42,401 nucleotides of DNA from Gracilaria domingensis (taxonomy: Eukaryota > Rhodophyta > Florideophyceae > Gracilariales > Gracilariaceae): NCBI GenBank assembly GCA_022539475.1, contig VCMS01000502.1, positions 1 to 42,401 of the forward strand, written 5' to 3'. This document shows, in pieces, positions 1 through 42,401 of this stretch. The first letter of the stretch is position 1. Each line of letters begins with the position of its first letter. The position numbers and the translations under genes are program-made. Below the pieces are notes generated by a model that had not been told where the DNA came from, did no database searches, and saw only the letters and a list, made by a program, of their open reading frames with translations.

Positions 1-2238
1 ACAGGACTCTCTCGTCCATCTCGCAGCCGGCGCTGCCGGATTGCGTCAAGAATTTCGTGGATCCAGCGACGATGTCGTTTGCTGTCAACTGCCGATAATG
101 CAAATCGTGCATCTGTCTCTGCTCCTCAAGAAGATGAGGTAACTCGGCCCAGCGGTCAGGACAGGAGGGCATGACAACTGGAACCGAAGAGGTTCGTATG
201 ACACCAAAACCTTCATGTCCCCGGCCGATATCGAAGACCGGAGCTACTGGGGCGCGGGTTACGCCGCCCAGTGGATCTGGACAACAAGGGACAATGACGA
301 GAAGTCGTGAGAGCCTACTATATTAAGATCGTCACGTCCATCCCTCTCTTCTAGAACTGGGGCCGCTATGAATCGTATCATGCCTCGCAATGGGTCCGGA
401 CAAGGGAGAAACACAATAAGAAATCGAGAGACAACTGATAGACGAGTTACTTTTCGACCTTCCCCTCTTTCCAGAGCGGGGGCCGTTGCAGCTCGTACGA
501 GGCCCAATTCATCTGATATACCATGCCATGGAGGAGGACATACACGGGAGTTGAAGCTCGGAGCCGTGCCAAGGGTGGACACAGAACGCCTGCAGCCTCT
601 CGTGGCTAAGGCTATGGCACATGAGGATAGTTCCGATAACGAAATAACACCGAATCCTGCGGCATTACCGGGGCCTGTCGCCGAAGAAGCTAGGGAAATA
701 ACGGAAGATATCCAAACTGGTGTGAATTCAAGCTCTATGAACAGACCTGATCTTTTAAATGAACTGAATTGCTTGAAAGAAAAGGTTAAGACGCTACAAG
801 AGGACTTGATGGTTCGGGGAATTCTAGTGAAGGTCGCCCAAGAGCAGAGTACGGCTTTGAAAAAGAGGCTTGAAGAGAAGGATCTAGTCATTGAAGGGCT
901 AAGAGGGGCACTGAAACAGGAGGGAGATAGGAGTACACGTGCTGGTGAACCTTGGCAGACAGGTCGAAAGAAGCATAAATTGAGGTGTGCGACGAGTTTC
1001 GAGGGGTTGCTCGAGCAGTGTATCACAACATGCTGACGTGGGCAAGGAGAGAAACAAGTGAGCTATGGCTCGAAGGTGAGTCGCTCACCCGAATTTGGGG
1101 TAACCGTGCCGAGAAGGTGGAAGACGCAACTGAGAGTGGGGAAGGGCTTATTGAGCCGGAGGAAGGTGGTTCATACATGGTTCCTAAAAACCCCGTGGAG
1201 CTCTTGGGCAGTTTTGGCATGTTCACACCGTCGGTAGAGGGGGGGCCAGATGCTTTGCTGAAGAAAATGGTTGAAAGCGAGTTGAAGGAGTTGAGCTGGG
1301 AAGGTATTAGAAAAGCATCTCTTACCGACAGGTGTATACTGGAACTTTGTGCAGATATGTGCCTTAGGCAGAGAATGCGGCAGACCATGAGTGACGTCGT
1401 GGGCGTTCGTAAGAGAAATACGAGGGATAAACTATTTCTGCTCCTGGGGTACGATCTGATTTGGAGAAGAACAAAGCTGGTAGAAGAGAATGCTGACGAA
1501 CTCACAATGCAGTTGAAGGAAGCGCAGGAGAACATACTGCGTCTTGACGAAAATGGTGTACCGAACACTTCATGGTGGAGAAAAGCCCCATTTGTTCGTC
1601 TAAAGTACTCCAATGCGGACAATGTCGAGGATATGCCGACGGAAGATCAAGACTTGTTCTTCCGAAACCGTGTCGGGGTACAAGTGCTGAAGGAGTTTAT
1701 TGGGTATGATGTGGAAGACAAGGATACGGGCACCTTTTTAGATGGCACAATACTGTTGCTCGCACGTTTGGACGCTTGGGTGTTGACGGTTGTGAGCCTT
1801 CTAAGTACGGATGTGTCAAGAGGTGGCCAGAGACAGAAACTGTTTACAAAGAAGTTTGCTGAACTGCTACCTCTGTGTTTAAAGAATGTTCTGGGGGATG
1901 TTAGGCAACATGTCTTGAGGACCAATTCCAGCGAGTTTCATAATTTTGGAACGACAACGGAAGATTGGACTAAGGTTCTTGGTAATGACATGAGAGAGGC
2001 TACATTTGGATATCGAATGCCGTCGAACGGAAGACTTTACCTCACTGTGAAAGAACAATTTTTTATTGACAGTGTGAGCCGAAGATTGGGGTCTATTAGC
2101 GATTGCTTCGTTGGTGAATGCGAGGAAGGGGATATGGAGTTCAAGGAAATGGACATGAACGATTTCGGAATTAACACAGGATCACAAGAAAAGGCACCAC
2201 AAGGTGAACATGTAGAAGATGGAGCCCTTAATGTTTAA
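1..2238 (+). pseudogene. Transposon coiled-coil protein gene, copy A (partial, frameshifted)
   Basis: This matches the intact 798-residue gene at 38072-40468 but lacks its N-terminus, which lies beyond the window start. The reading frame is broken at least twice. Near 315-325 bases are lost in the Arg/Ser-rich repeat region. Near 970 a run of four A has become three, so the frame moves from the one starting at 368 to the one ending at 2238. The C-terminal half (about 985-2238) is otherwise open and closely similar to the other copies. The stop codon overlaps that of the facing transposase. I recognise no domain. A predicted coiled coil (leucine and glutamate heptads, about 760-920) precedes a helical C-terminal half with no known family. 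Confidence 0.8.
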
Positions 2239-5200
2239 GGCTGTACAAGATCAACGTGCTCAGTTGGTCCTTCATCTGAATCATGATAGAATCGATTGAT
2301 GTAGAATCGGTGTTGGAACCATTGAAGTGGAGGACAAAAAGGTGGAGCAGGGTAGTTTGATCGAACAACATGGACAGTTCCCTGTAGTGCAGAAGCCGGA
2401 ACCATCCCGTACCAAGGAGTTAACTCTACGATAGTCTCCGCTTTGGAATGACGAGGGAACGGAAGAGTGTGGTTCTTTCATCGTTTGTAGCCCACCGTAA
2501 AGATATGCATTTCAATATGTGGTCGATGTTTGTTGCGGGGGGTAAAACCTCGAAATACCGGACGAATGCCACCTCTGGTGCGGTAAGTGCAGAATCAAGG
2601 AGAGATATTCGAATCAGAGCGACTACCTGGGCAACCCAAGTCTCTGAATCTTCTCCGCTTACCAATACAGTGGAAAACTTTGGCTTTCTACTGGGACCAA
2701 ATGCTGGAGAAGCGAAGACTCGTTGGATGATGGGGTATTTGGGTCGTCCCAGCTTAAGTGCCTTAGAAGACGAATCGAAGTGTTCAAGAGTCGGAACGAA
2801 ACCGCCTTTCACGACGGCCGAATTCACCAGAGTTATCCTTGTCTTTTCTGGGAAGTATGTAATAGAGTGCTCATCCAGTGTTTCTTTCACGAGACTGAGG
2901 AAAGGAGGAAGGGCCTGTTCACCAATTTGATCAAGAATCGACCTTGTGTCCGTACTTGAGAACATTTCTCTAACAGCAGTCCTTGTTTTTGAACTGGACA
3001 TACTTGAAACACAATGTTGAAGAGCTCGTAAAGTGAAAGAACGCCCTCTCATTGCAAACCGAGGAAGCTGTGTGGAAGTTCCTGGTAAACCTGGATTACG
3101 CTGGTAAGGAGTATTGCCATTCCATTGCTTTCTAACATGTCCGTGCTCAATGGAGCGAATAGTCTCCTCCACAGCCGTTGCTGTTCTTCTGGACGTCTTT
3201 TTGTAGTGTCTTTTAAATAGCAGGTGTGCATGTTCGTATATGCCTGCGTCGTAATACTTGATACTTCCCAGACGGCGAATATCGTCCACGAGATGATCGA
3301 GAAGATGAAACTTCAGAGTTCCCAGTCTGGAGGGATGAAAATCCGCCAGAGTCTTTGTTGCGGAACGCTTGAAGGCTTCAATCTCCGAACTAAGACACAG
3401 GAGAGAGCTTTCAGTCCAATACGGGTCACGATTGTATCTGAATAAGGTCGAGAGCAAGTCCGAGTACTGAGAGAAAACGGTTGTGATTGGGGCAACGTCC
3501 TGTTCTCCACAGCATATGTCAAAGAATGCTCCTATGAAGGGAAAGACCATGTCAAGTGCTTTGTAGTTTTGGCCTCCAGCATTCCACGGAGACCGTCTTT
3601 CGTGAAGATACCATTCAAAGATTTGCCTTTCTCCTGCGTGGAGAAATCGATATGTAAACCTTTGGCAGGAGAATCGCGTTCTATGGCAGCTAGAATTGCG
3701 TTTGCATGGTTGAGGAGTTGGGTGCGTATCGTTCGAAATGAACGCGATGCAGATGTTCCTAATGTGGTGCACAGGGTGTCTGACTGCAGTCTCTCGATTG
3801 TGGCCGTTTTTATCAACTTTGAGATGCCGAGATGCAAGTTTTGTAATGGTTCGAATGAGAACAGACTGTATGGAGACAATCCCGGGATCATTCCAAGGCT
3901 TACGGAAGTTTCGAGGAACGAAGGAATGAGAGATATGGAATTTGAACGCATCAGAGTATCCGCTTGAGATCTCCTCTCCCTCGCACGACGTGGACGTCTT
4001 TCCGCCTCGTCTTTTTGTGCATGTTGCAAGATAGCTGTGTATGTCTTTTGGATGCTTTTCGTGTGCTTTTGAGAACGTCCGTTGAATGAGGTGGGAATAG
4101 GACTGCATAAAGATGAGCGAAAGGCTTTGCATCTGTGACACGGGCTTTCCGTTTTGGTGCCATGAAGAATAGACAGAATGTCCTTAGCCTCAGGAATATC
4201 CGCACAATAACTTGCAAGCAGAGGATGGCACACTCGACTTAGTTTGTCTTCGCCGATGAACTGAAAACCTTTCTGCGTGAGATTTAGAATGGGCTCCAGG
4301 ACTTGACGAAGAGATTCTTGAAGGATTTGCATCCTGGACTCGCGTAGAGACTTGCTAGAAACAAATGGCATTGCGTCTGCTTCAGATGCGGAAACCTCGA
4401 TCAGTGTGGTAGGGAAGTATGCCACTACTGTGAGGTCATCACGGATACACTTACGGCGAAGCTCGTCGGAGAAGTTGAGAAATATGAGGTGAAGAGGATA
4501 GGCGGTAACCGATGTTTGCTTTAGAGTTGTTGAAGACTTATCGGTGTATACCTGCAGAAGACCTACGAAAGATTCACTGTAACTTATTTCTTGGGAGTAC
4601 CACACTATTCTACTATCCAAAGAGCCTATGACCATTTCCTTAAGTTTTGAGGTGGCGTCTCTTGCGAGAGAGCCGGACATGGGGTGAGATATTTTCGTGG
4701 AGTGGGTCTGAGGTATAGGGTGGAAGAATGTGTTTTCGTTGTTAGCCAACTGGAGCTGTTTCACAAGTGTCTGAACGGGGTCTCTCGTGTAGAGGGTGGC
4801 GCTGAACTTACATCCTTCTGGCGAGACAGTTCTGCGATTGAAACCGTCCTTTGAGGCGTATCGTTCGAAAATGGCCTTCTTCAGTTCTGTACAGCGCTTG
4901 GAACTTGTTATAGTCTCGTTGAATCGCTTTTGCGAGAATCGCGGGTCCCGAAGTAGCCCAATTAGCTCGTCCGCCTCACGATGACCAAGGTTGGAAGCTA
5001 CTGAAGCCAGACAAACGGTGAGATAATCCATATGCAAATCACCGAGGGCCTCCTCAGAAGGCACTGGGCGGGAACTGCTTCCGTGTTCTCGCTCTAATGA
5101 CGCGGGAGCCGGGGAAGGAGAAACACAATGCGAAGTGTCCGGAATGGGAGGGGCGCACGGAGTGGGGTCGACGATGTCCTCGGACACTGGAGGCTCGGGA

Positions 5201-5412
5201 AGGCGACAAGGGGCAGTGACCGTTTCGGAAGATGCGGGCGCGGGTGCGGAAAGCTTGAGACGCTTGCTTCTCCGAATGGGCCGGCTATTGTCGTCTTCCA
5301 GCGCTGCTTTCAGACGAAACGGGCAATGGTTGACATGCTGTTGAAGGGATAAGACTCCTCGGCGAGTAACGAAGGGGCACCCACGCTTCTTATGTGTACA
5401 GTAGTAGACCAT
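2235..5412 (-). pseudogene. Plavaka/KDZ-like DNA transposase, copy A (two frameshifts)
   Basis: The start is placed at the ATG at 5412, within a good initiation context (CCATGG) and shared with copy C. An N-terminal zinc-finger-like segment (Cys-Cys-His-Cys within the first 30 residues) is followed by the long DDE-type catalytic region and the C-terminal domain typical of Plavaka-type (Tnp2/CACTA-related) transposases. Recognisable blocks include YTDKS, the HPLLASYCADIPE block, the C-x2-C knuckle and KFHLLDHLVDDIR. Two one-base losses in A runs break the frame: near 3570 (five A to four) and near 2480 (four A to three). Restored, it would be about 1059 residues. The gene ends tail to tail with the coiled-coil gene with a 4-nt overlap. 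Confidence 0.85.
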
Positions 5413-6975
5413 GGGAAGAAGAACTGAACGAGAAACGACGACAAAGACTGCAAGGGAAGGTTGTAAGAAGGGAGAAGGAGGTCGAGCGACAGTCAAGATC
5501 GACGTCATGCTGAGAACGGAGAATATATTTTGAGTTTAAATCACGTGCTTTCGTTCAGAAAGGAACGTAGGTACACGTCGACCTCAACACAAGGGTGTAC
5601 TTCTCGTATTATCTACCACTGGTTATAAACCTGTGGTTTCGCAACGTTGTACGCTGTACACCTGTCCAATCTCGCACAGAAAAATAAATCTCTTCCCTCC
5701 GCCGCCGCCGCCGCGCCTCCGACGTCCGACCTTCCCTTACCGTCGTGATCCGTGCCATCCACATCCTCGCGTTATACTCCCCTCCGTCCTTCTTTTTTCC
5801 TCCCTGTACTTTATGGAGGTTCCTTAAAGTAGGGCGGAAAAAAGTAGGACGGAGTCATCCGTATCTCACGGATGTATTCCGTGCAGTCTTTTCGTAGGTT
5901 CTCTTCCATATTCTTCTATGTATCTTTGCTCTAAACTAACCCATCCTCACCACGTTTTTTCGCGCTATTCGACATGTAAACGGCAGAAAATAAGCTTTGG
6001 GTTACCGGGTTCCCGTTTTCAGCCTCCAACTCGTTCCATTTGTTCAACTACGTTCTGCTTACGATATGTTCCATCTTGTTCTACGTCTTGCTACTAACAT
6101 TGACGTGATTGAAGGTAACCACTATTTGACGTGCGTCCTTTGTATTTCTTCCGACGTCCACAACGACTGTAAGTACGCAACCAGTTTCATTTCGTCTCTC
6201 AAGATCGATCTCTGACTGCTCGTGTAACCTATCACGCGGTATTGCCGATCTTGGTTCACTTTGTTGCGCCATAGGCGTCTCTAGCTTCTCGCATCTTGCG
6301 CTACTTTTGGTTTGTTGGCGATCTTGGTTCCGCCATAGACTCTTCTCTCTTCTCGCGTCTTGCGCTGCTTTTGGTGTATTGGCGATATTGGTTGATATTG
6401 GTTGACTGGCTCGGGCGATAGGTTCATCATTGGCAATCTTGGTTGACTAGGTTGCGCCATAGGATGGTCTCTCTCTTATCGCGTCTTGCGTTACTTTTGG
6501 TGCATTGGCGATATGGTTTGACTTGGTTGCCTCATAGACTCGCCTCTCTTCTCGCGCCTTACGTTGATCTTCTTGTATTGGCGATCTTGGTTGACTGGCT
6601 TGCGGGATAGTCGATTCTGGTACTTGGTTGCGACATAGGCTGCTCTCTCGTTTATCGCATTTTGCGGTATGTTTGCTGCATGGGTATTCTTGGTGTCGTT
6701 GCTTGTGAGTTCTCGCTTCGACACCTTTCGCGGTTTACGATGATATGTTGGGCTGGTAATCTAACCGATCCCTTTCCTGCTTCTTCTTCCGTTTGCGAGT
6801 TACCAGGTCCCTCGACTTTTCTAGCGCAACGTTTCTGTTTTGTTTTATCAATGGTACGTTCCATCGCATTTCAAATGTATCTAACGGATCATTGACTAAC
6901 TTATGGATACTTTCTGCTTGCGTATACAGGTAAATGACTTTTGATGCGGACGTAGCTCACGAGTTGCAGGTGCAG
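5413..6975. other. Non-coding subterminal region of transposon copy A with degenerate repeats
   Basis: No convincing gene is present. The first ~400 nt upstream of the transposase start probably hold its promoter. From about 6230 to 6690 there is a degenerate tandem array built on blocks such as tcgcgtcttgcgct, ttggcgatcttggttg and gcgccatag, at irregular 60-125 nt spacing. The corresponding part of copy C is much shorter (about 34150-34210), so the array has expanded here or contracted there. A block at 6640-6930 corresponds to the ~415-nt unit that is duplicated in copy C (33424-34200). Confidence 0.6.
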
Positions 6976-7128
6976 GTTCCTCAAGTAGGGAACCATGCAT
7001 CTGGGCATGGTTCCCTACATGAGGAACGGAGAGGATGAGGCGCTTCGCGCCTCATCCTCTCGGAGTGCGTATGTGTTCTACCGATCCAGCAATTTGGTGC
7101 AGGTGCCCTCTGCGGCATCTGCCGCAGA
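6976..7128. repeat. Cluster of three hairpins near the transposon end (copy A)
   Basis: Three inverted repeats follow one another. The first has 23-nt arms (6976-6998 and 7005-7027) with a single mismatch and a 6-nt loop. The second has 15-nt perfect arms (7029-7043 and 7047-7061) around TTC. The third has 9-nt perfect arms (7109-7117 and 7120-7128) around TC. All three are kept at 33231-33383 in the inverted copy. They may be transposase-binding or cruciform sites; that role is inferred. Confidence 0.8.
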
Positions 7129-7382
7129 TTGGGCCTACATCCGATCCATCATGGGGAAATGGTACATGTAATATAGCGAAGTAGTGGTTAGCAAAAGCGG
7201 TCGATAGAAGAATAGATACGAATAAAACGGTATGATTTCATAATGGGCATCATCTGTACTAGCACTAGTATTCCATGCGTTGCAGGGTATCATTCCGCAG
7301 AAGGTATCGTGTAATGTGCACCTTAATGGAAACTGAACCTAGACTTCGCGAAATACAGTTCAGGTAGCCCTCGACTAAAGAA

Positions 7383-7540
7383 CTAGCACGAGTGGAAAAC
7401 CCACCAGTATTTACTGCACAGCGATTCTGGACGACCCAAGCAATTATCTGCAGATTTTGAAATAATTGATCTCGATATTTTTTCAAAAAATTTACTGGAC
7501 GACCCTTGCCAATTTCTGGACGACCCTCGCCAAAAACTAG
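7383..7540. mobile_element. Small CTAG-bounded element (MITE-like), 158 nt
   Basis: It begins CTAGCACGAGTGG and ends CCAAAAACTAG, so both edges are CTAG. Inside is a direct motif ggacgaccc repeated three times and an AT-rich centre with TTTTTTC/AAAAAA. An identical-length copy lies at 32819-32976 in inverse orientation, and diverged 197-nt relatives lie at 11330-11526 and 30816-31012. CTAG could be a target duplication or a palindromic terminus. It sits at the inner edge of inverted-repeat arm A. Confidence 0.6.
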
Positions 7541-8583
7541 CATCTGCAAGAGACAGACGTACCAGTAACGATTAGTGAAGCCCAGAAATCTGCGGCTTCG
7601 AAGACTTGCTCTTTGTTCCAATTCATTGGTCGTCCTCTGGGTAAGGCTGTTATTGACGGTCGCTTGCTGGATATGAGGTTTTAGAACACTTTCTCGGAAC
7701 TTCTCCCGGCATACTGTCGAGTAATATTCGACAGCTGTGGGCCCTCACGTTCAGATTCATCAGGCTCGTCATCCATCCTGGAAAGTAGATTCGGAAGCAA
7801 CAAACGCGACAGATTGGCGATCGAGATATAGATCGAAAGAAGGTGTGGCAGAGATACACTAGCGAGAAATCGGCTATGAAACTGTTGGATAATGTTGACC
7901 ATCAACTCGCTGTTTCGCTGCAATCAATTATAAGAATGGTGGGTGACAATGAAGGCGATTCGATACCAGCCCTTTGTCTGACATTTGTTTTGCCCGGTGA
8001 TGATTCGATAGAACTTGTGAAAGGCGGAAGCAATATTGAAGTAAATGAGCAGAATGCTGAAGAGTTCGTGAGAAGAGTGACATACCATGTGCTTTTTGGA
8101 GGTGTGTATCAGCAAGCTGAAACGCTTTTGAGAGGCTTGGGTGAGCTAATTGATATCACGAGTCTTCTAGTGTTCCGAAGCGCTGAACTTGAGTTGTTTT
8201 TCTGCGGTCCGCCATATGAGAAGTGGACTATGAACTTTTTGGTTCATTCTACGCGATGTGATCATGGATTAAGCCACGAGAGCGCTGCGGTGAAGTACTT
8301 CCTACAACTTCTAACAGAATTGGATGAAGAAGATCAACAGCGTTTCATCCAATTTACTACTGGCTCTCCAGCTCTTTCTCTGGGGGGGCTGAGCAAATTG
8401 CATCCCAGTCTAACAATTGTGCGACGTACCCCGGAAAGCGGGTACTCTCCGGACCAGTGTTGGCCAACCGTGATGACTTGCACGAATTATTTCAAACTCC
8501 CGGAATATAGTTCTTATGAGATTGCGAAGAAGCAGGTGCTTTACGCTGTTCGTGAAGGACAGAGGTCGTTCCATCTTTCGTAG
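7541..8583 (+). pseudogene. HECT-type E3 ubiquitin ligase, C-terminal part (TRIP12/UFD4-like), 5'-truncated
   Basis: HECT ligases accept ubiquitin from E2 on a catalytic cysteine and pass it to substrates. A first piece (7541-7683) encodes the FIGRPLGKAVIDGRLLDM block of the HECT N-lobe and then meets TAG. The main piece (about 7840-8583) is open and runs through FTTGSPALSLGGL, the catalytic-cysteine block TCTNYFKLPEYSS and the end motif EGQRSFHLS. The sequence between them may hold an intron or be broken; I found no splice pair that clearly keeps the frame. Everything N-terminal of the HECT domain is missing because transposon copy A begins at 7540. The first codon of the main piece is not ATG, so this is an exon or fragment rather than a complete gene. 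It is probably inactivated by the insertion. Confidence 0.85.
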
Positions 8584-8662
8584 AGTGTTTCGTAAGTTAA
8601 CGCTAGTCAACGGACAAAGGGCCGGCAAAGAGTAAAGCTTTTTTCTGCTTACAAAAGTTGGT

Positions 8663-9478
8663 TTACCGAGCACAGTATACAGCGGGACTGACTGGGGGTG
8701 CTTCCAAGGACTTTGACTTCCTTCGTTCATCCAGCACGTCTATATTTGAAACTATCTCAGTTACTGTTAGCTTTCCGCTAAGTACGGCTCCTTCCATTGA
8801 GGCAAGGTACATTTGCTGGGTGAAGCCAACCGCTGCGGCCGGCGTGCGCAACAGAAAGAGCGTGAGCAGCAGCAGCGTCACACTGTAGATCAGCGGTTCG
8901 TGTAGAGCCTCATGCGCGCTTCCTTTTCTCGACAACGAGCGCGCCAACGCGCTTCGCGCCGAGGTGGCAGACAAAAAGCCTGACACTACAAGCACAGCGG
9001 GGAACAGCAGCGGCACGCAGGCGGCACACAGACGCGGGTGGGTGGTCGCGCTATACAGCGGCCACAACACAAGGAAAGCCGGCCCGCAACTGCTGTGGAT
9101 GATCTTTTTCGTCGTGCGCGAGAAAACCAGCCCAAGCGCTGTTACCCGTTGCCAGACGCCCAGCCACAGCGTGACGGCGCCGACGATCGCCAGCGTGAGC
9201 TGCGCGTCGCGCGACGCGTCAGCGAGCGCCGGCAGCATGAGCGCGCGCTTCGCGCCGCGCTGCAGGCAGGCGCGGCTTGCGGGGCGGCGGGGAATGAGCG
9301 CGATGCGATGGAGAGCGTGCGTGGCGGCGTGGGAACGGCCGGTCAGAAACGACGGAAGCGGCGAGAGGAAGCACGTCGCTTTCATGGCGGACGGCCGCGC
9401 GCACACCGTGAGGGTGCGACGCGGCGCGCGACAGCGGCGCGGCGTCGGCAGATGTTGGCGGACTGCGGAGGTCAGCAC
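8663..9478 (-). CDS. Phytol/farnesol kinase-like membrane protein, C-terminus atypical
   Basis: The 271-residue product starts with an Arg/Ser/Pro-rich, acid-poor segment that looks like a plastid transit peptide. Several hydrophobic segments follow, with KIIHSSCGPAFLVLWPLYSA and HEPLIYSVTLLLLTLFLL matching the VTE5/FOLK polyprenol kinase family, which phosphorylates phytol or farnesol for tocopherol and prenyl recycling at plastid membranes. The Gly-Gly-Asp-Gly motif expected next in this family is absent. After residue ~215 the sequence changes to a short unrelated hydrophilic tail, so the 3' end seems lost or lies in an unrecognised exon. The gene converges on the HECT fragment (80 nt apart) and diverges from the Notchless pseudogene. 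Family moderately sure; integrity doubtful. Confidence 0.65.
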   Translation of the reverse strand: MLTSAVRQHLPTPRRCRAPRRTLTVCARPSAMKATCFLSPLPSFLTGRSHAATHALHRIALIPRRPASRACLQRGAKRALMLPALADASRDAQLTLAIVGAVTLWLGVWQRVTALGLVFSRTTKKIIHSSCGPAFLVLWPLYSATTHPRLCAACVPLLFPAVLVVSGFLSATSARSALARSLSRKGSAHEALHEPLIYSVTLLLLTLFLLRTPAAAVGFTQQMYLASMEGAVLSGKLTVTEIVSNIDVLDERRKSKSLEAPPVSPAVYCAR

Positions 9479-9540
9479 CTGAATCGGCAGCTGCGATCAT
9501 TGCCAATATTCAGCTGGAGGAGGCGTCGCGACTCGCCTCC

Positions 9541-10628
9541 GTGCCAAGTGGGCCACAGGCTGGGGCCGCTACCGCTGTGTATGCCTGCGCGAATACACAA
9601 GTCATGTGCCACGTGCACGGCGGCGTCGTCGGTGAGAGTCTTTCATACCGCGTCCTGTGCTGCGCGGTCTTCTTCGACGAGTTGGGCGGCGCGCGATGCA
9701 GTCGGATGGCGCCGACGGCGTGTTTCTCGCCGGATTGTCGCTTGACAGCGACGGGTTCTGGCCATACAACCGTCAGATTGTAGAGTGCGGAGGCGCAGTT
9801 GCCGAAGCTTTCCTTGGTCGGTCATCGCGATTGAGTGCTGGCGTTGGGATTTTCTACAGAGGGGAGTCGATTGGATTCTGCTTCGAAGGACGGTCGAGTG
9901 TGGATCTGGGACTTTGAGAAAGGAACTGGTGAGAGCTTGGCTTCCCATCGCAAATGGGTGACGGATCTGTGTTTGAAGCCGTATCATTTGGATGAACGAT
10001 GTTGTTTGGTGGTGTCTGCTTCGAAGGATGCTACGCTGAAGATTTGGAACGTGGCTAGCATGAGCGCGGTCAGGATGCTCGCGCGACATAGAGCTGCCGT
10101 CACGACTGCCGTGTGAAGTGGAGACGGTTTTATCTATTCTGCTTCTCAGGATCGTAGTATAAAGATCTGGAATGCTGATAATGGCTTATCTTTGTCGACT
10201 ATAAATGCACATGCTCACTGGGTGAATTCTATCACGCTTTCTACCGACTACGTGCTCAAGTGCGGTGCGTTTGCATCTCTGGACGAGCAGAACGGATACA
10301 TGCCGGTCAAGTGGTCGCGAGAAGAAGCGTTGGAGCGCTATGAAAAGGTGAAACGGCAAAGTACGGGCGGGAGGGAACTTATGGTGAGTGGGTCCGATAA
10401 TTTCACTTTGATGCTGTGGGAAGACGTTTGGAAACGCACCTAGGGCATACAGTCCATTTCGCGCATGACCGGCCATCAGCAGCTGGTCAAATGCGTGGCG
10501 TTCAGTCCGGATGGGCGGTATATCGCGTCGGCCAGTTTTGACAAGAATGTAAGACTTTGGGATGGCAAGCTGGTAAGTTTTGCTACACGTTCCGCGGACA
10601 TGTTGCGGCCGTTTATCGAGTGGTTTGA
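9541..10628 (+). pseudogene. Notchless-like WD40 protein (NLE/Rsa4), nonsense-riddled pseudogene
   Basis: Notchless is a WD40 ribosome-biogenesis factor of the 60S subunit. One frame runs from 9541 to about 10563 without indels and gives successive WD repeats, including LVVSASKDATLKIWN, AHAHWVNSITLSTDYVL (a Notchless signature) and [18 protein letters not shown]. It is interrupted by TAG at 9781, TGA at 9832, TGA at 10114 and TAG at 10441. The first three stand where the family has Trp. A one-base loss near 10563 shifts the frame; the shifted frame continues as [13 protein letters not shown] and stops at TGA 10626, again at an expected Trp. Homology then ends. The last WD repeat is found at 32720-32799 on the other strand. 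The N-terminal NLE domain was not recognised. Confidence 0.85.
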
Positions 10629-10699
10629 GAAGATATTAATCCTGCGCAGTTTTTTGTTCGTTTAAGAGATGGAGATGAGATAAAATGTGTATGGTGTAC

Positions 10700-11576
10700 T
10701 ATAATGTGCGCCAGGAGGCCTAGATGAGTTGCAAGAGAAGCTTATGGTCCTTAGAAACGTGATAGACGTGGTACAGAAGGCGGTGAAAGTGTTCTGCACA
10801 AGACAAGGGTTGGTGGATGAAAGGATGTTGAAATCGGATGTAGAAGGAAGGACAGAGATGGGAAGTGTGGGAAGGGTTGCGGCACAGAAGGAGTCCTTTT
10901 TGACACCGAAGGCGAAGGCTGGTAGGTTCGGGCACCGGAAGAGCCGTCTGACGAAGAGGCGTAAGGAGAAGAGGATGGTGATGGAAGAGGTGCCACAGGA
11001 GGCAATCGGGGCTCCAGTCTTGACTGGGTTTTAACGTAGGACATGGCACTGCGAACGGCCGAACGAAATCTGGCGGCGCATAAGGAGAGAAGGATGGGGA
11101 GGAATGGGAAGCTGTTTTTGGGCGACGCGGGTGTACGGGATTGGGGAGGGTTGCTACCCGTACTTCTACAGAAAAGCTTTTGGGGAGACGGAGAGGAAGG
11201 ATCCGAACGCAGGATCGGCGAAAAATGAGTAAAGAGTGATTGCGATTTGGATGGGAAGAAACGTTGGGATGATTGAGGTGGGATGAGTTGTGATTTTTAT
11301 CGCAACTCAGAGGAAAATGTAAACGCAAACTAGCACGAGTGCAGTTTTGAGAGACGGTCGCGGAAAAGAGTGAATGGGGTGGTGCGGCGAAGTAGAACCT
11401 CTACAAAAACTAGGGGACCCAAGAATTAAACTGCGCCATATGGAATTTAATATTCCAAAATTTCTTAATTTTTTGAGTGCCAGCCTCTGCCACCCCCTCG
11501 CGCGCCCCAAATAGCCCAAAAACTAGCTTAGTTTCCAAAGCGAACAGACTATATTCCACTTTGCAGAACACAGACG
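10700..11576 (+). pseudogene. Decayed copy of the coiled-coil repeat gene at 29695-30624
   Basis: It aligns over its length with about 30220-31061. The coding part covers the coiled coil and the basic C-terminal region (SRLTKRRKEKRM against SRLKKRRKEMKK; EEVPQEAIGAPVLTGF against EEVPREGVGAPVVTGF), with a stop at 11032 and scattered substitutions. The N-terminal half is missing. The homologous 3' flank includes a small CTAG element and ends with GAACACAGACG at 11576, next to the truncated transposase. Its presence between Notchless and transposon copy B suggests a nested insertion or a recombination joint. Confidence 0.75.
11330..11526. mobile_element. CTAG-bounded MITE-like element, 197 nt
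   Basis: It starts CTAGCACGAGTGC and ends CCCAAAAACTAG. An internal CTAG at 11410-11413 may divide it into two nested units. It is nearly identical to 30816-31012 and shares termini and a GACCCAAG-AATT block with the 158-nt elements at 7383 and 32819. No coding capacity. Confidence 0.5.
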
Positions 11577-12358
11577 ATTGTGTTTCAAGTATGTCCAGTT
11601 CAAAAACATGGACTGCTGTTAGAGAGATGTTCTCAAGTAGGGACACAAGGTCGATTCTTGATCAAATTGGTGAACAGGCCCTTCCTCCTTTCCTCAGTCT
11701 CGTGAAAGAAACACTGGATGAGCACTCTATTACATACTTCCCAGAAAAGACAAGGATAACTCTGGTGAATTCGGCCCTGGTGAAAGGCGGTTTCGTTCCG
11801 ACTCTTGAACACTTCGATTCGTCTTCTAAGGCACTTAAGCTGGGACGACCCAAATACCCCATCATCCAACGAGTCTTCGCTTCTCCAGCATTTGGTCCCA
11901 GTAGAAAGCCAAAGTTTTCCACTGTATTGGTAAGCGGAGAAGATTCAGAGACTTGGGTTGCCCAGGTAGTCGCTCTGATTCGAATATCTCTCCTTGATTC
12001 TGCACTTACCGCACCAGAGGTGGCATTCGTTCGGTATTTCGAGGTTTTACCCCCCGCAACAAACATCGACCACATATTGAAATGCATATCTTTACGGTGG
12101 GCTACAAACGATGAAAAGAACCACACTCTTCCGTTCCCTCGTCATTCCAAAGCGGAGACTATCGTAGAGTTAACTCCTTGGTACGGGATGGTTCCGGCTT
12201 CTGCACTACAGGGAACTGTCCATGTTGTTCGATCAAACTACCCTGCTCCACCTTTTTGTCCTCCACTTCAATGGTTTCCACACCGATTCTACATCAATCG
12301 ATTCTATCATGATTCAGATGAAGGACCAACTGAGCACGTTGATCTTGTACAGCCTTAA
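11577..12358 (+). pseudogene. Plavaka/KDZ-like transposase, C-terminal third only (copy B)
   Basis: Homology to the transposase begins abruptly at 11577 (equivalent to about 37302 in copy C) and continues to the stop at 12356-12358. The DDE catalytic region is absent. The retained part is the C-terminal domain, which ends with the FYINRFYHDSDEG block resembling the FYVNPF-type ending of Plavaka proteins. It is the only copy in which this segment has no frameshift. It is open upstream into non-homologous sequence (from 11477), so a chimeric 293-codon frame exists, probably by chance. Copy B could not supply its own transposase. Confidence 0.8.
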
Positions 12359-14751
12359 ACATTAAGGGCTCCATCCTCTACATGTTCACCTTGTGGTGCC
12401 TTTTCTTGTGATCCTTTGTTACTTCCGAAATCGTTCATGTCCATTTCCTTGAACTCCATATCTCCTTCCTCGCATTCACCAACGAAGCAATCGCTAATAG
12501 ACCCCAATCTTTGGCTCACACTGTCAATAAAAAATTGTTCTTTCACAGTGAGGTAAAGTCTTCCGTTCGACGGCATTCGATATCCAAATGTAGCCTCTCT
12601 CATGTCATTACCAAGAACCTTAGTCCAATCTTCCGTTGTCGTTCCAAAATTATGAAACTCGCTGGAATTGGTCCTCAAGACACGTTGCCTAACATCCCCC
12701 AGAACATTCTTTAAACACAGAGGTAGCAGTTCGGCAAACTTCTTTGTAAACAGTTTCTGTCTCTGGCCACCCCTTGACACATCCGTACTTAGAAGGCTCA
12801 CAACCGTCAACACCCAAGCGTCCAAACGTGCGAGCAACAGTATTGTGCCATCTAAAAAGGTGCCCGTATCCTTGTCTTCCACATCATACCCAATAAACTC
12901 CTTCAGCACTTGTACCCCGACACGGTTTCGGAAGAGCAAGTCTTGATCTTCCGTCGGCATATCCTCGACATTGTCCGCATTGGAGTACTTTAGACGAACA
13001 AATGGGGCTTTTCTCCACCATGAAGTGTTCGGTACACCATTTTCGTCAAGACGCAGTATGTTCTCCTGCGCTTCCTTAAACTGCATTGTGAGTTCGTCAG
13101 CATTCTCTTCTACCAGCTTTGTTCTTCTCCAAATCAGATCGTACCCCAGGAGCAGAAATAGTTTATCCCTCGTATTTCTCTTACGAACGCCCACGACGTC
13201 ACTCATGGTCTGCCGCATTCTCTGCCTAAGGCACATATCTGCACAAAGTTCCAGTATACACCTGTCGGTAAGAGATGCTTTTCTAATACCTTCCCAGCTC
13301 AACTCCTTCAACTCGCTTTCAACCATTTTCTTCAGCAAAGCATCTGGCCCCCCCTCTACCGACGGTGTGAACATGCCAAAACTGCCCAAGAGCTCCACGG
13401 GGTTTTTAGGAACCATGTATGAACCACCTTCCTCCGGCTCAATAAGCCCTTCCCCACTCTCAGTTGCGTCTTCCACCTTCTCGGCACGGTTACCCCAAAT
13501 TCGGGTGAGCGACTCACCTTCGAGCCATAGCTCACTTGTTTCTCTCCTTGCCCACGTCAGCATGTTGTGATACACTGCTCGAGCAACCCCTCGAAACTCG
13601 TTGCACACCTCAATTTTATGCTTCTTTCGACCTGTCTGCCCAGGTTCACCAGCACGTGTACTACTATCTCCCTCCTGTTTCAGTGCCCCTCTTAGCCCTT
13701 CAATGACTAGATCCTTCTCTTCAAGCCCCTTTTTCAAAGCCGTACTCTGCTCTTGGGCGACCTTCACTAGAATTCCCCGAACCATCAAGTCCTCTTGTAG
13801 CGTCTTAACCTTTTCTTTCAAGCAATTCAGTTCATTTAAAAGATCACGTCTCTTCAGAGAGGTTGATTTCACACCAGTGTGGATGTCTTCCGGTATTTCC
13901 TTAGCCTCTTCGGCGACAGGCCCCGGTAATGCCGCAGGATTCGGTGTTATTTCGTTATCGGAACTATCCTCATGTTCCATAGCCTTAGACACGAGAGGCT
14001 GCAGGCGTTCTGTGTCCACCCCTGGCACGGCTCCGAGCTCCAACTCCCGTGTCTGTCCTCCTCCGTGTCATGGTATATCAGATGAATTGGGCCTCGTACG
14101 AGCTGCAACGGCCCCCGTTCTGGAAAGAGGGGAAGGTCGAGGAGTAACTCGTCTATCAGTTGTCTCTCGATTTCTTATTGTCTTTCTCACTTGTCCGGAC
14201 CCATTGCGAGGCATGATACGATTCATAGCGGCCCCAGCTCTAGAAGACAGGGATGGACGTGACGATCTTAATATACTAGGGCTCTCACGACTTCTCGTCA
14301 TTGTTCCTTGTTGTCCAGATCCACTGGGCGGCGTAACCCGCGCCGCAGTAGCTCCGGTCTTCGATATCGGCCGGGGACATGAAGGTTTGGGTGTCATACG
14401 AACCTCTTCGGTTCCAGTTGTCATGCCCTCCTGTCCTGACCCGCTGGGCCGAGTTACCTCATCTTCTTGAGGAGCAGAGACAGATGCACGATTTGCATTA
14501 TCGGCAGTTGACGGCACGACATCGTTCGCTGATCCACGAATTCTTGACGCAATCCCGGAAGACGCTCCGCTGCGAGATGGGCGAGAAAGTCCTGTAGAAG
14601 GACGCCCACTGACTCTCTCCTTCGTCGAGGACGACTTCCGTTTAGAAAGTGCGGTGCTTGTAGCCTGATTCGTATCATCCGATGCTCTTCTCTTCTTCTG
14701 TCCACTCTTGTTCCGCTGCGTACTATTTCGTTTTCTCGGCGTTATACCCAT
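12355..14751 (-). pseudogene. Transposon coiled-coil protein gene, copy B (one nonsense codon)
   Basis: It is collinear and equal in length to the intact gene in copy C (799 codons from the MGITPRKRN start). The only clear lesion is an in-frame TGA at 14068-14070 where copy C has the Cys codon of IPCHGGG. Re-initiation at 14043 could give a 562-residue C-terminal product. The N-terminal third is basic and Ser/Arg-rich with GSGQ repeats, followed by a coiled coil and a helical C-terminal domain. In this copy the frame is also open upstream of MGITP to 14958, across a G-rich tract that differs in length in copy C. The stop overlaps the transposase stop within TTAA. Confidence 0.75.
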
Positions 14752-14997
14752 ATTGTGGAGATAAACAGGGTAATGAAACGAAATTGTTGGGGAGGGGGGA
14801 GGGAGTGGGGGGGGTGCATGGTTCAGATATTCCGGGAGACTCCGTAGTTCCTGCTTTTTAGGAATTTGAGGTGCCCAATGGGGCGCAAATATCGCCGTTA
14901 CAGATGAAGAGCTCGAGTGTACATGTACAACAACGCGTATTGCAGGCAGCTGCAACACTCACAAGCATATTTACTTTCTATTCGGTACTGAACTCAT

Positions 14998-15909
14998 CTA
15001 TTGCTCCAATGTCAGAGCGCAGTCCCAGGCGTACTGCTCTCCGTAGTTGAAATACAACTCTTCGCCCCTCTCAATATCTCTTACTGCTCTACAACGAAGT
15101 AGAGCATAGTTAGAAAGGTCTGACTTAAAATGTATCACGGACTTCGCTTCCACCACCTGCACATTGGCACTTCGAGTCCTGTTTGACCGGGGCTCCGATA
15201 AATCGGGATCCCCGGCATGATATCCGGCGTCGTTAATGTAGCCCCCGATACAAAAAGGCGCCGGGACAATGTAGACTTTGCTCTCCTTTCTATCCTGAGC
15301 CTGTCCTGGTCTGTTCCTCAGGTGCAGAAACTCCGTACCAGTCACAGTGACCATCATAGAAAACAACTTGTACCGCACTAGAGTTGCTCCGAGACAGCCA
15401 CTTCCATACGTTAAGTGTCTTTCCTTCCGGTTCGTCAGATCCGTGTATACCAAAGTTCCATAGAAATGACAGATAGTTTCCCCAGCCAATATCTTATGTT
15501 CCGTGAACACCCCCATACCAGCACGGGGATGTCGAATCTTAGAAGATGCTATATGTAAGCGATAGCGATTGGCTTCAACAGTCAACAGCATATGCATATC
15601 CATTAGATTCAGAGCTCCTCGGTACTTCCCCTCCCAAAGATCTACAGTACGCTGTCCACACTTCTCGACAAAGTCCTAGTCCTTCCAGTATCTTCCTAGG
15701 AACTGAGTAATATGTCCAGGCATCACTTGGTACTGGGGGTAACCAAATGGAGCCTCCCATTCAAGCCGACCTCGGTCCCGATGTGGAACCCGTTCATAGG
15801 TCGTTGAAGCCGCATCCACCACCTCCTGTTCAACCAGGATGTCATTCTTCCCCCCCGAATAACTTCGGCCATAAGAGTCGTTAGATGGTGCTTCGCATGG
15901 CTGAAACAT
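14998..15909 (-). pseudogene. Transposon SET-domain protein, copy B (nonsense codon)
   Basis: It has the same length (304 codons) as the intact copy at 40719-41630. A TAG at 15676-15678 replaces the TGG of copy C (WKDWDF), which cuts the frame at residue 77, upstream of the SET domain. Downstream the domain is complete, with GMGVFTEHKILAGETI, GGYINDAG and GEELYFNYGEQYAWD. Asn replaces the Asp of copy C in the last motif. A start within the frame at 15603 would yield a 201-residue protein with the whole SET domain. The first 187 nt overlap the methyltransferase gene in another frame. Confidence 0.8.
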
Positions 15910-16886
15910 GGCCTATTCTTCTCGCACCCCAAGAACTTCCTATGCTTTGTCAGCGATAGCCACGCCATACCCGTAGAAAAAGTTCCCGCGAACATGTCCA
16001 TGACAAGATCACTCGGTCTTGTGAAGCGACATATCAACTCCTTCATCAACTCCCTCGACTTCTGCTCCGGTCTTATGTACTGCCCACCTAGTACTGAACT
16101 ACCTGGCTCATGTACCTTCCATGTCAACCACTCCCCCGCTCTCGGTTTTGGCACCCGGTCAATTACATTCCTGTTAGCCGGGAAAGTAGAAGGAATGAAA
16201 TTGTTCTCCTCAAATGGAGTAAGACCGGCTTCCTCCGATGGTCGCAATCCACGCTTCACCCCATGAACGGCGTACTCCGTTACGGGCTGTATCCCAAACT
16301 TCCGTGGATTCCCTCCAACATTACTGCGATCCCGGATGAACACCAGTTGATTCGCATCCGCTTTAAACGAAGGCATGAGTTCTGGTTTACCTTCGCTTCC
16401 AGCTTCATCTTTCGTACTCGCCGTTTCCGAAAGCATCCTGTGCCAAACATGAAACTGTGCCATGGCACAGAATATAATGAAGTGCCCACCTGACCGAAGC
16501 GCGGAACTTATTAAGTCAGCCGTACGGATCATGTCTTCCTCACTGAAGACATCGTGACCACTATTCCGTTTGTTCCTCTTCCTTCGAGTGTTAAAGGGAG
16601 GGTCTGTTAGGACAAGCTGTGCCTCACCCCATAAAATCTCACTCTGATTCACAAACGTTTCGTGTGTGTGCCTCAGGTCCGTCATGTCACAGTTGTACGC
16701 TACAAAGTGTGACTTTCTCATCCCCTTCCACACCTTGTCCATATTCATTCGAAGGAGACTGGATATCCCCTTCATGGGCGGCTCAATACCAGTCTTTTGG
16801 ATGTTGTAACCGGCAACCCGAGATTCATGCTCCCCAAGATTCACCGGCTTCTCGAACTCGTCGCTATCGGAGCTCACGAGGTTCAT
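15723..16886 (-). CDS. Transposon-borne DNA N6-adenine/N4-cytosine methyltransferase (copy B, complete)
   Basis: 387 residues. The catalytic motif IV DPPF is at residues 95-98 and the AdoMet-binding motif I, DMFAGT, at about 297-302. A Lys/His-Glu segment stands just before it, as in amino-methyltransferases with motif IV before motif I (beta-type order). Such enzymes transfer methyl from AdoMet to the exocyclic amine of adenine or cytosine. The ATG at 16886 overlaps the stop of ORF1 as ATGA, and the 3' end overlaps the SET frame by 187 nt. The last ~60 residues after GCEKNRPCF look unlike a protein core, while the alternative frame there continues into the SET protein. It may act on the transposon's own DNA or on host chromatin; target unknown. 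Confidence 0.85.
   Translation of the reverse strand: MNLVSSDSDEFEKPVNLGEHESRVAGYNIQKTGIEPPMKGISSLLRMNMDKVWKGMRKSHFVAYNCDMTDLRHTHETFVNQSEILWGEAQLVLTDPPFNTRRKRNKRNSGHDVFSEEDMIRTADLISSALRSGGHFIIFCAMAQFHVWHRMLSETASTKDEAGSEGKPELMPSFKADANQLVFIRDRSNVGGNPRKFGIQPVTEYAVHGVKRGLRPSEEAGLTPFEENNFIPSTFPANRNVIDRVPKPRAGEWLTWKVHEPGSSVLGGQYIRPEQKSRELMKELICRFTRPSDLVMDMFAGTFSTGMAWLSLTKHRKFLGCEKNRPCFSHAKHHLTTLMAEVIRGGRMTSWLNRRWWMRLQRPMNGFHIGTEVGLNGRLHLVTPSTK
15850..15856 (-). promoter_or_regulatory. Possible -1 frameshift site (G7 run) between methyltransferase and SET frames, copy B
   Basis: On the minus strand the methyltransferase frame reads CGG GGG GGA AGA here. A one-base backward slip would continue as GGG AAG AAT GAC, which is the SET frame. 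The run of seven G and both frames are the same in copy C (41571-41577). G-GGG-GGA fits the X-XXY-YYZ heptamer form. Frameshifting is inferred; an intron or an old indel are alternatives. Confidence 0.35.
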
Positions 16887-18133
16887 ATACTCCGACGAGG
16901 TGGGGGTGGGGCAGACTTGGTCGAAGAAGGTTCGGCATTACCGGAAGTTTTAGGGGTTTTCGTCAGTTCAATATCAGGTTTCGCGTGAATGCCGACATGA
17001 AACCCTGCCGCATGACGCATATCCTGTATCGGTTTCCATAGCAACTCCGAAAACTTCTGAAATCGAGCAGGCAACTCACCGGAGTCAGAACCAGATACGG
17101 TATCCATCCGTATCTCCGAAAACTCTATCCAGTTCCTCATCTGATCAGCCCGTAAGCTATAGAGGCTATCGTGGGTGCATATGGTTTCGAGGTCTGTCAA
17201 AAACTCCTTAGCCAGTATTCGCAGGTTTGTATCGCATTCATCACTCAAGGTCTCCACCGATCCACTAGTACTGCTCTGTGGCACATCCTTTGTGTTGAAT
17301 CGAGTACTCTGGCTCGGCGGGGCATAACCAGACTCCCGTGTCTCTAGCGCCGTATACTTCAACGTCTGCATATTCATGTAAATGTATGGTTTCACCATAT
17401 GCTGAAAGTTCGTGTATCCAAGATGAGCCGCTAAACAACTCCATGCCCATACGACCTCACTGATAGCGAATCCCAGTCGATCACAGTTGTCTTTGGAGAA
17501 CGACGTAAAAGTGGGTATGTACACAGATGGTGCATGGTTCACTTTTCGTTTCTTTTTCGGTTGTTTCTTCTTCATCATTCGGATGTTGTCGTTCTCTCCC
17601 ATTATGTGGCCGAGGTATGATAAGTATATAACGACCTCAAATGGGTTCACAGCTGTTGGTGGGATGAACACTGTCGTCTTCAGAACCTGCTTTCTCCTGG
17701 TCATGAAATAACCAACCAGGCATCGCACCGGTAGGTATATACCCATATCCATAGAGAGAAGGAAAAAATCGCGCAGTCTCTGGTCCTCATCCCCGTCCTT
17801 CTTGTCAAGAAGCTTCGTTACAAGATATCGCTGTTCCACAGGTTTGTTATTCACAACACTCTTTCGCAGCTGTTGCAGTGTCAAGTTCTGCAGGTTCTTG
17901 GAGTTAGTGGCCTCCTCAAACATCTTCCTTGCCTCCGGAATATCCTTATAGTTCTCGGCGCAGAACTCTATTAACCCTCTAAACCCCACGTCCCGTGGCC
18001 GATCAGGGCCTCCATCGCTGTTTGCCAAAGCATCGCGAAGAACCAAGAAAAGTCTGACATATGCATGGAACGCCGGAGGCGGAGCACTCATGTCGATAGG
18101 ATGTATCTCCTCTCCAACATCGGTGGAATCCAT
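16883..18133 (-). CDS. Transposon ORF1: 416-residue nuclear protein of unknown family
   Basis: I do not recognise the fold. A lysine-rich block at residues 188-198 contains PKKKRKV, identical to the classical monopartite nuclear localisation signal, so nuclear action is likely. The N-terminal 170 residues look helical with several hydrophobic stretches (YVRLFLVLRDAL, RDFFLLSMDMGIYLPVRCLVG). The middle carries Trp-rich helices (EVVWAWSCLAAHLG). The C-terminus is Pro/Ser-rich and ends SAPPPPRRSI. The gene starts about 30 nt downstream of a TTTAAA box in the divergent promoter, and its stop overlaps the methyltransferase ATG. It is the first gene of a minus-strand series of four (ORF1, methyltransferase, SET, coiled coil), which suggests one transcript. 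It may be a DNA-binding or complex subunit. Confidence 0.75.
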   Translation of the reverse strand: MDSTDVGEEIHPIDMSAPPPAFHAYVRLFLVLRDALANSDGGPDRPRDVGFRGLIEFCAENYKDIPEARKMFEEATNSKNLQNLTLQQLRKSVVNNKPVEQRYLVTKLLDKKDGDEDQRLRDFFLLSMDMGIYLPVRCLVGYFMTRRKQVLKTTVFIPPTAVNPFEVVIYLSYLGHIMGENDNIRMMKKKQPKKKRKVNHAPSVYIPTFTSFSKDNCDRLGFAISEVVWAWSCLAAHLGYTNFQHMVKPYIYMNMQTLKYTALETRESGYAPPSQSTRFNTKDVPQSSTSGSVETLSDECDTNLRILAKEFLTDLETICTHDSLYSLRADQMRNWIEFSEIRMDTVSGSDSGELPARFQKFSELLWKPIQDMRHAAGFHVGIHAKPDIELTKTPKTSGNAEPSSTKSAPPPPRRSI

Positions 18134-18155
18134 CGCTTCAGCGCAAACAACGGAG

Positions 18156-18226
18156 GCGAGCCTTTAAATGGCGACTAACGCTGGGCACCCACGCTTTCGG
18201 CAGCTCCTCCCAGCGCACTGCCAGTC
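18156..18226. repeat. Left 71-nt arm of inverted repeat flanking the divergent promoter
   Basis: It is the reverse complement of 19248-19318 with three mismatches. Each arm contains TTTAAA (18163-18168 here) placed as a TATA-like box for the gene outside it; here that is ORF1, starting at 18133. It could equally be the terminal repeat of a nested 1.16-kb element, but no clear target duplication is visible. Confidence 0.8.
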
Positions 18227-19247
18227 ACACGACCGGACCCCCCCGCCCGCGGGCATAAAATCGCACATTTTTCAAAAAATCGCCCAAACCGTGCCCGCGG
18301 GCGTAAAGGGGGGGGGGGTCGGTCGTGTTAGGGTGGCTACCCTAACACGAACGACCCCCATCCCGCCCGCGGGCACGTTTTCGACGAATTTTTGACACCC
18401 TCCGGAGACCTCCCAAAACACTCCTCCCGGCACTTCCTGTACCCACTGCGTCACCTCAGTGCACCATCCTGGAAATTAGGGAGTGTCTGGAGGGTGGAGA
18501 AGACGAGATGGTCACCTCAGTGCACCATCCCAGAAATTAGGGAGTGTCTGGAGGGTGAAGATGACGGGATGGTGCACTAAGGTGACGCAGTGGGTACAAG
18601 AAGTGCCGGGAGGAGTGTTTTGGGAGGTCTCCGGAGGGTGCCAGAATGTGGCCAGAACGTGCCCGCGGGCGGGGGGCTCGGTCGTGTTAGGGTAGCTACC
18701 CTAACACGACCGACCCCCCCTCCGCGCCCGCGGGCACGTTTTGGGCGATTTTTTGAAAAATGTGCGATTTTATGCCCGCGGGCGGGGGGTCCGGTCCTGT
18801 TAGGGTAGCTACCCTAACCCGGCCGACCCCCCCCCCCCCCGCCCGCGGGCACGTTTTGGACGAATTTTTGAAAAATGTGCGATTTTATGCCCGCTGGCGG
18901 GGGGGTCCGGTCGTGTTAGGGTAGCTACCCTAACACGACCGACCGCCCCCACCCGCGGGCACGTTCTGGCCACATTCCTGTGCCTTCCCGGGACCTCGCA
19001 AAACACGCCGCCGCGCAGTGATTTCGCGACACCCGGCCGCCGGTACGTTGGCGCCGCTGTCCACGTGTATTTGCGGGAGTAGGCTGTACATGGAAGTGAA
19101 TGAGTGTACTCTTGACTACTATGCAAAGCATTTGAAGAGCATGATTAGAGAACGCGACCATTGCTCGCGTGAGTCATCATTGCGCGAACTCCACGACTCT
19201 AAAGCGTACAATCAGTGTGCGAGCGGCCACGGACAGGACACGGACGA
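18227..19247. promoter_or_regulatory. Palindrome-rich divergent promoter region of transposon copy B
   Basis: No gene is present. The region separates minus-strand ORF1 from the plus-strand ParB/oxygenase gene. It contains many GCCCGCGGGC palindromes, poly-G/poly-C tracts, four TTAGGG/CCCTAA palindromes and an inner inverted repeat (about 18394-18456 against 18581-18640) around two ~61-nt direct repeats (18458-18579). An AT-rich block gcgattttttgaaaaatgtg recurs between the GC-rich palindromes. The architecture suggests a bidirectional control region, possibly bound by an element protein. Confidence 0.6.
18323..18941. repeat. Four palindromes with head-to-head TTAGGG/CCCTAA cores
   Basis: The copies are 18323-18350 (12-nt arms, 4-nt loop), 18678-18713 (36-nt perfect palindrome), 18799-18818 (20-nt perfect core with weaker flanks) and 18908-18941 (34-nt perfect palindrome). 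The shared core is GTTAGGGTAG/CTACCCTAAC. They are spaced about 110-350 nt apart and flanked by GCCCGCGGGC. Confidence 0.85.
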
Positions 19248-19318
19248 GACTGGCAGTGCGCTGGGAGGAGCTGCCGAAAGCGGGGGTGCCCAGCGTAAGT
19301 CGCTATTTAAAGGCTCGC
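19248..19318. repeat. Right 71-nt arm of inverted repeat flanking the divergent promoter
   Basis: Partner of 18156-18226. It contains TATTTAAA (19304-19311), 77 nt upstream of the ATG at 19388 of the plus-strand gene. Confidence 0.8.
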
Positions 19319-19387
19319 ATCCGTTCTTGTATCGTCCAGAGCGAGCGTATTGTTGATATACACCTTTCACTGCAATAGCTGTTCAAC

Positions 19388-20777
19388 ATGAAGCCAACTC
19401 GTGTTCGAAAGCGTACGCAAAGCGTGACTCCTCGCACTCGGCGAAGCACTCGATTATTGCAAGGTAGAATGCGGGTTTCTCTGCAGATGGATATTGAGGA
19501 TGAAGGAAAGGTGATAGTCGGGGAAGCGTTGTTGCATGGAATTGGAAGTGTTCTACGCCGCGAGTTGCACGGGAAGCAATTGGACCCAGGTCTTGTGGTG
19601 GTTCATAATATTCTCATCAGTCGAAGCGGTCAGACGTTCTATCCATACCGGGCGGAGGGCCTGGATCTTCCACAATATATCCAGGATCTCCGGACGGCCG
19701 CTCCTTGGGATGAGAAAATGATGGAACCGGTGGCAGCCAGCATTCCGGCGTCGAAGCGAGGAACGGTGAGCGCTATGAGTGAGGTGATGACGCCGACAAG
19801 CCGCACGGAGCCAATTCGAAGTTCATCAACACCGAGAGGTAGCGCATCAGTACCACCTCCGCGGGCAGGTCCGTCGTCTGTTACGAAGCGGTCTATGGAG
19901 ACGAGAGCATCCCCAGCTACGAAGCGGACAGGTCAAACAAAGTCTACCTCCGCTACGAAGCCCACTGCGTCGAAAAGGGCTTCTCCTGCGATGAATCAGA
20001 CCGTCGACACAAGGGGATCTTCTGCGTCAAAACAGACGGTTCAGCAGGGACGGCTGTGCAAGAGGAGGAAGATGAGATCATGAAAGGTCCCCTTCCAGAC
20101 GCGGATGCGCAATCCGCGCAAGGAGCTGGTCCATCTGTACCCCAAACTGCACCAGAAACTGCGGAGCAGCAGGACGATGACGTTGTGCTTCTGTCCGCAA
20201 TAATGGCACGTTCAAGTGTTTCTGGCGAGCGGTCTGGAACACAAGGGACACCTACTCAGAGCAAGACGTACAGACGAATTCGTCCGAAGGTACCAAAGGT
20301 GAACCTCAATCAGTACCGGATGGTTGTTGTTACTGTTGACATCACTCTGGTGGACACTCCGCCCAATTTACTCCGTGGAGTAAGTAAACGCCACGTTGAA
20401 GCCCTTGTGAAGAGTATGGAGGAGCGGGGATATTGCAGTCGATGGGTTCTCCAGTGGTGGTCTTACAAGATGCTACTACGGGAGAGAGGGATACTGACAA
20501 GGGACGCCTAACGAAGAAGTGCTTTATTGTAGATGGTTTGCATCGTCTGAAAGCTATACAATATTTGGCAGCGACTGGTGCACCGAAGTGGAAGCGATTA
20601 GCCAAGTTTTGGCGTTGCAATCTGCTGGTACGAAGAGATGGGAGGCCCATTGGTATGAAGGAATTGTTATGTGTTGCTTCGTACCTCAATGAGTCGACGA
20701 GTACCATGCGAAGGATGATGTTTGCAGACAAGATACACTCTATACTTAGTGTGGTCGCCATTCTAATTGAAGATGTT
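19388..20777 (+). CDS. N-terminal half of transposon ParB-like/oxygenase protein (frameshifted as read)
   Basis: The ATG at 19388 follows a TATA-like box. The first ~220 codons are basic and rich in Ser/Thr/Lys/Arg, with a repeat of ATKRT/SATK-type units. Next comes a Gln/Asp-rich linker. A domain like the ParB/sulfiredoxin-type nuclease fold follows: SKRHVEALVKSMEERGY, then SPVVVL, then the signature FIVDGLHRLKAIQYL (around 20522-20566). These domains bind nucleotides or DNA and occur in partition proteins and DNA-modification systems. Two frame changes (near 20050 and near 20430) join the pieces smoothly if one base is gained or lost, so sequencing error is plausible. The reading continues with a helical region whose true continuation is at 22190. 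Confidence 0.65.
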
Positions 20778-22188
20778 GAGGGGGTGACGCCGGCAGACGT
20801 GGATCCTGCAGAAGTGACAGAAGTGTTGAAGGAGAGCCAACTGATTGGGACTGTGCAAGAGCGTCAGTATCTGAGATATGCCAATGTCGCCATGCAACTC
20901 ATGTCTCGTGAGGGAATGCTGGCCCATTTCGAGGATATATGTGAGACTGTGAGTGACATAGGTCTCACACATCTGTCCCATACTCCGCTATATGTTTTGG
21001 ATGCCGAGGCGTTTTCCTTCATTCTTGATTGTCTTCAGATGTTTCTATTGAAGGGCAAGTCGACGAAGACAAAGCAATGGAAAAGCTTTGAGGAGGTTCG
21101 AGGTTTCTTTTATGATAGAGCAGTGTCTCTGTTCCCGCGGCTAGAGCAGTGAGGAATGAACTGAACGAGGAAGAGTCCATGGAAGTGTTCCTGAAACGCG
21201 AAGTCAGTCTTTCTGCTCCATCGAATGAAGATGACGTTGAAGACCCAGACAACAACGCAGCTGTGTATCAGTTCTTTTGGGACAAGTTGTGAACTTCAAC
21301 ACATTGCCGCGTGTTCGGAGCAGGACGAACTCAATTAGAACTGCCACGACTTCCGTTCAGAATCGATTGCGGACGATGCTCAAGGTAATTCCGCCCCCGC
21401 ACCAGTGAAGCAGTCCGTGACGAAGAGGAGGACTCCCGCTGCTGCTGCTGCAACATCTGCCAGTGAAGAAGGGGAGCCGCGAAGAAGTGCACGAGAACGG
21501 GCGCAGGTGAGTTATAGGGAAATCGAGCACGGCCGAAATCGAGTGCCATAGAAGTTCTGGATAGCTCTGAAGAAGAACAGCGGGCTCCGCCGAGGAAGAA
21601 ACGGAGAAAGACTTTCACACAACAGATGAGATCTACTCTGAACAGCATGACACCGGATGACCTGATGTCTCAACTAAATGAACATGTGCTGAGAGGAAGG
21701 TCGATGAAGGTCAGTTCGTGGCATTGGAGAGGGAGCGAATGCAGAGAACGCAGGCAGTTCTGCATTTGTGATGACGATGAGCTTCTTTCTGTGACAGTTC
21801 CACGGGTTGTCACCGTCGAGAAAGATGCTGCGCTAGACGATCAGCAAGAGACAGGTGGGGGTCATTTGATGACGAGTTACCTACAGCTCTTCCGGAATCT
21901 GAGGAGCACGGACTTGTTCGAGGTGACCCATATGATGGCCCACCGAACCCATCATGGTGCGGGTATGCCAGGCTGAGACCGCAGAATGGCAAGGAAGAAC
22001 GTAATTGAGCACAAGGACCCCTGGCTCAGATCATTCACTTGCCGAAGGACATAGTCGGAAAGCTTCTAAGTGTCTCGAATCTCGAATGTACACCATTCTT
22101 GTCTTTTGGCATGCTGCAAGGGCTGAAACATCGCCTACGGCGGAGACCAATTGGTATTGCAGTATCCTCGTACTCTACCGACAGGTAT
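20778..22188 (+). repeat. Duplicate of 22190-23609, probably an unmerged low-quality contig end
   Basis: The two stretches match nearly base for base over 1.4 kb. Indels in the first are few up to about 21700 and then frequent (a dozen or more in the last 500 nt, mostly homopolymer lengths) up to the N at 22189. That gradient is typical of read ends. The reading frame is kept only by combining the two. Treat as one locus. Confidence 0.85.
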
Positions 22189-22189
22189 N
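22189..22189. other. Single ambiguous base (N) marking a contig join
   Basis: This is the only N seen in the window. Left of it the sequence matches 23609, and right of it the sequence restarts at the equivalent of 20778. It is a join between two overlapping contigs. Confidence 0.85.
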
Positions 22190-24714
22190 GAGGGGGGTGA
22201 CGCCGGCAGACGTGGATCCTGCAGAAGTGACAGAAGTGTTGAAGGAGAGCCAACTGATTGGGACTGTGCAAGAGCGTCAGTATCTGAGATATGCCAATGT
22301 CGCCCTGCAACTCATGTCTCGTGAGGGAATGCTGGCTCATTTCGAGGATATATGTGAGACTGTGAGTGACATAGGTCTCACACATCTGTCCCATACTCCG
22401 CTATATGTTTTGGATGCCGAGGAGTTTTCTTTCATTCTTGATTGTCTTCAGATGTTTCTATTGAAGGGCAAGTCGACGAAGACAAAGCAATGGAAAAGCT
22501 TTGAGGAGGTTCGAGGTTTCTTTTATGATAGAGCAGTGTCTCTGTTCCGCACGGCTAGAGCAGTGAGGAATGAACTGAACGAGGAAGAGTCCATGGAAGT
22601 GTTCCTGAAACGCGAAGTCAGTCTTTCTGCTCCATCGAATGAAGATGACGTTGAAGACCCAGACAACAACGCAGCTGTGTATCAGTTCCTTTTGGGACAA
22701 GTTGTGAACTTCAACACATTGCCGCGTGTTCGGAGCAGGACGAGCTCAATTAGAACTGCCACGACTTCCGTTCAGAATCGATTGCGGACGATGCTCAAGG
22801 TAATTCCGCCCCCCGCACCAGTGAAGCAGTCCGTGACGAAGAGGAGGACTCCGCTGCTGCTGCTGCAACATCTGCCAGTGAAGAAGGGGAGCCGCGAAGA
22901 AGTGCACGAGAACGGGCGCAGGTGAGTTATAGGGAAATGAGCACGGCCGAAATCGAGGTGCCATAGAAGTTCTGGATAGCTCTGAAGAAGAACAGCGGGC
23001 TCCGCCGAGGAAGAAACGGAGAAAGACTTTCACACAACAGATGAGATCTACTCTGAACAGCATGACACCGGATGACCTGATGTCTCAACTAAATGAACAT
23101 GTGCTGAGAGGAAGGTCGATGAAGGTTCAGTTCGTGGCATTGGGAGAGGGAGCGAATGCAGAGAACGCAGGCAGTTCTGCATTTGTGGATGACGATGAGC
23201 TTCTTTCTGTGACAGTTCCACGGGTTGTCACCGTCGAGAAAGATGCTGCGCCAGACGATCAGCAAGAGACAGGTGGGGGGTCATTTGATGACGAGTTACC
23301 TACAGCTCTTCCGGAATCTGAGGAGCACGGACTTGTTCGAGGTGACCCATATGATGGCCCACCGAACCCATCATGGTGCGGGTATGCCAGGCTGAGACCG
23401 CAGGAATGGCAAGGGAAGAACGTAATTGAGCACAAGGACCCCTGGCTCAGAGTCATTCACTTGCCGAAGGGACATAGGTCGGAGCTGCTAAGTGTCTCGA
23501 ATCTCAGAGATGTACACCATCTTGTCTTTTGGCACGCTGCAAGGGCTGAACATCGCCTACGGGCGGAGACATTTGGTATGCAGTATCCTCGTACTCGACC
23601 GACAGGTATGGATGATGAAGAGGTGCTGTGGGTTGCTGCGAAGGAGCATGACGAATTTGGGCAAATGTTCTTCGCCCGAATGCAAGCTGAGCTAAGGCAG
23701 AATGGATATTGCGTGCTTGATGGCTTTGCGACGGATAATGGTGTCCCTAAATGGGAGGAGTTGGAAGAAGTTCGGGAGTTCGGAGATGTGTCGGGGAAGT
23801 TGGTGGACTTCTTCGAGAATGAGTATGGAGCGATGCCGGATATACGGAAAGGAGAGGAACAGAAGTCGTTTGTTCAAATAATCAACGATGATGAAGGATG
23901 GAAGGACGGTAGCGATGGACCATTTGAGGGGAGAGTGATGTCGACACGTTGGGGTACGGTGGAGAAGCCGGAGGATAATGAGGAGCTCAGGTGGGTTGTA
24001 AGGTCGCGTGCTTTACTTGATGTTCGAATGGGTACAATTGCTGCGGCTTTGGGACTATGGGACAATGAAAGGGAAGCTGTGAAGATGTACACTCCGAAAA
24101 CTGGTGGTCGATTTCTGGGGACGACGAGAAAGTGCAAGCGCCAGACGCTGCACACCGACTTCAGTGGTCTGGTTACGAAGGAAACAATGAATACTGGCAA
24201 CCCCGGATACTTTGTAATGGCCTCTGGGAAAGAGGGCTTTCCTCTCTGGGTGAGCGCTGGAAGCCATCAACTGGTGGGGATGAACAACCAACAGTTGCGA
24301 GTGATGTCGGAGGTGTATCCAGCGAAGAAGATAATCATCCCACCGTACTCTGTATTCGTGGGCCGTGGTGATGTGACACATGCTGGAGCAAGTGGGAAGG
24401 ACAAGGTGGATAGGCCCGAGTCTATGGATTTGCTGGTTAGATACCACATGTACATGGTACCAGAGGGCTACGCACTACCTGATGCTGTTCATCGGGTGCG
24501 GGATTTCCGACCCACGTTTGTCAATGGTGACGAGGAGGAGGAGGCGGAGGATGAACTGTTGTCCGATAAGGAGGGTGGGGCGGTTGACATGGACGAAGAC
24601 CAAGTGGTCGTGGAGATTGGTGTGGAAGCGGACGCCGGTAGAACCGAAGTGCTCGAGAGTAGTAGTGATGACGATTTGCCAATAATGAGGCTGCGAGCGC
24701 CTCGAAGTGGATGA
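22190..24714 (+). CDS. C-terminal half: 2-oxoglutarate/Fe(II)-dependent oxygenase-like domain
   Basis: This continues the ParB-like protein. A helical domain (22190-22760) leads to a Lys/Arg/Ala-rich linker. The first overlap copy repairs the frame there (near 22852, 22938 and 22962), giving one frame to 24714. From 23041 the frame is fully open (557 residues). Late in it, QTLHTDF supplies His371 and Asp373, GDVTHAGA supplies His447, and Arg458 or Arg467 follows. That is the HxD...H...R arrangement of 2OG-Fe(II) dioxygenases such as the PhyH, AlkB and TET/JBP groups. These hydroxylate proteins, nucleic-acid bases or small molecules. The last 80 residues are Asp/Glu-rich. Subfamily cannot be fixed by eye; a base-hydroxylating role is inferred from neighbours. 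With the duplicate removed, the whole gene would encode about 1300 residues. Confidence 0.65.
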
Positions 24715-24976
24715 GAATGAGATGATTAGTAAATTATGTGTGTCTTGCGAGTATTAAGAGTAGTATACTATTACAAGGCTATACATATGAACATAGAAAA
24801 GGTGCGGCAGGCTGGTAATTGAACAAATGTCAAACTCTTTGGTCCAGTTGCGTCTAATTGCAACATGCCAAATGCTCGGTATCGTTAACATCATTGGTGG
24901 CACCAGTCAATTCGCAATTGAACATGTAGCGTCCTAACATTTCTGAAACTGCACTTAAGGTTGCTTTTAAGAAAGT

Positions 24977-25888
24977 ATGAAACTGAGAAGTCTATGCAGT
25001 TCCTGTCTATGCGGTACTTGTGGCAGTATGGTGACTGTATCAGGAAAAATGGCAGAGGAACAGAGAGACTTGGCGGAAATTTCACCAAATACCTTGTCTA
25101 AGTTCATATATGCCAATGGTTACGGTATATTAAGTTCCGTTGATGGAACGTTGAGAAGAGAAGGAGAGTCAATTCCAGAAGAACTTGTGAAGTGTATGAA
25201 GTTCATTGACGAACGTGTTGGTTTCGGACTTGTCACAGGGGGTGATGTGGGCGACGTGGAGGGGAAAATGGAAGGACTCGGAGACTATAAGTTTGGTGTC
25301 TCGGCGAATCATGGAGCTTTCCTGCGTTTCTCCGACGAGAGGGAAATTAAGGGTGCATTCAATGATCACACCCTTGACCACACTGTTGACGGACTACTGT
25401 TCCTGGCAAGGGATTTGAATAGGAGGCATGGTATTGTGAATGATGATGACAAGGGGTTCGTGGAGACCAGAAGTGATAGTGGCCTTCCCAATTTCGTGTA
25501 CAACAAACTGTGGCAGTGGAAGGAAGAAGTGGATTCTGCTATTGGGGACCTGTTGCAGAAGATGGATGCGTTTGTTATCTATCCCGGCGATAAAAGTTGC
25601 GAAATTGTGGACAAGCGATACACAAAAGGAAGCGGAGGAGAAAATCTTGTGGATAATGAACCGAGATTTATTGATACGGATGACGTCGTGACGTTCGGAA
25701 GTGCTTTGAGCGACGGGCCTTTGCATGAGGTAGGCGTGTACGGCGTTCACGTCAAAGAAGATTGCACCCCGGGTGGAGTACACAACCTGTTCCAAAGCGT
25801 GGAGGATGTACATTCGACAATTATGTTGGTGGCTCTGTTGTACGGCTACGAGGAAAAGCAGCACGATAAAAACCACCATGATTCATAA
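24977..25888 (+). CDS. HAD-superfamily phosphatase-like protein lacking the nucleophile
   Basis: 303 residues, clearly paralogous to the product of 25941-26891. HAD phosphatases of the IIB (Cof/mannosylphosphoglycerate/trehalose-phosphatase-like) group use the first Asp of DxDGT as nucleophile. Here that motif reads SVDGT (residues 54-58; TCC codon), so the nucleophile is lost. TGRD of motif II is TGGD, and the motif IV block GNASND is GSALSD. The frame is nevertheless intact and the rest is conserved (DSGLPNFVYN, VHVKED). It is therefore likely a pseudoenzyme or regulatory paralog rather than decayed DNA. The N-terminus is Cys-rich. The two genes end 52 nt apart, tail to tail. Confidence 0.8.
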   Translation: MKLRSLCSSCLCGTCGSMVTVSGKMAEEQRDLAEISPNTLSKFIYANGYGILSSVDGTLRREGESIPEELVKCMKFIDERVGFGLVTGGDVGDVEGKMEGLGDYKFGVSANHGAFLRFSDEREIKGAFNDHTLDHTVDGLLFLARDLNRRHGIVNDDDKGFVETRSDSGLPNFVYNKLWQWKEEVDSAIGDLLQKMDAFVIYPGDKSCEIVDKRYTKGSGGENLVDNEPRFIDTDDVVTFGSALSDGPLHEVGVYGVHVKEDCTPGGVHNLFQSVEDVHSTIMLVALLYGYEEKQHDKNHHDS

Positions 25889-25940
25889 AAGGCTATTGAG
25901 ATATATACGACACTTTTATAACTGAGATCTCATATCATAG

Positions 25941-26891
25941 CTAAGTATTAAAGGCATCGTAGCACTTGAAACAAATTCCAAGAGCATTTCTAAACCATTG
26001 ACACTTGCATTTTCTGTACCCGTACAGTTCTGCCACCCTTCTGATGGTCTCATGCACGTCCTCCACCCCATCAACAAGATATGTTACCGCTGGTGGAGGG
26101 TCGTCTCCCTTCACATGAACTGCGAGGGTTGCCATTTCATATAGAAGACCATCATTGGAAGCATTCCCGAAAGCAACGATTAAATGTGTGTGGAACTGGG
26201 GGTCGTTTTCAACCAAGGCTAGCGCCCCACTATTTTTCGTGAAACGAATGTCCCCTATGTCACAGTTTTCATCTTGAGGGTACGCAACCAGGTTCGGAAA
26301 GGATGTCAACACTTTTGAAATACCGGAGTTAGCTTCTGTTTTCCACTTCGACAGTCCATTGTACGTGAAGTTAGGGAGTCCACTGTCTTTTCTAGTGCTC
26401 ACCACTGCTTGTTGACGCTCTTCGTGAAGTCCGTGCGATTCATTTAAGGAGAGTGCAAGTCTTTCAAGTTCGGCTGCACATCTTTCGTAGCCTTCCCTGT
26501 CAAGGTCCTGATCAATTTCGGTACCATTGGATAATCTCACCCGTGCGCCTTGGTTTCCAGAGATGCCAAAAGTGTAGCCACCCAGGTGCTCCATGAAACT
26601 CTCGGCATCCTCTATATCTCGCCCAGTAGCAATTCCGAAACCAACGCGTGCATTGATGTACTTCATGCATTTGATTGTTTCGGCAGGAATGTTCTCCCCA
26701 GCTCTTTTCAGAGTACCGTCAACATCACTAATCACGGCGTAGCCATTTTCGAATATTTCGTTAGCCAGCTGCTGAGGAGTTACTTCTTGGGCTCTAACTT
26801 CTGAGTTATACATGTTTTGAAAGCTTTCGAAAGGGTTCGTTTTGCAAATGGGTGTGGGTATACAAATGAGAAGGATGTGATTGATGGTCAC
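25941..26891 (-). CDS. HAD-superfamily (type IIB) sugar-phosphatase-like protein
   Basis: 316 residues. Motif I DVDGT is at 56-60 with the nucleophile Asp56 and acid/base Asp58, motif II is ATGRD around 88-92, and motif IV is FGNASND near 246-252. A C2-type cap with DSGLPNFTYN lies between. The family hydrolyses sugar or polyol phosphates; mannosyl-phosphoglycerate or trehalose-phosphate phosphatases are the nearest kinds I can name, substrate unproven. The first 20 residues are hydrophobic and may be a targeting signal; a start at Met27 is also possible. The C-terminus has four Cys in 20 residues. A TATAAAAAG-like box lies upstream near 26905 on the complementary strand. Confidence 0.8.
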   Translation of the reverse strand: MTINHILLICIPTPICKTNPFESFQNMYNSEVRAQEVTPQQLANEIFENGYAVISDVDGTLKRAGENIPAETIKCMKYINARVGFGIATGRDIEDAESFMEHLGGYTFGISGNQGARVRLSNGTEIDQDLDREGYERCAAELERLALSLNESHGLHEERQQAVVSTRKDSGLPNFTYNGLSKWKTEANSGISKVLTSFPNLVAYPQDENCDIGDIRFTKNSGALALVENDPQFHTHLIVAFGNASNDGLLYEMATLAVHVKGDDPPPAVTYLVDGVEDVHETIRRVAELYGYRKCKCQWFRNALGICFKCYDAFNT

Positions 26892-27440
26892 AAGGTGTTT
26901 CGTAGTATAAAAAGAGTCTAAGAACGACCATATACGGGTATTGTAGTACTGTTTTAAAACGTTACTAGGAGGAGAAGTTTTTGCATCGATTTGCAGTAAA
27001 GAAAGGATGATTTAGTCATAAATTATATGTACGGGTTCAAGTGGGTAAAGAAAACTGTAAATATCTTTAACATGAGCTTAGAAATCAAGAAGAGTAAAAC
27101 AACCTCCATTACGGGTTGAAACCCATAAAAGGTTTACCTTACTTTATACGGGTGCCCCAAGTAATGCAAACGCTTAGTTCTTGAGAAATATCACAATTTT
27201 TGTACTTGTTTCGTTACTAGTATCGTGCACTTTAATGATATGGAATGACCATTTTCTATCTAGCAAAATCTTAGCGAAGTATTAGTGATAAGGGATGTAG
27301 GATTTAAAGGGGCATATTTGAACCACAGAAGGACGAACAATATAAGTAATGTAATAGGAACAGGTCATTTCGATAAAGTAACTTTTATGTTTAACTATCT
27401 CTAAAAGGTTTACAACACCGAAAAGTCATGTGTTCTAACC
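26892..27440. other. AT-rich intergenic region
   Basis: No gene, repeat or RNA is seen in these 549 nt. The first part probably holds the promoter of the minus-strand HAD gene. The remainder is the 3' flank of the reductase gene. Confidence 0.6.
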
Positions 27441-28343
27441 TCAAAGCTGGGGGAATGGGGAGGGGGATAACTTTTCCTTAACAACGTTGACGTAGTTTGT
27501 ATGAAAAGGAGCGGGGTCACCGCCTACAATGTTTTTTTCTTGGCGGGAAAAGTCGTAGAAGTACGCGTTCCTAAACTGAAAGTCGGAGAAAGAAGTAGGG
27601 AAGCCAACGAGAGTTTTCCCATATGCAAGAAGTCGCCCAACGGTCTCTTCCAGGTTGAAAGTAGTACCTGTCTTAAGCGAAACTATCTTCAACAGCTCTT
27701 TCATTATTGTGAGCACAACCGTACTGCACTCCGTAGCGACTACGTCCATAGGAATGAAACCTCTTGAGGCCCCGACGATGTTGAACGCTGATAGCCACAC
27801 GAGCTTCTCATAATAGCTTACGAGAAATGTGTCTTCGTCGACAACCCCGCAAGTGAGACCCATAGACCTAAACCTGTCTGCAACGTTGGAGGCCCACTTT
27901 CCTGTTGCGACAGTGAGACCATCCGGACTTTGAGGAGTGACACCATCCTGCGGAGCTGCGTTTCTTGAGGGGACACCAACGTATAGGACAACTTTTGAAC
28001 ATGTGTCCACACCGAGCTTCGAAACCAATGGTATGATGTCTCCATTCTGGAAGAAAACGAGATTCTCTCTGAGCGAATAAGGGCAAGCCTGAATTACGGT
28101 CTCCAGGGTGTTCGTTCTTCCACAAACTAGTATCGGTACATCAGAAAGATGAGAGGTAGCAGCCATGCTGCAGAATTCGTGTGCGGAAATGACCGTATCT
28201 TCTTCGTTCGCCAGCATGGTACCTATACGCCCCCTTCCAACAATAACGGCCCGAGTCCTTCGGGCGGGAGATGAGGCCTGAGGGACGTCAGAGTATCTGG
28301 GACTCGGAGGCGGAGTGGGAGGCATGTCGCACTGGGAGTTCAT
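27441..28343 (-). CDS. 2-dehydropantoate 2-reductase (ketopantoate reductase)-like protein
   Basis: I chose the ATG at 28343 (MNSQCDMPPT) because the longer upstream frame is low-complexity 5' sequence; this gives 300 residues. After a Pro/Ser-rich leader, AVIVGRGRIG is the Rossmann GxGxxG for NADP. LRENLVFFQNG corresponds to the conserved Asn-Gly of ApbA/PanE proteins, and YEKLVWLSAFNIVGA carries the catalytic-type Lys at the start of the C-terminal helical domain. The family reduces ketopantoate to pantoate in CoA synthesis, but eukaryotic homologs vary in substrate. I could not place the catalytic Glu with certainty. Confidence 0.7.
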   Translation of the reverse strand: MNSQCDMPPTPPPSPRYSDVPQASSPARRTRAVIVGRGRIGTMLANEEDTVISAHEFCSMAATSHLSDVPILVCGRTNTLETVIQACPYSLRENLVFFQNGDIIPLVSKLGVDTCSKVVLYVGVPSRNAAPQDGVTPQSPDGLTVATGKWASNVADRFRSMGLTCGVVDEDTFLVSYYEKLVWLSAFNIVGASRGFIPMDVVATECSTVVLTIMKELLKIVSLKTGTTFNLEETVGRLLAYGKTLVGFPTSFSDFQFRNAYFYDFSRQEKNIVGGDPAPFHTNYVNVVKEKLSPSPFPQL

Positions 28344-28740
28344 TGCAAGTGTTCGAATGTTTTTGTGTGACGATAGAAATGGAAGATGGGGCGGAGAACT
28401 GCTGGGGTAAAGAGTGATACTTAAGTAAAAACGGTTAGGAAGCGCAGAACGGGAACATGGTTCACTTTGTGAAAGTGAGCGAAATGTATGATATGTGATT
28501 GTACTGAATGAATGATAGGGCTTGTATGAGACGACAAGCCACAAAGTGTGATGATGTTTTATGAAAGGTAGGTGGAAGAGTAGAAAGTGTGCAATGAATG
28601 AAACTGATTTCGAACCTGAGTTGTAAAGTAGTTGTAAAGTACGAGTTACGGGGAGCTTGAATACAGGATGAAAGGAGCCATTTTGGCTTCATAAATGACG
28701 TGAACGGGTTCTATAGCTTCACTTGGATTGCCATAATTAA
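28344..28740. other. Intergenic region upstream of the reductase gene
   Basis: These 397 nt are the 5' flank of the minus-strand reductase gene. Nothing resembling the missing N-terminal half of the neighbouring epimerase is found. Confidence 0.55.
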
Positions 28741-29061
28741 AAGGATGGAGTTGGATTGCGCCCGAATACGTCTATAAAGGTCGTAGAAGCACTTATGAAC
28801 GAAGGAGTTGTAGACATGTTATTGTTGATGACGGTGGAGCCAGGGTTTGGAGGACAGGCGTTTATGGAGGGTGTTCTTGACAAGGTGCGACATGCAAGGG
28901 AGTTGTACCCAAGAATAGGGATACAGGTGGATGGGGGTATTGGACTGAGTACTGTGAAAGGAGTAGTGAAGGCCGGTGCAAACATTTCAGTTGCAGGATC
29001 TGCCATCTTTGGCTCGAGTAACCCAGCTCATGTCATAGCTGGTTTTCGAAAGGTTGGTTAG
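28741..29061 (+). pseudogene. Ribulose-phosphate 3-epimerase, C-terminal half only
   Basis: Ribulose-phosphate 3-epimerase interconverts ribulose 5-phosphate and xylulose 5-phosphate in the Calvin and pentose-phosphate cycles. The open segment begins KDGVGLRPNTSIKVVEAL and runs through MTVEPGFGGQ, the catalytic-Asp motif QVDGGIG and the phosphate-binding AGSAIFG to a stop at 29061. The N-terminal half, with the metal-binding His/Asp residues, is missing. A TAA stands just before 28741. An intron acceptor (AAAAG at 28743) is conceivable but no upstream exon is visible. A truncated duplicate is more likely. Confidence 0.8.
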
Positions 29062-29694
29062 GGATAGTAGCATAAATTTATTGTTTATTACATTGTTACC
29101 TTTACGTGTTATCACGACTATATTCTCCGTCTCCATTGGAGATGTATTTCTCTTGTATCACAACCGGGAAAGGATGTGAGAGAACATAAATATATCCCCA
29201 GTGGACGCTGAGAGGGAGGATGAACTACTCTACGTGCTACCATTGTTACCCATCCGGTGTCGAGTGGTGACATATTCTTTTTTTGTCACAACCCACAAAG
29301 GATGTGACGGAAGAAGAACATGCCCCCAGTCGAGACAGAGGGTGAGCAACTCTAAGTACAATCACTAGTCCCTAGCTTGCCTCCACTGGCAATATCTTCC
29401 TGCTTTGCTATAACCATCGAGTGAGGTTATGGTGGAAGAGAAAAATATCGCCGGTCGAGGCGAGGTGGGTGGGGACTATGTGAAGAGGGGACAGAGAGAT
29501 GGCACTTAAATAGTGGAAGGTGCGGAGGTGTACAGTAGATGTTTTGGCGGGAAATGGGATGAGGGAAACAGGGACAATCATGGTGCTGGATATAGCCCGT
29601 GTGGTTGGACAGTGGGGGTGGACAGCACAGTTTAGCTCGATTGCACTGTATCGCAGCGGAAACTTCGATCCAACTACTACTTCTCTTTCTGAAG
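29062..29694. repeat. Three degenerate ~120-nt hairpin repeats upstream of the coiled-coil gene
   Basis: Units start near 29144, 29271 and 29391. Each has an AT-rich arm (tatttctc, catattctt, aatatcttc), a centre like CACAACC-n-GGATGTGA or TATAACC-n-GGTTATGG, a complementary AAGAGAA-type arm, and then a CC(C)AGTCGAG/CCGGTCGAG block. They resemble a decayed tandem array. The last ~200 nt before 29695 should contain the promoter of the next gene. Confidence 0.55.
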
Positions 29695-30624
29695 ATGTCG
29701 AACGGATACGTGAAGGATGAGGAGCTGTTGGCGCTGTTGGAGGGGGAGGAGGTACCGCAGACGCCGTCACCAAAGCGGGAAGAGGACGTGATTACGGCGG
29801 CTGGTCGGATGTCGCAGAAGAAGGAAGTGGCCGATGAAGGAAAGAAGTGTGAGGCGAGGAGAGGGGATGGTGATGAGGTGGAGAAGGGGGTAGAATTGGA
29901 GGTGGAGGGGGTCGCAATGGAGAGAAGGGGTGCGGTGCATCTGAGTCAGTTAGAGGTTGGAGACCAGATAGAGAGTGGGGGCGGAGAGGGTGACAGGGAG
30001 ATGCGGTTTGTGGGGGAGATGAAGGCGAGGGTGGGGATGTTGGGGTTGGTGATGAAGGAGCAACTGGACGATGGAATTGTGGAGATTGTAACGGAAATGG
30101 GCGGTGTGGTGCTGAGTGGGGGTAGTAGTGGTGTTTCGGTTGAGGCGATTTCGAGCCTGCGGAATTCGTTGTCGGTATTGGGAGTGGAGATGAGAAATCA
30201 TGTGTATGGGATAGTGGAGTTTGCGGGAAGGGAGGTTGGAGAGTTGCGGGAGGAGAATAGGGTTCTGAACGAGAGGTTGGACGTGCTGGAGAAGGAGGTG
30301 AAGGAGCTGTGCAAGAGGCAAAGATTGGTGGAAGAGGAGAGGGTGAAAGGAGGTGTGGAGGGAAAGACGGAGAAGGGAAGTGTGGGAAGGGTGGCGGTGC
30401 AGAAGGGGTCTCCTGTGACACCGAAGACAAAGGGTGGTGGGGTTGGGGATGGGAAGAGCCGTCTGAAGAAGAGGCGTAAGGAGATGAAGAAGGTGGTGGA
30501 GGAGGTGCCGCGGGAGGGAGTGGGAGCTCCGGTGGTGACTGGGTTTAGGAGTACGGCGGAGGTAGCGCGGACTGCGAAGGGGATTCTGAGGGGACAGGAG
30601 GAGAGAAGGATGGGAGGGATTTGA
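29695..30624 (+). CDS. Coiled-coil protein of a repeated gene family, function unknown
   Basis: The start is at ATG 29695 (MSNGYVKDEELLALL), giving 309 residues. It is rich in Glu, Lys, Gly and Val. The N-terminal 90 residues are acidic, the middle is Gly/Val-rich, a coiled coil spans about 180-220 (REVGELREENRVLNERLDVLEKEV), and a strongly basic stretch follows (SRLKKRRKEMKK). I recognise no domain. A decayed copy with its 3' flank lies at 10700-11576, so this is a dispersed repeat, possibly the protein of a small transposable element. Codon use is purine-rich, unlike its neighbours. Confidence 0.6.
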   Translation: MSNGYVKDEELLALLEGEEVPQTPSPKREEDVITAAGRMSQKKEVADEGKKCEARRGDGDEVEKGVELEVEGVAMERRGAVHLSQLEVGDQIESGGGEGDREMRFVGEMKARVGMLGLVMKEQLDDGIVEIVTEMGGVVLSGGSSGVSVEAISSLRNSLSVLGVEMRNHVYGIVEFAGREVGELREENRVLNERLDVLEKEVKELCKRQRLVEEERVKGGVEGKTEKGSVGRVAVQKGSPVTPKTKGGGVGDGKSRLKKRRKEMKKVVEEVPREGVGAPVVTGFRSTAEVARTAKGILRGQEERRMGGI

Positions 30625-30815
30625 AGCCGTTTTGGGGCGAGGCGGGTATACGAGAAGGGGGAGAGTTGTGCACCTGACTTCTACAAAATGAACGCGTGAT
30701 GGGCGAGAAATGGGTAAATAGCGGGGATGGTGTGGACTGGGAAGAAGTGATGGGATGATTGAGGTGGGATGAGTTGCGATTGGCATTGCAACATGGGAGA
30801 AAATGGAAACGCAAA

Positions 30816-31012
30816 CTAGCACGAGTGCAGTTTTGAGAGAGGGTCGCGGAAAAGAGTGAATGGGACCATGCGGCGAAGTAGAACCTCTACAAAAACTAGG
30901 GGACCCAAGAACTAAACTGCGCGAGATGGAATTTAATATTCCAAAATTTCTTGATTTTTTGAGTGCCAGCCTCTGCTACCCCCTCGCGCGCCCCAAATAG
31001 ACCCAAAACTAG
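30816..31012. mobile_element. CTAG-bounded MITE-like element, 197 nt
   Basis: It begins CTAGCACGAGTGC and ends CCCAAAACTAG. Nearly the same as 11330-11526, in the 3' flank of the coiled-coil gene. The shared flank ends with GAACACAGACG at 31061. Confidence 0.5.
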
Positions 31013-31061
31013 CTTAGTTTCCAAAGCGAACAGACTATATTCCACTTTGCAGAACACAGAC

Positions 31062-32324
31062 GCTAGTTAGTGCCCACTAATTATCTTTCTACAATATCAT
31101 TAAATAGTTTTTTAACCACCTTGCCTTGACCTAGATTACTCTCTCATCGAACGATGAGAACACTTTAAAGCTGCCTTCTATGATTCACAATTCTCTTTCA
31201 AGTTTTGCAAGACAGCTTTGTTTCTTCTCACTGGTCGTTGTTTCCGAGAGCGCCATGCAATAGTTGTTAATTGTTGTTATGACATATGCATCAGCTATAG
31301 GATCGTTAGAAACATGGTTGGCGAATGTTGATTGCTGGTCAAGCGTGAAGGATGAGTGGTCACGGCGGAATGGGGAGGATTGTTAAGCAGAAATGATTGG
31401 CTGTGCCCTAAAGCAGCTGTGAACTGTTTCAGGCGATTTATTATATATGTCTGTTCTACAGTTGAATGAAGACTTCAATCATTCGTGCCGTTATGAAAGT
31501 TTTATGATAGAGGTGGTTGTTGTGTTTTTAGAAGACGTATACACGCAGAGATTGGAATTCAAGTGAGCAGGACGATGCAAGTAGCTGCAGATTGTTTTCG
31601 TTTTGTGTAGCAGAGACATGGTTTACATGTGATGAATTGCGGGATATAAGTAGTGCGACAGGGACGAGCTCCTGTGCGCTTGCTCTCGTGAAAAGCACGG
31701 CAAGCACAATAGCTCGGATGCTGTATGGCAGTTAAAAGTGGAGAGTTTTAGTTTTGCTTCTGGCTTGAATTTTGAAATAAAACTCAACGACGCTTACAAG
31801 GGTGAAGATCTCGAGCACTGGAGTCTTTTTCAAAAGCACAGAAAAGAACTCGCAAAAGCGTAGAGTCACCACTGCGCACGACCAACGTTGATGCTCTTCA
31901 CTTGACAAATGCGGGCAAGAGCGAAATGTACGTGCACACACCGACGCGCACCTGTACACATCTTGTACTGAAAAGGGGCCGAAAGATAGGCAGCACAGCT
32001 ACGCCACGTGCGCGCCACCCGCGCAGCGCCGCTGTGCGCTCGGCAACAATCTATCAAACAGCCCCCATTCGCATCGGCGGTCTCGCTGGCCGCGCGCTCG
32101 CGAGCTGCTCATCGCCGCCAGCCGAACGCCATGGGCGCCGCCTCCTCCATGCACGCCCCGCGCCGTCGCGTGGGAGCCTAACATTTTGCACGTACAGAGA
32201 GTCACCGGCCTGTACCGCGCCGCGCTGCGCACGTCGCGCGACTGAACCATTGACTACTGCATGTGAGTCAAGGAGTGCGGGCAGATTCAGCAGCGCTTTC
32301 CAGCCAACGCTTGCGGAGAATGGT
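31062..32324. other. Intergenic region, AT-rich then GC-rich
   Basis: No convincing gene. 31062-31900 is AT-rich and unremarkable. About 31940-32270 is GC- and CpG-rich. Long open frames there (for example within 31902-32324) have the composition of translated CpG-rich promoter DNA, with many Arg, Ala and Ser and no domain. Confidence 0.5.
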
Positions 32325-32423
32325 ATGGAGGAGCTGTTTAGTATGAGACATCCGGATCTTTACATTCCGATCTATAAGCCGGGCTCTTCTAGCTATCAAC
32401 AAAATGTGCCGCCGCCTCCGGAG
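32325..32423 (+). CDS. Possible first coding exon of an unidentified gene
   Basis: The ATG at 32325 opens MEELFSMRHPDLYIPIYKPG and continues to a Pro-rich end, directly followed by GAG|GTATGT, a strong 5' splice-site match at 32424. The peptide has balanced, protein-like composition, unlike the GC-rich frame before it. Downstream, a second exon was not identified before transposon copy C at 32800, so the gene may be cut by the insertion. Family unknown. Confidence 0.3.
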
Positions 32424-32719
32424 GTATGTTTTGCCTTTTGACTGCGCGTCGCTGCCGTCCTCATTGCGTGCTGTTGCTAACTCGCTTGCGTTCGATTCTG
32501 TGTCACTGTTTCGTTAGCTTACCCACAGTCCATGACCCCACCGCATGAAGCAATTCAGTAGTTCAGTACCAAAGATTCAACGGTAGATCAAGACCAAAGT
32601 GCTTCATCAACGTTTTTGTCATCTTGTACACATCATCCTTGACCACACTATCCCCCGCCGCTTCCCCTTTGCGAGTCCCCGCGAAGCTCTTGAAAAAACG
32701 AAAACCACAATCATTGGTG

Positions 32720-32799
32720 CTAGATCTTCAACAGCTTATCCTTGCGCGCAGGAACAGCTCTCTTCCCATCCGTACTCCAATTCACCGTGAACACCTCAT
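32720..32799 (-). pseudogene. Last WD repeat of the Notchless-like gene, displaced
   Basis: The minus-strand frame reads DEVFTVNWSTDGKRA then RKDKLLKI followed by TAG (32720-32722). It corresponds to the final WD40 repeat of Notchless, where KIW is expected, so the stop again replaces Trp. About 35 residues of the preceding repeat are missing between this piece and the end of 9541-10628. It abuts the inner edge of transposon copy C. Placement far away and inverted implies rearrangement around the transposons. Confidence 0.65.
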
Positions 32800-32818
32800 C
32801 GTCTGTCTCTTGCAGATG

Positions 32819-32976
32819 CTAGTTTTTGGCGAGGGTCGTCCAGAAATTGGCAAGGGTCGTCCAGTAAATTTTTTGAAAAAATATCGAGATCAATTATTTC
32901 AAAATTTGCAGATAATTGCTTGGGTCGTCCAGAATCTCTGTGGAGTAAATACTGGGGGGTTTTCCACTCGTGCTAG
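32819..32976. mobile_element. CTAG-bounded MITE-like element, 158 nt
   Basis: Inverse copy of 7383-7540 at the inner edge of transposon copy C, with CTAG at both ends and the ggtcgtcc motif three times. Confidence 0.6.
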
Positions 32977-33230
32977 TTATTTAGTCGAGGGCTACCTGAA
33001 CCGTATTTCGCGAAGTCTAGGTTCAGTTTCCATTAAGGTGCACATTACACGATACCTTCTGCGGAATGATACCCTGCAACGCATGGAATACTAGTGCTAG
33101 TACAGATGATGCCCATTATGAAATCATACCGTTTTATTCGTATCTATTCTTCTATCGACCGCTTTTGCTAACCACTACTTCGCTATATTACATGTACCAT
33201 TTCCCCATAATGGAGCGGGTGTAGGCGCAA

Positions 33231-33383
33231 TCTGCGGCAGATGCCGCAGACTGCACCTCCACCATAGTGCTGGATCGGTAGAACACATACGCACTCCGAG
33301 AGGATGAGGCGCGAAGCGCCTCATCCTCTCCGTTCCTCATGTAGGGAACCATGCCCAGATGCATGGTTCCCTACTTGAGGAAC
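33231..33383. repeat. Cluster of three hairpins near the transposon end (copy C)
   Basis: Mirror of 6976-7128. The 9-nt-arm hairpin is at 33231-33250, the 15-nt-arm hairpin at about 33299-33331 and the 23-nt-arm hairpin at 33332-33383. All arms are preserved, although the sequence just outside the hairpins differs more between copies. Confidence 0.8.
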
Positions 33384-33423
33384 CTGCACCTGCAACTCGT
33401 GAGCTACCTCCGCATCAAAAGTC

Positions 33424-34200
33424 ATTTACCTGTATACGCAAGCAGAAAGTATCCATAAGTTAGTCAATGATCCGTTAGATACATTTGAAATGCGATGGAA
33501 CGTACCATTGATAAAACGAAACAGAAACGTTGCGCTAGAAAAGTCGAGGGACCTGGTAACTCGCATACGGAAGAAGAAGCAGGAAAGGGATCGGTTAGAT
33601 TACCAGCCGACCATATCATCGTAAACCGCGAAAGGTGTCGAAGCGAGAACTCACAACCAAGGACACCGAGAATGCCCATGCAGCAAACATACCGCAAGAC
33701 GCGATAAACGAGAATCTAGCCTATATCCCAAACAAGTACCAGAATCGCCTATCCCGAACAGTCAGACAGTAAAACGACCAATTTCATTTTGTCTCTCAAG
33801 ATCGATGATGGATCTGGAGAGATGAAATAAAATTGGTCGTTTACCTGTATACGCAAGCAGAAAGTATCCATAGGTTAGTCAATGCTCCGTTGGAAACATT
33901 TGAATTGCGATGGAACGTACCATTGATAAAGCAAAACAGAAACGTTGCGCTAGAAAAGTCGAGGGACCTAGTAACTCGCAAAAGGAAGAAGAAGAAGGAA
34001 AGTGATCGGTTAGATTACCAGCCCACCATTCATCGTAAAACGCGAAAGGTCTCGAAGCAAGAACTCACAAGCAACGACACCGAGAATGCCCATGCAGCAA
34101 ACATACCGCAAGATGCGATAAACGAGACAGAAACCTATGTCTCAACCAAGTACCAGAATCGCCTATCCCGAACAGGCAGAGCTAGAGCCTATGGCGCAAC
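33424..34200. repeat. Two tandem ~415-nt units in the subterminal region of copy C
   Basis: Units begin at the ttacctgtatacgcaagc motif at 33426 and 33841. Both carry the same blocks (for example gcgatggaacgtaccattg) with about 10 percent differences. Copy A has one unit (about 6640-6930). Frames in them are not protein-like. Confidence 0.75.
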
Positions 34201-34897
34201 GAAATGAACTATTGGTCGCGTACTTACAGTCGTCGGTTTGGGTTACCGGGTTCCCGTTTTCACCCTTCAACTCGTTCTATATCTTGAACAAATAGAAGAA
34301 GTTGAGGGTGATTAGCTTATTTCCTGCCGTTTCCATGTCGCAGAGCGCGAAGAAACGCGGTGAGGATTGGTTAGTTTAGAGCAAAGATACGTGGAAGGAT
34401 ATGGGAGAACGTACGAAAAGACTGCACGGAATACATCCCTGAGATACGGATGACTCCGTCCTACTTTCTTCCGCCCTCTACTTTATGGAGCCTCCATAAA
34501 GTGGAGGGCGGGAAAAAGTACGACGGAGCGGAGTATAACGCGATGATATCGATGGCATGGCTCACGACGGTAACGGAAGTTCGGACGTCGGAGGCGCGGC
34601 GGCGGCGGCGAAGGGAAGAGATTTATTTTTCTGTGCGAGATTGGACAAGTGTACAGCGTACAACGTTGGGAAACCACAGGTTTATAACTAGTGGTAGATA
34701 ATACGAGAAGTACACCCTTGTGTTGAGGTCGACGTGTACCTACGTTCCTTTTTGAACGAAAGCACGTGATTTAAACTCAAAATATATTCTCCGTTCTGAG
34801 CAACACGTCGATATTGACTGTCGCTCGACCTCCTTCTCCCTTCGGACGCCCTTCCCTTGCAGTCTTTGTCGTCGTTTCTCGTTCAGTTCTTCTTCCC

Positions 34898-37800
34898 ATG
34901 GTCTACTACTGTACACATAAGAAGCGTGGGTGCCCCTTCGTTACTCGCCGAGGAGTCTTATCCCTTCAACAGCATGTCAACCATTGCCCGTTTCGTCTGA
35001 AAGCAGCGCTGGAAGACGACAATAGCCGGCCCATTCGGAGAAGCAAGCGTCTCAAGCTTTCCGCACCCGCGCCCGCATCTTCCGAAACGGTCACTGCCCC
35101 TTGTCGCCTTCCCGAGCCTCCAGTGTCCGAGGACATCGTCGACCCCACTCCGTGCGCCCCTCCCATTCCGGACACTTTGCATTGTGTTTCTCCTTCCCCG
35201 GCTCCCGCGTCATTAGAGCGAGAACACGGAAGCAGTTCCCGCCCAGTGCCTTCTGAGGAGGCCCTCGGTGATTTGCATATGGATTATCTCACGGTTTGTC
35301 TGGCTTCAGTAGCTTCCAACCTTGGTCATCGTGAGGCGGACGAGCTAATTGGGCTACTTCGGGACCCGCGATTCTCGCAAAAGCGATTCAACGAGACCAT
35401 AACAAGTTCCAAGCGCTGTACAGAACTGAAGAAGGCCATTTTCGAACGATACGCCTCAAAGGACGGTTTCAATCGCAGAACTGTCTCGCCAGAAGGATGT
35501 AAGTTCAGCGCCACCCTCTACACGAGAGACCCCGTTCAGACACTTGTGAAACAGCTCCAGTTGGCTAACAACGAAAACACATTCTTCCACCCTATACCTC
35601 AGACCCACTCCACGAAAATATCTCACCCCATGTCCGGCTCTCTCGCAAGAGACGCCACCTCAAAACTTAAGGAAATGGTCATGGGCTCTTTGGATAGTAG
35701 AATAGTGTGGTACTCCCAAGAAATAAGTTACAGTGAATCTTTCGTAGGTCTTCTGCAGGTATACACCGATAAGTCTTCAACAACTCTAAAGCAAACATCG
35801 GTTACCGCCTATCCTCTTCACCTCATATTTCTCAACTTCTCCGACCAGCTTCGCCGTAAGTGTATCCGTGATGACCTCACAGTAGTGGCATACTTCCCTA
35901 CCACACTGATCGAGGTTTCCGCATCTGAAGCAGACGCAATGCCATTTGTTTCTAGCAAGTCTCTACGCGAGTCCAGGATGCAAATCCTTCAAGAATCTCT
36001 TCGTCAAGTCCTGGAGCCCATTCTAAATCTCACGCAGAAAGGTTTTCAGTTCATCGGCGAAGACAAACTAAGTCGAGTGTGCCATCCTCTGCTTGCAAGT
36101 TATTGTGCGGATATTCCTGAGGCTAAGGACATTCTGTCTATTCTTCATGGCACCAAAACGGAAAGCCCGTGTCATAGATGCAAAGCCCCTCGCTCATCTT
36201 TATGCAGTCCTATTCCCACCTCATTCAACGGACGTTCTCAAAAGCACACGAAAAGCATCCGAAAGACATACACAGCTATCTTGCAACATGCACAAAAAGA
36301 CGAGGCGGAAAGACGTCCACGTCGTGCGAGGGAGAGGAGATCTCAAGCGGATACTCTGATGCGTTCAAATTCCATATCTCTCATTCCTTCGTTCCTCGAA
36401 ACTTCCGTAAGCCTTGGAATGATCCCGGGATTGTCTCCATACAGTCTGTTCTCATTCGAACCATTACACAACTTGCATCTCGGCATCTCAAAGTTGATAA
36501 AAACGGCCACAATCGAGAGACTGCAGTCAGACACCCTGTGCACCACATTAGGAACATCTGCATCGCGTTCATTTCGAACGATACGCACCCAACTCCTCAA
36601 CCATGCAAACGCAATTCTAGCTGCCATAGAACGCGATTCTCCTGCCAAAGGTTTACATATCGATTTCTCCACGCAGGAGAAAGGCAAATCTTTGAATGGT
36701 ATCTTCACGAAAGACGGTCTCCGTGGAATGCTGGAGGCCAAAAACTACAAAGCACTTGACATGGTCTTTCCCTTCATAGGAGCATTCTTTGACATATGCT
36801 GTGGAGAACAGGACGTTGCCCCAATCACAACCGTTTTCTCTCAGTATTCGGACTTGCTCTCGACCTTATTCAGATACAATCGTGACCCGTATTGGACTGA
36901 AAGCTCTCTCCTGTGTCTTAGTTCGGAGATTGAAGCCTTCAAGCGTTCCGCAACAAAGACTCTGGCGGATTTTCATCCCTCCAGACTGGGAACTCTGAAG
37001 TTTCATCTTCTCGATCATCTCGTGGACGATATTCGCCGTCTGGGAAGTATCAAGTATTACGACGCAGGCATATACGAACATGCACACCTGCTATTTAAAA
37101 GACACTACAAAAAGACGTCCAGAAGAACAGCAACGGCTGTGGAGGAGACTATTCGCTCCATTGAGCACGGACATGTTAGAAAGCAATGGAATGGCAATAC
37201 TCCTTACCAGCGTAATCCAGGTTTACCAGGAACTTCCACACAGCTTCCTCGGTTTGCAATGAGAGGGCGTTCTTTCACTTTACGAGCTCTTCAACATTGT
37301 GTTTCAAGTATGTCCAGTTCAAAAACATGGACTGCTGTTAGAGAAATGTTCTCAAGTACGGACACAAGGTCGATTCTTGATCAAATTGGTAACAGGCCCT
37401 TCCTCCTTTCCTCAGTCTCGTGAAAGAAACACTGGATGAGCACTCTATTACATACTTCCCAGAAAAGACAAGGATAACTCTGGTGAATTCGGCCTCGTGA
37501 AAGGCGGTTTCGTTCCGACTCTTGAACACTTCGATTCGTCTTCTAAGGCACTTAAGCTGGGACGACCCAAATACCCCATCATCCAACGTGTCTTCGCTTC
37601 TCCAGCATTTGGTCCCAGTAGAAAGCCAAAGTTTTCCACTGTATTGGTAAGCGGAGAAGATTCAGAGACTTGGGTTGCCCAGGTAGTCGCTCTGATTCGA
37701 ATATCTCTCCTTGATTCTGCACTTACCGCACCAGAGGTGGCATTCGTCCGGTATTTCGAGGTTTTACCCCCCGCAACAAACATCGACCACATATTGAAAT

Positions 37801-38075
37801 GCATATCTTTACGGTGGGCTACAAACGATGAAAAGAACCACACTCTTCCGTTCCCTCGTCATTCCAAAGCGGAGACTATCGTAGAGTTAACTCCTTGGTA
37901 CGGGATGGTTCCGGCTTCTGCACTACAGGGAACTGTCCATGTTGTTCGATCAAACTACCCTGCTCCACCTTTTTGTCCTCCACTTCAATGGTTCCAACAC
38001 CGATTCTACATCAATCGATTCTATCATGATTCAGATGAAGGACCAACTGAGCACGTTGATCTTGTACAGCCTTAA
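34898..38075 (+). pseudogene. Plavaka/KDZ-like DNA transposase, copy C (nearly intact, two late frameshifts)
   Basis: The ATG at 34898 (CCATGG) opens an N-terminal zinc-finger-like motif (YYCTHKKRGCPF then H and C). A Ser/Pro-rich linker follows to residue ~125, then the DDE-type core. Blocks shared with Plavaka/Tnp2-type transposases include VYTDKSSTTLKQ, HPLLASYCADIPEAKD, SPCHRCKA, LHLGISKLI, KFHLLDHLVDDIRRLG and the C-terminal FYINRFY. Such enzymes cut and paste CACTA-related elements. The first 840 codons are open. One G is missing near 37389 and one base near 37493, compared with copy B, so the annotated frame would end at 37423. Repaired length is 1059 residues. The stop codon overlaps that of the facing gene. 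Confidence 0.85.
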
Positions 38076-40468
38076 ACATTAAGGGCTCCATCTTCTACAT
38101 GTTCACCTTGTGGTGCCTTTTCTTGTGATCCTGTGTTAATTCCGAAATCGTTCATGTCCATTTCCTTGAACTCCATATCCCCTTCCTCGCATTCACCAAC
38201 GAAGCAATCGCTAATAGACCCCAATCTTCGGCTCACACTGTCAATAAAAAATTGTTCTTTCACAGTGAGGTAAAGTCTTCCGTTCGACGGCATTCGATAT
38301 CCAAATGTAGCCTCTCTCATGTCATTACCAAGAACCTTAGTCCAATCTTCCGTTGTCGTTCCAAAATTATGAAACTCGCTGGAATTGGTCCTCAAGACAT
38401 GTTGCCTAACATCCCCCAGAACATTCTTTAAACACAGAGGTAGCAGTTCAGCAAACTTCTTTGTAAACAGTTTCTGTCTCTGGCCACCCCTTGACACATC
38501 CGTACTTAGAAGGCTCACAACCGTCAACACCCAAGCGTCCAAACGTGCGAGCAACAGTATTGTGCCATCTAAAAAGGTGCCCGTATCCTTGTCTTCCACA
38601 TCATACCCAATAAACTCCTTCAGCACTTGTACCCCGACACGGTTTCGGAAGAACAAGTCTTGATCTTCCGTCGGCATATCCTCGACATTGTCCGCATTGG
38701 AGTACTTTAGACGAACAAATGGGGCTTTTCTCCACCATGAAGTGTTCGGTACACCATTTTCGTCAAAACGCAGTATGTTCTCCTGCGCTTCCTTCAACTG
38801 CATTGTGAGTTCGTCAGCATTCTCTTCTACCAGCTTTGTTCTTCTCCAAATCAGATCGTACCCCAGGAGCAGAAATAGTTTATCCCTCGTATTTCTCTTA
38901 CGAACGCCCACGACGTCACTCATGGTCTGCCGCATTCTCTGCCTAAGGCACATATCTGCACAAAGTTCCAGTATACACCTGTCGGTAAGAGATGCTTTTC
39001 TAATACCTTCCCAGCTCAACTCCTTCAACTCGCTTTCAACCATTTTCTTCAGCAAAGCATCTGGCCCCCCCTCTACCGACGGTGTGAACATGCCAAAACT
39101 GCCCAAGAGCTCCACGGGGTTTTTAGGAACCATGTATGAACCACCTTCCTCCGGCTCAATAAGCCCTTCCCCACTCTCAGTTGCGTCTTCCACCTTCTCG
39201 GCACGGTTACCCCAATTTCGGGTGAGCGACTCACCTTCGAGCCATAGCTCACTTGTTTCTCTCCTTGCCCACGTCAGCATGTTGTGATACACTGCTCGAG
39301 CAACCCCTCGAAACTCGTCGCACACCTCAATTTTATGCTTCTTTCGACCTGTCTGCCCAGGTTCACCAGCACGTGTACTCCTATCTCCCTCCTGTTTCAG
39401 TGCCCCTCTTAGCCCTTCAATGACTAGATCCTTCTCTTCAAGCCTCTTTTTCAAAGCCGTACTCTGCTCTTGGGCGACCTTCACTAGAATTCCCCGAACC
39501 ATCAAGTCCTCTTGTAGCGTCTTAACCTTTTCTTTCAAGCAATTCAGTTCATTTAAAAGATCAGGTCTGTTCATAGAGCTTGAATTCACACCAGTTTGGA
39601 TATCTTCCGTTATTTCCCTAGCTTCTTCGGCGACAGGCCCCGGTAATGCCGCAGGATTCGGTGTTATTTCGTTATCGGAACTATCCTCATGTGCCATAGC
39701 CTTAGCCACGAGAGGCTGCAGGCGTTCTGTGTCCACCCTTGGCACGGCTCCGAGCTCCAACTCCCGTGTATGTCCTCCTCCATGGCATGGTATATCAGAT
39801 GAATTGGGCCTCGTACGAGCTGCAACGGCCCCCGTTCTGGAAAGAGGGGAAGGTCGAAAAGTAACTCGTCTATCAGTTGTCTCTCGATTTCTTATTGTGT
39901 TTCTCCCTTGTCCGGACCCATTGCGAGGCATGATACGATTCATAGCGGCCCCAGTTCTAGAAGAGAGGGATGGACGTGACGATCTTAATATACTAGGACT
40001 CTCACGACTTCTCGTCATTGTCCCTTGTTGTCCAGATCCACTGGGCGGCGTAACCCGCGCCCCAGTAGCTCCGGTCTTCGATATCGGCCGGGGACATGAA
40101 GGTTTTGGTGTCATACGAACCTCTTCGGTTCCAGTTGTCATGCCCTCCTGTCCTGACCCGCTTGGCCGAGTTACCTCATCTTCTTGAGGAGCAGAGACAG
40201 ATGCACGATTTGCATTATCGGCAGTTGACGGCACGACATCGTTCGCTGATCCACGAATTCTTGACGCAATCCCGGAAGACGCTCCGCTGCGAGATGGGCG
40301 AGAGAGTCCTGTAGAAGGACGCCCACTGACTCTCTCCTTCGTCGAGGACGACTTCCGTTTAGGAAGTGCGGTGCTTGTAGCCTGATTCGTATCATCCGAT
40401 GCTCTTCTCTTCTTCTGTCCACTCTTGTTCCGCTGCGTACTATTTCGCTTTCTCGGCGTTATACCCAT
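38072..40468 (-). CDS. Transposon coiled-coil protein, copy C (intact)
   Basis: 798 residues from MGITPRKRN at 40468; an upstream ATG at 40540 is in frame but reads Pro-rich leader. Residues 1-60 are basic (KKRR), likely nuclear. Residues ~125-265 hold three repeats of about 42 residues, each with a GSGQ core and a RPS/LSRTGA-type segment. A coiled coil spans about 315-390. The C-terminal 400 residues are helical and charged, ending EHVEDGALNV. No known family recognised. All three transposon copies carry it, facing the transposase, so it is a core gene, perhaps a DNA-binding partner of the transposase as CACTA elements often have. The partner role is inferred. Confidence 0.75.
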   Translation of the reverse strand: MGITPRKRNSTQRNKSGQKKRRASDDTNQATSTALPKRKSSSTKERVSGRPSTGLSRPSRSGASSGIASRIRGSANDVVPSTADNANRASVSAPQEDEVTRPSGSGQEGMTTGTEEVRMTPKPSCPRPISKTGATGARVTPPSGSGQQGTMTRSRESPSILRSSRPSLSSRTGAAMNRIMPRNGSGQGRNTIRNRETTDRRVTFRPSPLSRTGAVAARTRPNSSDIPCHGGGHTRELELGAVPRVDTERLQPLVAKAMAHEDSSDNEITPNPAALPGPVAEEAREITEDIQTGVNSSSMNRPDLLNELNCLKEKVKTLQEDLMVRGILVKVAQEQSTALKKRLEEKDLVIEGLRGALKQEGDRSTRAGEPGQTGRKKHKIEVCDEFRGVARAVYHNMLTWARRETSELWLEGESLTRNWGNRAEKVEDATESGEGLIEPEEGGSYMVPKNPVELLGSFGMFTPSVEGGPDALLKKMVESELKELSWEGIRKASLTDRCILELCADMCLRQRMRQTMSDVVGVRKRNTRDKLFLLLGYDLIWRRTKLVEENADELTMQLKEAQENILRFDENGVPNTSWWRKAPFVRLKYSNADNVEDMPTEDQDLFFRNRVGVQVLKEFIGYDVEDKDTGTFLDGTILLLARLDAWVLTVVSLLSTDVSRGGQRQKLFTKKFAELLPLCLKNVLGDVRQHVLRTNSSEFHNFGTTTEDWTKVLGNDMREATFGYRMPSNGRLYLTVKEQFFIDSVSRRLGSISDCFVGECEEGDMEFKEMDMNDFGINTGSQEKAPQGEHVEDGALNV

Positions 40469-40718
40469 GCTGTGGAGATAAACAGGGTAATGAAACGAAA
40501 TTGTTGGGGAGGGGGGGAGGGGGTGGGGGGGGGGGTGCATGGTTCAGATATTCCGGGAGACTCCGCAGTTCCTGCTTTTTAGGAATTTGAGGTGCCCAAT
40601 GGGTCGCAAATATCGCCGTTACAGATGAAGAGCTCCAGTGTACATGTACAACAACGCGTATTGCAGGCAGCTGCAACACTCACAAGCATATTTACTTTGT
40701 ATTCGCTACTGAACTCAT

Positions 40719-41630
40719 CTATTGCTCCAATGTCAGAGCCCAGTCCCAGGCGTACTGCTCTCCGTAGTCGAAATACAACTCTTCGCCCCTCTCAATATCT
40801 CTTACTGCTCTACAACGAAGTAGAGCATAGTTAGAAAGGTCTGACTTGAACTGTATCACGGACTTCGCTTCCACCACCTGCACATTGGCACTTCGAGTCC
40901 TGTTTGACCGGGGCTCCGATAAATCGGGATCCCCGGCATGATATCCGGCGTCGTTAATGTAGCCCCCGATACAAAAAGGCGCCGGGACAATGTAGACTTC
41001 GCTCTCCTTTCTATCCTGAGCCTGTCCTGGTCTGTTCCTCAGGTGCAGAAACTCCGTACCAGTCACAGTGACCATCATAGAAAACAACTTGTACCGCACT
41101 GGAGTTGCTCCGAGACAGCCACTTCCATACGTTAAGTGTCTTTCCTTCCGGTTCGTCAGATCCGTGTATACCAAAGTTCCATAGAAATGACAGATAGTTT
41201 CCCCAGCCAATATCTTATGTTCCGTGAACACCCCCATACCAGCACGGGGATGTCGGATCTTAGAAGATGCTATATGTAAGCGATATCGATTGGCTTCAAC
41301 AGTCAACAGCATATGCATATCCATAAGATTCAGAGCTCCTCGGTACTTCTCCTCCCAAAGATCTACAGTACGCTCTCCACACTTGTCGACAAAGTCCCAG
41401 TCCTTCCAGTATCTTCCTAGGAACTGAGTAATATGTCCAGGCATCACTTGGTACTGGGGGTAACCAAATGGAGCCTCCCATTCAAGCCGACCTCGGTCCC
41501 GATGTGGAACCCGTTCATAGGTCGTTGAAGCCGCATCCACCACCTCCTGTTCAACCAGGATGTCATTCTTCCCCCCCGAATAACTTCGGCCATAAGAGTC
41601 GTTAGATGGTGCTTCGCATGGCTGAAACAT
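40719..41630 (-). CDS. Transposon-borne SET-domain protein methyltransferase, copy C (intact)
   Basis: 303 residues. The SET domain occupies about 117-296. GMGVFTEHKILAGETI and HFYGTLVY form the N-SET part. GGYINDAG stands where most SET enzymes have NHSC. AVRDIERGEELYFDYGEQYAWD is the C-terminal SET motif with the catalytic-type Tyr. SET enzymes methylate lysines, usually on histones. No post-SET cysteines follow. The first 62 codons overlap the methyltransferase gene in another frame, and the first ATG (41630) lies inside that gene's coding region, so translation may come from frameshifting or reinitiation. The coiled-coil gene starts 250 nt downstream. Confidence 0.85.
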   Translation of the reverse strand: MFQPCEAPSNDSYGRSYSGGKNDILVEQEVVDAASTTYERVPHRDRGRLEWEAPFGYPQYQVMPGHITQFLGRYWKDWDFVDKCGERTVDLWEEKYRGALNLMDMHMLLTVEANRYRLHIASSKIRHPRAGMGVFTEHKILAGETICHFYGTLVYTDLTNRKERHLTYGSGCLGATPVRYKLFSMMVTVTGTEFLHLRNRPGQAQDRKESEVYIVPAPFCIGGYINDAGYHAGDPDLSEPRSNRTRSANVQVVEAKSVIQFKSDLSNYALLRCRAVRDIERGEELYFDYGEQYAWDWALTLEQ

Positions 41631-42401
41631 GGCCTATTCTTCTCGCACCCCAAGAACTTCCTATGCTTTGTCAGCGATAGGCACGCCATACCCGTAGAAA
41701 AAGTTCCCGCGAACATGTCCATGACAAGATCACCCGGTCTTGTGAAGCGACATATCAACTCCTTCATCAACTCCCTCGACTTCTGCTCCGGTCTCATGTA
41801 CTGCCCACCTGGTACTGAGCTACCTGGCTCATGTACCTTCCATGTCAACCACTCCCCCGCCCTCGGTTTGGGCACCCGGTCAATTACATTCCTGTTAGCC
41901 GGGAAAGTGGAAGGAATGAAATTGTTCTCCTCAAATGGAGTAAGACTGGCTTCCTCCGATGGTCGCAATCCACGCTTCACCCCATGAACGGCGTACTCCG
42001 TTACGGGCTGTATCCCAAACTTCCGTGGATTCCCTCCAACATTACTGCGATCCCGGATGAACACCAGTGGATTCGCATCCACTTTAAACGAAGGCATGAG
42101 TTCTGGTTTACCTTCGCTTCCAGCTTCATCTTTCGTACTCGCCGTTTCCGAAAGTATCCTGTGCCACACATGAAACTGTGCCATGGCACAGAATATAATG
42201 AAGTGCCCACCTGACCGAAGCGCGGAACTTATTAAGTCAGCCGTACGGATCATGTCTTCCTCACTGAAGACATCGTGACCACTATTCCGTTTGTTCCTCT
42301 TCCTTCGAGTGTTAAAGGGAGGGTCTGTTAGGACAAGCTGTGCCTCACCCCATAAAATCTCACTCTGATTCACAAAACGTTTCGTGGTGTTGCCTCAGGT
42401 C
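41444..42401 (-). CDS. Transposon-borne DNA N6/N4 amino-methyltransferase, copy C (5' end outside window)
   Basis: Same protein as copy B, covering residues from about 80 onward: DPPF, then SGGHFIIFCAMAQFHVWHR, then DLVMDMFAGTFSTGMA and GCEKNRPCF. The last ~30 nt of the window carry small indels relative to copy B (extra A, changed GT repeats), so the frame is lost there, as at a contig end. Copy-to-copy differences inside the gene are few substitutions and no indels. Confidence 0.85.
41571..41577 (-). promoter_or_regulatory. Possible -1 frameshift site (G7 run), copy C
   Basis: Equivalent of 15850-15856. The G run length (seven) and both overlapping frames are identical to copy B. Confidence 0.35.

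What the first reader, a model, noticed from the sequence alone, without database searches (positions are those of the whole stretch)
11577..24714. A large DNA transposon carrying its own DNA and chromatin modification genes
Plavaka/KDZ-like transposase and coiled-coil genes are physically linked, in copies with the same order, to a SET-domain protein and an amino-methyltransferase with DPPF and DMFAGT motifs (copies B and C). In copy B these continue to a nuclear ORF1 and to a gene with ParB-like and 2OG-Fe(II)-oxygenase-like domains. A writer of base methylation, a histone-type methyltransferase and a possible hydroxylase on one element suggest that it sets its own epigenetic state. Fungal KDZ elements are known to associate with TET/JBP genes; this fuller combination is not one I know.
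Basis: partly seen in the sequence, partly recalled or inferred. Interest (0 to 1): 0.92.

Follow-up and report, generated by a model that had tools for sequence, protein, structure and literature searches.

The report
Giant transposon encoding fused DNA-histone methyltransferase
A jumping gene of about 22.6 kb, with hundreds of full or shortened copies in an unidentified eukaryote, carries one protein that joins a DNA methyltransferase to a histone-type methyltransferase, and both halves show signs of being preserved by selection.

Summary
The genome has 465 exact left and 491 exact right termini. Copies with both termini on one contig reach 22.3-22.9 kb.

Main correction and novelty: the SET domain and the N6_N4 methyltransferase are one fused protein (819-aa frame read in one copy; 1,055-aa open frames listed in 8 of 150 places). 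A second Plavaka family carries the fusion at 39% identity, opposite the transposase at nearly the same spacing (one member sequenced). Distinct changes among copies indicate purifying selection (pN/pS 0.44, P=1.4e-4).

ParB likeness is weak (E=0.0045). The 2OG-oxygenase assignment has no HMM support. 20,780-23,612 holds an assembly duplication.

Many 10-15 kb derivatives seem to lack the writers, so these are probably not needed in cis.

Most likely mechanism, inferred: a trans-acting dual writer that marks element chromatin so that the transposon escapes host silencing.

Giant algal transposons with ParB-methyltransferase accessory proteins are already published, so this is a new variant of a known kind. 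The host is unproven; a Gracilaria-like red alga is a guess.

The parts
32800..32822 (+). Left terminus of the element (copy C), CGTCTGTCTCTTGCAGATG...; half of a TIR
   Evidence: Same end after different flanks; 465 exact 23-mer copies in the genome
31040..31062 (+). Right terminus (copy B), ...TTTGCAGAACACAGACG; its reverse complement resembles the left end
   Evidence: 491 exact 23-mer copies
7537..7559 (-). Left terminus of copy A (element runs leftwards off the window)
34775..38075 (+). Plavaka transposase, copy C (two frames, 34775-37423 and 37440-38075; one 1,100-aa frame in L019, L020, L022, L024)
2239..5535 (-). Plavaka transposase, copy A
11577..12358 (+). 3' part of the Plavaka gene, copy B
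38072..40543 (-). Coiled-coil-like protein, 823-835 aa, no Pfam match (copy C)
12355..14958 (-). Coiled-coil-like protein, copy B (two frames, one stop)
1..2238 (+). Coiled-coil-like protein, copy A (cut by the window end)
14998..18163 (-). MTase-SET fusion gene, copy B: N-terminal region 16883-18163, N6_N4 MTase 15906-16619, SET within 14998-15675; broken by frame changes here, one 819-aa frame in L021
40719..42401 (-). MTase-SET fusion gene, copy C (MTase 41627-42340, SET within 40719-41633; cut by the contig end)
18146..19328 (.). Mirror-symmetric intergenic region between two divergent genes: 81-bp inverted repeat (18146-18226 / 19248-19328, 94%) around four palindromic units, two of them perfect over 34 and 36 nt
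   Evidence: 24-nt core 360 times genome-wide
19388..21152 (+). 5' part of the ParB-like gene; broken here, one 526-aa open stretch in L055
20780..23612 (.). Assembly duplication: 20780-22191 = 22193-23612 (97.5%) joined at N22189
22933..24714 (+). C-terminal part of the same long protein; HTD...H motif by eye, no HMM match
24971..25888 (+). HAD-type hydrolase 1 (PF08282, 23.6 bits, cut-off 20.9)
25941..27011 (-). HAD-type hydrolase 2 (PF08282, 46.6 bits), 356 aa
27441..28688 (-). ORF of unknown family; no selection seen
28810..29058 (+). Fragment of ribulose-phosphate 3-epimerase (profile 128-198 of 198)
   Evidence: PF00834, E=8.8e-22
29596..30624 (+). Charged, coiled-coil-like ORF near the right end, no Pfam match
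10625..11576 (+). Right end of a related element (76% identical to 30140-31062) abutting copy B

Best explanation
This is a giant Plavaka (EnSpm/CACTA-like) DNA transposon of about 22.6 kb. It carries a selected accessory gene whose product joins a bacterial-type amino-methyltransferase to a SET domain. Shown: the element, its termini, its gene order, the fusion, the same fusion in one member of a second Plavaka-linked family, and signs of purifying selection. Inferred: the protein acts in trans on copies of the family. It methylates bases (most likely N6-adenine, from the DPPF/DPPY motif) and a histone lysine on the same chromatin. It thereby sets a permissive mark that lets the transposase be expressed, or lets full and deleted copies move, despite host silencing. 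The divergent ParB-like protein is inferred to bind the palindrome array between the two genes and to recruit the writer or regulate the shared promoter.
For: Termini and copy number. Copies of 22.3-22.9 kb with genes at fixed offsets; all five genes in order on C57. One fused frame: 1,055-aa open frames at 8 of 150 MTase places (listed, not read), L021 819 aa with MTase 280-517 and SET 647-806, C12 one 553-aa frame. Linkage: 36 of 123 listed Plavaka places have a listed MTase within 12 kb, and in 29 of these it is opposite at 5.4-6.5 kb; 26 of 54 coiled-coil places have an MTase within 12 kb, all on the same strand at 2.3-2.7 kb. Divergent type: 12 of 32 MTases have Plavaka opposite at 6.2-6.5 kb; the one read is 39% identical over 579 aa across MTase, linker and SET, with codon-position identity 0.56/0.62/0.35. 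Selection, distinct changes: pN/pS 0.44 for the fusion (P=1.4e-4), 0.42 MTase (P=0.012), 0.49 linker plus SET (P=0.021), 0.62 transposase. Nearest solved MTases are adenine-specific (DpnA, E=2.8e-11; CcrM, 4.8e-7). Shared mirror-symmetric intergenic region with palindromes. The palindromes lie inside several 10-11 kb derivatives (places within pairs on C2, C8, C9, C19, C26, C27).
Against: No enzymatic or methylation data. The SET domain has IND where NHS/C is usual (by eye), and its hits to solved SET domains are weak (KMT2A, E=0.0042). In the listed places 87 of 123 Plavaka, 28 of 54 coiled-coil and 51 of 74 ParB/'oxygenase' places have no listed MTase within 12 kb; contig breaks and capped lists account for an unknown part. 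30 of 46 paired ends are 10.1-11.3 or 12.3-14.9 kb long and none of these 30 has a listed MTase. 18 of 32 MTases of the divergent type have no listed Plavaka within 20 kb. ParB similarity is weak. The C-terminal part of the ParB-like protein shows no constraint in a small sample (pN/pS 1.16, 10 changes). Anti-silencing or self-silencing is not decided by sequence.
Confidence: 0.5

Rival explanations
1. The fusion regulates transposition itself: methylation of element DNA (termini or palindrome array) sets which copies the transposase can bind or cut, as hemimethylation does for some bacterial and plant elements (recalled).
For: Palindrome array present in full copies and in deletion derivatives; writer linked to the transposase in two families.
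Against: Does not explain a SET domain; methyltransferase targets unknown.
Confidence: 0.2
2. The writers silence the element (self-limitation) or rival transposons, keeping the host alive while copies persist.
For: Bdelloid N4CMT, a bacterial amino-MTase fused to a chromatin domain, marks transposons together with silent histone marks (passages of PMC8885841).
Against: Selection on an element-borne gene for self-silencing is harder to maintain (inference); the family has hundreds of ends.
Confidence: 0.15
3. Passenger cargo: the transposon captured MTase-SET and other genes by chance, and their conservation reflects young age.
For: It carries likely passengers: an epimerase fragment and an ORF without constraint (27441-28688, pN/pS 1.20). 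The window copies are about 98% identical.
Against: The fusion, at 39% identity, is found at nearly the same place in a divergent Plavaka-linked family and shows purifying selection.
Confidence: 0.1
4. Composite artefact: assembly joins of unrelated repeats create the gene order.
For: Many contigs end inside the element; C50 has 1,026 Ns; the window has a joined duplicate at N22189.
Against: Same order and spacing on many contigs, several with both termini.
Confidence: 0.03

Closest known systems
Giant algal transposons with a ParB + N4/N6 methyltransferase accessory protein (Sola1-1_Ec32 of Ectocarpus, 21.5 kb; PMC12477816, passages seen)
   Same: Giant DNA transposon, accessory amino-methyltransferase on the strand opposite the transposase, ParB-like domain, suspected to modify its own DNA
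   Different: There ParB and MTase are one 1,104-aa protein and the transposase is Sola-1; here the MTase is fused to SET, the ParB-like stretch is in a separate divergent gene, and the transposase is Plavaka
Giant EnSpm elements with several accessory genes in red algae (Petroll et al. 2025, cited in PMC12477816; not held, not read)
   Same: Plavaka is related to EnSpm (PMC12730594); large size and accessory genes
   Different: Cannot be judged without the paper; it may describe close relatives, even this architecture
Plavaka transposons of fungi (PMC12730594; abstract, three sections and passages seen)
   Same: Plavaka transposase; an epigenetic accessory gene (TET/JBP in PlavakaB)
   Different: Termini TGT..ACA or CATCA..TGATG there, CGTCTGT..ACAGACG here; a methyl writer instead of a dioxygenase
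SET-encoding HarbingerS and MuDR transposons of Phytophthora (statement in PMC12730594)
   Same: DNA transposon with a SET gene
   Different: Other transposase superfamilies; no MTase fusion mentioned there
Bdelloid N4CMT (PMC8885841, passages seen)
   Same: Bacterial N6_N4 MTase fused to a eukaryotic chromatin domain
   Different: Host gene, chromodomain instead of SET, SPPY instead of DPPF/DPPY
Amoebidium Plavaka giant repeats (PMC11244446, passages seen)
   Different: Many of their genes encode tyrosine recombinases; the phrase 'SET domain' is not in the text

Membership tests
Plavaka DNA transposon | Plavaka transposase domain | tested here: met
   PF18759 over its cut-off in the window and in copies; 123 scored places in the genome
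Plavaka DNA transposon | Terminal inverted repeats and defined ends | tested here: met
   CGTCTGTSTYYTGCA at both ends; the C17 left end differs by one base
Plavaka DNA transposon | Published termini TGT..ACA (PlavakaA) or CATCA..TGATG (PlavakaB) | tested here: not met
   Ends are CGTCTGT..ACAGACG; TGT/ACA lies 4 bp inside (PMC12730594)
Plavaka DNA transposon | 2-3 bp target site duplication | tested here: inconclusive
   Outside CGTC/GACG, 2 of 7 copies show a matching dinucleotide (C16, C17); C5, C23, C29, C34, C50 do not. The outer CG could itself be the duplication; no clean empty site was found
KDZ transposon with TET/JBP | TET/JBP dioxygenase and KDZ-associated domains in the genome | tested here: inconclusive
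   No match to PF12851 or PF18803 (its KDZ link is recalled), but no control genome rang in either search
ParB-methyltransferase transposon accessory protein | ParB and N4/N6 MTase in one protein | tested here: not met
   MTase is fused to SET; the ParB-like stretch is in another gene
N6_N4 amino-methyltransferase | PF01555 domain with a [DNS]PP[FYW] motif and an FxGT-type motif | tested here: met
   DPPF and DMFAGT in the window family, DPPY and DLYSGT in the divergent family
SET-domain lysine methyltransferase | PF00856 with GxG and the C-terminal YG motif | tested here: met
   GMGVF and (N/D)YG present, NHS/C replaced by IND (by eye)
2OG-Fe(II) oxygenase | Recognisable double-stranded beta-helix domain | tested here: inconclusive
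   HTD...H...R only by eye; no relevant match in Pfam, PHROGs, NCBIfam, PDB sequences or phages; structure model unusable (pLDDT 30)

The most novel reading that the evidence does not exclude
A transposon-encoded bifunctional chromatin writer, DNA amino-methyltransferase plus histone lysine methyltransferase in one polypeptide, is nucleated on the element by a ParB-like protein bound to a parS-like palindrome array. It forms a portable, self-propagating chromatin domain that full and deleted copies share in trans.
Probability: 0.15. Interest if true: 0.92.

Novelty: new variant of a known kind. Interest (0 to 1): 0.63.

Why it matters
Eukaryotes usually link DNA and histone methylation through separate proteins that read each other's marks (established knowledge; see also PMC8885841, passages). 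A single protein holding both writers, kept by selection on a mobile element and present in two diverged families, would make the coupling of the two layers directly testable. It would also show transposons using bacterial-type amino-methylation as a chromatin tool. With hundreds of element ends in one genome, the presence and meaning of 6mA or 4mC can be tested on natural copies with and without the writer.

Tried and rejected
KDZ reading: set aside in favour of Plavaka. Fungal host: not established. Assembly size (77.9 Mb), GC near 0.49 (by eye) and intron-poor frames resemble Gracilaria domingensis (78 Mb in PMC10388701; four sister species 46.6-49.9% GC), but nothing here proves it. Ketopantoate-reductase reading of 27441-28688, my own by eye: no support. 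Viral origin: no confirmed relatives in viral contigs for the ParB/'oxygenase' ORF, the MTase-SET alignment or the transposase (pattern-based, close relatives only). Phages by tblastn: the MTase matches 8 records at 29-44% identity, the 22933-24714 ORF none; SET was not searched there. Plasmids: none for MTase or SET. Tandem duplication of the ParB gene: read as assembly artefact. Structure of the putative oxygenase: single-sequence model unusable, so no fold search was made. Rfam: no family at gathering threshold. Target site duplication: left open.

Literature: word searches asked for methyltransferase, SET or adenine-methyltransferase words with transposon words (titles and starts of abstracts seen); none listed a paper on an MTase-SET fusion in a transposon, and 81 and 83 listed nothing at all. 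Searches asked for Plavaka, 79 and 94 for red algae, 86 for N4-methylcytosine. Petroll 2025, Iyer 2014 and Iyer 2011 are not held, so earlier description cannot be excluded. Papers seen: PMC12730594 (abstract, sections 4, 21, 26, passages); passages of PMC12477816, PMC11244446, PMC8885841, PMC10388701, PMC12502185, PMC13182070, PMC12636532, PMC11065753; outline and abstract of PMC5890265 and PMC6431247.
Full report
What is there. The window is a whole 42,401-bp contig (C502) of a 77.9-Mb assembly in 680 contigs. Self-comparison shows three copies of one repeat: A (minus strand, left end at 7559, running off the window at 1), B (11577 onwards) and C (32800 to the window end), 97.8-98.6% identical over 3.0-6.0 kb. 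Copy B begins at 11577, where the right end of a related element (10625-11576, 76% identical to 30140-31062) abuts it.

Ends. The left ends start CGTCTGTCTCTTGCAGATG (C17 differs by one base) and the right ends finish CTTTGCAGAACACAGACG, an imperfect terminal inverted repeat. The genome holds 465 exact left and 491 exact right 23-mers, and 0 matches of the patterns read backwards. Of the first 100 listed places of each I used the 91 left ends on contigs up to C64 and all 100 right ends; 46 of the 91 have a same-strand right end within 30 kb. Lengths: 10.1-11.3 kb (14), 12.3-14.9 kb (16), 18.9-24.4 kb (11), others 5. Contig breaks bias this against long copies. Five pairs are 22.3-22.9 kb long; four carry listed genes, at Plavaka +2.8 (C23), coiled coil +5.4 (C23), MTase +8.6 to +8.9 (C34, C23, C5), ParB/'oxygenase' ORF +14.5 to +14.6 (C34, C29), HAD +17.5 to +17.7 kb (C34, C23, C5); the fifth (C54) has none listed. 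The gene lists are capped, so absence from a list is weak evidence. C57 carries all five in order. The window's own pieces (4.5 kb from C plus 19.5 kb from B, less the 1.4-kb assembly duplicate) add up to about 22.6 kb. Target site duplications stay open: 2 of 7 copies match.

Genes. The transposase is Plavaka, 1,100 aa in L019, L020, L022 and L024. The coiled-coil-like gene is 823-835 aa with no Pfam match. In C296 (L021) one 819-aa frame holds both domains, and one search lists 1,055-aa open frames around the MTase at 8 of 150 places. The divergent neighbour is a long gene with 1,308-aa frames, free of stops at 2 of 74 listed places (C81, C296). Its N-terminal part is basic and weakly ParB-like (PHROG 3264, E=0.0045, 38 residues; none in Pfam, NCBIfam or PDB sequences). 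Its C-terminal part (22933-24714) has an HTD...H pattern by eye but no match. Then follow two HAD hydrolases, an unknown ORF, a fragment of ribulose-phosphate epimerase and a charged ORF.

Assembly duplicate. 20780-22191 repeats as 22193-23612 at 97.5%, with the window's only N at 22189. The first copy has frame changes that the second mostly lacks, so I read it as two overlapping assembly pieces.

Linkage, with misses. Within 12 kb, 36 of 123 listed Plavaka places have a listed MTase (29 opposite at 5.4-6.5 kb, 2 opposite at 7.7 and 8.7 kb, 5 in other arrangements); 26 of 54 coiled-coil places have one (all same strand, 2.3-2.7 kb); 23 of 74 ParB/'oxygenase' places have one (22 opposite at 5.3-8.1 kb); 33 of 74 of these have HAD opposite (31 at 2.64-2.66 kb). 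The rest have none listed.

Divergent family. MTase places whose profile match starts at position 1 (32 of 150, chosen by me) include 12 with Plavaka opposite at 6.2-6.5 kb; 18 of the 32 have no listed Plavaka within 20 kb. In the window family the distance is about 6.1 kb. I read one of them (C12:73700-75500): a single open frame of 553 aa with DPPY, MTase, linker and SET, 39% identical to the window family over 579 aa. Third codon positions agree in 35% of 537 codons against 56% and 62% for first and second.

Selection. Counting each distinct change once, pN/pS is 0.44 for the fusion (38.5 synonymous, 59.5 non-synonymous; P=1.4e-4 under equal rates), 0.47 for its N-terminal part (P=0.095), 0.42 MTase (P=0.012), 0.49 linker plus SET (P=0.021), 0.62 Plavaka, 0.67 coiled coil, 0.37 HAD1, 0.80 HAD2, 1.16 for the 23818-24711 stretch (10 changes only) and 1.20 for 27441-28688. 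Pooled pairwise values are 0.36, 0.45, 0.61 and 0.71 for fusion, Plavaka, coiled coil and HAD2; those pairs are not independent, and copy B alone scores 0.90 for the fusion. Each gene was compared in 3 to 12 loci already fetched, not in the copies of the whole genome.

Regulatory region. Between the two divergent genes lies an 81-bp inverted repeat (94%) around four palindromic units; two are perfect over 34 and 36 nt, one over 20 nt, one is imperfect. The 24-nt core occurs 360 times in the genome with 0 control matches. One unit (18660-18732) folds far better than shuffles (z -8.4), as any long palindrome would. Arms and palindromes recur in C53 and C296. Several 10-11 kb copies contain palindromes about 5 kb from their left end (C2, C8, C9, C19, C26, C27) against about 11.5 kb in the full element, which leaves no room for the coiled-coil and MTase-SET genes. 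Only one derivative of this kind was read (C53, L049); it has lost sequence on both sides of the array. This suggests a cis role, though one amplified derivative lineage would also explain it.

Mechanism. I commit to a trans-acting dual writer that makes element chromatin permissive (0.5 for the statement as a whole; the anatomy itself about 0.9). DPPF/DPPY and the nearest solved enzymes (DpnA, CcrM, MboIIA) point to N6-adenine rather than N4-cytosine; N4CMT uses SPPY (PMC8885841, passages). In Chlamydomonas 6mA marks active start sites (title in a reference list). The weak closeness of SET to KMT2A fits a permissive mark but is slight evidence. Against it: in the paired sample 30 of 46 copies are 10.1-14.9 kb long and none of the 30 has a listed MTase.

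Known work. PMC12730594 describes TET/JBP in Plavaka and states that SET genes occur in HarbingerS and MuDR elements. [quoted passage not shown] PMC11244446 (passages) describes Plavaka giant repeats in Amoebidium. I therefore call this a new variant of a known kind: MTase fused to SET, in a Plavaka element, in two families, with signs of selection.

Noticed in passing
window 7789-8583: HECT ubiquitin-ligase domain (PF00632, E=1.5e-53) 230 bp from the left end of copy A; copy A may lie in or beside a host HECT gene.
   Followed up: partly
window 9835-10440: WD40-repeat coding stretches broken by stops, next to the right end of the related element.
   Followed up: partly
window 28810-29058: Ribulose-phosphate 3-epimerase fragment inside the element, within a stretch 97% identical in the C17 copy: a captured gene piece carried along.
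   Followed up: partly
window 18301-18961: Palindrome centres read TTAGGG..CCCTAA, telomere-like by eye; not tested.
   Followed up: no
G000 C16, C17 (595-602 kb), C250, C296 (91-99 kb): Plavaka and HAD only 6.1-6.3 kb apart instead of about 15 kb, with no coiled coil, MTase or ParB/'oxygenase' ORF listed between (4 of 15 pairs): an amplified internal-deletion form.
   Followed up: partly
L049 (C53): A rearranged derivative: Plavaka, palindromes, ParB-gene N-terminus joined in frame to part of HAD1.
   Followed up: partly
window 24971-27011: Two HAD hydrolases tail to tail; HAD1 shows constraint (pN/pS 0.37, P=0.013), HAD2 not clearly (0.80, P=0.31).
   Followed up: partly
G000 C22:687-706 kb: A Plavaka-MTase pair of the divergent type lies directly before an MTase and ParB/'oxygenase' ORF of the window type: possibly nested or joined elements.
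   Followed up: no
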